Source: Halobacteriales archaeon YIM A00010 (GTDB lineage: Archaea > Halobacteriota > Halobacteria > Halobacteriales > Haloarculaceae). Taken from it: 64,000 nt of DNA. Positions 1 through 64,000 of this stretch are shown here, piece by piece. A program made the translations under genes and the position numbers. The DNA lies in the NCBI GenBank assembly GCA_025041175.1, contig JAKCFJ010000002.1, forward strand, positions 620,001 through 684,000. The letters run 5' to 3'. The stretch's first letter is position 1; each line of letters opens with the position of its first letter. The notes below the pieces were generated by a model, which did no database searches, was not told the DNA's origin, and saw only the letters and a program-made list of their open reading frames with translations.

Positions 1-943
1 GCGTCGGCGACCGAATATCGAACCCCGTCACAGTAAAGCCCGCTTCCCGCAGCGCAACGAGGAGGTCGGTGCCGGCTCTTCGGGCGTGCTCGGAGGCGAT
101 GGCGATGCCCTCGTCGGTGGGTTCGATCGTATTGTCCTCGAACAGGCCCGACTCGCGGGCGACACGTTGGGCGTGCGCTCGCTGCTCGGCGGTCGGATCT
201 TCGAGCGTAATATCAAGGATGTCTCCGCCGACCTGCGATTTGAGCGCGTTCGGTGAATCAGTGGCGATGAGTTGCCCGTTTTGAATCACCGAGAGACGGT
301 CGCAGAGCTCGTCGGCCTCTTCGAGGTATTGGGTCGTCAGAAATACCGTCGTCCCCTGCTGGTTGATCTCCCGGAAATACTCCCAGAGGCGATTTCTGGC
401 CCGCGGATCCAATCCAGTCGTGGGTTCATCCAGGAACACGAGCCGTGGCTCGTGAACCAGGGCGGTCGCCACGTCGAGGCGCTTTTTCATTCCACCCGAG
501 AACGTCTTGGGTTGCTTGTCGGCCACATCCGCGAGATCAACGAGATCCAACAGGTCGTCGATCCGCTCGGCACGCTCGCTTTGGGGAACACCGTATATCT
601 CGCAGGCAAAGCGGATGTTCTCGCGGGCGGTGAGATCCTCGTCCACGCTCGTCTCTTGGGCCATATAACCGATGGACGAGCGAACAGCGCGGGGGTCGTC
701 ACCGACATCGAAGCCATTGACGGTCACCGACCCGGCAGTGGGCTGTAGCAGCGTCACGAACGTCTTGATCGCGGTGGTCTTGCCCGCCCCGTTCGGTCCC
801 AAAAACCCGAAGAACTCACCCGTAGGGATGTCGAGGTCAATGCCGCGCACCGCTCGGGTGCCGTCAGCGTACGTGAGTTCGACGTTTCTCGCCGTGATCG
901 CAGTTGAGGACGCCTTCTGTGTCTCGATCGGAGCGGTGGGCAT
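1..943 (-). CDS. ABC transporter ATP-binding protein, DrrA-type (3' end off window)
   Basis: This is the nucleotide-binding subunit of an ABC exporter of the daunorubicin-resistance (DrrA/CcmA) type. It would energise a separate ABC-2 membrane permease, probably encoded beyond the left edge. Reading inward from ATG at 943, the Walker A motif GPNGAGKT is near residues 49-56, the signature FSGGMKKR and Walker B VFLDEPTTGLDP follow, and the switch motif TTQYLEEA comes next. After the ATPase core a tail of about 80 residues is typical of DrrA proteins. The gene runs off position 1 after about 314 codons, so it is nearly complete. A small ORF lies 2 nt upstream on the same strand, and an HTH-10 regulator is divergently transcribed, a common arrangement for regulated efflux genes. 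The substrate cannot be told from sequence. Confidence 0.93.
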   Translation of the reverse strand, partial: MPTAPIETQKASSTAITARNVELTYADGTRAVRGIDLDIPTGEFFGFLGPNGAGKTTAIKTFVTLLQPTAGSVTVNGFDVGDDPRAVRSSIGYMAQETSVDEDLTARENIRFACEIYGVPQSERAERIDDLLDLVDLADVADKQPKTFSGGMKKRLDVATALVHEPRLVFLDEPTTGLDPRARNRLWEYFREINQQGTTVFLTTQYLEEADELCDRLSVIQNGQLIATDSPNALKSQVGGDILDITLEDPTAEQRAHAQRVARESGLFEDNTIEPTDEGIAIASEHARRAGTDLLVALREAGFTVTGFDIRSPT

Positions 944-945
944 GG

Positions 946-1185
946 TCACACTCCCTCCGTTTTTTCCGGAACCGCGTCTTGGATCTCGTTCCCACCGATC
1001 GTGAGGAAGTCAGCCGAAGTCGTTTTCCACGACAGGAGGAGGGTAATTCGGTTCTCTTCGCCCTCGCTCACTTCGGCTGGATCGCTGCCGATCACAGCCA
1101 TATCGTCTGTTGATCGTGGAGTGACTCCATTCGGAGCGTCGGTGTATCCTGTGTTGATCTCTTGCTTCTGCATCCTTTGCATCAC
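946..1185 (-). CDS. small hypothetical protein upstream of the ABC ATPase
   Basis: An open frame of 79 codons ends 2 nt before the ATPase start codon, which fits translational coupling. The product is acidic and hydrophilic, with no membrane segment and no motif I recognise. A TATA-like TTATAAA lies about 40 nt upstream of its ATG, so the transcript that carries the ATPase would have to pass through it. It may be a genuine small protein or merely a translated leader. No family assignment is possible. Confidence 0.35.
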   Translation of the reverse strand: MMQRMQKQEINTGYTDAPNGVTPRSTDDMAVIGSDPAEVSEGEENRITLLLSWKTTSADFLTIGGNEIQDAVPEKTEGV

Positions 1186-1224
1186 GTAGGGAGAGATGCC
1201 GTTTGTCCTCGGGTGTTACCCCGG

Positions 1225-1245
1225 TTATAAATGGAGGGTTTATAA
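1225..1245. promoter_or_regulatory. back-to-back TATA-like boxes (perfect inverted repeat)
   Basis: TTATAAA, seven bases, then TTTATAA form a perfect inverted repeat between the ABC exporter unit (minus) and the HTH-10 regulator (plus). Each half resembles an archaeal TATA box. The minus half is positioned about 40 nt from the ATG at 1185; the plus half is about 110 nt from the ATG at 1354. It could be a bidirectional promoter or an operator. Confidence 0.45.
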
Positions 1246-1353
1246 TTGACCGTGTTCTCAGTCATGTGTATGAGACGGTCAATAGCTCCTCATCCAGAGA
1301 CACGATTCGAGAGTGAACGAATAGTATGACCGAGTCCGTGACCCTCAACGATA

Positions 1354-2037
1354 ATGAGATACATAACCGTCGTTATCACCCCAACCGATGAATACCTTCG
1401 ATCAAGCAGCCACCAACAGATGCCGGAAAACGCCGACGATCGGAGAGAGATATGGATCGATGACACGCTCGTCGCGACCCAGGAAGCGATAGAGTATGGC
1501 AATCTTCTCGATGATGGAACCGCCGTTGCGATCGTGCAGTTCCGAGGTGATGCCGATCAGGTTGCAACGATAGTAGACGAAACTCCAGAGTTCATCTCTT
1601 GTACCGTGACGGGTGGTGAGACGTGGCTGGCGTATATGCACTATGAGCCCGACGAGGTTGAAACAACCCTTCTCGAACAGATCGATACCGAACCAATCAG
1701 TATCGACTGGCCGGTGAGAGAGACTGCTGACGGGCAGCAAGTCACCTTCTTCGGTGAGGATGCCGCCCTCCACCAACTGATCGCTAGTATCCCAGATGAA
1801 ATGAACCTGAGACTCGAACGGGCAGGAGAGTATCAGCCAGACATGGCTGACCCAGCGGCGCAACTCACCGACCGTCAAAAAGAGATCGTGCGGGCAGCGA
1901 TCGCAGCGGGATACTACGCCATCCCGCGGCGTGCAACGCAACAGGACTTGGCGGCCGAGCTCGGGCTGTCGCAGGGGACAATCGGAGAACATCTTCGGCG
2001 AGCAGAAGCGAAGATTATCCCGTCCGTGGTTATCTGA
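1354..2037 (+). CDS. HTH-10 family transcriptional regulator
   Basis: A predicted haloarchaeal regulator with a bacterio-opsin-activator-type C-terminal HTH (HTH_10). Residues 1-160 form the variable sensory part, starting MRYITVV, closely like the start of the paralog at 6292. From about residue 168 the DNA-binding domain reads LTDRQKEIVRAAIAAGYY, followed by a helix-turn-helix with QGTIGEHLRRAEAKI. It is divergent from the exporter genes, so it plausibly controls efflux in response to a small molecule. The stop codon TGA at 2035-2037 lies inside the end of an inverted-repeat element, so the original C-terminus may have been slightly different. Family assignment is firm; the ligand and targets are inferred from position. 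Confidence 0.9.
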   Translation: MRYITVVITPTDEYLRSSSHQQMPENADDRREIWIDDTLVATQEAIEYGNLLDDGTAVAIVQFRGDADQVATIVDETPEFISCTVTGGETWLAYMHYEPDEVETTLLEQIDTEPISIDWPVRETADGQQVTFFGEDAALHQLIASIPDEMNLRLERAGEYQPDMADPAAQLTDRQKEIVRAAIAAGYYAIPRRATQQDLAAELGLSQGTIGEHLRRAEAKIIPSVVI

Positions 2038-2144
2038 ATGTAGGTAGAGATATTTCTCATGGCCGATGAATGGTGAAATCAACCCTGACAGCCTAAATTT
2101 CGCGGAGAGCTATGCATGACGAATCCACCGAGCCGACTTTTGAG
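2034..2144. repeat. MITE-like inverted-repeat element, copy 1 (diverged)
   Basis: The right arm GCATGACGAATCCACCGAGC matches the right arms of the other copies in this window. The left arm starts CTGAATGTAGGTAGAGATAT and is more diverged. The CTGA of the left end provides the TGA stop of the preceding HTH-10 gene. Confidence 0.6.
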
Positions 2145-2213
2145 ACGTAGGCAGCAATGGGCATGAACAGAATCCCCTAACGACACCGATCAACCGTATA
2201 TAAAGAACGGGAG

Positions 2214-2233
2214 TTTTCGTATCGATACGAAAA
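2214..2233. promoter_or_regulatory. 20-bp perfect palindrome downstream of a TATA box
   Basis: TTTTCGTATCGATACGAAAA reads the same on both strands. A TATA-like TATATAAAG lies about 12 nt to its left (2196-2204), so the palindrome would cover the transcription start of a rightward promoter. No long ORF follows within 200 nt; only very short frames precede the vapB gene at 2456. The rest of 2145-2455 holds AT-rich sequence with no gene I can support. Confidence 0.5.
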
Positions 2234-2455
2234 ACAACGGTTTTTCTATGCGTCGATCCAAGTGATACTGTACTCATGGTTATCAGTTTCCTCACCACGG
2301 AGTTCTAGCAAACAGAGTGACAGTGTATTTATTTATAACTTATTAGTTCTTCTCTAATGAATTATCTAAATTTCGTGGTTTGATTATATGATAACACTGG
2401 TAGCCGCTTTTGAACCCAACGACTAAGGCCTGTCAACGCCTACGTCAACATAGAA

Positions 2456-2704
2456 ATGACAACCGCTAACGAGCAAATCCGAGTCAGTGACCGAGTCAAG
2501 CGAGCACTCGACCGACGGAGGCGTGAGGGAGAGAGTTATAATGACGTCCTCGAGCGTGTCCTCGAGGAGCGCACAGAGGGCAACTTCTACGATGGGTTCG
2601 GAATCCTCTCTGACGAGACAGCTGACTGGATCCGCGAGAACCGCGAAGAGGCAAAGGCCAAGCGGAAGCAGCGGATGGGACAGTTAGCGAACGAAGATAC
2701 ATGA
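2456..2704 (+). CDS. vapB: VapB-type antitoxin
   Basis: The antitoxin partner of the PIN-domain toxin directly downstream. It binds and neutralises the toxin and usually represses the shared promoter. The 82-residue product begins with a short ribbon-helix-helix-like stretch (IRVSDRVKRALDRRRREGES) followed by YNDVLERVLEER, a pattern seen in haloarchaeal VapB proteins, and ends in a charged helical tail that would wrap the toxin. Its stop overlaps the toxin start by ATGA, giving translational coupling. An AT-rich promoter-like tract TTATTTATAACTTATTAG lies about 100 nt upstream. Confidence 0.85.
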   Translation: MTTANEQIRVSDRVKRALDRRRREGESYNDVLERVLEERTEGNFYDGFGILSDETADWIRENREEAKAKRKQRMGQLANEDT

Positions 2705-3102
2705 AGGTTGTTGACGCGAACTTTCTCATCGACTATCTCGACGGCGTGCCAGCGACACAAACCTTCTACGAAGCAAACGGGGCCGATGACGAAGTTTGGA
2801 TACTACCGTCACCAGCATACACCGAGGCATTAGTGGGCGTTGGAAACCATCCAGCGGGTGATGTTGATCAGGCGATTGAGGCGTTATCGTGGGGTGAGAT
2901 CTACACGGTCGACGACGAACTGTCGATCTCGGCAGCACGGATCGCGGACGACATCGGGCCGCAGGGGCCATACCTTGACGGCGTCGACTCGCTTGTGGCT
3001 GCAGTCGGTCACAAACTGGGCGCTCCAGTCGTCTCCGCTGACGGCGATCTCACGCACGAGGAGACGAAACAGATCATCGACGTTGAGGAGTACCGCGATT
3101 GA
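2701..3102 (+). CDS. vapC: VapC-type PIN-domain ribonuclease toxin
   Basis: A PIN-domain endoribonuclease toxin of 133 residues, the normal VapC length. The acidic metal-binding residues expected for the family are present: Asp5 in VVDANFLIDYL, Glu42 in the TEALVG helix, Asp96 (or Asp93) in LDGVDSLVAAVG, and Asp114 or Asp116 in SADGDL. It overlaps vapB by four bases (ATGA). VapC enzymes typically cleave tRNA or rRNA when the antitoxin is degraded. The catalytic set looks intact, so the pair is probably functional. Confidence 0.92.
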   Translation: MKVVDANFLIDYLDGVPATQTFYEANGADDEVWILPSPAYTEALVGVGNHPAGDVDQAIEALSWGEIYTVDDELSISAARIADDIGPQGPYLDGVDSLVAAVGHKLGAPVVSADGDLTHEETKQIIDVEEYRD

Positions 3103-3387
3103 GGATGGGCAGATGGGAAGAGTGTGATTGATGAGAGACCATCCATGAACGATGGTGGAAGGGTAGTTTGATACTCAGAGCGTTCTGTCTCTATCTCAGT
3201 CATCTAATCATCCCGACCAGGCATGTAAGCATCTCTGAGCTATACGTCGACATTGAGTTTAAAGTGCTGCGTTTGGTCTTTATTCTTCTTCTCCAGTGAA
3301 CGTGTACAGGATATCGCTTGTAACCCCCTCTTTGGAGAATACCGAAACGAACGCACGAGCCAGAGAGGTCTGCCTCTCTAGCCGCGC

Positions 3388-4056
3388 TTACACCTCCGGT
3401 TCGATCCCATACGCGGCAACGCTGAGATCAAGCAACTCAAGCACTCGCTTCGATAGATTATCGTTGTCCGGAAGCTCTCGTTTACCGTCAGTCTGCATCA
3501 CGAGCACGTTCTCGAAGCGTTCCAAGACGCGGCGGCCGGTGGGCCGAAAACTCATCGGCCCACCGGCCAGATCCATCGGTTCATCCGCATCCTTCAGTGC
3601 CTCGCGTGCACGTCGTTCAATAAGCGAATAGAGGAGCAACGCCATCAACAGCACGTAGCCTAACGCTTCGACACGCTCGCGCCACGCGTGACCGAACGTG
3701 GTTCGCCCCGGCACGGTCTTGTCCGGAGCGAATCGGTCGGGGACGAAGCCGAGCGTGCCCGCACGCTCGGCGTGGGCGAGGTACTCGTGAAGCTCCTGAA
3801 TCGTGAAACCAGCGAGTTCCTTACAGTAGAACGCCCGCACCATCGGTTCGTAGCCGTAGCGGGCGTTCCACTCGGCTTCGCCGATTTCGTAGAACTCAGC
3901 CTCGCTGAGGTCAAATTCACGGACAATCGTCGGGAGGTCCGTGTCTTCATGAATCGATTCCGCGGCTTGGCGTTCGCTCTCGCCGAGTACTTTGGCTGTC
4001 CGATCGAGGACCTGTTCTCGCCAGATTCCACCACACCGGGATAACCTCGCTCGCAT
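3388..4056 (-). pseudogene. transposase with catalytic core deleted (IS4/IS1634-like)
   Basis: The 222-codon frame joins what looks like the N-terminal part of a haloarchaeal DDE transposase (residues 60-130) directly to a C-terminal part (residues 135-222 with LYSLIERRAREAL and FRPTGRRVLERFENVLV). The C-terminal motif resembles IS1634/IS4-superfamily transposases, which are usually well over 400 residues. Here the central catalytic DDE region is missing while the frame stays open, so this is an internally deleted, inactive copy. I did not identify its terminal repeats. Family assignment is from memory of the motif and is moderate. Confidence 0.6.
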
Positions 4057-4128
4057 ACCCGAGTGGTCGGCTCTACGTCAACATGTTCACGACAATCGCT
4101 ACGGTCGTCACCTGACTATCTGCTCCCG

Positions 4129-4551
4129 ATGGGCAACACCAACCGGCAGATAATCGAGCGACTGTACGAGGACGTCTGGAACGGCAAGCACCCGAACACG
4201 GCCGAAGAACTGGTACACGACGCGTACGCCATCCACGACAGGGAACTCGCCGAGGAATTGCAGGGGCCCGACCTCTACAACGCGCTCGCATCGTCGACGC
4301 GTGAGCTGTTCTCGGATCTGACGTTCACCATCGAAGACGTGGTCGCCGCGGATGACGAGGTCGCGCTTCGGTGGACGATGGTGGGAACGCACGATGGCCC
4401 GCTGTTCGGGGTCGAACCCACTGGAGAGCAGGTCGAACTGACTGCAATCGAGATCAATCGGTTCGAGGATGGGCAACTACTCGAGACGTGGACGCAAAGC
4501 GACCAGTTGGGCCTCATGGAACAGATCGGTGCGCTCCCGGCGACCGACTGA
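4129..4551 (+). CDS. SnoaL-like polyketide-cyclase-fold protein
   Basis: A 140-residue protein of the SnoaL/NTF2-like ester cyclase family (PF07366 type), an alpha+beta barrel that binds small hydrophobic ligands. The start MGNTNRQIIERLYEDVWN is chosen because the frame upstream does not resemble the family. Visible family features are the N-terminal helix, TFTIEDVVAADDEVALRW, the turn GTHDGPLFGVEPTG, and the C-terminal strand and helix ending TWTQSDQLGLMEQIG. An HTH-10 regulator follows 74 nt later on the same strand. The same pair (HTH-10 and SnoaL) recurs at 21374-22596, so the regulator and enzyme probably belong together. The substrate is unknown. Confidence 0.85.
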   Translation: MGNTNRQIIERLYEDVWNGKHPNTAEELVHDAYAIHDRELAEELQGPDLYNALASSTRELFSDLTFTIEDVVAADDEVALRWTMVGTHDGPLFGVEPTGEQVELTAIEINRFEDGQLLETWTQSDQLGLMEQIGALPATD

Positions 4552-4625
4552 CAGCTTGATAGGGAAGGATTGCAACGTGTCTGTATGCACCTCGGTCGAC
4601 GCCGACGACCCACGAGAGACGAACC

Positions 4626-5255
4626 ATGCCCCGGGCAACGCTGAAGGCCAAGTCGAACGACGGGCTCGTCGCGCTATCCGAAGCCCATCCCGACGCGGTG
4701 TTCGAGGTTCTCGGAGCGTGGCCCGATGAGGCGGAGCTTCGCCTGCTCGTCGAGACGGACGCGCTCGGCGTGGACCCGCTCATCGAGACGCTCGGCGCAC
4801 TTTCCGCCGTTACCGGTTTCGAGGTCCGTCACGCGGGTGCAAACCGGATTCTCTTCGAGGTCACCACGACGATACCCGAACCACACGGTGCGATGGCGGA
4901 CTCGGGTATCGTTCCCTCGTTTCCGTTGCATCTCGAAGACGGGTGGCTCGTCGGTGACCTCATCGCGTCTCGGGACCAACTCTCGGCCTTTCGCGACGAA
5001 CTGGATTCGGCAGCGATCGAGTATCGAATCACGCAGGTCTCCGCGACGACGGCGGAGTCTCCCTTGCTCACCGACCGTCAGCGAGAGGTCGTCGACGTCG
5101 CCCTGGAGCATGGATACTACGATTCACCGCGTGACTGTACGCTTACGGCGCTCGCCGAGCACCTCGGCGTGAACAAGTCAGCCGTGAGTCGCGTGCTCCA
5201 TCGGGCCGAAGGGAAGATCATCACTGCGTATGGGTCAGCGGACGACGATGTTTGA
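4626..5255 (+). CDS. HTH-10 family transcriptional regulator
   Basis: A 209-residue regulator with the HTH_10 C-terminal domain (LLTDRQREVVDVALEHGYYD at about 150-170, then LTALAEHLGVNKSAVSRVLHR). The N-terminal 145 residues form the sensory half common to this group. It is more like the paralogs at 18507 and 21374 (PRDCTLTALAE, NKSAVSR) than the ones at 1354 and 6292 (which have TIGEHLRR or TVGEHLRK). It probably regulates the SnoaL-like gene just upstream and perhaps itself. Confidence 0.9.
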   Translation: MPRATLKAKSNDGLVALSEAHPDAVFEVLGAWPDEAELRLLVETDALGVDPLIETLGALSAVTGFEVRHAGANRILFEVTTTIPEPHGAMADSGIVPSFPLHLEDGWLVGDLIASRDQLSAFRDELDSAAIEYRITQVSATTAESPLLTDRQREVVDVALEHGYYDSPRDCTLTALAEHLGVNKSAVSRVLHRAEGKIITAYGSADDDV

Positions 5256-5277
5256 GGTATCGTCTCCCGCCGGGTCG

Positions 5278-6192
5278 CTACTCGACGACCGTCACGGCGA
5301 ACTTCCCGCGCCAGCGGTATCGCCGCCCGCCCCAGACAAACGTTCGACGAGCGTGCGTGTACGGAATGAGGAGCACAACCACGAACACCGCTAGGTAAGC
5401 CAGCACGGCCGTCCACCGGCGGACACCAAGGACCTCGTTGACGGCGAGGTGCACCACCGTCATGATTGCCGCCGTATAGAGTGGGTTCAGGACCGAACCG
5501 GCAAGGACGAGCAGCATGACGAGATATAACCCGGCGTCGACACCGGGGGAATGCCATCTGAGAATATGCGACCACCGGACCTGACGCTCGACTGTTTCCC
5601 GGATGGTCCCCCCAATGGGGACGGGGCGCGTCCGGCCGACCGCCGTCACTTCGAGGTACTCCATGAGGAGTCCGTCGTCGCTGACGGTCCGCCGCAGTTC
5701 ATTGAGAAACGCGGCCTCGTCGATATCACTTCGCTCGAACACGACCGCGCCACCCCAGATTTGGTTGCCGAGGTAGATGCCCAGCGAGGCAGCCGAGGCA
5801 TACAGCGGTTCGAGCACCACCGACAGGGGGTCTTGCCCGACGAAGTACGGCACCTCCCCCACCGGCCCGTGGTCCTCATAGTCCGCGCTGAGGGTCGCCA
5901 GCCAGTCCGAGGGATGGTGGAAGTCGTCGTCGGTCCAGACGAGGCGGTCGTGGCGCGCGGCCTCCATCCCGGCAACGATGGCGTTGGCTTTCTCCGAACA
6001 GCCCGCCGGCTCACCGGCGGCAACGAGCCGGACGCCCTCGGGGTGGGCTTCCCGCTCAGTGACGGGGTCGTCCTCGCCGTCGTGGATGATCAACAGCTCG
6101 TCGCTGTCCCCGAGTTGGGCGGCTAGCTCCGCACAGGCATCGGTCCACCTCGTCGTCGGCAGGAGGACGCCCGTCGGCGACCGGTCAGACAT
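5278..6192 (-). CDS. membrane-anchored family 2 glycosyltransferase
   Basis: A GT2-fold glycosyltransferase of 304 residues. It would transfer a sugar from a nucleotide or lipid-linked donor to a membrane acceptor. Residues 1-215 carry the catalytic domain, with HDGEDDP near residue 37 and the metal-binding DDD at 88-90 in VWTDDDFHHP. The pair RWSHILRW near 225 resembles the QxxRW-type acceptor site of processive GT2 and ceramide-glucosyltransferase-like enzymes. Two hydrophobic segments (about 218-245 and 258-283) anchor the C-terminus. The start at 6192 is preferred to longer in-frame options because upstream sequence lies antisense to the divergent regulator. It is divergent from the HTH-10 gene at 6292 with a 99-nt spacer. 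Confidence 0.85.
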   Translation of the reverse strand: MSDRSPTGVLLPTTRWTDACAELAAQLGDSDELLIIHDGEDDPVTEREAHPEGVRLVAAGEPAGCSEKANAIVAGMEAARHDRLVWTDDDFHHPSDWLATLSADYEDHGPVGEVPYFVGQDPLSVVLEPLYASAASLGIYLGNQIWGGAVVFERSDIDEAAFLNELRRTVSDDGLLMEYLEVTAVGRTRPVPIGGTIRETVERQVRWSHILRWHSPGVDAGLYLVMLLVLAGSVLNPLYTAAIMTVVHLAVNEVLGVRRWTAVLAYLAVFVVVLLIPYTHARRTFVWGGRRYRWRGKFAVTVVE

Positions 6193-6291
6193 GGTGGTTA
6201 CCCCTTCTCGCCAGGGGGCGATGAGCGCGCTGCCGGCGATCCGTGGACGCTTATAGTCAACGACTTGTCGGTCGCGCCCCATCGCTGGCGT

Positions 6292-6954
6292 ATGCGCTAC
6301 GTCACCGTCGTGGCTTACCCTGACGAGGAGGGGTTCACCCGGCTCGATCGGCGGGTCAACGAGCTCGGCCTGGCGTACCGGGCCATCCACCGCATGGAAC
6401 TCCTCGACGACGACACCGTCGCGATGTTCGCCGAGGGCCGCGGCGACATCGCGGGGCTCCGACGGGTGCTGTCGGAGTCGCCCGAGGTCTTCGAATTCTC
6501 GGTCACCGGCGACGACGACGGGTTCTTCTCCTACACGCGGTATGCGGCGGACGACTTGACTCGGATGGTCATGGAGGGCCGGCGCGAGTCGTCGCACCTG
6601 ATGGATATGCCGGTCGAGCACACCGCCGACGGCGGCCTCCGGATGACCCTTATCGGGACGGAGGCGGCCTTCGCCGACGTGCTCTCCGAGCAGCCGGAGG
6701 ACGTCAGGGTCGAGGTCGAGCGGACCGGCCCGTACACGCCCGGCCCCCGCCACGTCGTCTCGCGGTTGACCGAGCGCCAGCGCGAGGTGCTCGAAGCGGC
6801 GGTCGACCTCGGCTACTACCGGGAGCCCCGCGAGGCGACCCACGACGAGATTGCAGCAGCGACCGGGCTCTCCGAAACCACCGTCGGCGAGCACCTCCGG
6901 AAGATCGAGGCAACCGTGTTTTCGTCGCTCCACGCCGGTGCTACTGATCGCTGA
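6292..6954 (+). CDS. HTH-10 family transcriptional regulator
   Basis: A 220-residue HTH_10 regulator, closest in this window to the copy at 1354: both start MRY(I/V)TVV and end with a TIGEHLRR/TVGEHLRK recognition-helix region. Residues 1-155 are the sensory half; the C-terminal domain begins RLTERQREVLEAAVDLGYY. The ATG at 6292 is chosen over an earlier in-frame ATG at 6265 because it matches the paralog's start. The TATA-like TTATAGTC at about 6250 fits a short leader. It probably controls the divergent glycosyltransferase. Confidence 0.9.
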   Translation: MRYVTVVAYPDEEGFTRLDRRVNELGLAYRAIHRMELLDDDTVAMFAEGRGDIAGLRRVLSESPEVFEFSVTGDDDGFFSYTRYAADDLTRMVMEGRRESSHLMDMPVEHTADGGLRMTLIGTEAAFADVLSEQPEDVRVEVERTGPYTPGPRHVVSRLTERQREVLEAAVDLGYYREPREATHDEIAAATGLSETTVGEHLRKIEATVFSSLHAGATDR

Positions 6955-7234
6955 AGCGACCGGCTGTCTCAGGAGACTCCGGCTCTGGTCAGCTGCTCAC
7001 TCGCCTGCGCGGACATCGGCCGGCCCCGCCTCCACTGGCCCGCCGTGGTAGCAGTGGGCGCACTCGATGTCGAGTCCGGCCACCGTTGGATGGACCCATT
7101 CGCCTCGTCCATGTCCGGTGTTGCGTCGATGGGACGAAACTGCAAAACTATCCAACACTGCCGAGAACACTTCCCATAGACACCCCAACTATTACGTGGA
7201 ATAGCACACGAGCGAATCCTGCTGACAGTGACAA

Positions 7235-8419
7235 ATGACACAAGATAATGACGACGATTCCTACAAGAACCGATTCGCAACCATCGCTGTTGGATCAGCT
7301 GAGACCACCCGTTCCAATAAAGATAGAACGAGCGACGTCGTCTCGCCAATCCACCTCTCAACCACATTTGAGTGGTCCAGCGGGGATGAAGCCAACGAAC
7401 ACGACTATTCACGCGAGAGCAATCCGACGAGGGCGGCCCTCGAAGACCAGATAGCCCGTCTGGAAGGCGGTAAGCACGGACTGGTGTTCGCTTCGGGGAT
7501 GGCCGCCATCTCCACAACGATTTTGACTCTGGTCCCGCCAGGAGGTCACCTGGTTTCTTCTGACTCGATCTATAGTGGCACTGAAAAACTGCTCACGGAA
7601 CTCGCCACCGGACACTTCGGTTTCGACGTCGATTTTGTTGACGCCCGTGACCCCGAAAACGTCGCCGATGCAGTCGATTCGGACACGGACTTGATTTGGG
7701 CAGAGACGCCGACAAACCCATTGATGCAGCTGTGCGACATCCGGGCGGTAGTCGACATCGCCGATAACTACAACACGCTGTTCGGGGTGGACAGCACCTT
7801 CGCGAGTCCGTACTTCCAAGCCCCGCTCGATCTGGGTGCAGATATCGTGGTCCACAGCACTACCAAGTATCTCAATGGGCACTCCGACTCAATCGGGGGT
7901 GCAGTTATCACCGACGAAGATGGAGTCTTCGAGCAATTGTCGTTTGCCCAGCGGATTGGGCTTGGGAATATGCTCTCGCCGTTTGACTGCTATCTGGTCG
8001 CACGAGGGGTGAAGACGTTGCCGGCACGGATGGAGCATCACGAGGAGAACGCGATGGCGGTCGCCCGTTTCCTTGAGAACCATGATCAGGTCGCTCGTGT
8101 TTACTATCCGGGCCTCAAGAGTCATCCCCAACATGACCTCGCGAGTGAGCAGATGTCGGGGTACAGCGGAATGATGTCCTTCGAATTCGACGGCACGCTC
8201 ATCGAACTCGAAGCGTTCGTCGAAGGGCTTGAAGTATTCACACCAGGAGCCAGTCTCGGTGGAGCTGAGAGCCTTGTTGAGGTGCCGTCGTTGATGATTC
8301 CCGACGAGGTGGGTCATGGGGAGTCTACGGCGGAGATTCCTGAGACGTTAGTCCGGGTGTCGGTTGGCCTCGAAGACGCCGCCGATCTCTGTGAGGACCT
8401 CCGGACGGCGCTACCGTAG
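7235..8419 (+). CDS. Cys/Met metabolism PLP-dependent enzyme (cystathionine gamma-synthase/lyase type)
   Basis: A fold-type I PLP enzyme of the trans-sulfuration family, 394 residues, full length. The Schiff-base lysine is Lys211 in HSTTKYLNGHSD. The phosphate-binding YSRESNPT (58-65) and SGMAA (87-91) are present, as is Asp186 in VDSTFASPYFQ, which pairs with the pyridine nitrogen. The final domain has the substrate-carboxylate region SLGGAESLVEVPS. These features are shared by cystathionine gamma-synthase, cystathionine lyases and methionine gamma-lyase, and sequence alone does not separate them. It stands alone between a regulator and a membrane protein. Confidence 0.92.
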   Translation: MTQDNDDDSYKNRFATIAVGSAETTRSNKDRTSDVVSPIHLSTTFEWSSGDEANEHDYSRESNPTRAALEDQIARLEGGKHGLVFASGMAAISTTILTLVPPGGHLVSSDSIYSGTEKLLTELATGHFGFDVDFVDARDPENVADAVDSDTDLIWAETPTNPLMQLCDIRAVVDIADNYNTLFGVDSTFASPYFQAPLDLGADIVVHSTTKYLNGHSDSIGGAVITDEDGVFEQLSFAQRIGLGNMLSPFDCYLVARGVKTLPARMEHHEENAMAVARFLENHDQVARVYYPGLKSHPQHDLASEQMSGYSGMMSFEFDGTLIELEAFVEGLEVFTPGASLGGAESLVEVPSLMIPDEVGHGESTAEIPETLVRVSVGLEDAADLCEDLRTALP

Positions 8420-8454
8420 GCTCACACCAATTCTCCTGACTGAGAAGATGGTAG

Positions 8455-9051
8455 TTGGTGACTGGTACGCACTCTGTATTTATTGAAGTTGTCCATCTAA
8501 GACAGGAATCACACGCCCTCCGACTCCGACGCCAATACCGTCTGGCGATTTTGACGCTCGAAGTTGGAGGAGTGAGGGGCGATCCATCTCGAGGCGCACT
8601 CTCCGCAGATGGGACTCGTGCACTTCCAGAGGTCGACGGCCATCACTGGGAGACCATCTGTCCGACCGACCCCGACTGCCGGGCAGAGCTCCTTGACCGG
8701 ATCGAAGCGACCGGTGATACAGGTGACGTCAGACTCACCACCCCTGGGTTTCCCGGCCCTGACACCTTTGAACGTGACGCGGAGCGATACATCGGCGGGC
8801 TGTCGATGGCACTCGGCACGATTTTCGCCACTCGCATCGTTCTAATGACGTTCTTCACCGATCTGATGACGCCGTATCGTCTCTGGCTCGGGTCGGTTAT
8901 CGCCGTCGTCACCATTGTCGGCTTGTTGCTCGGCACCTACCTGCGACACATCGAAATCGACGAGCAGAAATTCACGTGGTTCGTCATCGCGCTCCTGTTC
9001 ATCATCTCGCTCAACATCTTTCGGAACACGGTTCCGGCGTTGTTCTTCTGA
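8455..9051 (+). CDS. predicted membrane protein with three C-terminal TM helices
   Basis: The frame opens with TTG and the true start is uncertain. Residues 55-115 are soluble (HHWETICPTDPDC and GDVRLTTPGFPGPDTFERD). Three hydrophobic segments follow at about 118-137, 143-162 and 170-190 (MALGTIFATRIVLMTFF, LWLGSVIAVVTIVGLLLG, FVIALLFIISLNIF). I do not recognise the family. An IS605-like hairpin pair lies just downstream, and the N-terminal 50 codons look less protein-like than the rest, so the 5' end may have been altered by an insertion. Confidence 0.55.
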   Translation: MVTGTHSVFIEVVHLRQESHALRLRRQYRLAILTLEVGGVRGDPSRGALSADGTRALPEVDGHHWETICPTDPDCRAELLDRIEATGDTGDVRLTTPGFPGPDTFERDAERYIGGLSMALGTIFATRIVLMTFFTDLMTPYRLWLGSVIAVVTIVGLLLGTYLRHIEIDEQKFTWFVIALLFIISLNIFRNTVPALFF

Positions 9052-9187
9052 CTCTCACGGCGTGATGTGGGTGTATCTCTCGGATTGGAGGCGTTCGAAA
9101 ATATCCTTTCTCCGTATCTCACTCGTAAACTACCCCACCCAACTTCGCTCACCCCATACGGGATTCGCTCGTTGAGGGTAGGATCGC

Positions 9188-9234
9188 GCAAATCTCTTCG
9201 CGATTTGCTGGATACGAGAAATCTTCGATTTCTC
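9188..9234. repeat. paired hairpins of IS200/IS605-end type
   Basis: Two perfect stem-loops lie side by side: GCAAATC with a 7-nt loop and GATTTGC (9188-9208), then GAGAAATC TTC GATTTCTC (9216-9234). The same AAATC...GATTT hairpin recurs at 14359 and 40228. Subterminal hairpins of this kind mark ends of IS200/IS605 elements and their PATE derivatives. No tnpA or tnpB frame remains here. Confidence 0.5.
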
Positions 9235-9281
9235 TTGACTTTGATGTGAACTCCCGGTAATCAGTCGCCAGCAATAGGCTG

Positions 9282-9527
9282 GTGACTCTTGCCGTTCAAC
9301 GTCCCACCATTCACACTCACGTCTACTTGGTCCAACGCCGGCGCGAAGAGGGCCAACCGATCGGTCGCCCGAAGAAACTCGATACGAACGAGCTGGAGCA
9401 CGTCTACGAGTGGCGAGAGAAGGGATTGAGTTACGGCGAGATCGCCACGCTCGCGGGCGAGATGTTCGGCACCGACATCACTCGACAGTCCATTTACCGC
9501 TATTGTAAGGAGGGGCTCGATGCATGA
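9282..9527 (+). pseudogene. C-terminal fragment of a serine recombinase (HTH part only)
   Basis: From about 9336 the frame reads RRREEGQPIGRPKK and then a helix-turn-helix (LSYGEIATLAGEMFGTDITRQSIYRY), the usual C-terminal tail of haloarchaeal resolvase-type serine recombinases. The catalytic domain of about 140 residues is absent. The first 18 codons do not fit the family. This is a remnant that could at most bind DNA. Confidence 0.6.
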
Positions 9528-9529
9528 AT

Positions 9530-10080
9530 GTGGTCTCTTATCGACAGTCACAGCCAGCGAGTACCAAGCGTTACCCACGAATTGTTGATTTTCACGCTGC
9601 AAAGCTATTAATCAGAGACTGCCTCTCGCGCCGAGTTGCTACGTACTTTGTTGGATGAATCAGGTCTGAACTGGCAGTCTCATTGGACCTGAAAGGCTCA
9701 AGGAATTGTTTGGATCATGGAGTAACGTCTGTGTGGCGTCGTTCGTCTAGATCCGTCGAGTAAACGTCTATAGGTGCCCTGTTGAATCGACAGAATTCGT
9801 ACGAGTTGAGATGTGAAAACAGCGGGAAGAAGGATTACAACAGCGGATCTGTCCGCAGGTAATTGCGAGATTTTGAGAATCTCCAAACAAAATTGCTACA
9901 TACGGTCTCACATCTTCGTGCACTTATTACACGAGGATTTGATCGTTTGTGAGCCTTACTAGTGGTACTGTAACTCATTCCAAATCCTTCCGCTAATCGC
10001 ACGTCGGCACCAAATCTCCGAAATACCGGAAATACCCTGTCGCACACGGGCAATTCAACAGAGTATCTGTGATCTCTTGG
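9530..10080. other. intergenic stretch, no gene seen
   Basis: About 550 nt between the recombinase fragment and the reductase. The frames present are short and unlike protein. I see no RNA gene or long repeat. Confidence 0.5.
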
Positions 10081-10983
10081 CTATTCGATGCGAGCCTCCT
10101 CGCCAGCGAGGTCTTCAATGATCTGCATCACACCGGAGTTGTCGTCGCGACCTCGGTCAGTCGTCTCCATCGCTTTGTAGAGTTCGTGAGCGACTGCGGT
10201 TTGCGGCATCGGCACACCGAAGGCTTCTCCTGCGTCGGTAGCGATTCGGAGGTCTTTGTACTGATACGACGCGAAAAAGCCTGGATCGAAGTTGCCCTTG
10301 ATCATCCGTGATGCGCGGTTATCGAGCGTCCAGCACCCGGCAGCACCACCGCTGATCGCCTCAACGACAGCGTCGAGGTCCGCGCCAGCCTTCTTAGCGA
10401 ACACGAGCGCTTCGCTCACCCCGACCATCTGTGCCGCAACAACGATCTGGTTGCAGGCCTTCGTGGTCTGACCAGCACCGTTCGGTCCGCAGTGGGTCAC
10501 AGTGTCGCCCATAACTTCAAAGAGGTCGCGGTGTTCGGAGAGCACTGCTTCGTCGCCGCCAACCATGATCGAGAGCGTACCCTCAATCGCACCCTCTTCG
10601 CCGCCACTGATCGGGGCGTCAAGCATGTTCGCATCCTGTTCCGCGATGTCAGCCGCAAGGGTTTCCGTGACCGTGGGCGAGATGGTCGACATATCGATGA
10701 CAGTCATGCCCTCGCTCAGTCCTCCAAGAACGCCATCCTCACCGGTGATGATCTCTTCGACGACCGGCGAGTCCGGGAGACAGGTGATTACGACATCGGT
10801 TCGCTCGGCGGCCTCTTGAGGTGTCTCAGCTCGTTCGCCGCCGTATTCAACGTGTTCGTCAACTGGCTCCGGTGAGCGGTTGTGTCCGACCACATCGTAG
10901 CCGGCATCGATGAGGTTCGCCGCCATCGGTCCGCCCATAATACCGAGTCCAATGAACCCGATCGTTCGTTCAGGCATAGCCAT
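10081..10983 (-). CDS. NAD(P)-dependent beta-hydroxyacid dehydrogenase (tartronate semialdehyde reductase type)
   Basis: A 300-residue member of the beta-hydroxyacid dehydrogenase family (GarR/GlxR, MmsB). It would interconvert tartronate semialdehyde and glycerate, or 3-hydroxyisobutyrate and its semialdehyde. The Rossmann motif GFIGLGIMGGPM is at 9-20, the substrate-binding DAPISGGEEGA at 122-132, and the catalytic lysine Lys175 in GAGQTTKACNQ. The C-terminal all-helical domain contains YQYKDLRIATDAGEAFGVPMP. Length and motifs are complete. No pathway neighbours are present to fix the substrate. Confidence 0.93.
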   Translation of the reverse strand: MAMPERTIGFIGLGIMGGPMAANLIDAGYDVVGHNRSPEPVDEHVEYGGERAETPQEAAERTDVVITCLPDSPVVEEIITGEDGVLGGLSEGMTVIDMSTISPTVTETLAADIAEQDANMLDAPISGGEEGAIEGTLSIMVGGDEAVLSEHRDLFEVMGDTVTHCGPNGAGQTTKACNQIVVAAQMVGVSEALVFAKKAGADLDAVVEAISGGAAGCWTLDNRASRMIKGNFDPGFFASYQYKDLRIATDAGEAFGVPMPQTAVAHELYKAMETTDRGRDDNSGVMQIIEDLAGEEARIE

Positions 10984-11112
10984 AAATTCTCAGGAGAGGG
11001 TCAAAACTGTAAGGGAAGCGTTGTGCGGGGACCGAAAGCAACAACATCTGGTGACCGCAGCGAAGGTGGAAAGCGTCCCTTCGGTCTGTGAAAGCGTACG
11101 AAGTCCAAGAGG

Positions 11113-11310
11113 GTGATCCTGACTACAAGGGAGGTTGGTCAAAGCGACAGCGAGGAACCGACGCTAGACACGAACGGGGCGCTCGTCCGTATCCACGCGT
11201 GTTCGTTCAATCACCGCGAGTTGGCAATTGCGAATGCGGACCTCGCATCTCTTGGCGAGGATCCACTAGTGATTCCGCTCGCGGAAGGTGCTGGTACTCG
11301 TCGCGACTCA
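11113..11310 (+). pseudogene. N-terminal fragment of a medium-chain (zinc-type) alcohol dehydrogenase
   Basis: The frame reads GALVRIHACSFNHRELAIAN and then DPLVIPLAEGAGT, matching the start of the MDR catalytic domain (VRV.A.S.N.RDL....PLVP..GAG). After that the similarity stops within a few codons. The coenzyme domain is missing. It is a decayed relic unrelated in strand or position to the intact MDR gene at 19245. Confidence 0.55.
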
Positions 11311-11479
11311 TCCAGACGTTGTAAGAGCCGTCTCGGTTTCGTTCCGTTCGCATGTTTTCACGCTTCTCTTAGATGTTTCACGAAACGTAGAAATATCGGA
11401 TTATAGAAGTATTCTCTGAACGTGTCAAATTCGGACCGTTCAGCGGCAGGATGGTGGACATGTTCATCGCTTGGGAGTC

Positions 11480-11497
11480 CTCCGCGGTTACGCGGAG
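11480..11497 (-). terminator. GC-rich hairpin after polB
   Basis: CTCCGCG, GTTA, CGCGGAG forms a perfect 7-bp stem just past the polymerase stop codon. It may end the polymerase transcript or belong to an IS605-type end; no clear T-run follows on the minus strand. Confidence 0.3.
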
Positions 11498-11504
11498 ATG
11501 GAAG

Positions 11505-13670
11505 TCAATCCAATTCGCAACCAGTGAACGCTGTCAAGTTTAGTTCGTGGGTCTCCGCCAGCGCTCGCCTGATATCCGTTCGATCCCAACCAAGCGGAGA
11601 GAGGAGGCTTTCTATGGCTCGGACGAGCTGTGTTTCATAGTATGCCGGATCGTACGTCTCGGGCGCTTCGTGTGCGAGGGCTACCCGATCCCGTGATGTC
11701 TTCTCGTCGTCGACAACCACGTATGAGATATTTTGCCCGGGATGGACGGTAAGCCCTTGCTCTCGCGCTCGGTCGAGCGCAGCGACGTTCGTCGTATACT
11801 GCGTGTATCCGTCGAGCGGTTTGGACACCTGATTTCGTTCGACGAGTTGCTCGACATCGACCATCCCAGCATGCAGCTCCGTGATCGCGCGTTCGAGACG
11901 AGCGATGACGACTTCTGGCAACCGGGTCGCGTCGAGGCGAGCAAGACAGTCCCGCTGGACAGCCTCGATGAACGATGGAGTGCTCCGCTGGCGCGCCTCA
12001 ATTCCACGGAGTTTGAATTTCTCCTCACCCGACAGTTTTCCGAAGTATTTCGTCAACGCGCCCGTTTCGCGGTCACGTTGTGGCACGAACGCAACCCACT
12101 CGTAGTGGGCTTCGTATTCGAGACAGATATCGACCGCTGTGGAGATCTCATTCACAAGCACATCGAGCGGTGTGCGCTGGTCGTCGTCGACTGCTGGATC
12201 GGGAACCACCCAAATCGAATCCACGATCCCGTGAACGACGTGCCACCCGCCAGCTTCTAACTGTTGCTTGGCAGTCAACAGAATCTCGCGAGCGAACGCG
12301 TTGATCGCCTCGTGGCATTCGATCCGGCCGAACTTCGCGTTGTTAAATCCCTGGTAGCCAAAGCAGGCAACGAGAATCCACTTCAGTGCATCCGACCGCC
12401 CTTCAAGTTTCGAAAGGCGATCCTGATCCGGATTCTCACTCTGTCGTTCACGCCGAATGGTGGCTTTGATCGCCTCACGATCGTCGATAAGGGGTTGGAG
12501 TACGTCACCGAGATACCCGTGCTCGTCACAGATGGCGTATCCGAGCTCGGGAACGTCATCGCGATCACGATGGCACGGACACCGGATGACGTCCGGCGAG
12601 ACGTGGCGCGAACAGATGATGTTCGGGTAGAGACTCGCAAAGTCGAGTTCGTGGACATCCTCGTGTAGCCCGACTTCGGGCGCGAAAACGAATCCGCCAC
12701 GGTCGGCATCATGCAGCGTCCCCATCGGCTTGAAGAACTCGTGGCGCCAGGAGTGCCATGGCACCACCACCCCACGGTCGTGGGCTTCACAGATTTGGAT
12801 GGCGGTGAGAACGTTTCCGATACTGGCCCAGGCGAGTTCCTGAACGGGCTTTTTCGATCGGGAGACGAGATCGAGCACGCCGTCGAGGTTCGTCTCTCCA
12901 TAGAAGAATGTGTTTGACTCGTCGATGATCGCTCGACCAGGCACATTATACCGAGCCGGTGAATGACCGACTCGCCCGTAACTCGAATATGTCGACTGGG
13001 ACGCGAGCTGTTGGTACTCCACGTCGGGCCACCGACTCAAGGTGAAGTCGTTGATGTTTGCCTCGTGAGCCATCGCATATAGTGTCGGGATGATCTCGCT
13101 TGTTGAACAGACGAGTATGTCTGGGTCATGGATATCGAGCGCGGTCTGAACAGCACTCAGAATGACAGCTGGTGATCCCGTGATCGTCTCGTCCTCTATC
13201 GTAAACTCACTATACGAGTCACCAGCTGTCTCGGCCACCGGGACGCTGAACCGAAGCGTCGAGAGCTCCTGTGTCGGGGTTGGATCGAGATCGGTCTCCA
13301 GACAATACCGAAACTCGGGTGAGAAATCCACGTTGAAGCACGCAACATCCCCGATGGGAAGGGTTGGAAGCTGTCGTGCTTGGCACGCAAGTGCGGTGAG
13401 CCGCTCGACGTGATCGACGTCGACCGCAAGCACTGTCGTGTCGTCACGACGGAAACCGGGACACCGGGTGATGAATTCGGTTGAGGCAACATCTGGATGT
13501 CGATCGTACAGTCGCTGCAGCGGGGTGAGGTCAACCTCGGTCTCGGGCGAACGAGGAGCAACGAAAAAGCGTGGTGTATAATTGGTTACCTCGGTCGGGA
13601 CGGCACCGTCGGCCGTCACGTCCCATTCGAGCACGCGGCCATCGTCGAGGAAATCAATAGTGAACGGCAT
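11505..13670 (-). CDS. family-B DNA polymerase, second haloarchaeal type, exonuclease motifs degenerate
   Basis: A 721-residue family-B DNA polymerase, shorter than the chromosomal replicative PolB. Motif A is intact (Asp343 in ELDFASLYPNI). Motif B is recognisable (Lys430 in LKWILVACFGYQGF), though the usual N-S-x-Y-G is replaced by ACFGYQGF. Motif C reads HGIVDSIWV, so only the second Asp (Asp484) of the canonical D-T-D remains. The region where ExoI should read D-I-E is LRFSVPV (140-146), and the ExoII region DPDILVCSTSEIIP lacks the catalytic Asp. It therefore probably has no proofreading. Related polymerases occur on haloarchaeal plasmids and viruses. It lies 3 nt after a 53-codon ORF and near orc1, forming a replication or repair module. 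Reduced polymerase activity is possible. Confidence 0.88.
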   Translation of the reverse strand: MPFTIDFLDDGRVLEWDVTADGAVPTEVTNYTPRFFVAPRSPETEVDLTPLQRLYDRHPDVASTEFITRCPGFRRDDTTVLAVDVDHVERLTALACQARQLPTLPIGDVACFNVDFSPEFRYCLETDLDPTPTQELSTLRFSVPVAETAGDSYSEFTIEDETITGSPAVILSAVQTALDIHDPDILVCSTSEIIPTLYAMAHEANINDFTLSRWPDVEYQQLASQSTYSSYGRVGHSPARYNVPGRAIIDESNTFFYGETNLDGVLDLVSRSKKPVQELAWASIGNVLTAIQICEAHDRGVVVPWHSWRHEFFKPMGTLHDADRGGFVFAPEVGLHEDVHELDFASLYPNIICSRHVSPDVIRCPCHRDRDDVPELGYAICDEHGYLGDVLQPLIDDREAIKATIRRERQSENPDQDRLSKLEGRSDALKWILVACFGYQGFNNAKFGRIECHEAINAFAREILLTAKQQLEAGGWHVVHGIVDSIWVVPDPAVDDDQRTPLDVLVNEISTAVDICLEYEAHYEWVAFVPQRDRETGALTKYFGKLSGEEKFKLRGIEARQRSTPSFIEAVQRDCLARLDATRLPEVVIARLERAITELHAGMVDVEQLVERNQVSKPLDGYTQYTTNVAALDRAREQGLTVHPGQNISYVVVDDEKTSRDRVALAHEAPETYDPAYYETQLVRAIESLLSPLGWDRTDIRRALAETHELNLTAFTGCELD

Positions 13671-13673
13671 GGA

Positions 13674-13835
13674 CTATTCGGTGTCTCGTGGCTGGGTTCG
13701 TTGTTCGTCCAGCGCGTCGAGTGTGGCTTCAGTGCGTTCGATCAGTGCCTGGTTCCGATCCACCCCGCGGGTGGGACGACCCACTGCCAGCTGGGTTTGC
13801 GACGTATTCGACGTTGGAGCAGATTGATCGGGCAT
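13674..13835 (-). CDS. 53-residue ORF immediately upstream of polB
   Basis: An ORF starting ATG at 13835 and ending TAG 3 nt before the polymerase ATG. The product is polar and acidic (MPDQSAPTSNTSQTQLAVGR at the start, then NQALIERTEATLDALDEQRT, which could form one amphipathic helix). Close spacing suggests co-translation with the polymerase. I do not recognise it; a small accessory or regulatory peptide is possible. Confidence 0.5.
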   Translation of the reverse strand: MPDQSAPTSNTSQTQLAVGRPTRGVDRNQALIERTEATLDALDEQRTQPRDTE

Positions 13836-14019
13836 ACCTGTGTAAACGATGGTGGCTTCGATAAGTCGTCGCGTGGCACTTCCGGAGTTTCAAGAAAGGA
13901 GATGTCGTCGTCTGAGAATCCTGCTCAGTCGCTGTCTTTTGGAAGCATTGCACCGCCCTTTCCGAAACGGTTTCAAGAAAGTAAATACCTAATTCAGTAT
14001 CAGGATATTGGCCTGTGGT

Positions 14020-14453
14020 GACCTCCTTCCTGTCGTAAACGACGGGGCTTCCCGTACCGCAGTTCGGGATATTTGCTGGTTTGCAACCCGGTCGGCATGA
14101 CTGGGCTACTGGCAGGGCCACACCGCCGTTACTCCTCCCTCGACATGGGATTCAGAGTTATCTTGACCGAGACACCGAGCGGTTCGAGAGTTCGAGAGGA
14201 TGTCTTGACCGTGGCTGTTACGGTATCCCGATACTGTGTATTTAGTGGGCGATACGATCCGCCTCGGTGTATGTCATACTACGATGTGGTATTACTTAGA
14301 TATCCGTAGTGGCGATGTAACGTGGATTGTGACGGAACGTGTTGGATTCACTCCCGTCATCAGAAATCTTCGATTTCTGATTGGCGAACGAGACGCGAAG
14401 CGTCTCGTTAACGCCCTGAAGGGCGGGGTTCTCTCCTCGAAGAAAGATAGATC
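14020..14453. mobile_element. palindrome-associated, IS605-derived non-autonomous element (PATE-like)
   Basis: About 430 nt with no credible ORF between the polymerase unit and orc1. The right end carries three successive perfect hairpins: ATCAGAAATC/GATTTCTGAT (14359-14381), AACGAGACGC/GCGTCTCGTT (14387-14409) and CGCCC/GGGCG (14412-14425). The left end has the GTCGTAAACGACGGGG motif typical of haloarchaeal IS605-type elements. The first two hairpins recur at 40228-40275. I read it as a mini-element that once used an IS605 TnpA in trans. Exact ends are uncertain. Confidence 0.5.
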
Positions 14454-15482
14454 TTAGAGTGGCGTTGATGTTGTGTTCGGATCAACGAGGGAGTATTCTC
14501 GGTCACGAGTTGTGCCTGTCGCCTCGATGAGATTGTATTGGGCCATCTTCGAGAGATACGACCGGACAGTTCGGGTCGTCCGTGGATCATCGACGGCTTC
14601 GGTATAGTGTTCGTAGATGGCGTTCGGACCGATCGGACCATGATCTCGGACGAGGTTATACACGAGTCGTTGATGTGGCGTGAGCGATTCGAGGCTTTTC
14701 TGTTTGATGTGGGCCTGTGCGTCGCTTGCTGCCTGGCGAAGCATCTCGTCGGTAATCCGTTCGTGATTGTCTCGATCCGCGGTGCCTGCTGCAGCTCGGA
14801 GGATTCCAATGGCAAGACGTGCGTCACCGGCAGCTGCATCCGCGATCAACGAGAGCTGCTCACCGGTAATGACATTCGGATCGAGTCCCCATTTCACCCG
14901 CGCCGACAGGATATCGACCAGCTGGTCGTCGTGGTACTTGTCCAACTGCACGTGCTCGCTGGATCGGAGCCGACTGACAAGACGATCGTCGAGACGACTG
15001 AACAACTCCTCTTCTCGATTGGCAATACAGATGAGCGCAAACTGTGGCAGGCTGTGGAGATCATAGAGGACACCCGGATCTTCGAGTTGATCGACCTCGT
15101 CGAGAATAATGACCGCTCGCGGGCCCTCATACTGCTGTAGCCGGTCGATGAGCTCGTCATGGGGCGTCGATTGGCGGTGAACATCAATGGTTTCTCCGAG
15201 CTCATCGAGAATCTGGTAGAGCGTGCGAAACCGGGTGTAGTTTCGCCAGCAGTTAACGTAGGTGGACTCAATGTTGAGCACCTCCTCACGGAGGCGCTCG
15301 GTGATGAATTTCGAGATGCAGGTCTTTCCCGTCCCACTGGGGCCAGTCATGACGGCGGTATCGGCGGGGTTGTCGTTCCTGATTGGCTCAAAGACGCTCG
15401 AAAGATGGTCAACTTCGGCGTCGCGATGCTCAACCTCTCGTGGAACAAATCCAGCACGGAGCACGCGAGCATCGCGGATCAT
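14454..15482 (-). CDS. orc1: Orc1/Cdc6-type replication initiator
   Basis: An AAA+ origin-recognition protein of 342 residues. ATG at 15482 is preferred to a TTG 30 nt upstream because Orc1 proteins commonly start MIRDARVLRAGFVPREVEHR. Walker A GPSGTGKT is at 47-54, Walker B IILDEVDQL at 125-133 and sensor-1 region ALICIANREE near 152. A C-terminal winged-helix domain (SLTPHQRLVYNLVRDHGPIG) would bind origin repeats. The size is a little below the chromosomal paralogs (around 400), as in plasmid-type Orc proteins. I did not find convincing ORB repeats in the 200 nt upstream, so which origin it serves is unknown. Separation from polB by an IS605-type element suggests the module was once tighter. 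Confidence 0.92.
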   Translation of the reverse strand: MIRDARVLRAGFVPREVEHRDAEVDHLSSVFEPIRNDNPADTAVMTGPSGTGKTCISKFITERLREEVLNIESTYVNCWRNYTRFRTLYQILDELGETIDVHRQSTPHDELIDRLQQYEGPRAVIILDEVDQLEDPGVLYDLHSLPQFALICIANREEELFSRLDDRLVSRLRSSEHVQLDKYHDDQLVDILSARVKWGLDPNVITGEQLSLIADAAAGDARLAIGILRAAAGTADRDNHERITDEMLRQAASDAQAHIKQKSLESLTPHQRLVYNLVRDHGPIGPNAIYEHYTEAVDDPRTTRTVRSYLSKMAQYNLIEATGTTRDREYSLVDPNTTSTPL

Positions 15483-15668
15483 ATGGTACTGAAATCGTTC
15501 GTGTACAACCAATAAAGTATGTTTTGATCAGATACGGTACAAAACCACCGATATCAGTGCTACCGAAATAGTTTCTACTTACTTTGTGGTTCCATGGAAT
15601 CCAACATGGGATAACTTTCAGGATTTTTGCGTTCATCGTAAGCGACTGGATCGTCACCGTAGCACTGT

Positions 15669-15722
15669 CTAGTTCTGCACCTCCTCGGCAGGCGTTCGAC
15701 CGTCTAGGGCCTGATTCGGTCA
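15669..15722 (-). pseudogene. 3' stub of an IS6-family transposase
   Basis: The minus strand reads QALDGRTPAEEVQN then TAG, the characteristic C-terminus of haloarchaeal IS6-type (ISH15-like) transposases, and is followed by the element end AGCACTGTCTAGTTCTG, identical to the end of the dead copy at 39613. Only the last ~18 codons remain. Confidence 0.65.
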
Positions 15723-15944
15723 ATCGTGGTTAATAGGTCAGAGCTCGGAATCAAATGGATGCTATGAGAGCAAAATCTGGGGTGTTCGGCGTTCCACGGT
15801 GATCCTCCACTCGCTCGCCGGCTAGCATTGATCTCTCACACAACCGAGCTCAATCCTCGACGATAGCAGTCGATCAGCTGACTGCTTCTGTGGTGGATGC
15901 CATCCCACAAGGAATATGCAACGAGACATCTTAACCTCAGAGAG

Positions 15945-16110
15945 ATACACGATTTGACTAGTTTTCAGCGGGACCTCCTGTCTGAGATCGCGGGCCGTGA
16001 CGAGCCACACGGACTGGCGATCAAAGACGACCTCGAAAAGTACTACGAGTCGGAGATCCACCACGGACGGCTGTCTCCTCTCCAATCGGGTCTCGATACG
16101 CTACCGCAGT
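15945..16110 (+). pseudogene. truncated PadR-family regulator
   Basis: IHDLTSFQRDLLSEIAGRDE and PHGLAIKDDLEKYYESEIHH match the first ~45 residues of the intact PadR protein at 62685 almost position for position. After HHGRL the reading frame breaks (SPLQSGLDTL in place of YPNLDTL) and the C-terminal half is missing. It is a decayed paralog, with the winged helix interrupted. Confidence 0.65.
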
Positions 16111-16350
16111 CGCACGATGTCTCGCTTCGCTAACGACGACTGTAGCCGTGTATACTGCTCCGTGACGGCCGTATGCGGGGTGTCGGCGGCCTCCCGGGCG
16201 AGTGTCACCGCCATCTCACAGTGTGTGTAAGCCGTCACCGGCTCGTCAAGCGTCTCGCAGATCGCCGCTAGCCGTTCGACGGTCGTGATAGCATCGCGGA
16301 TCGCCCCTATGGTGGTGCTGGCGTTGCCCCCGCTGATTTTGTTAGCAGGG
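16096..16350 (-). pseudogene. possible gene fragment without start codon
   Basis: The minus strand holds about 70 codons that look like genuine haloarchaeal protein (for example ITTVERLAAICETLDEPVTA and MAVTLAREAADTPHTAV) ending at a stop near 16099. There is no start codon and the upstream sequence is not protein-like. It may be the 3' remnant of a lost gene. I cannot name it. Confidence 0.3.
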
Positions 16351-16549
16351 GCGAGCGCCGCCCAGCTGGGGGTCGATCACATCGACATGCCTGGAAGTTC
16401 TTCATGGCGACGAACTCGGGGATCTGGCCCATATGCGAGCCGGGATGGCCCCTCTCTCCTCGACGGAAGCACAGGGCGCAGCGCGCGCTCGGCGTCCGGC
16501 GAGTGAAAAGCCGATTTTCTCTAGCGGTGATCAATCCACGAGGCGGGGG

Positions 16550-16993
16550 TCAGTACGCCGCGACCGCAATCGTGGCGACGGCTACCTCGACTACGCTGAT
16601 CAGCACCGTCACGACACCGGCGAAGCGATTTTCGACAGGGACAGCTCTCAGCGGGTTCCACTCGTCGTCATCGAACGGATAGAAGAGCGCAATCCCGCGT
16701 TTTGAGCCGAAACAGTCGAGCACGTAGTGTGTGAGCACGCCGATCCAGACGTATTGGAGGTTGTCGAAGACGAAGGGGAACGCGACGAACAGCCCGAGCA
16801 CCGGTAGGTTATGCAGCGTCTTCCGGTGACGACCAAACTCGGTGTCGACATCGGGGAACAGCGCCCCGAGCGTCACCAGGACCGTCACCGCCACGAGCGA
16901 GCGCAGCACTGCAATTTTGCTGTTGTACTCGAACAGGAGACAGACGCCGACGCCGACGAGGACAGCATTGATGATGTGTTCTCGTTTGTTCAT
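16550..16993 (-). CDS. membrane-bound metal-dependent hydrolase, YdjM/DUF457 family
   Basis: A 147-residue protein with four hydrophobic segments and the family's metal-binding pattern: ALFPDVDTEFGRHRKTLHN (about 44-62) and LTHYVLDCFGSKRG (about 86-99), where the Asp and His residues would hold a metal. YdjM/DUF457 proteins are predicted inner-membrane hydrolases of unknown substrate. It is complete, with ATG at 16993, and stands alone between decayed sequences. Confidence 0.8.
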   Translation of the reverse strand: MNKREHIINAVLVGVGVCLLFEYNSKIAVLRSLVAVTVLVTLGALFPDVDTEFGRHRKTLHNLPVLGLFVAFPFVFDNLQYVWIGVLTHYVLDCFGSKRGIALFYPFDDDEWNPLRAVPVENRFAGVVTVLISVVEVAVATIAVAAY

Positions 16994-17695
16994 CTTTACT
17001 TATGATTTCATTGCGGGATATAATGGATAATGCGGCGGCGCACGGCACTCAACGCCTTGTGCCCCCCACCGTCGATTCGGTGGCGATCGCGTCACTCAAG
17101 GCTATCTCGAGTGCCGTCCAAAGACCCCCTATTGTTTGATTTTGGCTGTTTCATGGAATTACTCTGAGAGGCGCATATACGCAGCTCAACCGATTTGATT
17201 TTTCCGAGCTCCATGGATCAAAGTTCGTGATTAAATGGATGCTATAAAGCGGATATCTGGGCAGATCGGGTGTCCATGCTGATCGATCCATCCCGAGCTG
17301 GATTTGTCGTGATAGTGAATAGATTGACTGTTCACAAACCGATTTTGGTATCAGATATATGATGAATATTCATCTCTGCTTTCCGCCTCCGGGAATACCA
17401 CTCTGTAATTCAACATGTATTACTCTATACTTGTGCTCTCTATTCGACTGTTTCAGTTCCTAAGACGCCCAGATAGTCTTGACAGATTTGGGAGAGATCG
17501 AAAGGCAAGCCAAAGCAGTACAGCACATTCGAGAAAATCGACAGACAGCGGTCGATTTAGGGTACAGTACCCGTCGTTCGTGGTACAGCAGACACATTGG
17601 TGTCATTTCTGATCCCTACTTCACAAGGTTGGTCATAAAAGTGATATTATATCCTCTTCGTGTGAGACTACCAGGCCCTGCTCGGCGACGTCTCA
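16994..17695. other. AT-rich intergenic stretch, decayed sequence
   Basis: About 700 nt with no gene I can support. The segment AAATGGATGCTATAAAGC near 17236 resembles AAATGGATGCTATGAGAGC near 15753, so both stretches probably contain remnants of one repeated sequence. A frame at 17479-17727 (82 codons) is open but unlike protein. Confidence 0.45.
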
Positions 17696-18049
17696 CTATC
17701 GTTCCGGTGGGTAAAACACGATGTTGATCGTTGAGAAGGCGTTATACCACGACGTCGGCATGACGGCGATCTCCAGCCCCCAATGCTTTGCACACTCAAC
17801 GATGTCAAACCAGCCGTTTCGCTGGCGCTGCTCCGGGTCGGCTGTCTTCGAGACCGACTGAATCTCTGGATGATACACGTGCATCGAATAGACAGTGGGG
17901 TCGTCGTCCGCATCGAGCCAGAGCGAAGCGTGATCGCTGTGTGGCGGGCTATGTGGTGGTTCCTTGCTCGTGCTCGAGCGATTTGCCTCGCAGTTACCCC
18001 ACGAGTGAGGTTGGTCCCAGTACGGGGGTAACTCTCGGCCCTTACTCAT
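17696..18049 (-). CDS. hypothetical protein, second gene of a two-gene unit
   Basis: A 117-residue product starting MSKGRELPPYWDQPHSWGN. It has a central SLWLDADDDPTVYSMHVYHP and a C-terminal AVMPTSWYNAFSTINIVFYP. No membrane segment and no motif I recognise. Its start overlaps the end of the zinc-ribbon gene upstream by 8 nt, indicating translational coupling, so the two proteins probably act together. Confidence 0.6.
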   Translation of the reverse strand: MSKGRELPPYWDQPHSWGNCEANRSSTSKEPPHSPPHSDHASLWLDADDDPTVYSMHVYHPEIQSVSKTADPEQRQRNGWFDIVECAKHWGLEIAVMPTSWYNAFSTINIVFYPPER

Positions 18050-18320
18050 CGACGAGTTCGCTTTCGCCACGATAATGCAACTCATCGGTGTCCTGTTCCC
18101 ACGTCCAGAGTGAAAGGCATTCACAGGAGTACTCGACAGCGATGAGGTCGCTATTTTCGTCATGGATGACAGCCGGTCCGTGGAGTCGTCGTCCGCAGTT
18201 TGGGCAGTCGTGCCACTCGGATGGCGGGTAGATATCCATAGCACGCCGTCTGCTGTCGGTCTCGGCGTCTGCGATAGCATCTTGAAGGCCGGGGGGAACC
18301 TCGGAGTCCTCACGAGCCAT
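18042..18320 (-). CDS. small zinc-ribbon protein
   Basis: A 92-residue protein with CPNCGRRLHG and, 30 residues later, SCECLSLW, which together form a treble-clef or zinc-ribbon-like four-cysteine site. ATG at 18320 is chosen over one at 18335 because AAGGAG lies 5 nt upstream. It is the first gene of a coupled pair. Such small haloarchaeal zinc proteins are mostly uncharacterised; nucleic-acid or protein binding is possible. Confidence 0.65.
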   Translation of the reverse strand: MAREDSEVPPGLQDAIADAETDSRRRAMDIYPPSEWHDCPNCGRRLHGPAVIHDENSDLIAVEYSCECLSLWTWEQDTDELHYRGESELVDE

Positions 18321-18506
18321 GTATCTCCTTATCATGGTGCAGGATCATCACATGTGGCACTATTTCACACAATTGTGGGTTGTTACCATGGTCTAAAACT
18401 ATTGTTTTTCGTGCCAAATGGATAGTGGTCGGTGATCAGAGCTGCCCCTGCTACCTAATCGACGTCTGCGTGAGTACATGTCAGCTTCAGCCTACTCCAG
18501 CGTCAC

Positions 18507-19148
18507 TCAAACGAGGCTCCCTTCGGTTCCCTGGATGAATTCTTTGATGATCCGCTCCTCGGCTCGGTGAGCCATCGTGCTCGCGGCTGCTGGGGTGACT
18601 TCTAATACTGAGGCCAACTCGGTCAGCGTACACTGACGGGGCGTGTCGTAATAGCCGTGTTTCACTGCTTCGGTGGTGAACCGCCGCTGGGCGTCGGTCA
18701 ACAGACCGCCAGTCCCCTCGGCCCGCGAGAGCGACAACAACTCACACGACCCTCCGATCGCTTCAATCGCCTCAATAGTTCCGGACAACCGATCATGCGG
18801 CATCGTGATCTCGACGAGCAACACTCCATTCTGGACTGTCACTGAAGCTGGGGGAAGCGTCCCCGATGCAACCGTCGCCGAGTACACTCGGGATTCTGTC
18901 ACTGAATATTCGATCACGGCAAACCCCTCTGTTGTGTGGATTGGTTCATACGTTATGATCGGGTCGATCCCACCCAGCGTGTCGAGAACCACGGGGAGAG
19001 CAGTGGTTTCGACCTCGAAGATTCCAAGCAGATGTGGTCCCACATCGTAGAGCGTCAAGAGAGTGAACTCGTCCTCTGGGTGTGCCTTCGATAACTGGAC
19101 GTACCATTCACTTGCTGGCGGCGTGATTTCCAATCGAGCGTTGACCAT
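18507..19148 (-). CDS. HTH-10 family transcriptional regulator
   Basis: A 213-residue HTH_10 regulator. The C-terminal domain begins GLLTDAQRRFTTEAVKHGYY at about 149, followed by CTLTELASVLEVTPAAASTM. It belongs to the same subgroup as the copies at 4626 and 21374. It is divergent from the MDR oxidoreductase gene with a 96-nt gap, suggesting it controls that gene, for instance in response to an aldehyde or quinone-like compound. Confidence 0.9.
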   Translation of the reverse strand: MVNARLEITPPASEWYVQLSKAHPEDEFTLLTLYDVGPHLLGIFEVETTALPVVLDTLGGIDPIITYEPIHTTEGFAVIEYSVTESRVYSATVASGTLPPASVTVQNGVLLVEITMPHDRLSGTIEAIEAIGGSCELLSLSRAEGTGGLLTDAQRRFTTEAVKHGYYDTPRQCTLTELASVLEVTPAAASTMAHRAEERIIKEFIQGTEGSLV

Positions 19149-19244
19149 ACTGATACTCTCCTTCGATAGATCATCAATCTGTATATGAACCCATTAATAT
19201 GTTAGCCTGTAGACGGACGCATCAGCCAACCATACAAGGCAGTG

Positions 19245-20354
19245 ATGATACCACAATCAGTCGAGCAGAAGATCACATCGATCACACAGTCGATCAAGTC
19301 CTCGAAAGGCCATGAGGCGACCGCGCAGCTAGACGAATCAGTTACAACGACCGAAATCGTGATGCCCCACCAAGGCGGATCAGACGTCCTTCAGTCACGC
19401 CAGCGGCACCGTCCCCACCCAGAAGCACACGAAGTACTGATTCGCGTCGAAACTGCTGGAGTTTCATTCGCCGAGGTTCAGATGTTGCGCGGGAGGTATT
19501 TCAACCAGCCATCGTTCCCGTTCGTTCCCGGCTACGATCTCGTTGGGACCATTGCTGAAATCGGGAGGAGCGTAGATCGTTTCTCAGTTGGTCAGCGCGT
19601 CGCTGGGCTGACCGAAACTGGTGGGTGGGCTGCCCACGTCGTGCTTCCCTCCAAGAAGCTGGTTCCCGTGCCAGAAGGTATCGACCCCGTTGAGGCGGTT
19701 GCGGTCATAACGAACGGAGTGACGGCGTGGCAGATGCTCCATCGCGTCACCGAGGCAACCGCCGGCCAGACAGTACTCGTCCACGGCGCATCCGGCGGTG
19801 TCGGCACAGTGCTCACTCAGCTTGCTCGTCTGAGTGACGTTCGGGTACTCGGGACGGCGTCGGCGTCCAAACACGATACCGTGCAGGAATTGGGCGCGAC
19901 CCCGATCGACTACCGCAACGAGGATGTCCCAGATCGGGTCGCTGAATTGGCTCCCGATGGAGTCGACGCTGTCTTCGACCACCTCGGTGGGTCGGGGATC
20001 GTCGATTCGTGGGAAATGCTTGGATCCGGCGGGACGCTCGTTTCGTATGGTGTGGCGGCCGCCCTCGATGCTAGCGGACATCGGTTGAAGCCGTTTGCAC
20101 CGCTCCTCGCTCGGCTTCTGGTCTGGAACATGCTCCCGAACGGTCGCCGAGCGACGTTTTATTATGTCCAGCGGTGGCCGAAGCTCTTCAATCACGACCT
20201 CGCGCAGCTGTTCGAGTTGCTTGCCGCCGGCGATCTCACGATTCATGTCGACCGCCGATTCTCTCTGACGGACGCAAGCGAAGCCCTGGAACTGCTGGAT
20301 TCCGGTGGGGCGACAGGCAAGGTGGTCCTCAGCACAGACGCTTACTCCGGGTGA
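19245..20354 (+). CDS. MDR-family NADPH-dependent oxidoreductase (quinone reductase type)
   Basis: A medium-chain dehydrogenase/reductase of about 369 residues. The catalytic domain has VLIRVETAGVSFAEVQMLRG and the coenzyme domain VLVHGASGGVGTVLTQLA. Catalytic and structural zinc cysteines are absent, which places it with the zinc-free quinone oxidoreductase and VAT-1-like group. The first ~40 residues precede the usual family start; ATG at 19245 is used (a GTG lies one codon earlier). NADPH-dependent reduction of quinones or enones is inferred from family. It is divergent from an HTH-10 regulator. Confidence 0.88.
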   Translation: MIPQSVEQKITSITQSIKSSKGHEATAQLDESVTTTEIVMPHQGGSDVLQSRQRHRPHPEAHEVLIRVETAGVSFAEVQMLRGRYFNQPSFPFVPGYDLVGTIAEIGRSVDRFSVGQRVAGLTETGGWAAHVVLPSKKLVPVPEGIDPVEAVAVITNGVTAWQMLHRVTEATAGQTVLVHGASGGVGTVLTQLARLSDVRVLGTASASKHDTVQELGATPIDYRNEDVPDRVAELAPDGVDAVFDHLGGSGIVDSWEMLGSGGTLVSYGVAAALDASGHRLKPFAPLLARLLVWNMLPNGRRATFYYVQRWPKLFNHDLAQLFELLAAGDLTIHVDRRFSLTDASEALELLDSGGATGKVVLSTDAYSG

Positions 20355-20367
20355 ATCGGTCTCAAAT

Positions 20368-20473
20368 CTGAAATCTGGCAGGTGGATTTGTCATACGTGA
20401 CATACTATGAATATAAATCACAATTTAATTTCGGCGTTTGCCATGCATGAGCAATCTACCTTGCCGAGTTCAG
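20368..20473. repeat. MITE-like inverted-repeat element, copy 2
   Basis: 106 bp with ends CTGAAATCTGGCAGGTGGAT and, inverted, CTGAACTCGGCAAGGTAGAT. It starts 13 nt after the stop codon of the MDR gene. The interior is AT-rich and non-coding. Confidence 0.7.
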
Positions 20474-20497
20474 TAGTGATTCAAATCTTTTAAAGAT

Positions 20498-20511
20498 AGA
20501 AACTTGTTCCT
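20498..20511. promoter_or_regulatory. predicted operator AGAAACTTGTTCCT next to TTTTAAAG box
   Basis: This near-palindrome matches 13 of 14 bases of the perfect palindrome AGGAACTTGTTCCT at 22046. Both lie beside a TTTAAA-type TATA element. It is about 39 nt before the alpha/beta hydrolase ATG. The nearby HTH-10 regulator at 21374 is the likely binder. Confidence 0.55.
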
Positions 20512-20549
20512 GTGAGAAATCATGCTGGTTCCGATCGAAGACTGTTCTG

Positions 20550-21344
20550 ATGTCGTCCATCACAACAAACGATGGCGTCGAACTGTACTATGAAACACAC
20601 GGGGAGGGGAAACCGATAGTGTTCGTCACTGCGTGGTCCAGTACATTACATTTCTTCGAGAAGAACATTCCCGACCTCGCTGAGGACTATCAAGTAATCG
20701 CATTTGATCATCGTGGCCACGGCGAATCGGAGAACCCCGGACACGGATACCGCATTTCTCGACTTGCGATGGATCTCAAAGAGCTGTTAGAACGGTTGGA
20801 ACTCACAGGCGTCACCGCGGTGGGATGGTCAATGGGGGCAGCTGTGCTGTGGTCGTATCTGGAGCTATTCGGCAGTGATCGCATTTCGAAACTCGTCTGT
20901 GTCGATCAATCTCCGAAAGAAGATCTTGTCCCACAGGATTGGGACCGGCAGAGTTGCTTCGACGTCGAAGCATTCACCACACTCTCAAAGGACATCAAGT
21001 ACGCTGAAGAGGAGGTATTCAGCCGCATGGCCGGTCGGTATGATTCAATAACACTTGGAGAATCGGGGTTTGTTGACGAAATGGTGGACTGTTCGAAGAC
21101 GGCGAAAATCGAACTCATGCGGGATATCCTCAATCTCGATTGGCGGTCGTTCCTTCCCGAGATAGAGATCCCGGCGTTGGTGTTCGTCGGCGGGGAAAGC
21201 CAAGCAACGCCTCCGAAAGAGAGCGCCTACGTCGGCGAACAAATACCACATGCCGAAACTGTGTTCTTCGAAGACGCTGGCCACATGCTGTTCTGGGAGT
21301 ACCCAGAGAAATTCAACAAGAGACTCCGGGATTTCAGTACCTGA
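20550..21344 (+). CDS. alpha/beta hydrolase
   Basis: A 264-residue alpha/beta-hydrolase-fold enzyme. The nucleophile elbow is VGWSMGA with Ser94. The oxyanion-hole region is VFVTAWSST, the strand FDHRGHGES precedes it, and the catalytic His is near residue 246 in EDAGHMLFWEY. A late acidic residue follows LVFVGGES. This arrangement is common to esterases, haloperoxidase-like and epoxide-hydrolase-like enzymes. The gene shares a predicted operator with the HTH-10/SnoaL pair downstream, so the three probably form one regulon acting on the same small molecule. Confidence 0.9.
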   Translation: MSSITTNDGVELYYETHGEGKPIVFVTAWSSTLHFFEKNIPDLAEDYQVIAFDHRGHGESENPGHGYRISRLAMDLKELLERLELTGVTAVGWSMGAAVLWSYLELFGSDRISKLVCVDQSPKEDLVPQDWDRQSCFDVEAFTTLSKDIKYAEEEVFSRMAGRYDSITLGESGFVDEMVDCSKTAKIELMRDILNLDWRSFLPEIEIPALVFVGGESQATPPKESAYVGEQIPHAETVFFEDAGHMLFWEYPEKFNKRLRDFST

Positions 21345-21373
21345 AAAGCAGGTACCTAGCCGCTATCTGGTTA

Positions 21374-22009
21374 CTATTGTGCAGCCTCTGCGACGAAATT
21401 CTTGATAATCCGACTTTCAGCCCGGTGGCGCAACCTGCTCACCGCAGATTTGTGGATATCAAGGGTTTCTCCAAGCTCAGCGAGCGTACAGCCGCGATGA
21501 GTATCGTAGAATCCGCGCTCGACTGCCTCGATAACGAACTCCCACTGGCGATCCGTGAGCAACTCGCTTGCAGTGTGTGATTGGCGTAGTGACACAATCT
21601 CATACGGAATGCCAGCCGCTGCTAACTCGTCGGTATACTCCGATAGCTGTTCGTGTGGTGCTGCCAGCTCCACTGAAAACCATCCGTCCCGAAGGATTGT
21701 TGGATAAATTGAGATGTTCCTCGACCGACGAAGCGGGTCATATGACTTCGTTGCTGATGTCCTGAACTGGAGCAGTACCATCTGCTCATCGGTATAATAT
21801 ACCTCAAATGCACCTACTTCAGGTGTATTCTCGAATCGGTGAACGAGTGCGTCTCCCCTCGGCGTCAATACCTCCAGAATGACGAACGCGCCTTCGTCCC
21901 GTAGCTGGGTCGCCAGCAGTCTGAACTCGGCATCGGGGAATTCGGTCGAAATAGTGGCCAACCAACCGTCTACTGCCGTCCCGTCGAGTTTTACCTGGAT
22001 TTGCGGCAT
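21374..22009 (-). CDS. HTH-10 family transcriptional regulator
   Basis: A 211-residue HTH_10 regulator. The C-terminal domain begins ELLTDRQWEFVIEAVERGFYD and continues LAELGETLDIHKSAVSRLRH. It is convergent with the alpha/beta hydrolase and divergent from the SnoaL-like gene. A perfect 14-bp palindrome and a TTTAAA box lie 25-50 nt upstream of its ATG, consistent with a nearly leaderless, autoregulated transcript. Confidence 0.9.
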   Translation of the reverse strand: MPQIQVKLDGTAVDGWLATISTEFPDAEFRLLATQLRDEGAFVILEVLTPRGDALVHRFENTPEVGAFEVYYTDEQMVLLQFRTSATKSYDPLRRSRNISIYPTILRDGWFSVELAAPHEQLSEYTDELAAAGIPYEIVSLRQSHTASELLTDRQWEFVIEAVERGFYDTHRGCTLAELGETLDIHKSAVSRLRHRAESRIIKNFVAEAAQ

Positions 22010-22045
22010 CTCATTGTAGCCTCGGCTGCTGACGAATTTAAAAGC

Positions 22046-22059
22046 AGGAACTTGTTCCT
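22046..22059. promoter_or_regulatory. perfect palindrome AGGAACTTGTTCCT
   Basis: A 14-bp perfect inverted repeat in the divergent spacer of the HTH-10 (22009, minus) and SnoaL (22153, plus) genes, beside ATTTAAAAGC. It is shared with 20498. Confidence 0.6.
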
Positions 22060-22152
22060 ACGCGAATTCACGAGAGTCTTCGACCTACTCACTCGTGTGG
22101 TTGCAATGAATCCGCAGATCGACATTCGTACCGAAATCAAGGAGAGATACCT

Positions 22153-22596
22153 ATGACAGAACCATCAAAAACTTCTCTACAGGAACAGAACAAGGAGCTT
22201 GCTCGTCGCATCCCGGAGGAAGTCTTTGGGGAGGGGAATCTCGACCTGCTTGACGAACTGTACGCTGAAGATGCCGTCGAGCACAATGCTATGGGAACTC
22301 ACCACGGCCAAACGGCAATTCGAGCGTCTTTCAAAGCCTTTCTCACTGCGTTTCCTGATGTCTCCCAAACCGTTGAGAATGTCGCCGCCGAAGACGACAC
22401 GGTCGCCATGCACATCACGAGTCGGGGGACGCATGAGGGGGAGCTTGCAGGGATCAAATCAACCGGAAATGAAATCGAGGTACAACAAATGTTCTTCATC
22501 CGCATCGAGGACGGGTTAATTGCCGAACGGTGGTTCCTGCCGGATAATCTTAGTCTACTCCAACAACTCGGTGCCAGCGAACTTCCCACAGAGTAG
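22153..22596 (+). CDS. SnoaL-like polyketide-cyclase-fold protein
   Basis: A 147-residue SnoaL/NTF2-like protein, same family as the gene at 4129: helix ARRIPEEVFGEGNLDLLDEL, then AFPDVSQTVENVAAEDDTVA and SRGTHEGELAGIKSTGNEIE. The conserved His and Asp positions of the family's pocket are represented by VEHNAMGTHHG. A good ribosome-binding site (AAGGAGAGATACC) precedes the ATG. It is divergent from an HTH-10 regulator with a shared operator. Confidence 0.86.
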   Translation: MTEPSKTSLQEQNKELARRIPEEVFGEGNLDLLDELYAEDAVEHNAMGTHHGQTAIRASFKAFLTAFPDVSQTVENVAAEDDTVAMHITSRGTHEGELAGIKSTGNEIEVQQMFFIRIEDGLIAERWFLPDNLSLLQQLGASELPTE

Positions 22597-22714
22597 GGCT
22601 GTTCTCGAACATGCTGGTTTCCAGTGCGAGGGTCGACTTCGTGACAAGAGGTACGTTGACGGCGAGCACCACGACGTGTTTCGTTACGGGTTGCTCGCAA
22701 CTGAAGTCAGCTAG
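22592..22714 (+). pseudogene. 3' fragment of a GNAT acetyltransferase
   Basis: Overlapping the SnoaL stop, the frame reads AVLEHAGFQCEGRLRDKRYV and DVFRYGLLATE, the C-terminal signature of RimJ/RimL-type GNAT acetyltransferases. The N-terminal two-thirds are absent. The stop comes from the inverted-repeat element that begins at 22701. Confidence 0.6.
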
Positions 22715-22808
22715 GCATATTTGTCATACATAATCTTCTGTGAAATTTAGGCCGTTGGGATAGATTCTAGACTAGTCGTATATAAACAATCCAGCTAGTC
22801 GACTTCAG
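22701..22808. repeat. MITE-like inverted-repeat element, copy 3
   Basis: 108 bp with ends CTGAAGTCAGCTAGGCATAT and, inverted, CTGAAGTCGACTAGCTGGAT. Its right end supplies the TGA stop of the YndJ gene on the minus strand, and its left end closes the GNAT fragment. Confidence 0.75.
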
Positions 22809-24024
22809 ATAGAATGCCTCACGTCAGAATGAATCGCTTCGGAGTCGAACGTCGGCCGCTCGAAGACATCGAAGTCAGCGACCATTCCGGTTGCCTCTCC
22901 TACTCGGAGATCGTTCCGGTCGAAGTACTCTAGCCCGACTCGCCCCCGAGCAGCGAGCTGTGAGACAGGAGGCATAGGCGGCGCGGCGACCGATTCGGGC
23001 GTTGCCAGTCGCCACGCGAGCAGTGCCAGGAGCGCGAAGCCGAACGCGTTGACCGTTCCGTGGCCGATGACCATCTCCGAGAGAGTCACGAGTTCGGGAG
23101 TGCTGGGGTAGACAAAATACCCGTATCCGAGTGCGAGCGCCATGGTCCAGACGATGGCAACGGCAGCTATCACGAGCAGAACTCCTCGAAGGCGGTCGAG
23201 TCGCGGAACAATCCTGACGAGCATCATGAGCGCGAAGACTGCGACTGCCACGGTGAAGAAGGCGACTGCGATCAGCTCAACTATCGGCGAAAAAGTGATG
23301 CCAGCCGCGATAAGCGCGAGATTCACTACGATAACAAGCGTCGCCATGGCGAACATCCGGTTAGAAAGAGTATCTCCGAATCGTCCGTGGTCATCGACGA
23401 CGACGCGTCCCGCCATTCCGGCGACGAGAGGAAGAACGAACCCTGCGTAGTGGTAGTGAATCACGGTAAGTAGGATGATGATCGGCTCGAAGTGAAACGA
23501 GATACCCGCTCGGTGTAGCATGAGGGCGATGGCACCCACCGGAACATAAAGCAGCGCGGCGTCGACCGCGAGTTCGGGGAGCGGTGCAACCCCTCGGGGG
23601 AGCAGCCGCCGAAGCCCGAACAGCGCAGTACAGCCGGTGACCGCTACCCAGGGGAGGGTTAGGATAACGGACGCAACCGAGCCCGACGGAAAGATGAATG
23701 CGCGGACGCGAGGAGTGCGCCTGGAAATTGGCCGACGGCTGCAAGGCGATACGGGAGCGAGACGGCCCCTGACCGAAGCGGCGTCGCGGCGATCCCGAGC
23801 CCGAGTGGGACGAACACGAGGAGTGCAAGCGCGACGAACGTCTTGACGGTCGAGAGCGCACCGAGAACTACGAGGCCGAGGTACGCTATGGCACCTACCG
23901 TAGCACTCAAATCGGTGATCCGGTAGCTACCAAGACGGAGGAGAGCATCGACAGTTGCAGCCTCAGCCCTCAAGTCGCCGACGGTCGCCTCGGCGGCCGA
24001 GTCAGCAGTAGTCGGTCCGGTCAT
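22805..24024 (-). pseudogene. YndJ-like membrane protein, interrupted by a frameshift
   Basis: Two frames together make one YndJ-family (PF14158-like) multi-pass membrane protein. The first runs from ATG at 24024 (MTGPTTADSAAEATVGDLRA, then helices to PYRLAAVGQFPGALLAS). Near 23700 the reading shifts by one and continues FPSGSVASVILTLPWVAV and on to VIHYHYAGFVLPLVAGMAGR, the family hallmark. The shift lies in a GC-rich stretch (GCGCGGACGCGAGG). Either the gene is inactivated or the base call is wrong. It is the last gene of a coupled operon with DUF4166 and SRPBCC-DoxX genes. The stop codon lies in an inverted-repeat element. Confidence 0.75.
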
Positions 24025-24200
24025 CTTCTTTTTCCCGCGAGCGGAACTCGATTGAGTACGTGGGATTTCGCGTTCGTCACTCTGTTTTCGCCGAGGCCGA
24101 ATAACTCGTAATACTCTAATATTTGGTCGTGCCGCTCGCGGATTGCCGGATGGAGATCTGTCCACTCATTACCGGGTGCCCGCTCAAACAGCGCGGTCAC
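24021..24200 (-). CDS. 59-residue ORF coupled to both neighbours
   Basis: A GTG-started frame whose first base overlaps the DUF4166 stop (GTGA) and whose own stop overlaps the YndJ start (ATGA). The product begins VTALFERAPGNEWTDLHPAI, which resembles the first residues of the DUF4166 protein (SVYERALGEDFEHLHPRLRE). It may be the stub of a duplicated DUF4166 gene that is kept because it couples translation to YndJ. Confidence 0.45.
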   Translation of the reverse strand: MTALFERAPGNEWTDLHPAIRERHDQILEYYELFGLGENRVTNAKSHVLNRVPLAGKRR

Positions 24201-24868
24201 AGTATGCTCCCACCACCCACGTGGCGAACAGCTGTTGGAACGGATGCGCAGTCTCTCCACTCAATCGTAAAGTGGCCTGCGTAGCCGAAGACGAATCCAA
24301 GTAGCCGATTAGTAACGGTCACCTGGATGCGGAACCGCTCCGTGCTCTCGTCGTATCGTTCGTAAACACCGACTTCAGCACGGAGCGGCTCGGGGATGCG
24401 GATGGTACCCGCGGGAGTGCGAACGTGCTGACGGCCTGAACCGATGTACAGTCCGCCGCCGTCAGTGACCGACGGGTGCAGTTCAGAAACGAGTCGTCCG
24501 CCGCGGCCGAGTGCGTCGACGATGCACTCGCGGCCCGGGTCGTAACTCATCCGCGCGTCGAACCGGCGTGGCGAGCCATCCCGTACGTCGAAGGACCGAC
24601 GAAAGACAATCTCTTCGCGGCTACGGTTCTCAACTGCGTAGGTACGGATAGTAAGCGGAATGTCCTGCCCAGTTTCAGGAAACGGGAGATCTCTGGGGGC
24701 AAGTACCGCCAGTACAGGGCGGGCGAGCGCGTTGCTATCGATCCGCTCCATACGGCCTGTCCCGACACAGATCATCCTGTCGGTGCTGTCGAAGCCGTAG
24801 CGTTCGCGGAGCCGGGGATGAAGATGCTCGAAGTCCTCGCCAAGCGCTCGCTCGTAGACTGAGGTCAT
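24197..24868 (-). CDS. DUF4166 domain protein
   Basis: A 223-residue protein of the DUF4166 family, which often accompanies YndJ, DoxX and epimerase genes in bacteria and archaea. It starts MTSVYERALGEDFEHLHPRL and ends in the conserved VFGYAGHFTIEWRDC. A beta-rich middle part includes FDARMSYDPGRECIVDALGR. Function is unknown; a lipid- or oligosaccharide-binding fold is often assumed. It overlaps the upstream gene by ATGA and the downstream ORF by GTGA. Confidence 0.8.
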   Translation of the reverse strand: MTSVYERALGEDFEHLHPRLRERYGFDSTDRMICVGTGRMERIDSNALARPVLAVLAPRDLPFPETGQDIPLTIRTYAVENRSREEIVFRRSFDVRDGSPRRFDARMSYDPGRECIVDALGRGGRLVSELHPSVTDGGGLYIGSGRQHVRTPAGTIRIPEPLRAEVGVYERYDESTERFRIQVTVTNRLLGFVFGYAGHFTIEWRDCASVPTAVRHVGGGSIL

Positions 24869-25866
24869 TCAGTCGGTTCCGCTCCCGTCGTCTCTCCGAT
24901 ATTCGACTCTTCGATCGCAGCTGGCCCATTCTCCTCGGTCGTTTCTCGGTTGTCGCGGAACTCCCGCTGGGGACGTGTTCTCAAGCAGTTGCGCGCGGTC
25001 GGCATCGCCGCACCAGCAAGATAGCCCGTTAGCGCCAGTACCACCAGCGCAAGGGTAGAAACGAGCGGACTGAACGGACCAACGAACACTCCCGGTCTTG
25101 CAGCGAGCGCACTGAGGGTGAGAACTGGTGGCAGGATCGCCGAGAGTACCAGCGGCCAGCGCCACCGCCACGAAAGCAACAAGAAGAGACCGAACCCGAT
25201 CTCTGCAATACCGAGGGCGGTCAGCGCCGGATCAACGAGACCGGCTGGGACAGTCGCCGCCGTGAGCGCGCGCTCGGTTGGATGCCTGACCAAGAGCTTC
25301 GGGACGAGACCAAGGAAAATCCAGACGAACGCGAGCGTGACCCGGGAGAGTGCGTGAATTGCGGCGTTTCGGGTCGTGACCTCGGGCGGGAGGTCGTCCT
25401 CGACCCACAGCCGAAGCGCGTCGAAGCTCCATGCTGTTGCCCAACCGATGAGCGGTCGGAAGGCGAGACGGTCGACCAAGCGGCCGAGTGCGCCGAACCG
25501 AGTGTCGTAATTGTATTCGGTGATGAATCGAAGATCTTCCTCAATAGGTACGTATCGCCAGTAACCCCGTCCATGTTCGATGAGTGACTTCGGATCGTCG
25601 CTCCAAAATTGGAGTGCGGAGGTGGGTTCGTGATCGGTAGGAGTCGCATCCGCGACGGACTCACCGACCCCCTCGACAGCGAGCTCGCCAATACCAGTAG
25701 AGTAGGTGAATTGCTGAGGCTCTCCGGGGTCGCGTGGGAGGTACTCAATCTCGGAGAAGCGGAGATCCCATCGCTGGTGAAGGTCGGGGTTCTGCGTCGG
25801 CTCCCATACCTCTTGGATGGACGCGCTCATCGGAATCTCGACATATATCGCGTCGTTGCTTGGCAT
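24865..25866 (-). CDS. SRPBCC (START-like) domain fused to DoxX-like membrane domain
   Basis: A 333-residue fusion. Residues 5-175 form an SRPBCC ligand-binding fold (EVWEPTQNPDLHQRWDLRFS, then FITEYNYDTRFGALGRLVDR). Residues 178-300 hold four hydrophobic helices of DoxX type (FVWIFLGLVPKLLVRHPTER, ALGIAEIGFGLFLLL). The C-terminal 35 residues are charged. This is the first gene of the operon with DUF4166 and YndJ; together they probably act on a membrane lipid or isoprenoid. The start ATG at 25866 is preceded by an AT-rich promoter region. Confidence 0.82.
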   Translation of the reverse strand: MPSNDAIYVEIPMSASIQEVWEPTQNPDLHQRWDLRFSEIEYLPRDPGEPQQFTYSTGIGELAVEGVGESVADATPTDHEPTSALQFWSDDPKSLIEHGRGYWRYVPIEEDLRFITEYNYDTRFGALGRLVDRLAFRPLIGWATAWSFDALRLWVEDDLPPEVTTRNAAIHALSRVTLAFVWIFLGLVPKLLVRHPTERALTAATVPAGLVDPALTALGIAEIGFGLFLLLSWRWRWPLVLSAILPPVLTLSALAARPGVFVGPFSPLVSTLALVVLALTGYLAGAAMPTARNCLRTRPQREFRDNRETTEENGPAAIEESNIGETTGAEPTE

Positions 25867-25951
25867 GAGATGTAATTCGCTTGACTGACACTACGTAGCC
25901 AATGAAAATAAAAGTCCGGCAAGCGCCCCTGCTTTTGCTAGTCGCGTTATG

Positions 25952-26058
25952 CTGAAGTCAGGCAGAAGATTTTCTCATGCGAGATAGATAGTGGAATAAA
26001 TCGACGGTCTAAATTCCACATAGGACTATGCATGACGAATCGACCTAGCCGAGTTCAG
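25952..26058. repeat. MITE-like inverted-repeat element, copy 4
   Basis: 107 bp with ends CTGAAGTCAGGCAGAAGATT and, inverted, CTGAACTCGGCTAGGTCGAT. The flanks CGTTATG and CGTTGATG are similar and could be a degraded target duplication. Confidence 0.7.
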
Positions 26059-26248
26059 CGTTGATGGGAGAGAAACACTCCATTCTTGCCATGGTAATAT
26101 ATAGCACGATTTTGGGATTGGGAAGCCGTTCTTCGGTCGCACAATTCAACCGTTCTAAGACCACTTATTCTGCCCATTCTCATGGGGTAGCCGAACTCTC
26201 CCAAACGAAGTGACCGACAAACGGGTCTGTCGAAGGAAATAGACGTGA

Positions 26249-26261
26249 TATCGTATCGATA
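26249..26261. promoter_or_regulatory. inverted repeat TATCGTATCGATA before the recombinase gene
   Basis: A perfect repeat of TATCG around TAT, about 50 nt before the recombinase ATG. Its core TCGTATCGAT is also the core of the palindrome at 2214. The remaining 26059-26248 shows no gene. Confidence 0.35.
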
Positions 26262-26312
26262 GATAGAATGAGGTTATGCATTGAGTGCGATATTCTCAAC
26301 TTCGGGGGACGA

Positions 26313-27002
26313 ATGAGCGAAACAACTGCACTCTATTGCCGGGTTTCGACAGCCGATCAGGATTTCTCTCGCCAGCGCCAGCTCACTAGCGAGTACGCCA
26401 CCGACCGCCTCGGTGTGGAGCCAGCCGAGATTGAGATGTTCGTCGATAAACAGAGCGGAACGAACACCGATCAGGATGGCTACCGTGACCTCATGGCCGC
26501 GATCGAGGCCGGGGAGATCTCACAGGTGATCGCTTCGGAGGTCAGCCGGATTTCCCGATCGGTACGCGACTTCTCCGCGACTGTCGAGCGGATCGTGGAC
26601 GAGCACGGCGTCGGGCTGCACATTCTTGACATGGGGATTGCGCTCGATCCCACCGACTCCGATCCCAACACGCGCGCGTTCTTGACTGTGGCTGCGACGT
26701 TCGCCGAACTGGAAGCGGAGATCAAACGGGAGAACGTGCGTGAAGGGATCGCTGCAGCGCGAGAGCAGGGCAAATGGCACGGTCGGCCACCGTTCGGCTT
26801 CGACGTTGGGTCCGAAGGGTATCTCACACCGAACGACGTCGACGAGAAAGCGGTCGGGGTGCTCGATGAACTCGATAAAGGGGCGAGCAAGCGGCAACTT
26901 TCTCGGTATTTCGCGCTCGACGGTGCGGACAATCGCGGAGAACCGCGAGCGATACACAACCCAGTGAAGTACCTCGGGGCAAGCCCCGAGGCACCGCCTT
27001 GA
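26313..27002 (+). pseudogene. resolvase-type serine recombinase, C-terminal HTH shifted out of frame
   Basis: The catalytic domain is complete: Ser12 in LYCRVSTADQ, the VIASEVSRISRSVRDF block, and LEAEIKRENVREGIAAAREQGKWHGRPPFG hinge region. The protein should end with a helix-turn-helix tail. In this frame the tail becomes nonsense after LSRYFA (near 26905), while the +1 frame reads GISRSTVRTIAENRERYTTQ and stops at 26967, exactly the expected HTH. A single-base shift therefore separates catalysis from DNA binding. It could be inactive or a sequencing error. Confidence 0.75.
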
Positions 27003-27568
27003 ATCTCTGTAGATCGTTCTTAGAGGATTTTGCACGGTCGGGGGGGCGGTCGAGACCGTGGCCACTCGTGGGTCCGTTGCTCGTCACTCACTGAATGTTC
27101 GACTGGGGAGCGTGTTCACCGAGTAAGGGAGCACTGCCTCTTGGGGTGGAGGCCAGTGGCGACTGCCTGATTGGCAGCGGGGGTGCGCTCCCCCTTTAAG
27201 TTATTCTGGCGATAAGGTGAAGATATAGACGAGGTTTCGTGCGTGTTCTCCGTACCGTGTCCTGTTTGAGCTAGCTGAGTGACTGCTGGTGAGTAGACTG
27301 TGCGCTATTCAGCCGGAGCGTCTTATCGGATACGTATACCCATCGGGACCGTCGGTAGGGAAGGGAGTGTGCGAGAACACGGCTGGTGAAGCCATGCTGA
27401 GCGCGACGATTGACGGCATGACGACTCGTTCTTCTGTAGGCGCAGCAGTCCCGGTGTTCCTCGCGAAAGAGGACGTGCCAGCCGTGCAACGAGAGGGGTC
27501 CGCCGTCCCCGGTGGCACTGATAGCAAGATACCGGACAGTTATAGTCACGTGACCAGATCTAACGAGT
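27003..27568. other. intergenic stretch with a GC hairpin
   Basis: No gene I can support. GGGGG TGCGCT CCCCC followed by TTT (27179-27197) could terminate the recombinase transcript. Confidence 0.4.
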
Positions 27569-27940
27569 ATGGTTAGTAGGCGAACACGAGCGCGTATCGC
27601 GTTCCTCGCTGAGCTGCTCTCTATTCCTCTCCAGGTGCATCAGTGGCGGCGTGCTACCGACACAAACAGGGAGTCGATCGCAGTCGTTCCGCGGTGGTTG
27701 GTGGTTGGGGGACTACTCCAGGCAACCTTTTGTTGGGTGTACGATCACGACCTCGCGGGCTTTCGAACGAAGTGGTGGCGCCGTGTCTCGCTCGCAATAG
27801 GTGTGGGTATTGGTGGCTTCCGAGTGCTCCCCCGATCGGAGGCCGTGTGGAGGAGTCTCTCAATCGGAGGCAGTATCGGCCGAATCGGCTACCGACTCTG
27901 GTATGGAGTGCTTCGGTCACTGCCTGATACTACGGAGTGA
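27569..27940 (+). CDS. hypothetical basic, tryptophan-rich protein
   Basis: A 123-residue frame with ATG at 27569. It contains one or two weak hydrophobic stretches (WLVVGGLLQATFCWVYDHDL, LAIGVGIGGFRVLP). It is basic, unlike most haloarchaeal cytosolic proteins, which fits a membrane protein or a chance frame. No family is recognised. From 27941 to 28216 I see only short, unsupported frames. Confidence 0.35.
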   Translation: MVSRRTRARIAFLAELLSIPLQVHQWRRATDTNRESIAVVPRWLVVGGLLQATFCWVYDHDLAGFRTKWWRRVSLAIGVGIGGFRVLPRSEAVWRSLSIGGSIGRIGYRLWYGVLRSLPDTTE

Positions 27941-28216
27941 CACCCTTTCCGAGTGTATCGAGACGTCCTCTCACGTGTACTTCAATAACTCACGTATTGA
28001 GTGTTTGATTTACACCGTCCCTCGTGGATACTGGCACTTGAGGACGATTGTGTGACACCCTCTCTTGGGTGGTAGTGTTTCTTTGGCTCTATTGGATCGC
28101 TAGATGGCGTCGGGATAAGAGATACAAGCAGTCGACAGTGGCAAGCGGACGGTTTGCGCTAGGTAGCATGACGGTCGAAGACTGGATATCGAGCAACACG
28201 ACAGCCACGTGGAGAG

Positions 28217-28340
28217 TTGTCGGTGGCCGAGGCGTACCATGAGGAATTACTCGCCCTCAATCGAGAGTTGGGCGACCGTCACGGCGAGGCTGGATGTCTG
28301 TGCCATCTCGGGCGAATCGCTCAAGCCCGTGGTGATTTCG
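28217..28340 (+). pseudogene. tetratricopeptide-repeat fragment
   Basis: AYHEELLALNRELGDRHGEA followed by CLCHLGRIAQARGD is a single recognisable TPR unit, joined to unrelated sequence that runs into the inverted-repeat element at 28583. It is the remnant of a larger TPR protein. Confidence 0.5.
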
Positions 28341-28582
28341 TACTCACGGGAGTGATTCCGAAAGTGATTGACGGTGACACGGTTGAGGTCGACTTCACGA
28401 ACTGGTTTGAGGACGCCTCCTCGGAGATCAGGATTGACGAGATAAAACGCATCTTGGCTGATCCGGTGAATGATGTCTGTGTCTGTAGGTTGAACGACGA
28501 CTCTGATCCGATAGAGACACTCTGGTCGTGGTCGGCCAATCTCGATTCTCGTGAAGCATATCTCGCTGACGGACGATCAGAT

Positions 28583-28691
28583 CTGAAGTCGGGAAGGTGG
28601 ATTAGTTATGCACAGCAGACCACGAAATTTAGACTGTCAAGATAGATTTCGATAGTTGTCGTGCATGACGAATCGACCTGCCTGACTTCAG
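28583..28691. repeat. MITE-like inverted-repeat element, copy 5 (best preserved)
   Basis: 109 bp. The arms CTGAAGTCGGGAAGGTGGAT and, inverted, CTGAAGTCAGGCAGGTCGAT match over about 31 bp. The interior AAATTTAGACTGTCAAGATA is AT-rich and non-coding. Confidence 0.8.
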
Positions 28692-28711
28692 GACGTTAGG
28701 TTCCCTATCAC

Positions 28712-28821
28712 CTGATGTGGGGCAGGTAAGATTCCTAATCCACAGACTCCTGCGAAATTTGGCTGATGAACTAGATTTCGAGATAAATCGTGAATTAGAA
28801 ATCCCATCTATCTACCATCAG
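28712..28821. repeat. MITE-like inverted-repeat element, copy 6
   Basis: 110 bp starting 20 nt after copy 5. The ends are CTGATGTGGGGCAGGTAAGA and, inverted, CTGATGGTAGATAGATGGGA. The interior keeps the AAATTT...GATTTCGA pattern of copy 5. Confidence 0.6.
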
Positions 28822-28903
28822 ATATGAAGAGAGATCCACCCGTCCATCTTCAGAACAGAAAGCTTATGCCGAATGTCGCTGGGATTAGGTTTGGTGTTGG
28901 TAA

Positions 28904-29338
28904 TTGCAACTAGATAATGGGAAAGAAGCGATAGATACGAAGCAATCTCGTAATGGATCAATCAATCTTCGATCGTATCTAAAGCTGATCGGTGGGGCTC
29001 CCGTTGCCAGGGAGACCAGAGCGGGCATCCCAGCGGTGCGGGGCGCAGACGGGTTGCATCGGACGCTGACGATCGAAGGCACCGGATCAACCACGAACTA
29101 CGAATTCATCGTCGAAAAGGACGTAGCCAAAAGCACCGTGTTTGGCGGCTTGATCAGCGGCGAGGACACGGTTTCGGGGAACACAGCCTCGGGTCGCGTC
29201 ACTAGCGGGCGCGATAGCTACACGTTCAGCGGGGAGATCACCCAGTGGGCGGGCGACTACGACGCGTTGAATCTGCATCTGAACGGGGAAAGTTTGCGGT
29301 TGAATAACCAATCATCAATGGTTAAATATCATCCCTAA
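28904..29338 (+). CDS. secreted-type protein with one copy of a haloarchaeal surface domain; N-terminus damaged
   Basis: The frame opens directly after a stop codon with TTG, so the start is doubtful. Residues 20-45 look like a Tat signal that has lost one arginine (INLRSYLKLIGGAP). Residues 50-135 are a single beta-rich domain (HRTLTIEGTGSTTNYEFIVE ... YTFSGEITQW ... LNLHLNGESLRL) that is repeated three times in the next gene and found again at 61034. It is probably a partial duplicate of the 5' part of the downstream gene. Confidence 0.55.
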   Translation: MQLDNGKEAIDTKQSRNGSINLRSYLKLIGGAPVARETRAGIPAVRGADGLHRTLTIEGTGSTTNYEFIVEKDVAKSTVFGGLISGEDTVSGNTASGRVTSGRDSYTFSGEITQWAGDYDALNLHLNGESLRLNNQSSMVKYHP

Positions 29339-29342
29339 TATA

Positions 29343-31961
29343 ATGAATAATAAATCCAAGCAGTCATCTGTCGGGAGACGGTCTATTCTCAAAACCATCG
29401 GGACGACGGGAGTACTAGCCGGGCTCGGTGGGAAAGTGGATGGCAGTCCCGGTACAGTCGATGAACTCGACGAGACATCGACACACGATCTCCTGATTCG
29501 CGGGAACGGTGATGCGACGTACTATCGGTGTGTGGTGAGTGGGACCGTTTCTGGCACTGATCACTCTGATTCGGGTGATGTGATCTCGGACGGCACCATT
29601 ACCGGAGGAGTTCGTGGCTCATACGATCTCTTTCGCTTCACCGGTGAGATCCTCCTGTTCGAAATCGTCCAGGGAACAGCCGACGACATCGAAATTCTGG
29701 TCGACGGGAACGTGCGAACGCTCTCGGACCTGAATCCACCTGACGTCCATACGCTCGGAATTTCTGGCACGGGACCGAAAACGAACTACGCGTTTCGGGT
29801 TTCGGATGTCGTGTATCCGACGGAGTCGATCTCAGGAGAAGATCACCCCGGTGAGGACCGTGCGGATGGGGCAGTCCGTGGCGGGAGCGACGAGTATCTG
29901 TTTCGTGGGGACGTGACCTCATTCACAGTACCGGACGGATCGTTCGCCGACATCGACGTTTTCATCGACGGTGATCGGAAGACGCTCGCGGAGTTGAATG
30001 ATGCACGAACGCTTCTGATCGACGGTACGGGGCCTCGAACCGGCTATGTGTTCGAGGTGTCCGACAGCGTGTATCCGACGGAGCGACTTACTGATGAAGA
30101 TCACGTCGGTGATGGCACTGCGCGTGGCGCGGTTGGTGGTGGGGCCGACAAATATCTGTTTGACGGTGATATAACCTCGTTCACGGTGACGGACGGATCG
30201 TTCGCCGACATCGACGTTTTCATCGACGGTGACCGGAAGACACTCGCGGAGTTGAACGACGTAGTGGCTGAGGCTCAAATGCTCACTGTCGATGAGCCGT
30301 GGCAGACCTACGATCTCACGAGCGAGTACGAATCACCGGTTGTTGTCGCCAAACCACTGTCGTTCCAGGGTTCACAGCCGTGTCACGTTCGGTTGCGAAA
30401 CGTCTCCGATGACCGATTCGAGGCACGAGTCGAGGAGTGGCTCTATATGAACGATGTTCACTACGACGAATTCGTTGGCTCGCTGGCCATAGATGGCGGG
30501 ACGTACGAACTGGACGGTGGTATCAGCGCCGAGGTTGGGCGTACCGTCACCGACCATTCCTGGACGAGCGTTTCGTTCGAGCAGAACTTCACGGCGGACC
30601 CGCTCGTGTTCTGCCAGTCGGAGACGGTACAGGGCGGACAGCCCATCACCACGCGAATCGCAAACGTCTCCACTACTGGTTTTGATCTGCGACTGCAGGA
30701 AGAAGAGGCGTTGGGGTCCCACAGCGTCGAATCTCTCGGCTACGTCGCTATCGAACCCGGTGTTGGCACCCTCAACGGGATGACGTTCGAGGCAGGACGG
30801 ATGAAACTCGAAGAACAGTGGAGCCGTCTGTCCTTCGACCACTCGTACACGAACCCCGTCTTCCTCGCTGGGATTCAGTCGTTCAATGGTTCAAATACTG
30901 CCGGTCTCCGCCACCAAAACCTCTCGGCAACCGGCGTTGAGGTGACCGTGCAGGAAGAACAGAGTCAGGACGATGAGATGAGCCACGTGATCGAGCAGGT
31001 GGGCTATCTGGTGCTTGAAGCGAAAACCGATGAGGAGTCACCGCACCGGGGTGAGACGATCCCGAAGATTCCTCACGCGCCGAACGGGGTGACCCCTCCG
31101 ACGGGAAGCAACTTCCACCCGTCGGCTGCAACGCCCGTGTTGCGCGGAAGCGACGTGACCGACTACGGTGAGGTGGACTATGTGGCCGATCCGTTCCTGT
31201 TCGTTGAGGACGGCACGTGGCACATGTTTTTCGAGATCTTCAACTCGTCTCGGGACGATGATGCGCCGATCGGCCACGCCACGAGCCCGGACGGGCTGCA
31301 CTGGACGTACGATCAGGTCGTGCTCTTGAACCGATACCACCACTCGTTCCCGCACGTCTGGAAATACCGGGGTGACTACTACATGTCCCCGCCCTACGGG
31401 ACGGGAGTCGAGTTGTACAAGGCCCGCCGGTTCCCCACCGATTGGCGGTTCATCGGCAACCCCATCGACGTCGACTACTACTCTCATGATCCGTCGATCA
31501 TCCGGTACCAGGGACGGTGGTGGCTGTTCACCGACCGGGGCAACGAGAACGTGATGGTGTATCACTCGACGGATCTCGAACGCGAAGGCTGGACGCCACA
31601 CGAGCAAAATCCTGTCGTTACCAATCGACGCCGCGCTGGCCGGCAGGGCGGCCGACCGATAGTGGTCGGGGATCGGCTGTTCCTCTACTTCCAGGATTTG
31701 GTCGAGAACTACGGTGACGCCACCCGGTGTTATGAGGTGACCGATCTGTCACCGTCTACGTACGCCGACCAGGAGGTATCCGGATCACCTGTGCTCCACG
31801 AATTCGGCTCAGGATGGGCGAACAACGGGATGCACACGTTCGATCCGTGGTGGCGAGGACCGGAGAAGGGCTGGCGCTGTGCGGTCGATGGCGTCCGTGC
31901 GCAGGAATCGAGCGAGGATCTATGGACAATCGGCATCGTCGATATCCCTCCCACTGGGTAG
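29343..31961 (+). CDS. Tat-exported multidomain protein: three surface repeats, lectin-like domains, five-bladed propeller
   Basis: 872 residues. A Tat signal (RRSILKTIG at 12-20) precedes three repeats of about 85 residues (about 48-134, 135-218, 219-303), each running from a LxIxGxG strand to DIDVFIDGDRKTL. Residues 305-567 hold three similar beta units, each with F.S..V...VGYLVLE-type ends, reminiscent of H-type lectin-like domains. Residues 590-872 form a glycosidase-like five-bladed propeller with YVADPFLFVEDGTWHMFFEI, IGHATSPDGLHWTYD and DPSIIRYQGRWWLFTD. That pattern resembles the GINT1 N-terminal/GH43-like family. The protein is likely to bind or cut extracellular polysaccharide. Domain calls are by eye. 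Confidence 0.8.
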   Translation: MNNKSKQSSVGRRSILKTIGTTGVLAGLGGKVDGSPGTVDELDETSTHDLLIRGNGDATYYRCVVSGTVSGTDHSDSGDVISDGTITGGVRGSYDLFRFTGEILLFEIVQGTADDIEILVDGNVRTLSDLNPPDVHTLGISGTGPKTNYAFRVSDVVYPTESISGEDHPGEDRADGAVRGGSDEYLFRGDVTSFTVPDGSFADIDVFIDGDRKTLAELNDARTLLIDGTGPRTGYVFEVSDSVYPTERLTDEDHVGDGTARGAVGGGADKYLFDGDITSFTVTDGSFADIDVFIDGDRKTLAELNDVVAEAQMLTVDEPWQTYDLTSEYESPVVVAKPLSFQGSQPCHVRLRNVSDDRFEARVEEWLYMNDVHYDEFVGSLAIDGGTYELDGGISAEVGRTVTDHSWTSVSFEQNFTADPLVFCQSETVQGGQPITTRIANVSTTGFDLRLQEEEALGSHSVESLGYVAIEPGVGTLNGMTFEAGRMKLEEQWSRLSFDHSYTNPVFLAGIQSFNGSNTAGLRHQNLSATGVEVTVQEEQSQDDEMSHVIEQVGYLVLEAKTDEESPHRGETIPKIPHAPNGVTPPTGSNFHPSAATPVLRGSDVTDYGEVDYVADPFLFVEDGTWHMFFEIFNSSRDDDAPIGHATSPDGLHWTYDQVVLLNRYHHSFPHVWKYRGDYYMSPPYGTGVELYKARRFPTDWRFIGNPIDVDYYSHDPSIIRYQGRWWLFTDRGNENVMVYHSTDLEREGWTPHEQNPVVTNRRRAGRQGGRPIVVGDRLFLYFQDLVENYGDATRCYEVTDLSPSTYADQEVSGSPVLHEFGSGWANNGMHTFDPWWRGPEKGWRCAVDGVRAQESSEDLWTIGIVDIPPTG

Positions 31962-32487
31962 TCTAATCGAGGAGTGCGGAACACCATATGCGAGGAGTAT
32001 TTATATACTGTTGAATAAATATAATATCTTCCTCCTCGACAGGTAGAAGTGACGTTTCCCCTAAACAAATATTGGATATAACATATATTTCTGGATGGCA
32101 GAACGAGAAAAAGCTGGTGGAGGCGTGGACTGATTCGAGTTTCGTTGCCGAGAAGGGTGAAGGCGTCTTCCGGCGAGATTCTGCCGAATTCGTCTTGGTC
32201 GATTGAATCGGTCATGTATGGAATCTCTTCCCGAGGAAGATAATCCTCTTTCCCTGTAAACAGTCACTCACTGCTGACAGGGTGACAGAAGGTTCTCTCC
32301 GCAGTGGCACTCCAGATTCTGTATGACAGGTACTCCATCTCCCACCCGATAGGGTGAGATGAGAGCGTCGAGGGAGGGTATGTTGATCACACCATGACGC
32401 AGTGAGAGAGCTCTGATACGTGTCCAAGGGGGTGGCAATCAGTTCGATGACCAATAGTATATTTACCGAACACACTATAGTAAGAAT
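31962..32487. other. AT-rich intergenic stretch, no gene seen
   Basis: About 525 nt with short frames only. An AT-rich tract TATTTATATACTGTTGAATA near 31998 could be a promoter but no gene follows it. Confidence 0.4.
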
Positions 32488-32853
32488 ATGAATCGGAAGC
32501 GACTGTCGGTCCTCGATCGCAGTTCTAACGGCGATCGTGCTCTCCGCGATCTGATCGAACTGCAGCGGGTCCATGGTATCGCAACGCTGCTACTGGGAGC
32601 GAGTTAGGTGCTGTTTGTACTGCATTTCATGGGGTCTTCAGAGTCCGATGTTACGACATCCTTCTTGCCGCTATTCGTCCTCGGGGGCGGTGGCTGGGCG
32701 CTCATTGGGATCGGCGTGAATCTATTCCAGGGGAGGGAGGCGTTCGATGGCGGGTGGATCGAAAGCGAGCGGGTGATGTGGGTGTGGACGATCTGGAGCT
32801 TCATCTTCGCCCTCGGAGTGGTCGTCTGGACGGTGGTAGGTGTCCTCCCCTAG
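32488..32853 (+). pseudogene. small two-helix membrane protein gene with in-frame amber codon
   Basis: ATG at 32488 begins MNRKRLSVLDRSSNGDRALR. After GIATLLLGAS a TAG (32605-32607) interrupts, then the same frame continues VLFVLHFMGSS and two further hydrophobic segments to the stop at 32853. The TAG falls in the middle of a predicted transmembrane helix where Tyr, Trp or Gln would fit. Without it the protein would be 121 residues. It is most simply a recent nonsense mutation; TAG read-through is the less likely alternative. Confidence 0.55.
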
Positions 32854-32959
32854 GCTCTCACGAGGATAAGGATGACACGTCCGCCAAGCAACTCTTCAGC
32901 TACGAGGTGAATGCAACGCTGCTGAAGTTGGCTAGATGGCATTAGAACCGGCAGCAAGC

Positions 32960-33064
32960 TCAGGTATCGGTCGCGACATCTGTGTTGTCGAGCTGCCGGG
33001 AGGGATCTTGGAAATCGTCGGTCTCATCGGTACCCACGCGTGCGTAGATCGCTCCAGTGGACAT
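32960..33064 (-). pseudogene. N-terminal stub of a serine recombinase
   Basis: A 34-codon frame, MSTGAIYARVGTDETDDFQD then PSRQLDNTDVATDT. It matches the start of haloarchaeal resolvases (GAIYARVSTDEQD), but the catalytic Ser is Gly here and the rest of the gene is missing. A TATA-like TTTATACG and a 23-bp palindrome lie upstream, so the original promoter may survive. Confidence 0.55.
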
Positions 33065-33102
33065 GCTATTGCACATACCTGGTAAGCGTATAAAGTAGAG
33101 TA

Positions 33103-33125
33103 CTTTTGCACAGTGTGTGCAAAAG
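33103..33125. promoter_or_regulatory. 23-bp perfect inverted repeat
   Basis: CTTTTGCACA, GTG, TGTGCAAAAG. It lies just upstream of the TATA-like box (33086-33098) of the recombinase stub, where an archaeal activator or repressor could bind. From 33126 to 33461 I see no gene. Confidence 0.5.
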
Positions 33126-33461
33126 GAATTCTTTCTGCACGGTCAAAGAGCAAGGGATGGCCCAGATTGGCACGGAGCGCGGATAGATTTCTGACTGCTC
33201 GAATAAATCGGCACTACTGGAACTCATCGAAGTTAGCGAGTTGGACTCCACCTCAACAGGACTGAATGTCCCATTCAGCAGACCAATCTGAAAAGAATAC
33301 AGCGAAATTCGATATATCGTGGTTCTCGTGAACCTTTGTAGTAGAGGTTGAGACGCGACCGTGAAACACGGTCTCTCCTTTGGGACCCATGCACAGCAAA
33401 CGGAGACGATAGCTCGGCAGATAGACAATATTAATAGCTGTCACAACATATCTTCGTCATT

Positions 33462-34754
33462 GTGGTTTCACATCTATCGCGCCGGCGGGTTCTGGCGGCC
33501 TGTGGTGCGCTTGTCGGGGGAGCTGTGAGTTGGGAGGTGGTTGATAGTTCATTCACAGGGAACTCTCGCACCGTTGATGGAGACAGCTGGCCAATGGAAC
33601 AGGGCGATCCTGGTGGGACCGGATACGCTCCGGATGCCTCCCCTCCGACAGACGGAATCCGCGTTCGCTGGAAACAGCCCCTCGACACGACCGATGGCTA
33701 CGGCGCGTTTCCACCAATCGTTGCCAATGGGTTGGTCTATAGTGTTGGCCGAGAGTTGCTCTGTGTCACTGCCGCGGATGGCACCGTCGTCTTCCGCGCC
33801 AACCACAGCACTGGCCCACTCGCACTCGCCACTGCTCGTGCGTATAACACACTCACACTGGTCTACCCGACGTGGGACGGTGCAATCGGACTGAACGCTG
33901 GCGGCGGGATCTCTGGTGGTGGTATTCGCACTGGCCTCTCTCGATGGAAAACCTCACGCCGTCGCGGTGGCGTATCAATCCCCACTGGTATAGGGTCACG
34001 AGAGCTTCCCGCTCCCGTCGCGGCCAATGACACTGTGTTCCTCGCAGATCCTGGTACTGGTACCGGTCTCATGGCGATCGATGCCAGCACTGGGCAGATT
34101 CGGTGGTATCGTCCAGATGGACAACGCTATCCAGCCCTCGGCGGCCGCCCAGCCGTTCGGGATGAGACGGTCTATGCTGTGGGCCTTGCCGAGTCAGGCT
34201 ACGATTATATCTTCGGATACGATACCGAAACGGGCAAGCAGACGTTCTCGTTCTCACCAAAAGATGTGCTATTCTCAGTCACTGCGGCCCCGGACTATCT
34301 CGTTGTTGGGACTGACGGGTCCGGGTTGTGGGCCGTTAACTACGACGAAACGCGCCGCTGGACGTACGACCCTCAAGAGTTACTGCTGACCCACCCGGCC
34401 TCCGTTGCCGTAGCTGATGGTGTCGTATACGCTGGGTTTGTGTGGGGCGGTCGAAACTGGCTCGTCGCACTCGACGGCGAGAAGGGAACCGAACAGTGGC
34501 GAAGCGAACTCTCCAGAGGGGTAATAGAGCCACGCGTTGGCTTACCAGCCGTCGCTAATGGCGTCATTTACGTCCCTACTGGTGGAGATCAGAATGAGAC
34601 ACAGGGACTCGTGGCTGTCGACGCCACAGACGGTCATATTCGATGGCGGTTCTCCCCAGGAGACCGGTTCTTATCCATCTCACCAGCAGCTCTCGTCGGC
34701 GAGACTCTGTATACGGTTGGAAATGGCCATCTCTACGCCCTGGAGGAACAATGA
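33462..34754 (+). CDS. Tat-exported PQQ-type beta-propeller protein
   Basis: 430 residues starting with GTG. The signal peptide has RRR at 7-9 followed by a hydrophobic stretch (VLAACGALVGGAVS). The rest is built of repeated four-stranded blades with the tryptophan-docking pattern of PQQ/quinoprotein propellers: LMAIDASTGQIRWY, IFGYDTETGKQTFSF, LVALDGEKGTEQWR, LVAVDATDGHIRWRF. No dehydrogenase catalytic residues are evident, so it may be a scaffold or BamB-like binding protein. Its stop overlaps the next gene by ATGA, so it probably works with that membrane protein at the cell surface. Confidence 0.88.
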   Translation: MVSHLSRRRVLAACGALVGGAVSWEVVDSSFTGNSRTVDGDSWPMEQGDPGGTGYAPDASPPTDGIRVRWKQPLDTTDGYGAFPPIVANGLVYSVGRELLCVTAADGTVVFRANHSTGPLALATARAYNTLTLVYPTWDGAIGLNAGGGISGGGIRTGLSRWKTSRRRGGVSIPTGIGSRELPAPVAANDTVFLADPGTGTGLMAIDASTGQIRWYRPDGQRYPALGGRPAVRDETVYAVGLAESGYDYIFGYDTETGKQTFSFSPKDVLFSVTAAPDYLVVGTDGSGLWAVNYDETRRWTYDPQELLLTHPASVAVADGVVYAGFVWGGRNWLVALDGEKGTEQWRSELSRGVIEPRVGLPAVANGVIYVPTGGDQNETQGLVAVDATDGHIRWRFSPGDRFLSISPAALVGETLYTVGNGHLYALEEQ

Positions 34755-35545
34755 CTCGGAGCGATCCACACGGCTCTCCCGCTCAGACCGATTCTGATCC
34801 AAATGACATCTCTGGGACTGATGAGGCTCTCTCGGCGATCGCGCTCGTGATTGGAGCATATCGTCGCCTCCGTACGATCCCACGCGCGCTCGCTGTGCTC
34901 GTCCTTGCTGGGCTCGTCATGACCGGCATCGGGTGGCTGCGCCTCTATGATCCAATTCCGATTGTCGGCTACGTCGGGATACTGGATGGGAGATTCTCTG
35001 TGCTGTTCAGTCCGCCCGTGGTGATATACTCACCCACGAATACACTGTTCTCGTCGCTTGTGGGGCTGAAACCGCAGTGGCTTGCGTGGGCGATCGGGCT
35101 GGAACTGCTGGAAGTGGCCGTTGTTGTGTGGGCCAGTGCCTACGTCCTCGCTCGTCTCCTGCAGAGACCACTTACGACGGCCGCCGTCGTGCGCTATGCT
35201 GGGCTCGTGGCACTCTTCCAGTTGGGGTTGGGCGTCCACATCGAGGGCGCTGGACTCTTGGTGGCAATCCCGGCATTCCTCATCTGGATGTTCGTGCTCG
35301 TTCGTCTGTTTGCCCTCCCGGGGCTCTTGATCGCCGGGAAGTCCGTCCGCATTGCCCTCCGGCACAGTTGGCGGCGGACCACTGGCCACGGCTGGTCGCT
35401 GGTCGTGGTTGTCGGTCTCTTGGGGCTAATGTCCCATCTCGCGATGAGTGTGCCACTGGTCGGCCCCCTGGGAACTGCGCTCGTTGCCAGCCTCCACGCT
35501 GGGGCTGTCGTCGTCTTCCTTGATCGAAGCGGACGGGCGAACTGA
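34751..35545 (+). CDS. multi-pass membrane protein coupled to the PQQ-propeller gene
   Basis: 264 residues from the ATG that overlaps the previous stop. A hydrophilic N-terminus of about 25 residues is followed by about six hydrophobic segments (for example ALAVLVLAGLVMTGIGWLRL, LLVAIPAFLIWMFVLVRLFA, LVVVVGLLGLMSHLAMSVPL). LIAGKSVRIALRHSWRRT, a basic loop between the last helices, resembles haloarchaeal multi-pass membrane proteins of unknown role. It probably partners the exported propeller. Confidence 0.75.
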   Translation: MTRSDPHGSPAQTDSDPNDISGTDEALSAIALVIGAYRRLRTIPRALAVLVLAGLVMTGIGWLRLYDPIPIVGYVGILDGRFSVLFSPPVVIYSPTNTLFSSLVGLKPQWLAWAIGLELLEVAVVVWASAYVLARLLQRPLTTAAVVRYAGLVALFQLGLGVHIEGAGLLVAIPAFLIWMFVLVRLFALPGLLIAGKSVRIALRHSWRRTTGHGWSLVVVVGLLGLMSHLAMSVPLVGPLGTALVASLHAGAVVVFLDRSGRAN

Positions 35546-35726
35546 TTTCGGCCAGCTGTGTGTCTCGGTATCGAGACAGAGCGTTGTTGGTCCTGTTCCG
35601 GGAGTGGTCCGTTCGTAGAGTGCGTGCTTCTCCTATGGAGAGCACGCAATATCATCATCTCAGCTACCAGGTTGATACTGTGGGAGTGGTAAAATCGGAC
35701 GTTTCAGAACGGTAGTTTGGGAAGAA

Positions 35727-36068
35727 TTGCGTACTAATGGACAAACACGCAATTCGGTCGAAGAGGCTGTGTTCGATCCATCGGTTGGTTTCGTGCTTGA
35801 CCGCTACTACCTGGAAGAGCGCGAGCACATCGTCTGCTACCGGAAGGAGGGCACCGAGAGCGAGATAGAGATGTCGGGACGACGCCTTGACACCGAGCTG
35901 TCGCTGGAGACTCGGAAGTACCTCTACGGGGAGGCGTGGCGCGGGAGCGGTAACTCGACCGTCTCGCTCGCCCCCTGGCTTCGAGCGCACGACCACGAGA
36001 GACATGAGGTCGTGGCACCGCCGGAAGAGTGCGGGCTTGCGATCGCGTTGAAACTCGCCCGCGAGTAG
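35727..36068 (+). CDS. hypothetical protein
   Basis: A 113-codon frame opening with TTG; no ATG is available in frame near the start. The product is acidic (GFVLDRYYLEEREHIVCYRK, LDTELSLETRKYLYGEAWRG, VVAPPEECGLAIALKLARE) and reads like a genuine haloarchaeal protein. No domain recognised. The start is uncertain and the 5' end may be lost. Confidence 0.5.
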   Translation: MRTNGQTRNSVEEAVFDPSVGFVLDRYYLEEREHIVCYRKEGTESEIEMSGRRLDTELSLETRKYLYGEAWRGSGNSTVSLAPWLRAHDHERHEVVAPPEECGLAIALKLARE

Positions 36069-36123
36069 GTGTGGGAACAGAGTGGTGAGAGCTGATTAGA
36101 TAGTGGCGGAAGCTGATTTAGTT

Positions 36124-37560
36124 TCAATTGTCTTCCATCTCAAGCCATTTCATGATCTGCTTGATGCGGCTGATCTCTTCCTCTTTTATTTGGATTTCGT
36201 CCTTATTCTCCGTTATCTGGCTTTCTCGCTGTTCTTTAGCTTGGCGGATACTGCCCTCCGATTTCGCTCCGTATTCGAAGAAGAATTTGAACTCCTCGAA
36301 GGAGTAGTTTTGTTTGTCGGTCATGAGAAACCAGATTGAAGCCTCTGACAACGATTTCAGGTGTGTTATGTCTCCATCTGTGATGTTCGCATGACCTCCT
36401 CTGTGTACAAGATGATTTCTTTTGTCCACCAGTCTATTTATCCGGCCATCAGATATTCCGATACGTTGGGGTCGCATTGCTGCTCTTGCTCGTTTAGGTG
36501 CATCGCTTGCCGAGTAATCCTCGTCTTGCGTGAGGGTGGCCGCTTCTATGCACCGCCAGAAATTGAGAAATGCTTGATCCGGTTTTGGCTCGGACATTCC
36601 TGAATGATAGGCGCTAAATGCTGTCATTAGGTGCTGTTCGACTTTGTCTATGTCTCCGGTGAAATCCGGTGTGCGCGGGTAGATCTCGTTGAAATTCCGT
36701 TTTTTTCTTCCTTGTAGTGAATATCGACGGCGTGGTGTGAAGTCGTAGGAGGTGTAGTAGCGGTGGTAGTCACCTTCTCTAAGAATTAGGTAGCAGAGTG
36801 GGTGCTGAAGGTCTGTTATACCGTATTTCCAATTTGTATATCTGTTCTTCCGAGAGATTCGGCCAAAATGGGCTGAGAAAATGATCTTGCCCATGAGGAT
36901 CTGGAAGGCATTAGTTAGCTTGTTCATCACGTAGTCTTGACTTCCTGCTTCGTAGGTTATCCGCCAGTATTTGTGATATGCAAATGGTGAATTGCGTTCC
37001 TTCTGTGTAGGTAATTCTTCTAAAAATTGGTTGAAAGTGTCTTTGGCTTTCGCCTCTTCTACGTATTCTTCCCAGGTTGATTTTGGAAGTCTTTCTATGG
37101 TTAGGCCTCGGATCTGAATTGGTCTTTCAAAGTCTATACCTAGAAAGTTTGATAGTTTCCAGGGGAATAGGATCGTGTACTCGTGGTGTGTATTCCCGAT
37201 CTCGTCTTCTAGTTTATCTAGTTTTGAGTGGAAATCGTCCACAGGGTTCTCTGAATCAGCGATGTCTCCAATTATGCTCTCAAGGCGTTGTTTGTAGGTC
37301 TCTTCTGTTATCCGTAGTTTGTCGAGATCTATGTTGGTTTCATAGGCTATCAGATCAATGATGACGTCGAACTGCTCGTCTTGCTTATTAATGAGTGAAG
37401 GCTTCTTGGATCGGTTTTCGAGTTCGTCAATTGCGTCAAGGATATACTTGTGAAGCATGAATCGTGGTGTTTCGTTAGTTGTTTTGGCTTGGCATAATTC
37501 TAGTGGCGTGTGTTCTCTCAACCATTGCCTTAATAATAGTAGTAGGCAGTAGTATTCCAT
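36124..37560 (-). CDS. HEPN-motif protein, possible Apea/abortive-infection type
   Basis: A 478-residue protein in an AT-rich gene unlike its GC-rich neighbours. Near residues 340-395 it has the Apea-type HEPN pattern: FLNFWRCIEAATL, then DKRNHLVHRGG, containing the R-x4-H motif (RNHLVH) used by HEPN ribonucleases. The N-terminal two-thirds are mixed alpha/beta with TILFPWKLSNFLGIDF. The C-terminal 50 residues form a charged coiled coil. HEPN proteins of this size often serve in phage defence as RNases. The start ATG at 37560 overlaps the start of a divergent zinc-ribbon gene; an earlier frame start at 37608 is possible. Base composition suggests horizontal acquisition. Confidence 0.65.
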   Translation of the reverse strand: MEYYCLLLLLRQWLREHTPLELCQAKTTNETPRFMLHKYILDAIDELENRSKKPSLINKQDEQFDVIIDLIAYETNIDLDKLRITEETYKQRLESIIGDIADSENPVDDFHSKLDKLEDEIGNTHHEYTILFPWKLSNFLGIDFERPIQIRGLTIERLPKSTWEEYVEEAKAKDTFNQFLEELPTQKERNSPFAYHKYWRITYEAGSQDYVMNKLTNAFQILMGKIIFSAHFGRISRKNRYTNWKYGITDLQHPLCYLILREGDYHRYYTSYDFTPRRRYSLQGRKKRNFNEIYPRTPDFTGDIDKVEQHLMTAFSAYHSGMSEPKPDQAFLNFWRCIEAATLTQDEDYSASDAPKRARAAMRPQRIGISDGRINRLVDKRNHLVHRGGHANITDGDITHLKSLSEASIWFLMTDKQNYSFEEFKFFFEYGAKSEGSIRQAKEQRESQITENKDEIQIKEEEISRIKQIMKWLEMEDN

Positions 37561-37732
37561 GTTGTTGAGATGTGGGAAATGTGGTAGAGAATGGAACTTC
37601 CAAGGCAAATCTGATTACTATGCTACATGCCCGAACTGCAAAACCTCAGTTAATATTGAAGAGCAGGAAGTTGAGGCCGGTAGTCAGAGAGTCAGGCGCA
37701 CGCAGAAGCATACGGTGAATCCTTTGAGCTGA
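37559..37732 (+). CDS. 57-residue zinc-ribbon protein
   Basis: MLLRCGKCGREWNFQGKSDY continues to ATCPNCKTSVNIEEQEVEA. CxxC and CxxC with a 15-residue gap form a clear zinc ribbon, followed by a basic tail (RVRRTQKH). Its ATG overlaps, on the opposite strand, the ATG of the HEPN gene. The TGA stop is supplied by an inverted-repeat element. The AT-rich composition matches the HEPN gene, so the two probably arrived together. Nucleic-acid binding is likely. Confidence 0.6.
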   Translation: MLLRCGKCGREWNFQGKSDYYATCPNCKTSVNIEEQEVEAGSQRVRRTQKHTVNPLS

Positions 37733-37833
37733 TGGCGGCTAGCTTGATTTGTCATGCACAACCTGCCCATTCATTCTAACTCTCTCCCTCGTGTAGTAAA
37801 CGAACGGCGATTAGCATCATTCCGCCATCTCAG
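37729..37833. repeat. MITE-like inverted-repeat element, copy 7 (diverged)
   Basis: About 105 bp. The left arm CTGATGGCGGCTAGCTTGAT then TTGTCATGCAC is recognisable. The right arm (ending CCGCCATCTCAG) is weak. Its CTGA gives the zinc-ribbon gene its stop. Confidence 0.45.
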
Positions 37834-37917
37834 TATTATACCAACACGATGCGAAATAAAGTGGTGTGAAATAGCGCCGCCGCTCACAAGTCGGGCGGAC
37901 ACAGGGAAGTGGCTGCG

Positions 37918-38100
37918 TCAGACGGGCGGGTCGAGGCCGTAGAATTGCTTCGCCACGGTCAGAAACTGGTTCGCGTTCATGCGGGGCGCGTACGACCTGT
38001 TCTCTCCATCGATGGTGAATTTCACCAAGAGGTCGACGAGTCGCCGGACTAGTGCTGGATTCTCTCCGAGTCCGCACCTGCTGAGCAATAGCTCTCTCAA
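37918..38100 (-). CDS. 60-residue hypothetical protein or fragment
   Basis: MRELLLSRCGLGENPALVRR then LVDLLVKFTIDGENRSYAPR and a C-terminal NQFLTVAKQFYGLDPPV. It is protein-like, but I do not recognise it. It could be a gene fragment, since both sides are mobile-element debris. 38101-38222 shows nothing. Confidence 0.35.
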   Translation of the reverse strand: MRELLLSRCGLGENPALVRRLVDLLVKFTIDGENRSYAPRMNANQFLTVAKQFYGLDPPV

Positions 38101-38222
38101 TTCTATATTATTCTGAACGAATAATTATGGTTCGGGATAATTCATAGAAATTACCAGTTTTGAATTCATCCTGATGGATTCAGAACCGGGCCAGAAACAG
38201 CCGAGTTCGAGCGATTATCTGG

Positions 38223-38465
38223 CTACCCAATTGTCGTCAGAAGGTTAAGGTATTTGCGGAGACCGTGGATTACAACAATCACCCAGTCAGCGTAGCCACC
38301 GTCACCTTTCTTGACCGCTGGTGAAGGATCGCTAGAGACAGCGCGTTTCGACAACGTTACGAGACGATCCGTACATTGAGAGAGACGTGAGAGCACACTC
38401 CTCAGTTCCGGCTTTGAAATAGGTTGGTTTGCCAGAGCGGGTCGTTCTCTTTGGCGTCTAAACAA
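38223..38465 (-). pseudogene. N-terminal fragment of an IS5-type (ISH1-like) transposase
   Basis: LSRLSQCTDRLVTLSKRAVS and GDGGYADWVIVVIHGLRKYL match the start of haloarchaeal IS5-family transposases of the ISH1 type (...GYADWV..SIHGLR.YL). The catalytic DDE region is missing after residue 80. Confidence 0.55.
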
Positions 38466-38477
38466 GGTTCTATCGTA

Positions 38478-39554
38478 CTAATCAATTGAGTAATTGTATG
38501 CATCATTTAAGTGCTCTATATACTCTTCTTTTATTTGCTTAGAATCGATATTCATACTTTTCACTATACCTCTTCTAAATGCCAAATCACTTAATGTAGA
38601 GTATATCTCCGCTACGTTGACTGGATAGGGTTCACCTTCCTCCTCATATAAGAATGAATCTTCTTCATTGCCAGTCACATGCATAGAATGGTCTCTATAT
38701 AAGCGCCCCTCGAGCAAATTAACACAGTATACATTATCAGCCTCATCTCGATATACGAGAAATACCCGCCAGTTTATTTCGGTATTTTTATCTTTTATAG
38801 ATTTCAGATATTTCCCCCATTTCTCAAATTTCACATGTGAACTGAAATTCATATCTGCATCTTCCAACTCCATCTTAACAGGTGCTTTAACCTCCCCACT
38901 ATCCCCCGGCTCCAAAACTAAATTCATATCATATTTATTAGATATTGTACTGTCGGTATCCGAAGCCTCTATCCTACAAAAAATAGGATTGAGAAATCTT
39001 TCATCAATCTCTTTACCACGGCCGGGATGTCTATCATCATCCGAATGATCTACTTCCCTAGTCAATAATTGCTGTGAGGAATGGGTCCCGTCAATATCCA
39101 AGTCAAGCCTGATATGTGGTTCAATAGCTCTTCCACGTCCCTTATTCGACAAATTTAAGCTTATCTCTCCATTTTCAATTTTGACTATTGATGCAGACAA
39201 TATTGGCTTATAATTCAGCAATGTCAACTCCTCCTGCCCCTCCATAATCTCATTTTGCCTATCTATTATATCATTCTGAGATTCAATAATCCTAGTCTGC
39301 CTTTCTTGAAAGTCTCTCATGTCTTCATTAATGTCTCTCTGATCTTTCTGCACCATGTAAATATAGATATAAACAGAGAATATCGCCAGCGATAGAATAG
39401 AGGAAGAAATAACCGATATTAAATCACTAGCTTCTATTAGAGAGTTGGGAATCAATTTGTAGATCGATAACACATAAAGAGTACCAATGATGGCTATCAG
39501 TATAAGACCCAGAAACAATATGCCCAGATATGACTTCTTGGTCTGATCTACCAT
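38478..39554 (-). CDS. membrane protein with coiled coil and beta-rich cytosolic or surface domain
   Basis: 358 residues from ATG at 39554 (an earlier in-frame start exists at 39587). Two transmembrane segments (YLGILFLGLILIAIIGTLYV, ISVISSSILSLAIFSVYIYI) are followed by a heptad-rich coiled coil (about 75-115). Then comes a beta-rich domain with ISLNLSNKGRGRAIEPHIRL and VFLVYRDEADNVYCVNLLEG. It is markedly AT-rich like the HEPN gene. This shape is common among uncharacterised membrane proteins in defence or mobile islands. No family recognised. Confidence 0.65.
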   Translation of the reverse strand: MVDQTKKSYLGILFLGLILIAIIGTLYVLSIYKLIPNSLIEASDLISVISSSILSLAIFSVYIYIYMVQKDQRDINEDMRDFQERQTRIIESQNDIIDRQNEIMEGQEELTLLNYKPILSASIVKIENGEISLNLSNKGRGRAIEPHIRLDLDIDGTHSSQQLLTREVDHSDDDRHPGRGKEIDERFLNPIFCRIEASDTDSTISNKYDMNLVLEPGDSGEVKAPVKMELEDADMNFSSHVKFEKWGKYLKSIKDKNTEINWRVFLVYRDEADNVYCVNLLEGRLYRDHSMHVTGNEEDSFLYEEEGEPYPVNVAEIYSTLSDLAFRRGIVKSMNIDSKQIKEEYIEHLNDAYNYSID

Positions 39555-39620
39555 TATACAAAGGTTCGCACAATCATTAATATACACTTCGATATGTTAC
39601 AATACCCGTGTCAGCACTGT

Positions 39621-40222
39621 CTAGTTCTGTATTTCCTCGATCGGTGTCTTTCCATCGAGCGCTTGGTGCGGTCTCTGACGGTTGTAGTAATGCATGAACT
39701 GTTCAAGCCACTCGCGGACGCTCGTCCGACTGCCTCCCACGAAATATGGAAGCGGTCGAGACGCATTGTGAGGGTGTGAAACCACTTTTCGATCAGGTTT
39801 CGCTCGGTATAGTTGACCCGACCGCTCAATCCTAATCGGGAGAGGGCAGTCCGATAGCCGAATTGATCGACGAGAAGCTCGGTCTCTGAGAGATCGTGTT
39901 TCTCACGGAGGTGATGCAGAAACGCAGCCGCTGGATCAGTGCCGTGACGACCAAATAACGCAACGTCGAGGATCAGTTTTGTCTCGGTGTCTATTGTAGC
40001 GTACAACCACGACCATTCACCGTTAATCTTGACAGCGGTTTCAGCGACTGCGACCCGCTTCGGCTGCGCCTCAGGCGGGTCGCAGTCGCTGTCAGCCAGC
40101 CAATGCACCCAGTTCCAGACCGCTCCATGCGAACGTTCAACGCCTAATTCCGCTAAGATCGTTGTTGTCTCTCTGAGCGAACAACCTGTCTGATGGAGGC
40201 GGACGGCGAACGTCCTGACGGG
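39621..40222 (-). pseudogene. IS6-family transposase, doubly inactivated
   Basis: The ISH15-like DDE core is clear (AVRLHQTGCSLRETTTILAE ... LLVDQFGYRTAL ... ERNLIEKWFHTL). Three defects are visible. The first catalytic Asp is Ala (RVAVAETAVKING instead of VAVDETAVKING). A one-base frameshift follows RFHISW, after which the correct C-terminus VREWLEQFMHYYNRQRPHQA...EEIQN sits in another frame and ends at TAG 39621. The first ~20 residues are cut off by the hairpin element starting at 40228. The element end AGCACTGTCTAGTTCTG survives at 39613. Confidence 0.8.
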
Positions 40223-40227
40223 CGTCT

Positions 40228-40850
40228 CCAGAAATCGGAGATTTCTGGTTGGCGAACGAGACGCTTCACGTCTCGCCACCGTAGGTCAGGCGGACCATAG
40301 CGGCCACATTCCCACGGCGATGGCCTGCTTGGATTTCCTATGGATTCGGCACCATTAAGGAGTATCACACCGATGAGTGACTGAACGCTTGCGGAGAGAG
40401 TTGGTCCCGAACAGACAAGGGATAGTGGCGAACACGAACGTTCGCCACGCGGCAATGACTCGGCGAGCGATGGGACGTGCTTGACCGCGTCACAAGGCAC
40501 CCACGTGGCTGAGGCTCACGCCACCGTGAGATAGCGGAGTCGGTGACAAGCGGACGGTCACAACGGATGTTCTCTGGCGACATCACCAGACATCAGAGAT
40601 GCTGGTTAGCAGTCGGCCATAGGCCGACGACATCACCGAGCGACGCTCGGTTAGCAGCCGGACGCAGTCCGGCGATACCGCCACAGACCCGTGAACGTAT
40701 GCGTCTTGCAACCAGAAGGCCGCGACTGGCCGAAATCCCATGGTGGGATTCCACGTCGGTTACGGCGTGGAGGAGGTCAATTTCACCGGAAGCCCGGTGT
40801 GGTTCGAACTTTCAAGAACAGTTACCAAAGGAAGGCAACAGAAGATGGAG
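40228..40850. mobile_element. IS200/IS605-related relic inserted in the IS6 element
   Basis: It begins with two perfect hairpins, CCAGAAATC GGA GATTTCTGG (40228-40248) and CGAGACG CTTCA CGTCTCG (40257-40275). They match the hairpin pair at 14359-14409, including the linker TTGGCGAACGAGACG. The following 550 nt are rich in further small palindromes (for example AGTCGGCCATAGGCCGAC near 40610 and AGCCGGACGCAGTCCGGC near 40655) but contain no convincing tnpA or tnpB frame. The right boundary is uncertain. Confidence 0.45.
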
Positions 40851-41133
40851 TACTGAGGCGTGCCTACCGGCAAGATATGTGGGGTATGGTTCTAATGGGG
40901 AATCAACAGATCAACATATTCAATGTGAATTTTGTGAAAATAAGACATACATCACTGGAGTGAACTCCGACGTTGTGCTCATTGTCATCGTGATCTCATG
41001 AAGTAACAGGAACACGTACTCTCGATGATGGCAATACATTCCGGAATCTCGCTGCGTATCTCCCGTTTAAACGTGGGGTCTCTGATGTCGAACATCGCTG
41101 AGGCCGCGGATTCGTCCCGATATTGCTACCCGT

Positions 41134-42609
41134 CTACGCGTCCCCAATGATATCGTCAACGAACCCCTCACGGAGTAATCCAGCGAGCGTCTCGGTCTTG
41201 TCGTGGAGGGGGACATCACCGTCTGGGAAGGGTACTGTCTCGGTGACGGCATCGACGAGGTCCGTGAGCGCGTCGCTCAGCGGCGGATTATCATCGAGTG
41301 ACGCGAACTGGACAGCCGCCAACAGTTCGATCGCGAACACGAGGCTCACCCGCTCGACGACCCTGTGAAGGTTTCGGGCGGAGATAGTGCCCATGCTGTG
41401 GATGTCCTCTTGGCCACCGGAGACGACGACGGAGTGGTCGCTCGCGCCATCAATGAGCCGAGATTCCGTGACGAGTCCGGTGGCCGTGTAGTGGGCGATC
41501 ATCAGCCCAGATTCGAGCCCGGGATCGTCTGCGAGAAACGGCGCGGGGACGGCATCGTCGTGAAGCAGCTTGTGGGTACGCTGCTCGCTTGCCTCGGCGA
41601 GTTTCGTGAGGCTCCGTGCGAGCTGGTCCGCGCTTTCGGCGAGGGGCTGTCCATTGAAGTTCCCGCAGGAGACGAGGCTCCCATCAGGGTACACGAGCGG
41701 GTTGTCGGTGACGCTGTCCAGTTCCGTTTCCACCACTTCACTGGCGTGTTCAGCCTGCATCCGTGTCGTACCGTGAAGCTGCGGGACCAGGCGGAGCGAC
41801 AGAGGATCTTGCTCCATTGGTTCAATGCCGACGTCGTCCGAGAGCAGGCGCCGGACGTTTCGGGCGGCTGTCTGGTGGCCTTGTTGTGGACGGGCTGCGA
41901 GGACGCGTTCATCGAATGTCTCTGGGCAATTACCCACGAGGCTGAACGTGAGCGCGGCGATGGCATCAGTTGCCGCCAGGAGCGTCTGGATGTCGTTAAG
42001 GGCGATTGCCAGCAGTCCAGTCATTACGGGCGTGCCACTGAGTGTCGAGAGCCCCTCCTTCGGGGCAAGCGAGAGCGGTTCAATGCCAGCGTCAGCCAGC
42101 GCGTCCGCAGCGTCGACCTCCTCGTCCTGATACTTGACGCGCCCCTCGCCGAGTAGCGTCCGGGCGAAGTGGGCGTTGGCGCCGAGGTCGTCGGTGCTGC
42201 CACCGAGGGGGACCAGGGGGTGAATATCGGCGTTGAGCAGAGCGACGAACTGATTGACGAGGGCAGGCCGGACGCCCGACCGCCCTGCGGCGAGCGTGTT
42301 CGCGCGACTGAGCATCGCCGCCCGGACCACCGACATCGGAGCAGGGTCCCCGACGGCGGTCGCGTGGCTCCGGACGATGTTCTCCTGGAGAGCTTCAAGA
42401 TTGTCGCGGGAGACATCGATGTCCTGGAGCTTTCCAAACCCCGTGTTGAGGCCGTATACCTGCTGTTCGTTCGTCTCAATGACGGACGCTACCACGTCAC
42501 GGGTATCGTGCATCTTCGCGGCGGCATTCGACGCGAGAGTGACCCGTTCCCCGTCGCGTGCGACCGCGACGACATCCTCTATCGAGAGGGAACCGTTAAG
42601 CTCTATCAT
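41134..42609 (-). CDS. aromatic ammonia-lyase homolog lacking the MIO tripeptide (ergothionase-like candidate)
   Basis: 491 residues of the histidine/phenylalanine ammonia-lyase family. Conserved features are the catalytic-loop Tyr52 in VYGLNTGFGKLQ, LQENIVRSHATAVG (74-87), QDPLSLRLVPQLHG and GNFNGQPLA (usual GNFHGEP). At the site where family members read GSVGASGDLAPLAH and cyclise Ala-Ser-Gly into the MIO electrophile, this protein reads GGSTDDLGANAH (136-147). That is best aligned as a three-residue deletion of the tripeptide. A MIO-less lyase could still eliminate a better leaving group such as trimethylamine, as reported for ergothionase. The gene follows a quaternary-amine importer by 37 nt. 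Start ATG 42609 is chosen by homology. Plain histidase activity is unlikely without MIO. Confidence 0.88.
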   Translation of the reverse strand: MIELNGSLSIEDVVAVARDGERVTLASNAAAKMHDTRDVVASVIETNEQQVYGLNTGFGKLQDIDVSRDNLEALQENIVRSHATAVGDPAPMSVVRAAMLSRANTLAAGRSGVRPALVNQFVALLNADIHPLVPLGGSTDDLGANAHFARTLLGEGRVKYQDEEVDAADALADAGIEPLSLAPKEGLSTLSGTPVMTGLLAIALNDIQTLLAATDAIAALTFSLVGNCPETFDERVLAARPQQGHQTAARNVRRLLSDDVGIEPMEQDPLSLRLVPQLHGTTRMQAEHASEVVETELDSVTDNPLVYPDGSLVSCGNFNGQPLAESADQLARSLTKLAEASEQRTHKLLHDDAVPAPFLADDPGLESGLMIAHYTATGLVTESRLIDGASDHSVVVSGGQEDIHSMGTISARNLHRVVERVSLVFAIELLAAVQFASLDDNPPLSDALTDLVDAVTETVPFPDGDVPLHDKTETLAGLLREGFVDDIIGDA

Positions 42610-42646
42610 GATGTGTACATGTTTGATGATTGCAAAGTGATGGCCG

Positions 42647-43360
42647 TCAGGCCGTCGTGATCTCGGTCGTCTCGCCCGAACTCGACGTCGCGGGGGTGAC
42701 GGTGCGTTCGAGATAGTTGAATAGCTGGTCGAGGACAATGACGAGAGCGGCGCCCGGTATCGCGCCGGCCATTGTGATATGAGTGTCCAGTTGCTGCTGC
42801 CCGAGGATGACCCAGTCGCCCAGCCCGCCGGCGCCGATGAAGGCGCCGAGGTACGCCACCCCAACGGACATCACGGTGGAGGTCCGAATACCCGCAAAGA
42901 TAACAGGAAGGGCGAGTGGAATTTCGATACGTCTGAGGCGCTCGAACTCCGTCATCCCCATCCCGCGGCCGGCCTCTATCTTCGAGTCATCCACAGCCCG
43001 GATGCCAGCGACAGTGTTCTTCAGGATTGGCAATAGGGCGTAGAAGAACAGCGCCAGTATCACCGGGTACCGGCCGAGACCGAGGAACGAAAACGAGATG
43101 GCGATGACCGCGAGCGGCGGGAGTGTCTGGGCGACGGCACCCATGTTCATGACTAGCCAGCCGAGTCTGTCGTGGCGCGTGACCACGATTCCGAGGGGCA
43201 CCGCAACGAGGATAGCCGATCCGACGCCCAGAACCACGATGGTCACGTGCGTTTGCAGCAACGACAGGAATGACTCCCGGTGGGCGGCGATGTACTGCAG
43301 CGCTCGGAGCACCGACTCGGCGTACGATCCGAGACTGGTGAGGATGACCGGTTCAGGCAC
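42647..43360 (-). CDS. OpuC/OsmU-type ABC permease subunit
   Basis: 237 residues starting with GTG, which overlaps the ATPase stop by eight bases. It has about six transmembrane helices and the BPD_transp_1 EAA loop (SKIEAGRGMGMTEFERLRRI, about 128-147). This is one of two permeases of a betaine-type importer. A longer frame opening at 43435 is rejected because it would overlap the ATPase gene. Tightly coupled to the ATPase and followed by the lyase gene. Confidence 0.87.
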   Translation of the reverse strand: MPEPVILTSLGSYAESVLRALQYIAAHRESFLSLLQTHVTIVVLGVGSAILVAVPLGIVVTRHDRLGWLVMNMGAVAQTLPPLAVIAISFSFLGLGRYPVILALFFYALLPILKNTVAGIRAVDDSKIEAGRGMGMTEFERLRRIEIPLALPVIFAGIRTSTVMSVGVAYLGAFIGAGGLGDWVILGQQQLDTHITMAGAIPGAALVIVLDQLFNYLERTVTPATSSSGETTEITTA

Positions 43361-44330
43361 CGTTCCCCACCTCCACTTCCGCCAGCGTGCCGCTATCGCC
43401 GATGACGGCTTGTACGTGGGCTCTCGTGACGACACCGACGGTTTCGCCGCCGTCGATGACGGGGAGGGCGTCGTAGTCAGATCCGAGAAGGACCTTCGCG
43501 ACGTCCTTGAGGGTCGACGAAGGGGCGACCGTCGGTGAATCGGGTGGCGGCACGTTGTCGTCCATCACCTCTTCGACGGCGACCGTCGAGAGATGCTTTA
43601 ACTGCTGGTCTTCGCCGACGAAGTCCGCCACGAAGTCGTCCGTGGGTTCCGATAGGATGGTCTTCGGGATATCGCACTGAACGATGCTGCCGTCGCGCAT
43701 CACAGCTACCTTGTCGCCCATCTTTAGCGCCTCGTCGATGTCATGGGTGACGAAGACGATGGTCACGTCCAGGTTGTTCTGGATATCGAGGAACTCGTCC
43801 TGCAGGTTCTCGCGCGTGAGCGGGTCAAGTGCCCCGAACGGCTCGTCCATGAGCATCACCTGCGGGTTCGCTGCCAGCGCCCGGGCAACGCCGACGCGCT
43901 GGCGCTGCCCGCCCGAGAGTTCGCTGGGGTACTGGTCTTTCGCCTCGCCTGGCAGCTCGATGAGTTCCAGCAGTTCTACCACTCGGTCATCGATTCTGTC
44001 GTCATCCCATCCGAGGAGATCTGGGACGATGCCGATATTCTCACTCACAGTCATGTGATCGAACAGGCCGATTTCCTGGATGACGTAGCCGATGGTCCGC
44101 CGGAGGTCGATGGTGTTACGCTCGTCGACCGGCACCTCGTCAACGGAGATGGTCCCATCAGTGACCCGGATGAGGGTGTTTATCATCTTCATCGTCGTGG
44201 TCTTCCCGCATCCGGATGGCCCGACGAGAGTGAGGGTTTCGCCAGACGCCACCTCGAAGCTGATATCGTCGACCGCGGTGGTCCCGTCACTATACACCTT
44301 CGTCACTCCGTCGAACTCGATCATGCTCAT
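43353..44330 (-). CDS. OpuC/OsmU-type ABC ATPase with CBS-like tail
   Basis: 325 residues. Walker A VGPSGCGKT at about 36-44, Q-loop YVIQEIGLFDHMT, signature LSGGQRQRVGVARAL, Walker B VMLMDEPFGALDP and switch VFVTHDIDEAL. The last ~75 residues (VAPSSTLKDVAKVLLGSDYD, then LPVIDGGETVGVVTRAHVQA) form a CBS-like module as in OpuCA and ProV relatives, where it may sense ionic strength or a nucleotide. It overlaps the upstream permease by four bases. It energises uptake by the two permeases. Confidence 0.92.
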   Translation of the reverse strand: MSMIEFDGVTKVYSDGTTAVDDISFEVASGETLTLVGPSGCGKTTTMKMINTLIRVTDGTISVDEVPVDERNTIDLRRTIGYVIQEIGLFDHMTVSENIGIVPDLLGWDDDRIDDRVVELLELIELPGEAKDQYPSELSGGQRQRVGVARALAANPQVMLMDEPFGALDPLTRENLQDEFLDIQNNLDVTIVFVTHDIDEALKMGDKVAVMRDGSIVQCDIPKTILSEPTDDFVADFVGEDQQLKHLSTVAVEEVMDDNVPPPDSPTVAPSSTLKDVAKVLLGSDYDALPVIDGGETVGVVTRAHVQAVIGDSGTLAEVEVGNGA

Positions 44331-44977
44331 GCGTTGCTCACCTCACTACCGGGGAGGAGTCGCTGGACGCCGTATAGGCCGGCGTCGACGAGAATCGCGA
44401 TGGCCGAGATGACGATGGCGCTGCCCAGTATCTGTTCTGTGTTCCCGAGACTGATGCCGCGGAAGATGCTCTCTCCGAGACCGGGTGCGCCGAAGAACGC
44501 CGTAATCGTCGTGATAGCGACGAGGAGAACGGCCGCCTGCCGGATGCCGGCCATGATGACCGACATCGCCTGGGGCAGTCGTACGCGGAGCAGTATCTGG
44601 CGGTCGGTCATCCCGAGCCCGCGCCCGACCTCGACGCTCGACTCGTCGGCGTTCTCCAGACCGACGTAGACGTTCCGGGCGACGGGCAGTGCCGAGTACA
44701 GCACTAGCGCCGTCACCGCCGCGGGGATACCGATGCCAACCAGCGGGATGAGCATCGAGAGCAATGCCAGACTCGGGATAGTCAGGACGATCCCGAACAC
44801 GCCTAGCGTCATGTCCGAGAAGCGGTCATAGCGGTGGATGAGGATGCCCGTTGTTCCCCAGAGGACGATACCGAAGAACAGGCCGGTCAGCGCGATGTTC
44901 AGGTGTTGGATGGCCTGCTCAACCAACAAGTCACGGTTTTCGAGCATCCATGTGATGATGTCTGTGACTGTCGGCAT
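44327..44977 (-). CDS. OpuC/OsmU-type ABC permease subunit
   Basis: 216 residues, about six helices, EAA loop SVEVGRGLGMTDRQILLRVR (about 113-132). It is paired with the second permease at 42647; two different permeases are usual in OpuB/OpuC systems. It starts 3 nt after the binding-protein stop and overlaps the ATPase start. Confidence 0.88.
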   Translation of the reverse strand: MPTVTDIITWMLENRDLLVEQAIQHLNIALTGLFFGIVLWGTTGILIHRYDRFSDMTLGVFGIVLTIPSLALLSMLIPLVGIGIPAAVTALVLYSALPVARNVYVGLENADESSVEVGRGLGMTDRQILLRVRLPQAMSVIMAGIRQAAVLLVAITTITAFFGAPGLGESIFRGISLGNTEQILGSAIVISAIAILVDAGLYGVQRLLPGSEVSNA

Positions 44978-44980
44978 GAC

Positions 44981-45916
44981 TCAGAGGTACCCATTCTTCG
45001 TGAGGAAGTTCTCGGCGACTGAGCTCGGATCCTTCCCCTCGGTGGTCACCTTCGCGTTTAACTTCTGCTGAGTCTTGGTCGTGAGGTCCTTCGTAGGCTT
45101 GTTGAGCGTCTTCTTAATGTCCGCCGTCAGCTTGTCCGTCGGAACGTTCGGGGCTGGGTTGTAGATGTTGAAGAACGGCTTGGTGTCCTTGAGGATTGGC
45201 AGGTCGAACTGCCGGATTTTCGGGTCGGTCGCAAAGCCGAAGCCCAGCTGGGCCTTGCCCTGTTTGACGGCTTTGTAGACGAGGCCGATTTTCATCTGGA
45301 TGACGGCAATCTCCGATTTCTTGTCGTCGAAGCCATACGCTTTGGGCAGGCCGCCCCAGGCGTCGTCGCGCTGTTCCATCTCCTGGTTCATCGCGACCTT
45401 GAAGTCAGTGTTGCCCTCATTGACGTACTTGGTGAGGTCCTCAAGGGTCTTTAGACCGTTCTGTTCGACCCACTCGGGGTTGCCGACAATGACGTACGTG
45501 TTGTTGAATGGGGCGTGCTCCAGCCAGTCAATGTCGTACTTCTCATTGTACGCGGAGTCGACCTTGTTGTAGAGTCTCTTTGGGTCTCTGACATCGGCGT
45601 CTTTGTCGAGAACGTTCGTCCACGCGGTGCCTGTGTACTCCCAGTAAAGGTCGGACTCATCGTTCCTCAGAGCCTTGAAGTTCGCCGGTGACCCGCCGAG
45701 GCCGGTCTTGTCCGTGACCTCGTGGCCGGCATTCTCAAGGAGAGCCATACTTATATTGCTGAGGACGAACTGCTCGGTGAAGTTCTTCGAGGAGACGACG
45801 AACGTCTTGCCGCCGCCGCTGATGAGACCGAGACAGCCAGTGAGACCTGTACTCAGTCCCACTAGAGATCCGCCTGCCACTTTCAGTGCTGTGCGTCGCG
45901 TTGTACCGTCTGCCAT
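44981..45916 (-). CDS. quaternary-amine (OpuAC/OsmX-type) substrate-binding lipoprotein
   Basis: 311 residues with a Tat lipoprotein signal: RR at 7-8 and lipobox LTGC with Cys28. The mature part is a type II binding fold of the OpuAC family: VSSKNFTEQFVLSNISMALL, then ESDLYWEYTGTAWTNVL, the conserved stretch that contributes aromatic residues around a trimethylammonium group. The first gene of the importer-lyase operon. The family binds glycine betaine, choline, carnitine, proline betaine and, in EgtU-type proteins, ergothioneine. The exact ligand cannot be read here. Confidence 0.9.
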   Translation of the reverse strand: MADGTTRRTALKVAGGSLVGLSTGLTGCLGLISGGGKTFVVSSKNFTEQFVLSNISMALLENAGHEVTDKTGLGGSPANFKALRNDESDLYWEYTGTAWTNVLDKDADVRDPKRLYNKVDSAYNEKYDIDWLEHAPFNNTYVIVGNPEWVEQNGLKTLEDLTKYVNEGNTDFKVAMNQEMEQRDDAWGGLPKAYGFDDKKSEIAVIQMKIGLVYKAVKQGKAQLGFGFATDPKIRQFDLPILKDTKPFFNIYNPAPNVPTDKLTADIKKTLNKPTKDLTTKTQQKLNAKVTTEGKDPSSVAENFLTKNGYL

Positions 45917-46020
45917 AGGACACCATGACTCATTCATTCAACCTAACAATTGTATCGCACATATAGGGCCTTTTAAGTTATTCGCGGCGATTCACCGCGA
46001 TTACCGTGTCAGAGCCGCCA

Positions 46021-46701
46021 TTATGACGGCGACTCCTGCTCCGCCAAAATCTCTGCGATGTGGCCCATTCCCCGCCGAAGATGCTCACCGGCTGTACTCT
46101 TCTCGATGCCGACTACCGCCGCCACGTCTGTCAGCGTCGCCTCCCGTGGCACGTCGAAGTACCCCAGGTCGTCTGCAACCGTGATTACCTCGCGCTGACG
46201 GTCGGTCAGGAGTTCCTCCAGTGCCCCCCACGTGACTGGGCTGGGATTGAATACCGTTTCGATGTCGTTCACCACGCGCTCAATGCCGACCGTTCCTATC
46301 GCCTCAAGACGGTCGACCAAGCCGACGAGTCGCTCCCTGTTCTGGACAAACAGGTCGAAGAATTCGTATCCGTTCCGGAGAATCGTCGGGTCGAGAGGCA
46401 TGTAGTCGTTCTCCAGCATGATGGTGTACGGTGTCGGCTCGGGAAACTGCGCGAACGCTAGCACCATCGCGTGCTCCATGGCTGTGGTCGGACCCTGGTC
46501 GATCACCTCCATGGACTCGAAGTAGTCGGCAGACCTCGCGAGGGCGATGGCTTCGTCGATGTTCGGACCGTGGAACCGATAGAGAGCCGTGTACCGTCGG
46601 TCGTGTAACGTCGCCGTGTAGACATCCCCCCAGATGTCGTATTGGCCGAGTTCCGACGTCCAGTCGTCCGGCAATCGAACCCGAATTCTCGCACCGAACA
46701 T
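46021..46701 (-). CDS. HTH-10 family transcriptional regulator of the importer-lyase operon
   Basis: About 226 residues with MFGARIRVRLPDDWTSELGQ as the probable start. A longer frame from ATG 46800 exists, but a TATA-like TTATATAG at 46814-46821 would place transcription start inside it. The C-terminal HTH_10 domain reads ELLTDRQREVITVADDLGYF, then LTDVAAVVGIEKSTAGEHLR. It lies upstream of and on the same strand as the binding-protein gene with a 104-nt gap, so it likely responds to the imported compound. Confidence 0.86.
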   Translation of the reverse strand: MFGARIRVRLPDDWTSELGQYDIWGDVYTATLHDRRYTALYRFHGPNIDEAIALARSADYFESMEVIDQGPTTAMEHAMVLAFAQFPEPTPYTIMLENDYMPLDPTILRNGYEFFDLFVQNRERLVGLVDRLEAIGTVGIERVVNDIETVFNPSPVTWGALEELLTDRQREVITVADDLGYFDVPREATLTDVAAVVGIEKSTAGEHLRRGMGHIAEILAEQESPS

Positions 46702-46813
46702 GGATCTGATTCGGGATTCGCTTGCATAAATCGTCGGGGACGTTCTCGGATCGCTTCCGATGGCATCAGGCTCCCGCACTATTATCTCGATCGAATCCAT
46801 AATATTTTCTATC

Positions 46814-46822
46814 TATATAAAA
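46814..46822 (-). promoter_or_regulatory. TATA-like box for the HTH-10 gene
   Basis: Minus-strand TTTTATATAG. It implies transcription start near 46790, which favours the ATG at 46701. Confidence 0.4.
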
Positions 46823-47008
46823 TGAATAAAGTCAGCCAATAATCCAGTCACCGATAAACGCATGGCGGTGGCTCATTCTATCGTTCGCTGTGTATTTTCT
46901 GCGTAGGCAATTAAACCAGTCTCGCCCGAACTGCTAGACTGAATACGGACGAGCCAGATTCCGTAACGATAAAAACTATTTTAGAATAATTAATATTTGG
47001 TATTCGAT

Positions 47009-47768
47009 GGCACTGCTAGATTGAGGTTGAACTGAGTGGAGTTCTTCGAGGTAGTTGTGACCCAACTCAAAGAACTCCACGTCGAGGTATCGGGTTCATC
47101 GGACCTACCATTTTTGGATGTTGACCGGACGCGCACGCCAGCCTGGCTGATCAGGCTGGCGTGCGCTGCGCATGCTTCGGCAGCCTCATTGGCTGAATGC
47201 CGCGATCTCTGCGAGTGGTTCGGCGTCAGCCGAACCCGAGCTACCATTCAGAACTGGTATCAGTCCTACGCCGAGCATTACGACCAAGACTTCACGGCTG
47301 AACCAGATCGTGTCGCCGTCGATGAGAAACAAATCCAACTCGGCGAGGAGGAAAAAGCGTGGCTTTACGCCGCGATTGATATCGAAACGAAGGTCGTGCT
47401 TCACGCACGACTTTCGCAGAATCGCGGGACAGACCCTGCAATGACATTTCTTCGGGAATTGAAAGAGAAACACCGCGTCGAAGACGCGGAGTTTCTCGTT
47501 GACGGAATGGGCTATCTGACTGCCCTCGCAAAGACTAATCTCAGTGGCCACCTTGACTACTCCGACCGAAACATCGTTGAGAAGCTGTTTCAGACGTATA
47601 CGATGCGTGTGGGTCGATTTCACGAAACGTGGAACGGCAGTCAGCCAAGCGCCGAGCGCTGGCTGACTGCCTACACCGCCTATTACAATCATCACCGCAG
47701 CCATCAAGCGCTGGAGAATCAGACACCAATCGAAGCACTCGAACTGGAGGGTTCAATCTAGCAGTGCC
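47009..47768 (+). mobile_element. complete IS6-family insertion sequence
   Basis: 760 bp bounded by perfect 16-bp inverted repeats GGCACTGCTAGATTGA (47009-47024) and its complement (47753-47768). It holds one intact transposase gene. The flanking octamers TATTCGAT and ACGACTAA differ, so there is no target duplication. Confidence 0.88.
47036..47761 (+). CDS. IS6-family DDE transposase
   Basis: 241 residues from a GTG start 12 nt inside the left repeat. The DDE residues appear intact: Asp96 in RVAVDEKQIQL, Asp156 in FLVDGMGYLTAL and a Glu in RNIVEKLFQTY (about 182). The C-terminus HHRSHQALENQTPIEALELE is the usual IS6 tail. Replicative transposition with cointegrate formation is typical. It differs from the dead copy at 39621, so two IS6 types have visited this region. 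Confidence 0.92.
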   Translation: MEFFEVVVTQLKELHVEVSGSSDLPFLDVDRTRTPAWLIRLACAAHASAASLAECRDLCEWFGVSRTRATIQNWYQSYAEHYDQDFTAEPDRVAVDEKQIQLGEEEKAWLYAAIDIETKVVLHARLSQNRGTDPAMTFLRELKEKHRVEDAEFLVDGMGYLTALAKTNLSGHLDYSDRNIVEKLFQTYTMRVGRFHETWNGSQPSAERWLTAYTAYYNHHRSHQALENQTPIEALELEGSI

Positions 47769-48280
47769 ACGACTAAAGACATAGCTATTATTCGACAAAA
47801 ATCACAGCGATCTCCAGAGATGGTGTGAACCGCCATCTTATATCATGAATCGATCATAACATCAGTCAACTATTGCCATCAGATATCGGGCGACACTCCT
47901 AATCCCCTTGTATAAGCTCTCTACTCCCTATTCTCCATAGTCAAACCCCACACATAATTATTAGCTGTGTCTCGCCCACAAACCATAATGTTTTAGACAG
48001 AATTGCATAACTGCCATTAGTTGTGCGTCCTTATAAGATATTATACATTGGATAGAATGATCTTCGATTGTTCGAGGTGTCGTCTTTCCCGACTAGGTAA
48101 CCATCTACTATTAGAATTATTATATAATATACAAACCATAATAAGAAATACATCACCAGCAATTCATAATTATATAATCATAATCTAATATACATATTTT
48201 TAAATATATATCTATATACTCATAATTATATATACACAACTTAGGAAATATAATTTTATTTATCTAAATCTTCTGATATC
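47769..48280. other. very AT-rich non-coding stretch
   Basis: About 510 nt, growing extremely AT-rich from 48115 to 48265 (runs such as TATTATATAATATACAAACC and AATTATATATACACAAC). No ORF. Such a stretch next to a conjugation-like cluster could be a melting region of an origin or a transfer start, or simply decayed sequence. Confidence 0.5.
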
Positions 48281-48284
48281 ACAA

Positions 48285-48590
48285 AGCGGCCAGCGAGCGC
48301 GGCGCGTTGCGGTTCGCAGTCAGGTGCCAGTCACCATTTCGAAGAGAGGGGACATCCAGGCTCGCATCGCGGGCCAGACCCTGATCATTCGTCGTCTAGT
48401 GAGACCCCGGCCAGTCGTATGCCAGCCTGGCCCCCCAGGCGCATCGACATAGGGGGACCCGCGCCAGTCGTCGCAAGGGTGACCCCCGGGGGACGACACT
48501 CGGCCATCCGGCCGGGGAGAACTGCATATCCGCAGTTCGGGTAATGAAACAAATAACACCCGAAGGGTGCTCGCTAATCGGAGAATTATG
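48285..48590. other. GC-rich, palindrome-dense non-coding stretch (structured RNA or origin candidate)
   Basis: About 300 nt whose composition flips sharply from the AT-rich side. It contains GCCTGG CCCC CCAGGC (about 48424-48439), CCCCCGGGGG (48484-48493), CGGCC AT CCGGCCG, AACTGC ATATCC GCAGTT and ACCCGAAGGGT within about 130 nt. No frame looks coding. It could be a structured RNA, an oriT or a replication origin. Confidence 0.45.
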
Positions 48591-48599
48591 CAGAGTTAA

Positions 48600-48612
48600 G
48601 CACTAATAGTGC
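48600..48612. promoter_or_regulatory. palindrome GCACTAATAGTGC before the wHTH gene
   Basis: GCACTA, A, TAGTGC, 35 nt before the ATG at 48648. It is a likely operator for the regulator itself. Confidence 0.5.
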
Positions 48613-48647
48613 ATAAGAATTAAGGCTATGATGGACAATTAGGGCTT

Positions 48648-49097
48648 ATGGGAACGCCCGAGACATACGATGATATTTTGGAAAAAATATTTGGAAATAG
48701 AGAACTTTTGATTAGAGCGATGCATTTCTATAACGGTGAAGCAAGCACGAAACAAATACGCGAACACGGAGATATTCCAAGGGGTTCTATTCACACTACA
48801 ACAGGAGAAATGGAAGACTGGGGTGTGATCAAGGAAATAGATCGGAAGTCCATCGGACAGGGCAGCCGGACCAAGATATATAAACTGACTGACCTTGGGC
48901 ACGCTATCTGCGAGGCCGTGGTTGACAACGAGAGAACGACCGCAGATGATGTCCAAGACCTCTCTGAACAAGTGGAAGCCCAACAAGAGACAATCCAAGA
49001 GCTTGAGGCTGAACTCAAAGAGCTGCGTAAGGACTACGACGAGATGGATGACGTTTTGGATTCTGTGGAGAACTTCCTCAAAAAGCAGAGTGCTTGA
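48648..49097 (+). CDS. winged-helix regulator with C-terminal coiled coil
   Basis: 149 residues. Residues 15-85 form a winged helix-turn-helix (LIRAMHFYNGEASTKQIREH, then IPRGSIHTTTGEMEDWGVIK and the wing SIGQGSRTKIYKLTDLG). Residues 95-140 are a heptad-rich coiled coil (DVQDLSEQVEAQQETIQELE). It converges with the conjugation-like cluster, ending 14 nt from the last gene of that cluster. A self-binding palindrome precedes it. It may control transfer genes. Confidence 0.78.
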   Translation: MGTPETYDDILEKIFGNRELLIRAMHFYNGEASTKQIREHGDIPRGSIHTTTGEMEDWGVIKEIDRKSIGQGSRTKIYKLTDLGHAICEAVVDNERTTADDVQDLSEQVEAQQETIQELEAELKELRKDYDEMDDVLDSVENFLKKQSA

Positions 49098-49111
49098 CTC
49101 CGAAGACGCTG

Positions 49112-52100
49112 CTAATCGTCGTTTGCAACAGCCTCGTTCTTCCCTTTCCGGGACGCCAAGGCTTCTATGGCCTGCTCTCGAGCCGCCTGTTGCTGCTCAC
49201 GGTGCCACTCCTCCCACTCATTCAGTGCAATCGACTCACCGTCCTCGTAGATCGAGAGGTCCGCTAGGTCAGCAGCGCCCGCAGGCACTTCTATCACATC
49301 CCATTCGTCCTGGTCGGGGATCCCCCCAGAATTGAACATGCGCTCAACGATGAACGGAGTCTTCACGTTGGTCAGATCGTCGGGCACATCTGCACCCTCA
49401 GGAAGAGTCTCGGGATATGCGTCTGGCTTCGAGAAGACGGCCTGCGCATTCTCGAAACGATGATGGACGGTTCCACCAGTATCCCCACAAATGAGATCGC
49501 CTGTTCGAGGATCACGTTTCCAGATCGTGTAGTCTTGCTTCACCTCCTTCGACACGGTTGGTCGAAGAATCTGTTCACCATCAATGGTAAGATTTCCGCC
49601 GTTATAGAGGATCTGTACCCCAGTCTTGTCGTTGCTCTTTTCAGAATAGTACGGCGGGTCAGTAAGCGTGTTCCAGACCTTCTCAGCCACATCGGGTCGC
49701 GCCAACAGCAGGCAGCGTTGTCCCTTGTTGACCGTTCGTGCGACATTTAATGCCGTTTGAAAGGGATTTGAGTCACCAGTCGATGACTCAGCTTCAAGTG
49801 CGATTCCTTGACTATCAACGTCAAGGACCTCAGTCGGGAATAACTCACCGGTCGCCTGCGACGGATCAGCGACGATTTCCTGTCCGAGAGCGACCCGTGA
49901 GAGCAGCGGGAACTCGTCAACGAAGTTCTCCATGACGACCCGCTGCTCGCGTTCTGAGAGCGCGTCAGCGTCGATCTCTCCGAGCGGTGTTGCGGCGAGG
50001 GAGAGCCAGCCGTCCGGCATCGTCTTTCCATCCTGCTCAGGCAGGGTAACACGCCCATCGAGTTTCATCAGCGGTTCATAGGAGTCCTTCAGCAGCTCGC
50101 GGTGCTTGAGACCGCCACTTGTCGGTGAGTTCCCTGTGTAGAAGATGTTGCGTTTGCCGTTGTCAGTTGTCCGGAGCCAGATAGTACCATCGTCGTCCTC
50201 CCGCCGCTCAATCAGCCCATCCTCGTCGCCGGTCGGCATCGCATCGATCAGCGCGTCGACTTGGGAGTTGTGTTCCAGCGACTCTGGATCATCGTGGTAC
50301 TTTCGAATCCGATCGCGGCAGTGGTCGACTCTGACTGCCCCGTTGTCGTTGTCACGGATGATCGACTCGTCGAGGATCGCTTCGCAGACTGCCGCTCGAC
50401 GATCGTCGGTCACCTCCAACGGATCGCTCTCGGAATCGGGGCTCGGGGACTGGCCACTACTCACCATCAGCTCCTCACGGATCTCCTCATCAGTTCTCGG
50501 ACGCTGCCCGTAGCGTTCTTGCGACTGGCGGATGAGCTTCTTCGTCTTTGCCTCCGACCGTACGTCTTCGAGGACTTCGGTGGCCGGAAGTAAGGTTCGA
50601 ACCTTGTACGAGTCGGTCTTTTCGTCCCGATCGTTGTTCGTCCGCATGTAGATTCGGTACTTCGAGAGTTCCGCAACGTCTTCGCCATCGATGTTCTTCG
50701 AATGTTGGCGAGCGATGCCAACGGCATCATCTTCGCCGGGATCGAAGGACAGGAACGTTTTACAGTTCCCTCGGATTGCTTTTTGGATGCTCTCAGGGAT
50801 GCCCACGTTGTCCCCTCCACCCGTATCGAGGTTCTGCGCCGATAACGTCAGTGAGAAGTCGAATGCGCGGGCCTCTCGAAGGATGTTATGGATGTCCGAA
50901 TGCTCACTCACGATCTTGTCGAACTCGTCACAGACGACATAAAATGCAGGAGGATCGGGAACGCTGTCGCGGTTGGATTGCTCACGGATCGCCACCCATA
51001 GACGGCGGATAAGAGCCGTCGCAATCAGACGCTTTGGCGTCTCACCGCTCGATCGATTCCTGACGACCACGATCTTGCCCTCCCGAACGATATCCTCGAT
51101 CGAGATCGTCGTCTCCGGGTGGCTAGCGACCGATCGAACCGTCCGTGAAAACATCCACTCCCACAGCCGCCGGTAGAGTGGTTCGAGTTCGTTTTGGGAA
51201 TACTCCGAGATAACGTGCGTTGCCTGCTGAATCCATTCGATGCGCTCCTCGGACATCATCCTGTGAAGCTGCTCGCGTCCCTCGTCGTTGGCAACCAAAA
51301 ACGCCATGTCAAGCATCGTGACAGGCTCTCCTGTACGAACCTGATACTCGGCAAGACCACGGACGACCGCCCGCGTCACACCGCTCATCCGCGATCCCCA
51401 CTGACTGTTCTCTCCTCCCGACTGGGCAAGCAGAGATTCGAGATCGTCAGCTAGTGCAGATACCGCACTATCGAATTCCTTACTCTCTGGATCTGGATCT
51501 TCTAACGGGATTTCAAGGAAATTGAATCCAATTTCATACTCCGAATCGGACCCAATATCGATGAACACGAGGTCGTCTTCCCGGTCCTCGGGCATGATCT
51601 GAACAATCTCATCAGCATCCCTGCCTTTCGGATCGAAAAACAATCCACCGTGACCGCGCTGCATGATCTGATAGAAGAAATTGATCAAGAGCGTGGTCTT
51701 CCCCATACCGGTGCTGCCGCCGACGAACTGGTGGACGTTCAAGATCTCCGGCTCGACACCCGCCTCGATCCCGGATTTCGTCCCGAAGCCGTAGTAGATC
51801 GGTAGCGACGGATCAGTTACCGACAGCAGCGCTCGCTGGCGTTCCTCCTGGCTTGCGGTCCGATCGAGGCCAAAAGCACCCCAGTCAACGCGTGGTGTGC
51901 GCGGTGGAACCCCCATCCCAGACGCCGACATGGAGTAGTCGTATTGCTGGAGTTCGAGATCGGTCGGGATTTTGGCGACGCCAGCCAGCGTATCAACAGG
52001 CAGTGTGACCTTCCGATCAGCAAACTGGCGGCCAGCAGCGCGTTTCAACATCCGGTTGAGTTTTCGCTTCGATAGCGATACCGACTCAAAGCCTTGCTCA

Positions 52101-53113
52101 AAGCGGCTATCGAAGAATGAGAACATCTCCGCTACGTTAGCAACACGCTGACGAGCCGTCTCGACATCGTCGCTGACGGCGAGGATCCGAACGCAGAGAT
52201 GGTAGCCACGCATCCCACGGTACTCTCCGAGCAGCTTAGAGACGGAGGATTCACCCGGTAACGACACATCGTCTGAGTGATCGGGCATGAATTGATTGGC
52301 TATCTCATCACGTTCCCGTTGTCGTCGCTTCCGTCGATTCTCGCGTCGTCGCTGTTTCTCACTGAGACCGATCTGCTGGATTGGCTCTGCGATCTCCCGG
52401 CCAATCTCACCCCAATCCATCGATGAACTGTCTGCCTTCCCGGTGATGCTCTCAATCGTCTCATCGATGCCGTACCACCAATTCAGACGATCCCAACGGG
52501 CAGTCGAGACAGCGGGTTTGATGACAAATTGGACGAGTACATCACAGTCAGCGTGGTGGGCTGCCCCCGTCATCTCCTTCGTGATCGACCGGTACGGGCC
52601 GATATCGAAGTGATCAGCGTCAATCCGGAAGCTCTTCAGCGGGCGCAGCTGGTCAGTCTCGCTCCGGTTCCGGAGTCGCAACACGGTCCCAGCGACGGAC
52701 TGGTCCGGACGGACATCAAGGAACGCTGGATCAACTTCGCGGGTATCTGAATCGTCGTAGTAGGCGTCAACTTGCCGATCAACAAGATCGTATTGCGCGT
52801 CGGTCTGGGTAGCGATCCGCGACTGGAGCAGCTCGGTATCATCCGAGTAGTGTAACTCGAACGCGATCGGATCCGATCGGTTGCGAAGGCCCAATAGCTG
52901 TGTCTTCAGGGATGGAGAGTGAAGGGCTGTGAGGAGCTTCATCCCTCGCTTCAAGCCATTCTCGGTGTCTTTGTACGGACGGACGGTCTGCAATCGGAGA
53001 TCTCGTGAGCGGTCGTAGAGGGTCGTTGCGAGCCCTTCATCCGCCGTGATCGTCGTGGGTCCGTCTCCGAACGGCCAGAGTGAAGACGATCGAAGTGAGG
53101 AGATCGACACCAT
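49112..53113 (-). CDS. VirD4/HerA-like coupling ATPase of a conjugation-type system
   Basis: 1333 residues. The central P-loop ATPase has Walker A FVGGSTGMGKTTLL (about 462-475), GGLFFDPKGRDADEIV just after it, and Walker B FYVVCDEFDKIV (about 725-736), followed by LTLSAQNLDTGG. This set is typical of TraG/VirD4-type type IV coupling proteins and HerA-FtsK ATPases. Residues 1-450 and the C-terminal 450 residues are not recognised; the C-terminus could hold a substrate-binding or relaxase-like part. No transmembrane anchor is obvious. Last of the cluster's minus-strand genes; ribosome-binding site GAGGTGA precedes the ATG. It is likely to feed DNA or protein to the VirB4/VirB6-like channel. 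Confidence 0.85.
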   Translation of the reverse strand: MVSISSLRSSSLWPFGDGPTTITADEGLATTLYDRSRDLRLQTVRPYKDTENGLKRGMKLLTALHSPSLKTQLLGLRNRSDPIAFELHYSDDTELLQSRIATQTDAQYDLVDRQVDAYYDDSDTREVDPAFLDVRPDQSVAGTVLRLRNRSETDQLRPLKSFRIDADHFDIGPYRSITKEMTGAAHHADCDVLVQFVIKPAVSTARWDRLNWWYGIDETIESITGKADSSSMDWGEIGREIAEPIQQIGLSEKQRRRENRRKRRQRERDEIANQFMPDHSDDVSLPGESSVSKLLGEYRGMRGYHLCVRILAVSDDVETARQRVANVAEMFSFFDSRFEQGFESVSLSKRKLNRMLKRAAGRQFADRKVTLPVDTLAGVAKIPTDLELQQYDYSMSASGMGVPPRTPRVDWGAFGLDRTASQEERQRALLSVTDPSLPIYYGFGTKSGIEAGVEPEILNVHQFVGGSTGMGKTTLLINFFYQIMQRGHGGLFFDPKGRDADEIVQIMPEDREDDLVFIDIGSDSEYEIGFNFLEIPLEDPDPESKEFDSAVSALADDLESLLAQSGGENSQWGSRMSGVTRAVVRGLAEYQVRTGEPVTMLDMAFLVANDEGREQLHRMMSEERIEWIQQATHVISEYSQNELEPLYRRLWEWMFSRTVRSVASHPETTISIEDIVREGKIVVVRNRSSGETPKRLIATALIRRLWVAIREQSNRDSVPDPPAFYVVCDEFDKIVSEHSDIHNILREARAFDFSLTLSAQNLDTGGGDNVGIPESIQKAIRGNCKTFLSFDPGEDDAVGIARQHSKNIDGEDVAELSKYRIYMRTNNDRDEKTDSYKVRTLLPATEVLEDVRSEAKTKKLIRQSQERYGQRPRTDEEIREELMVSSGQSPSPDSESDPLEVTDDRRAAVCEAILDESIIRDNDNGAVRVDHCRDRIRKYHDDPESLEHNSQVDALIDAMPTGDEDGLIERREDDDGTIWLRTTDNGKRNIFYTGNSPTSGGLKHRELLKDSYEPLMKLDGRVTLPEQDGKTMPDGWLSLAATPLGEIDADALSEREQRVVMENFVDEFPLLSRVALGQEIVADPSQATGELFPTEVLDVDSQGIALEAESSTGDSNPFQTALNVARTVNKGQRCLLLARPDVAEKVWNTLTDPPYYSEKSNDKTGVQILYNGGNLTIDGEQILRPTVSKEVKQDYTIWKRDPRTGDLICGDTGGTVHHRFENAQAVFSKPDAYPETLPEGADVPDDLTNVKTPFIVERMFNSGGIPDQDEWDVIEVPAGAADLADLSIYEDGESIALNEWEEWHREQQQAAREQAIEALASRKGKNEAVANDD

Positions 53114-53119
53114 TACTCG

Positions 53120-53242
53120 TCACCTCGATTCATCGACGTCCTCTACCGGATTGATCCACTCATTCATAGATGAGGCAGTACTGTTCCGACAGCAGAGTGC
53201 AACAAGCGTGCTCGTTTTTCCCGATGCTGTCGCGTTAGTCAT
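53120..53242 (-). CDS. 40-residue ORF between the two ATPase genes
   Basis: ATG at 53242 overlaps the VirB4-like stop region and the TGA at 53120 lies 6 nt before the coupling ATPase ATG, within its ribosome-binding site. The product starts MTNATASGKTSTLVALCCRN and ends MNEWINPVEDVDESR. Position suggests a coupling peptide; alternatively it is a chance frame. Confidence 0.35.
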   Translation of the reverse strand: MTNATASGKTSTLVALCCRNSTASSMNEWINPVEDVDESR

Positions 53243-56200
53243 CGTTACCAACCTCTCCAACCCGTCCAGTCGTTGGCTGAGCGTCTGTCTCACTATTCGA
53301 GGTCACTGCATCGGGAATCGTCATCGGTTCTTCTGTGTGTGCTTCTGGCCCCACGTCAGGGCGTTCGCCCGGCATCGTCCACGACCAGTCGCAGACATCG
53401 TTGCCGTTCTGGTCGGTGTAGTTGTCGAGATACGCCAGCATGTCCTCGCCGTGATCGGTTGGATCGAACTGGTTGACTGCAAATTCACGGGGGTTCAATT
53501 CGTCAGAGAACTTCACGTCAAGGGCGAAACTCCCTTCCTTGTCGACCTGCAGGAGTGCTTGAGCAGTGGGGTTACCTGTGTCTGCGTTCACGACGTACTG
53601 TTGTTCTGCTTCGCTGAAATCGAATTCTCCGGCCACGTGATCATCATTCATCTCCTTCAAGAAATGGAAGATTTTCACCGACATCAAGTTGATCAGCGTT
53701 TTGGCACTTGCAGTGAGCTGCTTCCCATCTTTGTCGTCCTTTTCAGTAAAGAACTCATCAACTGATTGGGTGGCCGTCAGGATCGAGAGCTCCGAGTGGC
53801 GAGAGTGTCGGTACAGCTGTTTGAGCGTTTCGAGACTCGATGAATTCCGCAGCATGTAATGGAACTCATCAATCCCGAATAGCATTGGCTCGTCGAGCGC
53901 TTGGGCCTGCGAGTAAATTGCTGAGATGAGTGGTCCCATCATGAGACCAGCCGTCGACTCGCTCTCGTACTGTTGAAGGTCGAGGTACAGCACGTCGATA
54001 TTCTCGACGTCGATCTCCGTCTCTTTCGAAAGGTGCTCGAACTCACCACCCTCTTCGAGCGCCCCGATATCGTCCATCAAGATAGCGTTGGCACGCTCTC
54101 GTCGCAGATCTTTCGAGTGTTCAACGTCCGTGAGTGCATCGCGCACGAAATTTTCGGGATGGTTGACCATCTCCTCGAAAATCGGGAACACATCATCACG
54201 GAGCGTCGGACTCTGCCGGTTGTGAGTCGTCGGATCATCAGTAATCCCATGTCTCGCGTAGGCTTCTTTGATAGCAGCTCGCCACGTGCCCTGTTTTTTC
54301 TCGAACGGAATACCCATGAAGTTGTAGTAACTCCGAACAAAATCCATCGCTCGACGGACAGCCTGTCGTTTGGGCGACTCCTCCCCCAACACTTTGAGTT
54401 TCTCACGAGGGATGGGATCGATCTGTAACGGATTGATTCCGGTGTCGGAACCGACAACGACACGCTCACCGCCAAAGAGCCACGTGAAGCCTGCGAACTC
54501 CTGAAGCGGATCGATAATGACCACTGGCATATCGGGATTCCGGAGCTTGCTGTGCAGCAGGATTCGGGTCATCGTGGTGGTCTTGCCGCCGCCGATCGTG
54601 GCCCAAAGTCCGACGTTAAACCCAGTCTCCCGGTTCATGAGGTCGAGGACGATCGGGTCTCCAGTGTCCTCGTTGATCCCCAGCTCGATGCCGTTCGGCT
54701 CGATCAGGTTCCGGGCAGTCCACGGGATTAACCGGGCGAGTCCGTCACCGACCATTTTCGAGTTCCCCCCGATGTAGTTCTTACACGCAGGGGCTGCCGT
54801 GCGGTATCCTAGCCGATTGTTGTGCTTGAGTGGCTTCGCATCGGCGGAGACGTCCTGAAGCCGCGATCTAAGCCGTTCGACAGCCGTCTCAAGATGGTCC
54901 GGTGTGGGCGCACGAACTTCGAGGTAGGTATGTGACGTGTACAGTCCGTACTCTGAGTTGGAAACCGTCTGCTGGACACTTTTCACTTCAGCGAATTTCT
55001 GCACAGCCTTTTCAACGAAAATATCAGGTATCCATCTGCTCTCCGCAAATGAGTACACCTTATCCTTGATCGAATCAGCTGCTTCAGATAGCTCTCGCTC
55101 TGCCTTCTGACTATCTTCGCCGGTAACGTGCGTTGAGATCGTGACATTGACCGCTGGCATTGAGAACGATGTAACCGGGTCGAGAAAGCCGTAGGTGGGG
55201 ATAGCAGGCCAATCACGGATCTCTAGCGTGGTCGTATACTGCTTGTTGAACCCGTCATCGCTGATAATCCCGTAATCCTCCGATCGAGTGTATTCGTAGG
55301 GCGCGAGAGCCGATTTGTATTGCCACTCCTCATTATCCCCGCCAACAAGCGCATCCTCGCCGAGAACGGTTGTTTCGACATCTACCTCCGATGCTTCCTC
55401 CTCGTGATTAGAGTCGGTTGATGAGGAAACAGACCGCCCGAAGTTCGAGATATGCTGGTACGACACGTCGTGCTCAGGATCGCCAGCATCCCCGTCTTCA
55501 GTCTCATTGGGGACGGGTGTCCCTCGGATGCAGTTCGTGAAGTCCTTGTACGCACGCACATTGGTGCTCCGGTAGTAATCCGCGACCTGCTCGGAAAACT
55601 CGACAGCGGATAGCGACTGTGTTGAGATACCCTCAACCCGCGCGAGTTCGTTACTGAGCGTATCCACACGCCGTTGAAGCTTTCTGATGAGGGTGTCAAC
55701 ATGCTCCTCCGAATCAGCCTGCTCACGCAGCCGTTTTTTCTCGATAAGCGAACCAACGCCCGGAATGGTCCCGAGTCCACCTTCCTCCGATGATCGCTCG
55801 ATCACCGCCTCACCGGGATCAACACTGACGAGTACGTAGTATTCCCGCACGCGCTTGACCTCTTCGTGGAGATTGATCACGGCTGCACGCTCTTCACAGA
55901 CATCGGCCAGAATCTGCTTTCGCACCCTGTCGATCTCACTACTGAGGTCACTGGTCTGACTCTCCGCTTGGCTCCGAAGCGTCTCGCCACGATCCGCCCA
56001 CTTCGATTTCCGCCGCTCGAAGTCAGCCGCTCGAACGGGAGAGTATAACTGTGCATCGTAGTCAACAGCGGCTTCGAACGCATCAGCAACCGCTAGAGAT
56101 GCCTTCTGTTTGGATTCGTTCGATTCCATTCGGAGCGGGATTGCGAAGACACGAATCGCACCGATGAGTGCCCCGTCATTGCGTTGGATGGCGTATTCGC

Positions 56201-56690
56201 CACGATATGGCGTCGAATGAGCAACGAGATCCTGTGTTGGTTGATACTCTCCTGCACCAATGATCGGCCAGTCACGCACGAGCGGGAGGCGTGCGATCCG
56301 TCCGAGCAGCGAGTCGTTTTTCGGCTGTTCGAGTCGGCTATGGTCTGGGTCAGTGTCGTGAATCATTGTCCGTTGATGTGCGTAGTACGAAATAATCGCT
56401 GACAAGTACCGCTCGATGTTCATCGTACTCGGGGTTGCCAGTGCAACCCCGATCGCAAGAACGGCGAAAAGCACAGATCCAATGAGTCCATAGAGCTGCG
56501 CCGTACCGGTCAGGTAGCTCGCTGCGATCCGGAACATGACCATCGCAGGGAGTAACATGAAAAACAGCCACACCTTCGAATAGCCCCACAGTTCCGGATC
56601 TGTTGAGTAGTTAGCGAGGACTTTCTGGTTCGTGTCGCTGTTGTTGATCTGGTTGCGAACTTCCTTGATGAGCTCACGTGGGTTTGTCAT
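53235..56690 (-). CDS. VirB4-like conjugation ATPase with N-terminal membrane segments
   Basis: 1151 residues. Residues 35-85 contain two transmembrane helices (YSKVWLFFMLLPAMVMFRIA, YGLIGSVLFAVLAIGVALAT) resembling a fused VirB3/PrgI-type part. A long middle region with coiled coils follows. The ATPase has Walker A LWATIGGGKTTTMTRIL (about 695-711), VVIIDPLQEFAGFTWLFGG after it, Walker B MLFGIDEFHYML (about 935-946) and ILTATQSVDEFF. This is the VirB4/TraC family that powers type IV secretion. It overlaps the membrane-protein gene upstream by four bases. It is the strongest marker of a conjugation-type apparatus here. Confidence 0.88.
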   Translation of the reverse strand: MTNPRELIKEVRNQINNSDTNQKVLANYSTDPELWGYSKVWLFFMLLPAMVMFRIAASYLTGTAQLYGLIGSVLFAVLAIGVALATPSTMNIERYLSAIISYYAHQRTMIHDTDPDHSRLEQPKNDSLLGRIARLPLVRDWPIIGAGEYQPTQDLVAHSTPYRGEYAIQRNDGALIGAIRVFAIPLRMESNESKQKASLAVADAFEAAVDYDAQLYSPVRAADFERRKSKWADRGETLRSQAESQTSDLSSEIDRVRKQILADVCEERAAVINLHEEVKRVREYYVLVSVDPGEAVIERSSEEGGLGTIPGVGSLIEKKRLREQADSEEHVDTLIRKLQRRVDTLSNELARVEGISTQSLSAVEFSEQVADYYRSTNVRAYKDFTNCIRGTPVPNETEDGDAGDPEHDVSYQHISNFGRSVSSSTDSNHEEEASEVDVETTVLGEDALVGGDNEEWQYKSALAPYEYTRSEDYGIISDDGFNKQYTTTLEIRDWPAIPTYGFLDPVTSFSMPAVNVTISTHVTGEDSQKAERELSEAADSIKDKVYSFAESRWIPDIFVEKAVQKFAEVKSVQQTVSNSEYGLYTSHTYLEVRAPTPDHLETAVERLRSRLQDVSADAKPLKHNNRLGYRTAAPACKNYIGGNSKMVGDGLARLIPWTARNLIEPNGIELGINEDTGDPIVLDLMNRETGFNVGLWATIGGGKTTTMTRILLHSKLRNPDMPVVIIDPLQEFAGFTWLFGGERVVVGSDTGINPLQIDPIPREKLKVLGEESPKRQAVRRAMDFVRSYYNFMGIPFEKKQGTWRAAIKEAYARHGITDDPTTHNRQSPTLRDDVFPIFEEMVNHPENFVRDALTDVEHSKDLRRERANAILMDDIGALEEGGEFEHLSKETEIDVENIDVLYLDLQQYESESTAGLMMGPLISAIYSQAQALDEPMLFGIDEFHYMLRNSSSLETLKQLYRHSRHSELSILTATQSVDEFFTEKDDKDGKQLTASAKTLINLMSVKIFHFLKEMNDDHVAGEFDFSEAEQQYVVNADTGNPTAQALLQVDKEGSFALDVKFSDELNPREFAVNQFDPTDHGEDMLAYLDNYTDQNGNDVCDWSWTMPGERPDVGPEAHTEEPMTIPDAVTSNSETDAQPTTGRVGEVGNDD

Positions 56691-58633
56691 TTGTCATCTC
56701 CCATTGTGGTTCGGGTATAGCTCCGATCGTCCCGGAGAAACGCTTCTTTCATGGCTTCAGGAGTCAGAGATGCGGATGATCTCGACTGTTGAGCCTGTTC
56801 CCGATCGTATTTATCCCGAATTTTCGATGCGAGAGTCGTTTGTGTATAGCTGGTCGATGTATTCTGTCGACTCGATCCACTCGACGATGCCTCACTTGCG
56901 TTGGTCATCTCTTCGACAGTGGTGCCGCTAGTTGCGCCGGAATCACTGGCCGTGGCAGAACTCCCCCAACCCACTTTCTGCTTTGCTGCTCCAACCCGAT
57001 TCGCTGCTCCTGTCGCCACAACACTCGCTTTCGACCCGATGTATCCCGGCATTTGGAGGAAGAAGTACGTCGAAATGAGGGGATATAACAGCATCACAAT
57101 GAAGAGCCCGAGAATCGCCAAGACGCCCACAAACCCCCCGAAGCCAAATCCCCATTTGACTGTGACAGCGGCTTGGAGGATGATCGCTATCGGAATACTC
57201 ATAGTTAAAATATTGATATACTGCCAGATCGCTTTGTGAGCTGCACGCTTCAGACCCGTCCACGGAGCTAGATACGCCGTGAGCGCGAGCGGACCGAAGA
57301 TATATGGGAAAACGCTCGTGAGGAGTACTTGCCGTAATCCGAAAAGAAGACCCACACCGAACGCAGCGGACGATCCGACAAAAGCTCCCCCAAGATATGC
57401 CGCCACCGGGATACCAGAGCTAAACGCTAACAGATTCGTCGCAGAGTCCGTTACAGTACCCGGATTTGGCATGAGAAACTCTGTCGTTACTTTGACAAAC
57501 TTATGCATGAGCGTGACAGCCGTCCATGAAAAGGCATACAGCATCAGCCCAGTCACGAATTTGATCAACAAATCCCAGATTCGAAACTCCGACATCACCG
57601 GGTTAACCGTTAACGATAGGCCGAGAAAGATGATACCTAGTCCCAACAAAGAATTCGTCACGGGGTAGATTTTTTCGACAAGCAGACCATTGTATAGCGA
57701 TTTGAACGGTTCGTTTGTAGGCTCTCCAAGAATCCCCTTCCATCCGGTATTTTCGGGGACTGGCGTGTTGAGTGTAAGGTCATAGATTCTTTGAGAGACC
57801 CAATTGAATCCCTCTTCGAACAGTTCGGCAAGGGCCTCAAGCTTCTGCTCCATCCATGAATTGAAATTAATTCCTAGGTCCTCCTTTTCTGGCTGTCTCC
57901 CGGCTGATCCAAGTTCATCTTCGAGAATTTGACGAATTTCTTCCTTATCTTCATCACTTATACCCGTTATAGAATCAATTACACCGTCTCCTAATGGGTC
58001 AACAATATCACGAAACTGCATGTCCCACTCCCGATGAGTCATCTCTTCCTCATTTATCTGTAATGAACGAATTTTGGTTTTGATAGCCTCTTTGGATTTT
58101 AAAGAAAGACCGTCATATCCCACATCCAGTCGACTGATTTCTGTGACTACCTGTATAGTTCCCTCATCACCATTCTCGGGCAACTTTTCTTTAGGGGTGA
58201 AGCCACCAATCTTCTTGTTGAAGACGTTAGCAATTGTGTTGTTAATTGTCCCATCCCTTTCAGGGGCTTTGGACGTGGGTTTAGTAGGAGGCTCATAGTC
58301 CAAAAGATTGGAAATGCGTCCCAGTCGTTGTTTTTCCTCCTCCTCACTCAACTCACCGGACTGCAACGCTTGGAGATCATTCTCTATTTGCTGTTCCTCC
58401 TCTGAAGAGAGTTCTTCATCCCCCTTTTTTGTTACATTTAACCATTCGATGATGGCAGTAACCCCCTCGTTGGATTGGTTCGCCTCGTCTTGCTGAGCGA
58501 CGACATCGCCGTCTAGCTGTGGCTGAAATGTGTCGTGAGCATGGCCGAATGCGGTCATAGGAACAATACTACTAGCGACGAACAGGAAGGCGAATGCGTA
58601 AACCATCCCTCGCTGGAGTGATCGTGAGTTCAT
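56687..58633 (-). CDS. VirB6/TrbL-like polytopic membrane protein
   Basis: 648 residues with a Sec-type signal (GMVYAFAFLFVASSIVPMTA, 9-28), a charged region of about 280 residues, then at least six hydrophobic segments between about 325 and 545 (for example SLLGLGIIFLGLSLTVNPVM, AAYLGGAFVGSSAAFGVGLL). The tail is Ser/Thr/Gly-rich (about 560-648). This layout, next to VirB4, matches the channel-forming VirB6/TrbL class. It overlaps VirB4 by ATGA. Assignment rests on topology and position. Confidence 0.7.
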   Translation of the reverse strand: MNSRSLQRGMVYAFAFLFVASSIVPMTAFGHAHDTFQPQLDGDVVAQQDEANQSNEGVTAIIEWLNVTKKGDEELSSEEEQQIENDLQALQSGELSEEEEKQRLGRISNLLDYEPPTKPTSKAPERDGTINNTIANVFNKKIGGFTPKEKLPENGDEGTIQVVTEISRLDVGYDGLSLKSKEAIKTKIRSLQINEEEMTHREWDMQFRDIVDPLGDGVIDSITGISDEDKEEIRQILEDELGSAGRQPEKEDLGINFNSWMEQKLEALAELFEEGFNWVSQRIYDLTLNTPVPENTGWKGILGEPTNEPFKSLYNGLLVEKIYPVTNSLLGLGIIFLGLSLTVNPVMSEFRIWDLLIKFVTGLMLYAFSWTAVTLMHKFVKVTTEFLMPNPGTVTDSATNLLAFSSGIPVAAYLGGAFVGSSAAFGVGLLFGLRQVLLTSVFPYIFGPLALTAYLAPWTGLKRAAHKAIWQYINILTMSIPIAIILQAAVTVKWGFGFGGFVGVLAILGLFIVMLLYPLISTYFFLQMPGYIGSKASVVATGAANRVGAAKQKVGWGSSATASDSGATSGTTVEEMTNASEASSSGSSRQNTSTSYTQTTLASKIRDKYDREQAQQSRSSASLTPEAMKEAFLRDDRSYTRTTMGDDK

Positions 58634-58686
58634 ATCAGTTAAGTATTATCAGTATCTGGGTAACTTCTATCAGATCACTCGATTAT

Positions 58687-59202
58687 TCAACTCCCACCAG
58701 TATTGCATTCAGCAGACATATCGATGGGCGTTGCGCTGTCCGCGAGATCCACAAATGCTGGGCCGAGTACGAAAAACCCGACACCGACCATGAACCCACC
58801 GAGCAACTGGTTTCCGATACTATTCGTTCCCCGGACCGGGACTGCCTTCAAGACAGCAGCGGTAGCAATTATGACACCAAAAATCATCCCGACAGATTGG
58901 ATAGTGAGCGTCTCTACGCTGCCGATAAATTGAAGAAAGCCTTCGTTACAGTTTGGCTGTGCGCTAGCTGGGCCGACAGTGAACATCATCGCAGGGATCA
59001 TGAACATCATCACCCAGCCAGTCCGGGATCGTGATGCGCGTTCACCCATACGCTCAAGGCCGACAAGAGTCAGGCCAGTAAAGGCCATAGCGAGCGGGAA
59101 CTCTCGCCGGGCTGTTTGCGTGAGGAATGCAACACTGCCCTGAATAGCCGTTACCGATGCAGTAACTATCGAGTGGACTCGTTTCACAATTCTACGATCC
59201 AT
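58687..59202 (-). CDS. VirB2/pilin-like small membrane protein
   Basis: 171 residues. A hydrophobic segment at 62-81 ends in a signal-peptidase-like GPASAQ site (79-82). After it come two helices (about 101-121 and 131-151) separated by a short basic loop (KAVPVRGTNS), with cysteines near the mature ends (Cys86, Cys166). Two helices with a cytoplasmic loop after a long cleaved leader is the VirB2/TrbC pattern. First gene of the transfer cluster, 53 nt before the VirB6-like gene. Confidence 0.6.
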   Translation of the reverse strand: MDRRIVKRVHSIVTASVTAIQGSVAFLTQTARREFPLAMAFTGLTLVGLERMGERASRSRTGWVMMFMIPAMMFTVGPASAQPNCNEGFLQFIGSVETLTIQSVGMIFGVIIATAAVLKAVPVRGTNSIGNQLLGGFMVGVGFFVLGPAFVDLADSATPIDMSAECNTGGS

Positions 59203-59368
59203 ACCAACCTTACCCCACAGACCAAGAAATCAAATCTCCCCATGTATTTTAATTTGCATTATGAAATGATATGAATTGGCAGAGTTCTCCTCCAAAACAT
59301 CACTGTAAAATCAATATTAAAATACATAGAGTGGATATCACTTGGTAGCTCAGAAACAACCCCGGAGC

Positions 59369-59806
59369 ATGGATAAGACAGCAAACTCGTCTGACCAGAC
59401 GAGCATCCCACGGTCCGGTATCAAACAGTTGTTTCGCTCTCCACAACGACTCTCCCAACCTGCCGTCCGCACGGTCGTTGACCTCAAACCCCACGAAATA
59501 CGAACCTATTTCGCGCTCGTAGATCATCCTCAGAGTTCCGTCGACGAGCTCGCCGATGTCCTCAATCGACCGCGTAGTCACGTCGCCACTGTTCTCCGCA
59601 CTCTGATCGACACCGGCCTTGTGACACGGATTCGGCAGGGCTCAGAGACCGAACAGCAGGGTTACGTCTATGATACAGTCCCACTGGCCGACACCAAACG
59701 AGCACTCCACCGCCATGTAGATCAGTGGACTGCCAGCGTTCGGGCGGAGATCGATGCCCTCGATGAACCACTGATGGAGGCACAATCTAATGATGAGTCC
59801 AAATGA
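59369..59806 (+). CDS. winged-helix (TrmB/MarR-like) transcriptional regulator
   Basis: 145 residues from ATG at 59369. Residues 30-105 form a winged helix (EIRTYFALVDHPQSSVDELA, RPRSHVATVLRTLIDTGLVT, wing QGSETEQQGYVYDTVP). The C-terminal part is helical and acidic. It is divergent from the VirB2-like gene and overlaps the beta-helix gene, so it may co-regulate transfer and surface genes. Confidence 0.75.
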   Translation: MDKTANSSDQTSIPRSGIKQLFRSPQRLSQPAVRTVVDLKPHEIRTYFALVDHPQSSVDELADVLNRPRSHVATVLRTLIDTGLVTRIRQGSETEQQGYVYDTVPLADTKRALHRHVDQWTASVRAEIDALDEPLMEAQSNDESK

Positions 59807-61037
59807 GATCGGTTCCTTACGGCGCACGCTCCTCCAACGAGGCGCTGCAATGACAGCTGTTGCCGTAAGTGCGGGACTGAGCGGGTGCGCCTCCACATAT
59901 TATCTGCACAAGAAACGACAAGATCGCCAACAGGAAAACAGTCTTCCAGCAGTTTCGTTTACCTCACAGCGACAGCGCATTACAAAACAGGACGCCAGTG
60001 TTACCGTCAACAACGCCTCAGAGCTCGTGTCAGCTGTGCAGACCCCCGATGCAACCGTCTGGATACCGGAGAATGTGACGATCAATATGACTGGGAACAC
60101 GAAAAATCCAGTCGCACCCAACGTGACGATCGCGAGCAATCGAAATCTCAGTGACGGAAGTGGAGGGATGATACGGACGACGGGGTATGATCGAGATCTA
60201 TTTGTCGTCCCTGAAGGCAGCTGTCGTGTCACTGGACTCCGCTTACAAGGTCCGCGCACCGATTATTTCGATCCTCAAAATAATAAAAAAGAAGCGTATT
60301 ATGCATCAGGGATTCACTTCAAAGGACCGAAAGCTGTCGTTGATAATTGTGAAGTCTTTGGGTGGACAGCATACGGAATCGGCCTCGGTACAAAATCAAC
60401 TCCAACGCAGGGATGGATCCATCACAACGATATGCACCACAACCAAATGAACCACCTCGGCTATCCGATGGAACTGTTCAACGGAATGCACCTGATCGAG
60501 TGGAACTATTTCAGCCACTATCGACACGCAATTTCTGGATACGGATACAAGACAAACGGCTATGAAGCCCGGTTCAACGTTGTTGGAGAATCTGGCGGTG
60601 CGCCAGCGGCATTCGCCTTCGATATGCACAAATTGGGCGAACAGGATAATTATCCAGCCGGTGTGGAAACGGCTGGTGAGTATGTGAACGTACATCATAA
60701 CGTTTTCGAGTTGACAGACCACAACGCCTTCTCGATCTCGGGCATTCCACAGCGATACGCCCGGTTTGCCAACAATTGGTGTGCAACAGCAAAGGGTGGT
60801 AATGGAGCGGGGGCTCCCGCTGTTTCTGCTCCCTCGGGTACAGAGGTCCGGATGGACGCGAATCAATTTGGATCGAACACCGTCAGTCAGGGCAGGAAGT
60901 GGCTCAAGCAACTCTCTCCGGATCTTCCATTGAGCAACGGAAAGCCATCTATACAGTCGTGGTCTCCGCCGTCATCGGTATCTGACGGGCTACAATCGCC
61001 ATCTGGAACGCCGCCGTCCACGGAGGAGGGTCAATGA
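59790..61037 (+). CDS. Tat-exported beta-helix lipoprotein
   Basis: 415 residues. The Tat signal has RR at 11-12 and a lipobox LSGC with Cys33. Residues 75-360 form a right-handed parallel beta-helix of pectate-lyase type: ATVWIPENVTINMTG, PNVTIASNRNLSDG, GIHFKGPKAVVDNCEVFGWT, IHHNDMHHNQMNHLGYP, VNVHHNVFELTDHN. The stacked His/Asn repeats resemble polysaccharide lyases or phage tail-spike-like proteins. The C-terminus is Pro/Ser-rich. It overlaps both neighbours. Binding or cutting of a surface polysaccharide, perhaps on a partner cell, is a reasonable guess. Confidence 0.84.
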   Translation: MMSPNEIGSLRRTLLQRGAAMTAVAVSAGLSGCASTYYLHKKRQDRQQENSLPAVSFTSQRQRITKQDASVTVNNASELVSAVQTPDATVWIPENVTINMTGNTKNPVAPNVTIASNRNLSDGSGGMIRTTGYDRDLFVVPEGSCRVTGLRLQGPRTDYFDPQNNKKEAYYASGIHFKGPKAVVDNCEVFGWTAYGIGLGTKSTPTQGWIHHNDMHHNQMNHLGYPMELFNGMHLIEWNYFSHYRHAISGYGYKTNGYEARFNVVGESGGAPAAFAFDMHKLGEQDNYPAGVETAGEYVNVHHNVFELTDHNAFSISGIPQRYARFANNWCATAKGGNGAGAPAVSAPSGTEVRMDANQFGSNTVSQGRKWLKQLSPDLPLSNGKPSIQSWSPPSSVSDGLQSPSGTPPSTEEGQ

Positions 61038-61615
61038 TCAATTCCAGCTTCGGGCGCTCTATTGTCGTGCTCGTTCTCCTAGTAGCACTCGCCAGCGGCA
61101 CAGCCGCTGTTCACGCGACACCTCAATCCGATGGCGGGATGCATACGCTCGTGATCGAGCAGACGGGGAACAACTCAGTCGGGTATTCGGTGTCCGTGTC
61201 TGGGAAAATCACTGCGGTAGACAACGAAACGAGTGATAGCATCACAGGACAGACAGCGAGCGGTCGTGTCGGCGGATTACCGTGGAAAAACACGAGTACA
61301 GATACCGAAGACGAGATCCGCTTTACCGGCCACATCCGAGACTTCGAACACGATGGGGGGAACATCCGTCTCATACTCGACGGAAAACAGGTTGACCCCA
61401 GCTCGTTGTACAATACACCACAGACGGCATCTCCCCCACCAACTCCAACAACGGACAGCACAACGCCCACGCCATCGACTGCTTCACCGACTCATTCCCT
61501 CCATTCGACGCCATCATCAGGTGCTGGAGACGGTGAATCGTGGCTGTCGCTCAATTTCGTTATCGGTCTCTCGGTCGCTAGTGTGCTGGCACTCCTGTTC
61601 TTCCGGCGAGTCTGA
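61034..61615 (+). CDS. surface protein with signal peptide, repeat-type domain and C-terminal membrane anchor
   Basis: 193 residues. A Sec signal (IVVLVLLVALASGTAAVHA) is followed by one domain (HTLVIEQTGNNSVGYSVSVS ... IRFTGHIRDFEHDGGNIRLI) of the type repeated in the protein at 29343. Next comes a Pro/Thr/Ser-rich linker (about 130-165) and a transmembrane anchor (LNFVIGLSVASVLALLFFRR). This is the common layout of a membrane-tethered haloarchaeal surface protein. It is coupled (ATGA) to the beta-helix gene. Confidence 0.75.
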   Translation: MINSSFGRSIVVLVLLVALASGTAAVHATPQSDGGMHTLVIEQTGNNSVGYSVSVSGKITAVDNETSDSITGQTASGRVGGLPWKNTSTDTEDEIRFTGHIRDFEHDGGNIRLILDGKQVDPSSLYNTPQTASPPPTPTTDSTTPTPSTASPTHSLHSTPSSGAGDGESWLSLNFVIGLSVASVLALLFFRRV

Positions 61616-62185
61616 CGGCAACCGTTGCAGTCCGGGCACGCATCCGTATCCGGGATACACGGCATCGGCCCCATCAGGTCTCCCTTCCAAAAAGTACTCG
61701 CCACCGTCTGGGCCGCGCAATGTAATCTCACCAGAGGGGTCGGACGTTGTCTCCTCAACGATCAACGGCAGTTTCGATGCCCCCCAAACAACCCCATCCC
61801 CGAGTGACAGCTCCGTGATCGACGTCAACGATTCCGGCTCGCTGTCCGCGAACCGATCGGTCGAGTCGTTCGAGCTCACTTCGTCTGCACAGTCGCTGCG
61901 CGGACGATGGAACACGGTTGGATAGTGACGGCTCCGAATCACAACATCGAGTGAAGACGGATCGGGAGCCCCCTGCGGAAAACACTCCGACGAGCTGCAC
62001 GGTGGGTGAAACTCCACCAAGCTGGCCGTGTACGGGGTTTCGCGCCACTCCAATGAGTCGACGTTCCCCATCGGACAGGCCGGCAGACAGCGACGGTTGG
62101 AACGCTCGAGCGTGCGTGTCATTGATACCAGATCTCCGGAGATGGCACTGACCCAGCTGCGGGGACTCCACAGGAAACCGAGCAA
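61517..62185 (-). CDS. hypothetical acidic protein, overlapping the 3' end of the surface-protein gene
   Basis: 222 codons; the true start may be an ATG at 62122 or 62071. The middle is acidic, GC3-rich and protein-like (SITELSLGDGVVWGASKLPL, SGEITLRGPDGGEYFLEGRP, GADAVYPGYGCVPGLQRLPS). It overlaps the opposite-strand surface gene by 99 bp. No domain recognised. A tail-to-tail overlap of this length is unusual, so the last codons may be spurious. Confidence 0.45.
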   Translation of the reverse strand: MLGFLWSPRSWVSAISGDLVSMTRTLERSNRRCLPACPMGNVDSLEWRETPYTASLVEFHPPCSSSECFPQGAPDPSSLDVVIRSRHYPTVFHRPRSDCADEVSSNDSTDRFADSEPESLTSITELSLGDGVVWGASKLPLIVEETTSDPSGEITLRGPDGGEYFLEGRPDGADAVYPGYGCVPGLQRLPSDSPEEQECQHTSDRETDNEIERQPRFTVSST

Positions 62186-62684
62186 GCAGGACGTCCAGGA
62201 CCCACCCCCGCAACGGCGCCCGGTCGGAACAGTCGCTGACAGTCGGTTCTGGCGAAACGCCAGCGATGCATCTCTGCAATCTGGATGCCAGCTACCATCA
62301 CAACTAGATATTCAACTGCGAGTATATTAGGTCTTGCTTCCTCCTAGGGAAGTTCTCTATCTCAATGAAATCTCGATACCTTCAAACACGCTATTTCCCC
62401 CGAATACATACCCGAATATACAAAGATATGATAACACTAGAAAAGAGAGAGTAAACAGTCACTCGTACGCATCAACGATCAGGGCGGGATACTCACTCGA
62501 ACGAGGATGGCGAATTCGGTGGGCGTTCGGTCATTTCACGTCCATCCCCACAACTTCCATGTTCACATACCTGAACCCTGAGAACACCAGGTCTGTTGAG
62601 ATCGTAATCGAGTTGAGTCAGCCCACTCAACGTACGATCGATACAAAAAGAATATAATATGATATTTTCTAATCTTAGACAAGT
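62186..62684. other. intergenic stretch, no gene seen
   Basis: About 500 nt. AT-rich after 62330. AT-rich TATAATATGATATTTTC near 62652-62668 may be the PadR gene's promoter. Confidence 0.4.
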
Positions 62685-62960
62685 ATGCATGATTTGACCG
62701 GATTCCAACGGGACCTGCTGTACGTGATCGCTGGCAGCGATGACCCCCACGGCCTGGCGATCAAAGACGAACTCGACGACTACTACAAGACAGAAGTCCA
62801 CCACGGGCGGTTGTACCCGAACCTCGACACGCTCGTGGAGAAAGGGTTGGTCGAGAAGGGCAAACAGGACCGTCGGACGAACTACTACACGCTCACGCGT
62901 CGTGGAGACCGCGAGATCGACGCCCGCGACGACTGGGAAGCTCAATACGTTACCGAGTGA
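62685..62960 (+). CDS. PadR-family transcriptional regulator
   Basis: 91 residues, a complete haloarchaeal PadR winged helix: MHDLTGFQRDLLYVIAGSDD, PHGLAIKDELDDYYKTEVHH, then RLYPNLDTLVEKGLVEKGKQ and the wing RRTNYYTLTRRG. A truncated homolog lies at 15945. Such short PadR proteins act as dimeric repressors, often of efflux or stress genes. No obvious target lies nearby. Confidence 0.9.
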   Translation: MHDLTGFQRDLLYVIAGSDDPHGLAIKDELDDYYKTEVHHGRLYPNLDTLVEKGLVEKGKQDRRTNYYTLTRRGDREIDARDDWEAQYVTE

Positions 62961-63055
62961 CGTCTGCTCGGCCGATGTGATCGCTGTTCGGGGTATAAAC
63001 TATTCGAGACGTATCTTTTCATGTGGGCCAATATGGTAGACGTGGAGGACGTCGC

Positions 63056-63652
63056 TTAGACTCCATCTGGCCGTCCATAGTCAGCCAAGAACGGATCGTT
63101 ATCGATCACGACGAAGTTCTCCGCCCGAAGCTCTTGGAGATTGAGCGGCAGCATCGCCAGCTCCGCCCTCGCACGTTCCAAGAGTGCACGGCCCTCCTCT
63201 TTTGGTCGGTCTGTGAGTGGTTCGCCGTATGGCATAATCAGCCATCGGAATCGCCGTCGATGATGATCGGGCACCGGAAGCAGCGGCCAGTCACCGGAGA
63301 CACCATGGCGATGCCAGAGTACCGCTTCACGTTTATTTTGGACGAACCCAGCGGAAAACAGATCGTCGCCGAACCGAGCCATTTTCACGACGAAGTTTGC
63401 CAGTGACGACTCGGCGGGAAACCGAAGCACACAGCGCGCGACACCGATGCCAACGAGCTCAAACCCGTCCTCAAGTAAGGGAGCAAGTATCGATCGTTCA
63501 CGTTCATGAATCGTCGCTCGTTTCTCACTATCGGGTGATTGACCATCGCGCACAGTCTCCGGATCAAGGCGGTCAGCACAGTAACAGAGATCAGTCGCAA
63601 CGCGAGTGAGCCGTTGTCGTTCGTCATCCGTGAGTAATTGGTTGGTGGTCAT
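63056..63652 (-). CDS. hypothetical protein with kinase-fold-like features
   Basis: 198 residues. FELVGIGVARCVLRFP, then NFVVKMARFG and, near the end, ELRAENFVVIDNDPFLADYG resemble in order a glycine loop region, a beta-3 lysine and the D(F/Y)G end of a protein-kinase-like fold. The lobe between them is much shorter than in true kinases. It could be a reduced or inactive kinase-like protein. From 63653 to 63966 I see no gene. Confidence 0.6.
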   Translation of the reverse strand: MTTNQLLTDDERQRLTRVATDLCYCADRLDPETVRDGQSPDSEKRATIHERERSILAPLLEDGFELVGIGVARCVLRFPAESSLANFVVKMARFGDDLFSAGFVQNKREAVLWHRHGVSGDWPLLPVPDHHRRRFRWLIMPYGEPLTDRPKEEGRALLERARAELAMLPLNLQELRAENFVVIDNDPFLADYGRPDGV

Positions 63653-63966
63653 ATTCTATACTCAAAGAGACATCCGATAAATCATTCCACCATCGTCTCC
63701 GACCTTCAGCAACCTTCAGCCCGATCTCGATACCACAGAGGGACGTGGAGCGGCCGTCGAACAGTATGCACGAACCGCGTTCGAGGAGATCGTTGGAACG
63801 TGATGTTTCTCGGTGCCGACTCGCTTGGCGAGGTAGACGTCCAGTGAGGGTGTCCTAGAATAGCTCTCATACCCTCTTTTCGATCCTCCGATGAGTAGTA
63901 TGTTCATAGAACCGATATATTGTTCTATCTAAAAGCTTAATTCACCGGAAGTCGAACGAGAACACC

Positions 63967-64000
63967 GTGTCTGCCGAAGGAGATGACCAAATAGACCCGA
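63967..64000 (+). CDS. probable start of a gene cut by the right edge
   Basis: GTG at 63967 opens VSAEGDDQIDP and runs off the window. A TATA-like TATCTAAAAGCTTAATT (about 63926-63942) lies 26-40 nt upstream, as for a leaderless transcript. Too short to identify. Confidence 0.35.
   Translation, partial: MSAEGDDQIDP

Follow-up and report, generated by a model that had tools for sequence, protein, structure and literature searches.

Two nearly identical 14-mers mark the promoters of an HTH-10 regulator, a SnoaL-like protein and an alpha/beta hydrolase in the window studied here (the whole 64,000-nucleotide stretch of DNA). The regulator probably binds both sites as a dimer, activating the SnoaL and hydrolase genes and controlling its own expression. 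The operator itself, its spacing, its conservation and its uniqueness in the genome are direct observations, while binding, dimer formation, activation and effector sensing are what we infer from them. The putative DNA site of this regulator could be read from sequence alone, and its core recurs before many related regulators. The features discussed are as follows.

20489-20494, plus strand: TTTAAA upstream of operator 2; a TTAAA-type box occurs in 6/6 hydrolase promoters
20498-20511: candidate operator 2, AGAAACTTGTTCCT (AGAAAC-TT-GTTCCT), at -52..-39 relative to the hydrolase ATG
20516-20519, plus strand: BRE-like GAAA of the putative hydrolase promoter; CGAAA in L100, L099, L101 and L174
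20550-21344, plus strand: alpha/beta hydrolase, 264 aa, ATG at 20550; PF00561, 114.2 bits
21374-22009, minus strand: HTH-10 regulator, 211 aa, ATG at 22009; C-terminal HTH_10
22036-22043, minus strand: putative regulator TATA box, TTTTAAAT; a TTTAA- or TTTAT-type box occurs in 14/15 loci
22046-22059: candidate operator 1, AGGAACTTGTTCCT (AGGAAC-TT-GTTCCT), in the divergent spacer of the regulator and SnoaL genes
22063-22067, plus strand: BRE-like CGAAT of the putative SnoaL promoter, followed by TCACG, without TTWT
22097-22156, plus strand: short ORF VVAMNPQIDIRTEIKERYL, 19 codons from GTG 22097; its TGA overlaps the SnoaL ATG (ATGA)
22153-22596, plus strand: SnoaL-like protein, 147 aa, ATG at 22153; PF07366, 111.2 bits

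Two inverted repeats and their conservation

The identities that a first-pass annotation had given to the three genes were borne out by Pfam. The HTH_10 domain of the regulator (PF04967, residues 151-203) scored 49.0 bits against a curated cut-off of 23.1, with IHKSAVSRLRH as the recognition helix. Apart from HTH_10, Pfam returned only a sub-threshold Sigma70_r4, with no PAS or GAF domain before the HTH and no match in the N-terminal ~150 residues, and an NCBIfam search of the regulator also gave no match. Its structure model was poor (pLDDT 62.3), the fold search gave no structural match, and a search by sequence found no solved relative (best E 0.073). The window also holds a second short HTH-10 regulator (18507-19148, minus strand), divergent from a quinone-oxidoreductase-like gene (19242-20354, plus strand) and with a weak core, GCTAACATATTAAT, upstream at -58.

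We confirmed both 14-mers, at 22046 and at 20498. Operator 1 lies at -50..-37 relative to the regulator ATG and at -51..-38 relative to GTG 22097. All six positions of its arms (AGGAAC/GTTCCT) pair, but the central TT is not self-complementary, so that what had been called a perfect palindrome is a 6-bp inverted repeat with a TT spacer and a strict palindrome is excluded. In operator 2, five of the six arm positions pair. With uniform bases, only ~5e-4 matches of 13/14 would be expected by chance in 1,548 bp on both strands. The genome search proposed in the first-pass annotation was run and found the pair to be local: across the whole 5.97-Mb genome, matches to the 14-mer with zero or one mismatch occurred only at these two sites, and with up to two mismatches there was no excess (31 matches versus 31 for a reversed-pattern control), which rejects a wide genomic spread. 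The degenerate form AGNAACNNGTTNCT was found in six places (control, three), two of them operators 1 and 2; one of the remaining four stands at an ORF edge and three fall within ORFs of 168-524 codons, and we recognised no promoter among them.

Scanning the genome collection yielded nine related loci, and among named organisms the regulator's nearest relatives were in Haladaptatus, Natrialba and Halostagnicola. Counting the window's own genome, relatives were present in 31 of 146 genomes of the family at E <= 1e-30 and in 15 of 391 genomes of the class at E <= 1e-65. Counting the window, SnoaL and regulator genes diverge in 15 distinct loci; in all 15 the repeat lies 48-51 nt from the SnoaL-side start, and where the core is kept it stands at -48..-50 from the regulator's own start. 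At least five of the six arm pairs were retained in 13 of these loci (hand count on alignments; L044 was excluded from alignment A1), with compensatory changes such as GGGAAC/GTTCCC and AGGAAT/ATTCCT, while the remaining two, L099 and L103, have a broken or 4/6 repeat. Since both place and arm pairing are kept across loci, these comparative data point to the 14-mer as an operator. In L102 (G403) the operator persists despite an interruption of SnoaL at codon 4 and a stretch of foreign-looking DNA that separates the hydrolase from the regulator.

Hydrolase orthologues were rare (5/391 genomes at E <= 1e-80, the window's genome counted). Matches of 84% identity were found among the fetched loci in L039 and L041, and L041 and G330 look like one record, giving six distinct hydrolase promoters in total. 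All six orthologues lie within ~1 kb of a regulator orthologue, at ~40 bp in five, and all six promoters carry a 14-mer that starts with AG, ends with GTTYCT and begins 52 nt before the ATG. By hand count it is two-sided (5/6 pairs) in the window copy alone, with 4/6 pairs in the others, and for this reason we grade the hydrolase operator as only probable, conservation alone falling short of proof. The first-pass interpretation, that one operator is shared by the three genes, is therefore partly supported as a whole: the site is conserved with the regulator across genomes, but at the hydrolase only the site's position and one half of it persist.

Promoter elements and mode of control

On the plus strand TTTAAA precedes each operator by 3 nt (22037-22042 and 20489-20494), so the equal spacing reported for this box holds true. 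We reinterpret its role as a TATA box: most simply it would be the regulator's own minus-strand TATA, and not that of the SnoaL or hydrolase gene. Published haloarchaeal promoter elements are TTWT for the TATA box and CGAAA for the BRE, and 72% of the protein-coding transcripts of Haloferax volcanii are leaderless (PMC4983044). The regulator transcript is likewise predicted to be near-leaderless, starting near the ATG, with TTTTAAAT at the right distance. On the SnoaL side no TTWT was found at -34..-20 in any of the 15 loci, and in most of them the operator is followed, at the BRE position, by a CGAAT/CAAAC-like sequence; hydrolase promoters carry (C)GAAATCATG there. The absence of a TATA consensus from all 15 SnoaL promoters suggests that an activator sits ahead of the BRE. 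The operator centres lie 43.5 nt from the regulator ATG, 44.5 nt from GTG 22097 and 45.5 nt from the hydrolase ATG.

GTG 22097, which opens the short ORF before SnoaL, is predicted to be the leaderless 5' end of the SnoaL transcript, and an in-frame equivalent of this ORF exists in 13 of the 15 loci. In L045, L050 and L051 a nitroreductase starts at the same position. Because the short ORF resembles the nitroreductase N-terminus there, SnoaL may have taken over the place of a nitroreductase behind an inherited promoter.

In the mechanism that we favour, a dimer of the 211-residue protein would contact the 6-2-6 inverted repeat with its C-terminal HTH domains, operator 1 serving the divergent regulator-SnoaL pair and operator 2, the weaker, serving the hydrolase. 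From its place immediately before the BRE, the protein would recruit TFB and TBP to the SnoaL and hydrolase promoters, and these genes, with a BRE-like box and no good TATA, would be activated. In the opposite direction the operator adjoins the strong TATA of the regulator itself, which would give autoregulation. The effector, which might be an electrophile, a quinone or a redox signal, would be sensed by the N-terminal ~150 residues. Activation is favoured because a known relative, DmsR, is a positive regulator (PMC1447603) and because point changes in the nos motif of Haloferax mediterranei, which has the same core, lower nos promoter activity (PMC10062603).

The same arrangement could serve repression, were TTTAAA a bidirectional TATA box: the operators would then lie between it and the SnoaL and hydrolase starts, and three promoters would be blocked until an inducer appeared. 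The identical 3-nt gap before both operators fits such a scheme, as does the TTAAA-type box, which activation leaves unexplained: it is kept upstream of the hydrolase operator in 6/6 promoters even though no conserved divergent gene was seen there. We nevertheless regard repression as unlikely, given that the plus strand shows no conserved BRE-like sequence ahead of TTTAAA, that BRE-like CGAA(A/T) stands at about -35..-30 of the predicted leaderless starts, and that the well-known HTH-10 regulators Bat and DmsR are activators (PMC1447603, PMC1885257).

The hydrolase site might also be a decaying copy of the divergent promoter that the regulator does not use, leaving the regulator-SnoaL operator as the only working one; the 4/6 symmetry counted by hand in 5/6 orthologues speaks for this. 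That the -52 position and the GTTYCT half persist in 6/6, next to a (C)GAAA-TCATG block in most, and that all six hydrolases remain near the regulator, makes this rather improbable. Binding by some other protein, for instance the neighbour encoded at 18507-19148 or a different one of the ~100 paralogues, several of which have related cores, seems more improbable by far: AGG/CCT outer bases go with HKSA-S-RL helices, whereas the neighbour has the helix VTPAAASTMAH and no AGGAAC site.

A core shared by short HTH-10 regulators

The HTH-10 family is heavily expanded in this haloarchaeon, with ~100 HTH_10 matches in the genome, and few family members have assigned sites. We used 96 of 100 genomic matches, giving 93 upstream regions (two matches had no start codon and one region was not fetched), with start codons chosen by rule. 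The inner core AAYNNRTT, with its 14-mer starting at -63..-45, was present before 11 of 19 members of the regulator's clade versus 0 of 74 other HTH_10 genes. A paralogue belonging to this clade (G000:C1:2858122-2858280) has an internal TAA near the contig end and is probably a pseudogene.

The wider sample comprised 86 relatives from the fetched loci, on whose choice it depends, each with tblastn E <= 1e-15 over 101 residues or more, a protein no shorter than 150 aa and 80 nt or more of upstream sequence. Removing every upstream region that shared 70% identity or more with one retained earlier left 74. Forty of the 74 had the core with the 14-mer starting at -63..-45 of their own start, peaking at -50/-51 (the window's is at -50), versus 1.2 +/- 1.0 in dinucleotide shuffles, with a maximum of 4 in 200 sets. 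Among the 55 relatives below 53% identity, 31 had it. The other 34 of the 74 lacked the core, and several of these carry related but different repeats. One example is the nitroreductase-linked group (L045, L050, L051, L107, L108 and L109; helices INISA, INLSA or VNVSA), in which a different, asymmetric GTGAATARCTTTCT-type element occupies the operator position. DKSTAS-helix HTH-10 proteins (L072, L067 and L026) have CCAAYATRTTGG-type sites upstream, which may be a Bat-like version of the core. TTTAAA was rejected as an obligatory part of the operator, as CCGAACATGTTCGG-type sites occur without it.

The outer bases grouped with the recognition helix: HKSA-S-RL with (A/G)G(G/A/C)AAC, AKST-SETL with NCGAAY, NPSA-SGV with GTGAAT, SKST-SVV with TCGAAY and NKSSMSKLL with GGAAAC. 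Site similarity correlated with similarity of the N-terminal domain (rho 0.60), the recognition helix (0.55) and the scaffold (0.50). The partial correlation of helix with site (r 0.30) was reached in 0 of 999 permutations, which ignore phylogeny, and among distant pairs the helix correlated worst (0.21 versus 0.31 and 0.29). A statistically separate helix code, in which the helix sets the outer bases, is suggestive only: the N-terminal domain tracks the sites at least as well (0.60 versus 0.55), and the grouping is inseparable from ancestry.

We tentatively propose, as a possibility that falls just short of an even call, that a clade of short HTH-10 regulators (about 20 here) follows one grammar, with an inner AAYNNRTT and outer bases set by the helix, about 50 nt before the regulator's own start. 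If each member marks its own promoter with its site, sites and regulators could be paired by computation; were the grammar true, regulator-site pairs could be assigned from sequence, including the protein behind the haloarchaeal denitrification motif.

What these switches sense is hinted at by redox and detoxification neighbours. In a scan of 20 divergent ORFs chosen from a larger set in the wider clade, ten were of redox or detoxification type (nitroreductase, FMN reductase, DoxX, two FAD/NAD oxidoreductases, two SDR, NmrA, CMD and SnoaL), seven were of other kinds (nucleoside hydrolase, TrmO-like, MFS, luciferase domain, CopD, TIM barrel and RidA) and three gave no match. A redox or electrophile signal is plausible for the clade.

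Comparison with known systems

NarL/LuxR-type C-terminal domains bind as a dimer to two inverted arms with a 2-bp spacer, in 7-2-7 sites. The window regulator can be likened to them in manner of working only, by the inverted arms and 2-bp spacer of its putative site. NarO carries an N-terminal cysteine motif, whereas the window regulator has a single cysteine in 211 residues, C174, within the HTH. Like NarO and DmsR, which are described as bacterioopsin-activator-like, short and without PAS or GAF (PMC11218638), it is a short protein lacking both domains. Those two control nitrate and DMSO respiration, whereas the genes linked to the window regulator are SnoaL, the hydrolase and the quinone-oxidoreductase-like gene; with only two local sites in the genome, it does not group with the regulators of anaerobic respiration. 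Bat of Halobacterium has an HTH of the same family and an activator site upstream of the promoter, the bop upstream activator sequence, further sites lying near brp and crtB1 (PMC1447603), but carries the PAS and GAF domains that the window regulator lacks.

In the accessible text of the literature on HTH-10 operators and binding motifs we found no report of a family-wide operator. The first-pass view that HTH-10 sites are poorly known needs qualifying, since a mutagenised motif with the same core exists, although its regulator is not identified in the accessible text of that paper (PMC10062603). This is the denitrification semi-palindrome CGAAYATDKTYG of H. mediterranei, carried as CGAACATGTTCG by the nos and nor promoters and also found before the bacterioopsin-activator-like gene E6P09_00735 and two DUF2249 genes (PMC10062603, PMC11218638); the protein that binds it is described as undisclosed (PMC11218638).

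Relatives with the AKST-SETL helix have CCGAACATGTTCGG (or CCGAACGGGTTCGG or TCGAACATGTTCGG) upstream of their own start; among the AKST-helix relatives, L055, L059 and L061 are each divergent from a DUF2249 gene. A large CCGAACATGTTCGG regulon was rejected, the exact 14-mer being present in two of five genomes, once each, at the regulator. The shorter CGAAYATRTTCG was found five times, three times and once across three genomes, in which its reversed control gave 0, 0 and 1; one of the CGAAYATRTTCG sites lies 79 nt before the gene for a Tat-type multicopper oxidase whose identity as NirK was not established (58.8 bits against a cut-off of 296.3).

The denitrification motif and operator 1 have in common the inner core AAY-NN-RTT, the 2-bp spacer and a place upstream of a start codon, and E6P09_00735, like the window regulator, has the motif in its own promoter. 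They differ in the outer bases (CG/CG versus AGG/CCT in the window) and in reach, the denitrification motif defining a regulon of many promoters and the window 14-mer two sites. The common core links this locus to the denitrification motif and offers a candidate class for the protein that binds it, and the most fitting description of the window regulator is a putative specificity variant of the denitrification-motif kind, with a small regulon of its own.

Follow-up and report, generated by a model that had tools for sequence, protein, structure and literature searches.

A candidate minimal conjugation-type type IV secretion system of haloarchaeal plasmids

The window analysed here is a 64,000-nucleotide stretch of the genome of Halobacteriales archaeon YIM A00010. 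Four intact minus-strand genes, all with open frames, form the locus described here: a pilin candidate, a channel protein, a VirB3-VirB4 fusion and a coupling-type ATPase. Together with their neighbours, they are arranged as follows:

48648..49097, plus strand: PadR-like regulator with a winged helix-turn-helix (wHTH) and a coiled coil, convergent with the ATPase gene and kept in 21 loci
49112..53113, minus strand: coupling-type (VirD4/TraG) ATPase with two extra flanks, 1333 aa, assigned through its relatives' Pfam matches, DotL/IcmO and Foldseek
49223..50431, minus strand: C-terminal flank of this ATPase, residues 895-1297, a winged helix followed by a putative PD-(D/E)xK-like nuclease
51824..53113, minus strand: N-terminal flank of this ATPase, residues 1-430, a split ORF elsewhere
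53120..53242, minus strand: 40-aa ORF between the VirB4 and coupling ATPase genes, probably not a conserved gene
53235..56690, minus strand: VirB3-VirB4 fusion, 1151 aa, assigned through NCBIfam models, DUF87 and stand-alone VirB3 homologues
56687..58633, minus strand: VirB6/TrbL_3-like polytopic channel protein, 648 aa, assigned through BLAST and through Pfam via a relative
58687..59202, minus strand: VirB2-like conjugative pilin candidate, 171 aa, assigned through a family alignment, AQ site and Cys pair
59342..59806, plus strand: TrmB-type wHTH regulator (Pfam TrmB, 1.6e-13), divergent from the pilin gene
59790..61037, plus strand: predicted exported lipoprotein-like protein with twin Arg and lipobox, no Pfam family

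The first-pass annotation had described a compact gene set at 48648-59806 with three overlapping or nearly overlapping junctions and wHTH regulators at both ends, and this layout holds throughout: the channel and VirB4 genes overlap by 4 nt, the VirB4 gene and the 40-aa ORF overlap by 8 nt, and the coupling ATPase gene lies 6 nt from that ORF. The 40-aa frame is open as described, but it should probably not be counted as a gene: no homologue was found at the equivalent position in the loci read, and its longer 57-aa frame has no Pfam match. A related TrmB-type gene occurs in four other loci, and the lipoprotein-like family flanks the system in eight, where an accessory role is uncertain. Farther out, the locus has IS240-like transposase genes on its left and an orphan pilin-like gene on its right, and cell-surface proteins flank several of the related loci. 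The window contains no tRNA genes, and no long repeats marking an integrated element were found at 40-64 kb.

The large ATPase with fused membrane helices proved to be VirB4-like, as had been proposed. Residues ~430-1110 constitute a VirB4 ATPase that matches the curated models NF045975 VirB4_plasma (1.5e-36, the best), CD1110 (1.8e-27) and TIGR00929 (5.7e-13), all below their curated (equivalog) cut-offs, and DUF87 over its cut-off. The helices belong to a two-TM VirB3/PrgI-like module at residues ~20-112, comprising two N-terminal hydrophobic segments. A homologue of residues 22-112 is encoded by a separate 107-aa gene in three loci (L081, L082 and L049; E ~2e-9), and the Pfam PrgI match is weak (0.095); these comparisons support the presence of a VirB3 module fused to VirB4. 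The channel protein (P0003) has an N-terminal hydrophobic segment followed by ~6 TM segments at 329-515, and neither it nor P0004 matches a Pfam model directly. The protein at the same position in locus L050 matches it by BLAST (2e-29) and matches Pfam TrbL_3 over the cut-off (3.1e-12), which supports the VirB6/TrbL-like claim, with TrbL_3 membership assigned transitively through relatives. A PDB profile search with the VirB6 alignment returned nothing credible.

The pilin candidate comprises a leader at residues 1-81 ending in ASA↓Q and a mature part at residues 82-171 with two hydrophobic helices and two cysteines, Cys85 and Cys166. An AxA↓Q signal-peptidase site characterizes the family, with AQ invariant in the family alignment, and each of the 38 family members detected has its two cysteines separated by 79-83 residues; a disulfide between them probably clamps both ends of the hairpin. 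This signature was found in 37/159 two-TM ORFs, all but one of which adjoin VirB6 within a type IV secretion system (T4SS) locus. When the mature-pilin profile was searched against the PDB, the CedA1 DNA-transfer pilin of A. pernix (8dfu) ranked first, at a marginal E=0.012; the match to VirB2 is also marginal (0.008), and a reversed-sequence control was negative. Processing and topology resemble those of VirB2 and TedC, and gene position too fits the VirB2 candidate first suggested.

The coupling ATPase carries the Walker A motif GSTGMGKTT and lacks a membrane helix of its own. On its own, the window protein scores below threshold for TraG-D_C and TrwB_AAD_bind; among ten relatives, TraG-D_C is matched by nine and TrwB_AAD_bind by eight at E<=1, the best at 3.1e-8. 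A match to DotL/IcmO was also obtained (4e-5), and Foldseek returned R388 VirB4 (7.5e-13), TrwB and DotL. The first-pass annotation had left two flanks of this protein unassigned; both flanks are real, but the label no longer applies. The N-terminal flank is a separate gene of ~350-480 aa in 13 other loci (L050-L052, L054-L060, L067, L068 and L085) and gives no signal with a VirB4 profile. The C-terminal flank combines a wHTH with a putative nuclease fold, in which H1004, PD1033-1034 and E1107-x-E1109 are invariant in alignments of 22/22 relatives and 10/10 sequences of a second set; the invariance rests on these alignments, as a loose regular expression matched 22/31 sequences owing to its spacing limits. 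The AlphaFold2 model of the flank (pLDDT 79.8) has an alpha-beta-beta-beta-alpha-beta arrangement, which is the strand order of PD-(D/E)xK nucleases. Foldseek backs the wHTH part only: searches of the PDB and viral libraries gave wHTH matches or nothing, with no nuclease among the 50 matches listed. A PDB profile search with the flank alignment gave nothing credible, and no Pfam family, Replic_Relax included, was matched.

The succession of wHTH, H, PD and ExE in the C-terminal flank equals that of MOBC relaxases (TraX of pAD1 and the pAM373 relaxase family), whose fold is of the PD-(D/E)xK type (PMC12857230). Unlike MOBC, the flank is fused to a coupling ATPase, has an insertion of 40-100 residues between PD and ExE, and lacks profile similarity. 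When compared by hhalign with the pAM373 protein, used as the MOBC reference with CloDF13 MobC left out for the broken frames in its record, the flank scored E ~0.5, which was no improvement on shuffled or reversed sequences whether the insertion was kept or removed, and no profile similarity to MOBC was found. Nuclease activity or a relaxase role may be hypothesized from the model and alignments and, because the MOBC profile comparison failed, a built-in relaxase is kept as a hypothetical function. Under this tentative reading, which is somewhat doubtful on present evidence, the winged helix would find oriT, the PD-ExE domain would nick, and the same protein would pump DNA through a system with a disulfide-clamped pilus. 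The sole apparent stand-alone copy of the flank was rejected, being the end of a coupling ATPase gene cut off by the end of contig C5. Replic_Relax was found over its cut-off in 0/194 Halobacteria genomes, the annotation of the 41.8- and 44.6-kb plasmids described below includes no known relaxase, and no oriT was identified.

The order of pilin, channel, VirB4 and coupling ATPase genes is repeated in >25 divergent haloarchaeal loci, and because it recurs across divergent loci it is far beyond chance. Every one of these loci has a coupling-type ATPase, either fused or as a neighbour, and the pilin and TrbL_3 protein are linked in nearly all. Three small circular plasmids (41.8, 44.6 and 65 kb, the last being pHGLR3 of Haloferax gibbonsii) share this order, which the first-pass annotation had suggested looking for on haloarchaeal plasmids. 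A related ATPase is carried by 64 plasmid records, and those that are named all come from haloarchaea; MOB-suite classes 61 of the 64 as non-mobilizable, and phage records gave no match. Distribution is patchy: the nearest VirB4 (65%) belongs to another family, and genomes of the same genus hold distant matches only. Further divergent copies lie on contigs C5, C6 and C7 of the same genome, and the window copy sits on C2, a 1.02-Mb replicon or contig, not a small plasmid.

The ATPases, the channel and the VirB3 module have T4SS homologues; together with the pilin signature, the kept gene order and the plasmid distribution, this makes a compact T4SS-like conjugation locus the best reading, as first proposed, and it is likely that the locus is a minimal conjugation-type T4SS of haloarchaeal plasmids, with transfer as its presumed function. 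No family of the VirB7-VirB10 core complex was found among the window neighbours tested, nor a known relaxase family among those tested, in line with the first-pass annotation. In the proposed mechanism, pilin subunits would be exported and then processed by signal peptidase at AxA↓Q, and a disulfide would probably lock the two ends of each outside the cell. The membrane channel would be built from the VirB6/TrbL-like protein and the VirB3-VirB4 ATPase, which together would also extract pilins or insert them, and the soluble coupling ATPase, with its VirB4-like N-terminal part, DNA-binding winged helix and putative nuclease, would select plasmid DNA and pump it outward. Export would cross a single membrane and an S-layer, and the VirB7-10 core would therefore be unneeded.

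The Ced and Ted systems (CedA/TedA, CedB/TedB and CedA1/TedC) mediate DNA exchange in Sulfolobales and Thermoproteales (PMC9905601) and, like the haloarchaeal locus, bring together a VirB2-like pilin with two hydrophobic helices, a VirB6-like channel and a VirB4-like ATPase. TedC is cut at AVA↓QA (PMC9905601), similar to the AxA↓Q of the haloarchaeal pilin. This common core and processing, along with CedA1 as the pilin profile's top PDB match, would suit a domesticated apparatus for DNA import or exchange that serves the cell rather than the plasmid. Such a role is unlikely, however, given a locus that is plasmid-borne, patchy, present in several copies in one genome and without a fixed chromosomal site. 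Whereas a Ced/Ted-type system would be a chromosomal exchange locus without a coupling protein, here a coupling-type ATPase is constantly present, with a wHTH and putative nuclease, many copies are on plasmids, and a VirB3 module and pilin Cys pair are further differences. The window copy itself could be a decayed relic of a plasmid integrated into C2, as its large contig, the transposase genes and the orphan pilin-like gene might suggest, yet this is quite improbable, because all four genes are full length, the Walker motifs are intact and the residues conserved in plasmid copies are present here too.

A T4SS-like exporter of proteins or vesicles, with a substrate other than DNA, is very unlikely: plasmids of the pR1SE type, which have a gene for a VirB4-like ATPase, travel in vesicles (PMC10818511), and several loci have cell-surface neighbours, but the coupling ATPase has a predicted DNA-binding wHTH and invariant nuclease-like residues, and the genes next to it include no conserved effector-like one. 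HerA and DndH are among the fold matches of the coupling ATPase, as a HerA-nuclease system for repair, segregation or defence with unrelated membrane proteins would predict. VirB4 and TrwB rank above them, however, VirB4 NCBIfam models match strongly, and a pilin and a TrbL_3 protein are linked in nearly all loci; both ATPases group with those of T4SSs rather than with HerA repair or segregation systems, and this already disfavoured alternative is extremely improbable.

The minimal conjugation-type reading has parallels elsewhere. Mycoplasma integrative conjugative elements (ICEs) make do, in a wall-less cell, with a minimal set of VirB3, VirB4, VirB6 and VirD4 that lacks VirB1 and VirB8 (PMC12857230), and their VirB4 family, NF045975, is the closest curated VirB4 model. 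The absence of VirB7-VirB10 is also known from minimal wall-less systems. The haloarchaeal locus differs in its archaeal host with an S-layer, its recognisable pilin and a coupling protein with a C-terminal wHTH/nuclease-like domain. The Thermococcus plasmid pT33-3 (Catchpole 2023), as far as the account in PMC12857230 goes, is a self-transmissible euryarchaeal plasmid that needs VirB4- and VirD4-like proteins for transfer and has no known relaxase; it is likened to the haloarchaeal locus by this description.

Haloarchaea are rich in plasmids and exchange genes freely, but no paper describing a haloarchaeal conjugation machine was found in the literature. The system would offer a first testable mechanism for the possible movement of haloarchaeal plasmids, and its four genes, diagnostic pilin signature and cultivable pHGLR3 host make haloarchaeal conjugation testable. 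A relaxase role for the nuclease-like tail, if real, would answer a standing puzzle of archaeal conjugation.

The window covers bases 620001-684000 of contig C2, which is 1.02 Mb long, in a haloarchaeal genome of 5.97 Mb in 7 contigs. Its type IV secretion system (T4SS)-type locus has the compact arrangement claimed by the first-pass annotation: four long, tightly ordered minus-strand genes, for a candidate pilin, a channel-type protein, a VirB4-like protein and a coupling-type ATPase, span 59202 to 49112 and are bordered by two plus-strand wHTH genes, with a 4-nt overlap between the channel gene and virB4. A 40-residue ORF assigned to the same locus is indeed open, but no homologue of it was found. 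Left of the operon, 48112-48284 is very AT-rich, with palindromes and direct repeats, and is a candidate origin or regulatory site. Also on this side are IS240/rve-type transposase genes (39611-40279 and 47036-47761) and a glycine-betaine-type ABC transporter operon (43353-45937; ATPase with CBS, permease, OpuAC) adjoined by an HTH_10 regulator (46021-46800). To the right of the locus, a lipoprotein gene that accompanies T4SS in several loci precedes the gene of a secreted Laminin-G-like domain protein (61034-61615).

The 1151-aa protein matches the VirB4 models NF045975 (VirB4 of mycoplasma ICE; 1.5e-36), CD1110 (1.8e-27) and TIGR00929 (5.7e-13), all under equivalog cut-offs, indicating homology to VirB4 and not membership of these subfamilies. 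Its residues 22-112 contain two hydrophobic segments and match stand-alone 107-aa proteins of Natronococcus loci (E ~2e-9, small database), whose genes sit between the channel gene and virB4; the gene is read as a VirB3-VirB4 fusion, with PrgI as the best Pfam family for the VirB3-like module (weak, 0.095). No Pfam family is matched directly by the 648-aa channel protein; its VirB6/TrbL-like assignment comes through the same-position protein of the comparison locus L050, which it matches at 2e-29 and which matches TrbL_3 over cut-off (3.1e-12).

The 1333-aa protein alone matches TrwB_AAD_bind (0.0015) and DotL (4e-5) weakly; at E <= 1, TraG-D_C is found in nine of ten relatives and TrwB_AAD_bind in eight, in keeping with the proposed VirD4-like role. 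Placement of the ATPases with HerA systems was the alternative: residues 20-895, modelled with AlphaFold2 (pLDDT 73.6, pTM 0.56), have R388 VirB4 as their top fold match (7.5e-13), followed by TrwB (~1e-9), with DndH and HerA near 1e-9, and given the modest pTM these matches support protein class only. The VirB4 matches, TrbL_3 via a relative and the T4CP signatures of relatives uphold the conjugation or type IV secretion-like reading.

Missing functions had been suggested to lie in the two ~450-residue flanks of the coupling ATPase. In 13 other loci the N-terminal one stands as its own gene, of about 350-480 aa, adjoining the ATPase gene; the 1333-aa protein is therefore a two-part fusion. 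The C-terminal one (895-1297), among 31 plasmids, occurs only attached to coupling ATPases. Its G1000, H1004, Q1027, P1033-D1034, E1107 and E1109 are invariant in 22/22 relatives, and the H, PD and ExE are kept in a second set of 10 that has some genomes in common with the first. The AlphaFold2 model (pLDDT 79.8, pTM 0.79) runs winged helix, helix (H1004), strand, strand (PD at start), helical insertion, strand (ExE), helix, strand; after the winged helix, this predicted order is that of PD-(D/E)xK nucleases. Foldseek recovered the winged helix only, and nothing useful from a viral library.

MOBC relaxases belong to the PD-(D/E)xK enzymes, and in TraX a winged helix stands at the N-terminus (PMC12857230). 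The MOBC-typed pAM373 family has counterparts to the H, PD and ExE of the C-terminal flank in an H, D152 (VPD in several members) and E170-x-E172. Profile comparison with MOBC gave E ~0.5, no better than controls, and the flank is therefore not filed as a MOBC family member; that it works like a MOBC relaxase is a serious possibility, if the less likely one. MOBC is reported as the commonest relaxase profile match in the mostly haloarchaeal Diamante Lake plasmidome (PMC8563766), which is suggestive only.

All 19 aligned pilin homologues possess a leader and two hydrophobic segments, the mature part of each contains exactly two Cys, and 18 have Q after the AxA-type site. Among 159 two-TM ORFs of 100-220 aa, scanned mechanically in the loci in hand, 37 carry the signature AxA|Q..C..(75-88)..C, all except one in a T4SS locus and adjoining the VirB6-like gene; with slightly looser limits, Cys spacing is 79-83 in 38 ORFs and exactly 82 in 18. 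An orphan ORF with the AxA|Q two-Cys two-TM signature, without T4SS genes alongside, lies 3 kb right of the window (C2:687027-687476; L079:3027-3476). Both ends of VirB2-type pilins face outward, and a disulfide between the two ends of the mature pilin would therefore be a natural inference. Such a bond would parallel how the TrhA pilin is closed by peptide cyclisation (PMC13031515). TedC is cleaved at AVA|QA (PMC9905601). The best PDB match of the mature-pilin profile is the A. pernix CedA1 pilin (E 0.012; next 0.26), and the reversed-profile control matched no pilin. The full-length profile matches VirB2 at 0.0082, but viral GPCRs score equally, so this evidence is supportive and no proof.

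Relatives of the coupling ATPase occur in 64 plasmid records, all haloarchaeal among those named, and in no phage records. VirB4 relatives are present in 255 of 392 Halobacteria genomes; the nearest (65%) belong to another family, and four same-genus genomes hold distant matches only (E 1e-34 to 1e-39), a distribution that points to horizontal movement. The same genome has further divergent systems on contigs C5, C6 and C7, and on C5 (63 kb) the ATPase gene continues across the contig ends, which makes this contig a probable circular plasmid. Complete small haloarchaeal plasmids also carry the system:

Haloarchaeal plasmids carrying the T4SS-type system
Halocatena marina plasmid, 41.8 kb, complete: system present, no annotated relaxase
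Halalkalicoccus jeotgali plasmid, 44.6 kb, complete: system present, no annotated relaxase
Haloferax gibbonsii LR2-5 pHGLR3 (L108), 65 kb, complete: full copy of the system

No genes beyond the four core genes and the wHTH gene are common to most loci. A second, more widespread haloarchaeal class (L070-L077) has a ~730-aa VirB4, a TrbL_3 channel and the same two-Cys pilin, and several of its loci have a 1460-aa protein without Pfam match at the coupling-protein position. A ~550-620-aa family lies beside T4SS (L047:16459-18333, L005:7578-9329 and 11 other loci); one member ends in a TM helix and has a pectate-lyase-like match that is weak, and the family may act on surface glycans or in adhesion.

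In archaea, conjugation has been described for Sulfolobus plasmids and pT33-3, none with a recognised relaxase (PMC12857230, PMC9905601). Full-text searches of open-access literature turned up no account of a T4SS in haloarchaea, and the Hfx. gibbonsii genome paper makes no mention of conjugation or a transfer complex. The locus in the window is a genuine, intact, minimal T4SS-type locus that probably serves plasmid transfer. Its testable novelties are the two-Cys pilin family and the wHTH and putative nuclease-like tail of the coupling ATPase, and pHGLR3 of the cultivable Haloferax gibbonsii LR2-5 offers a practical test case for the system.
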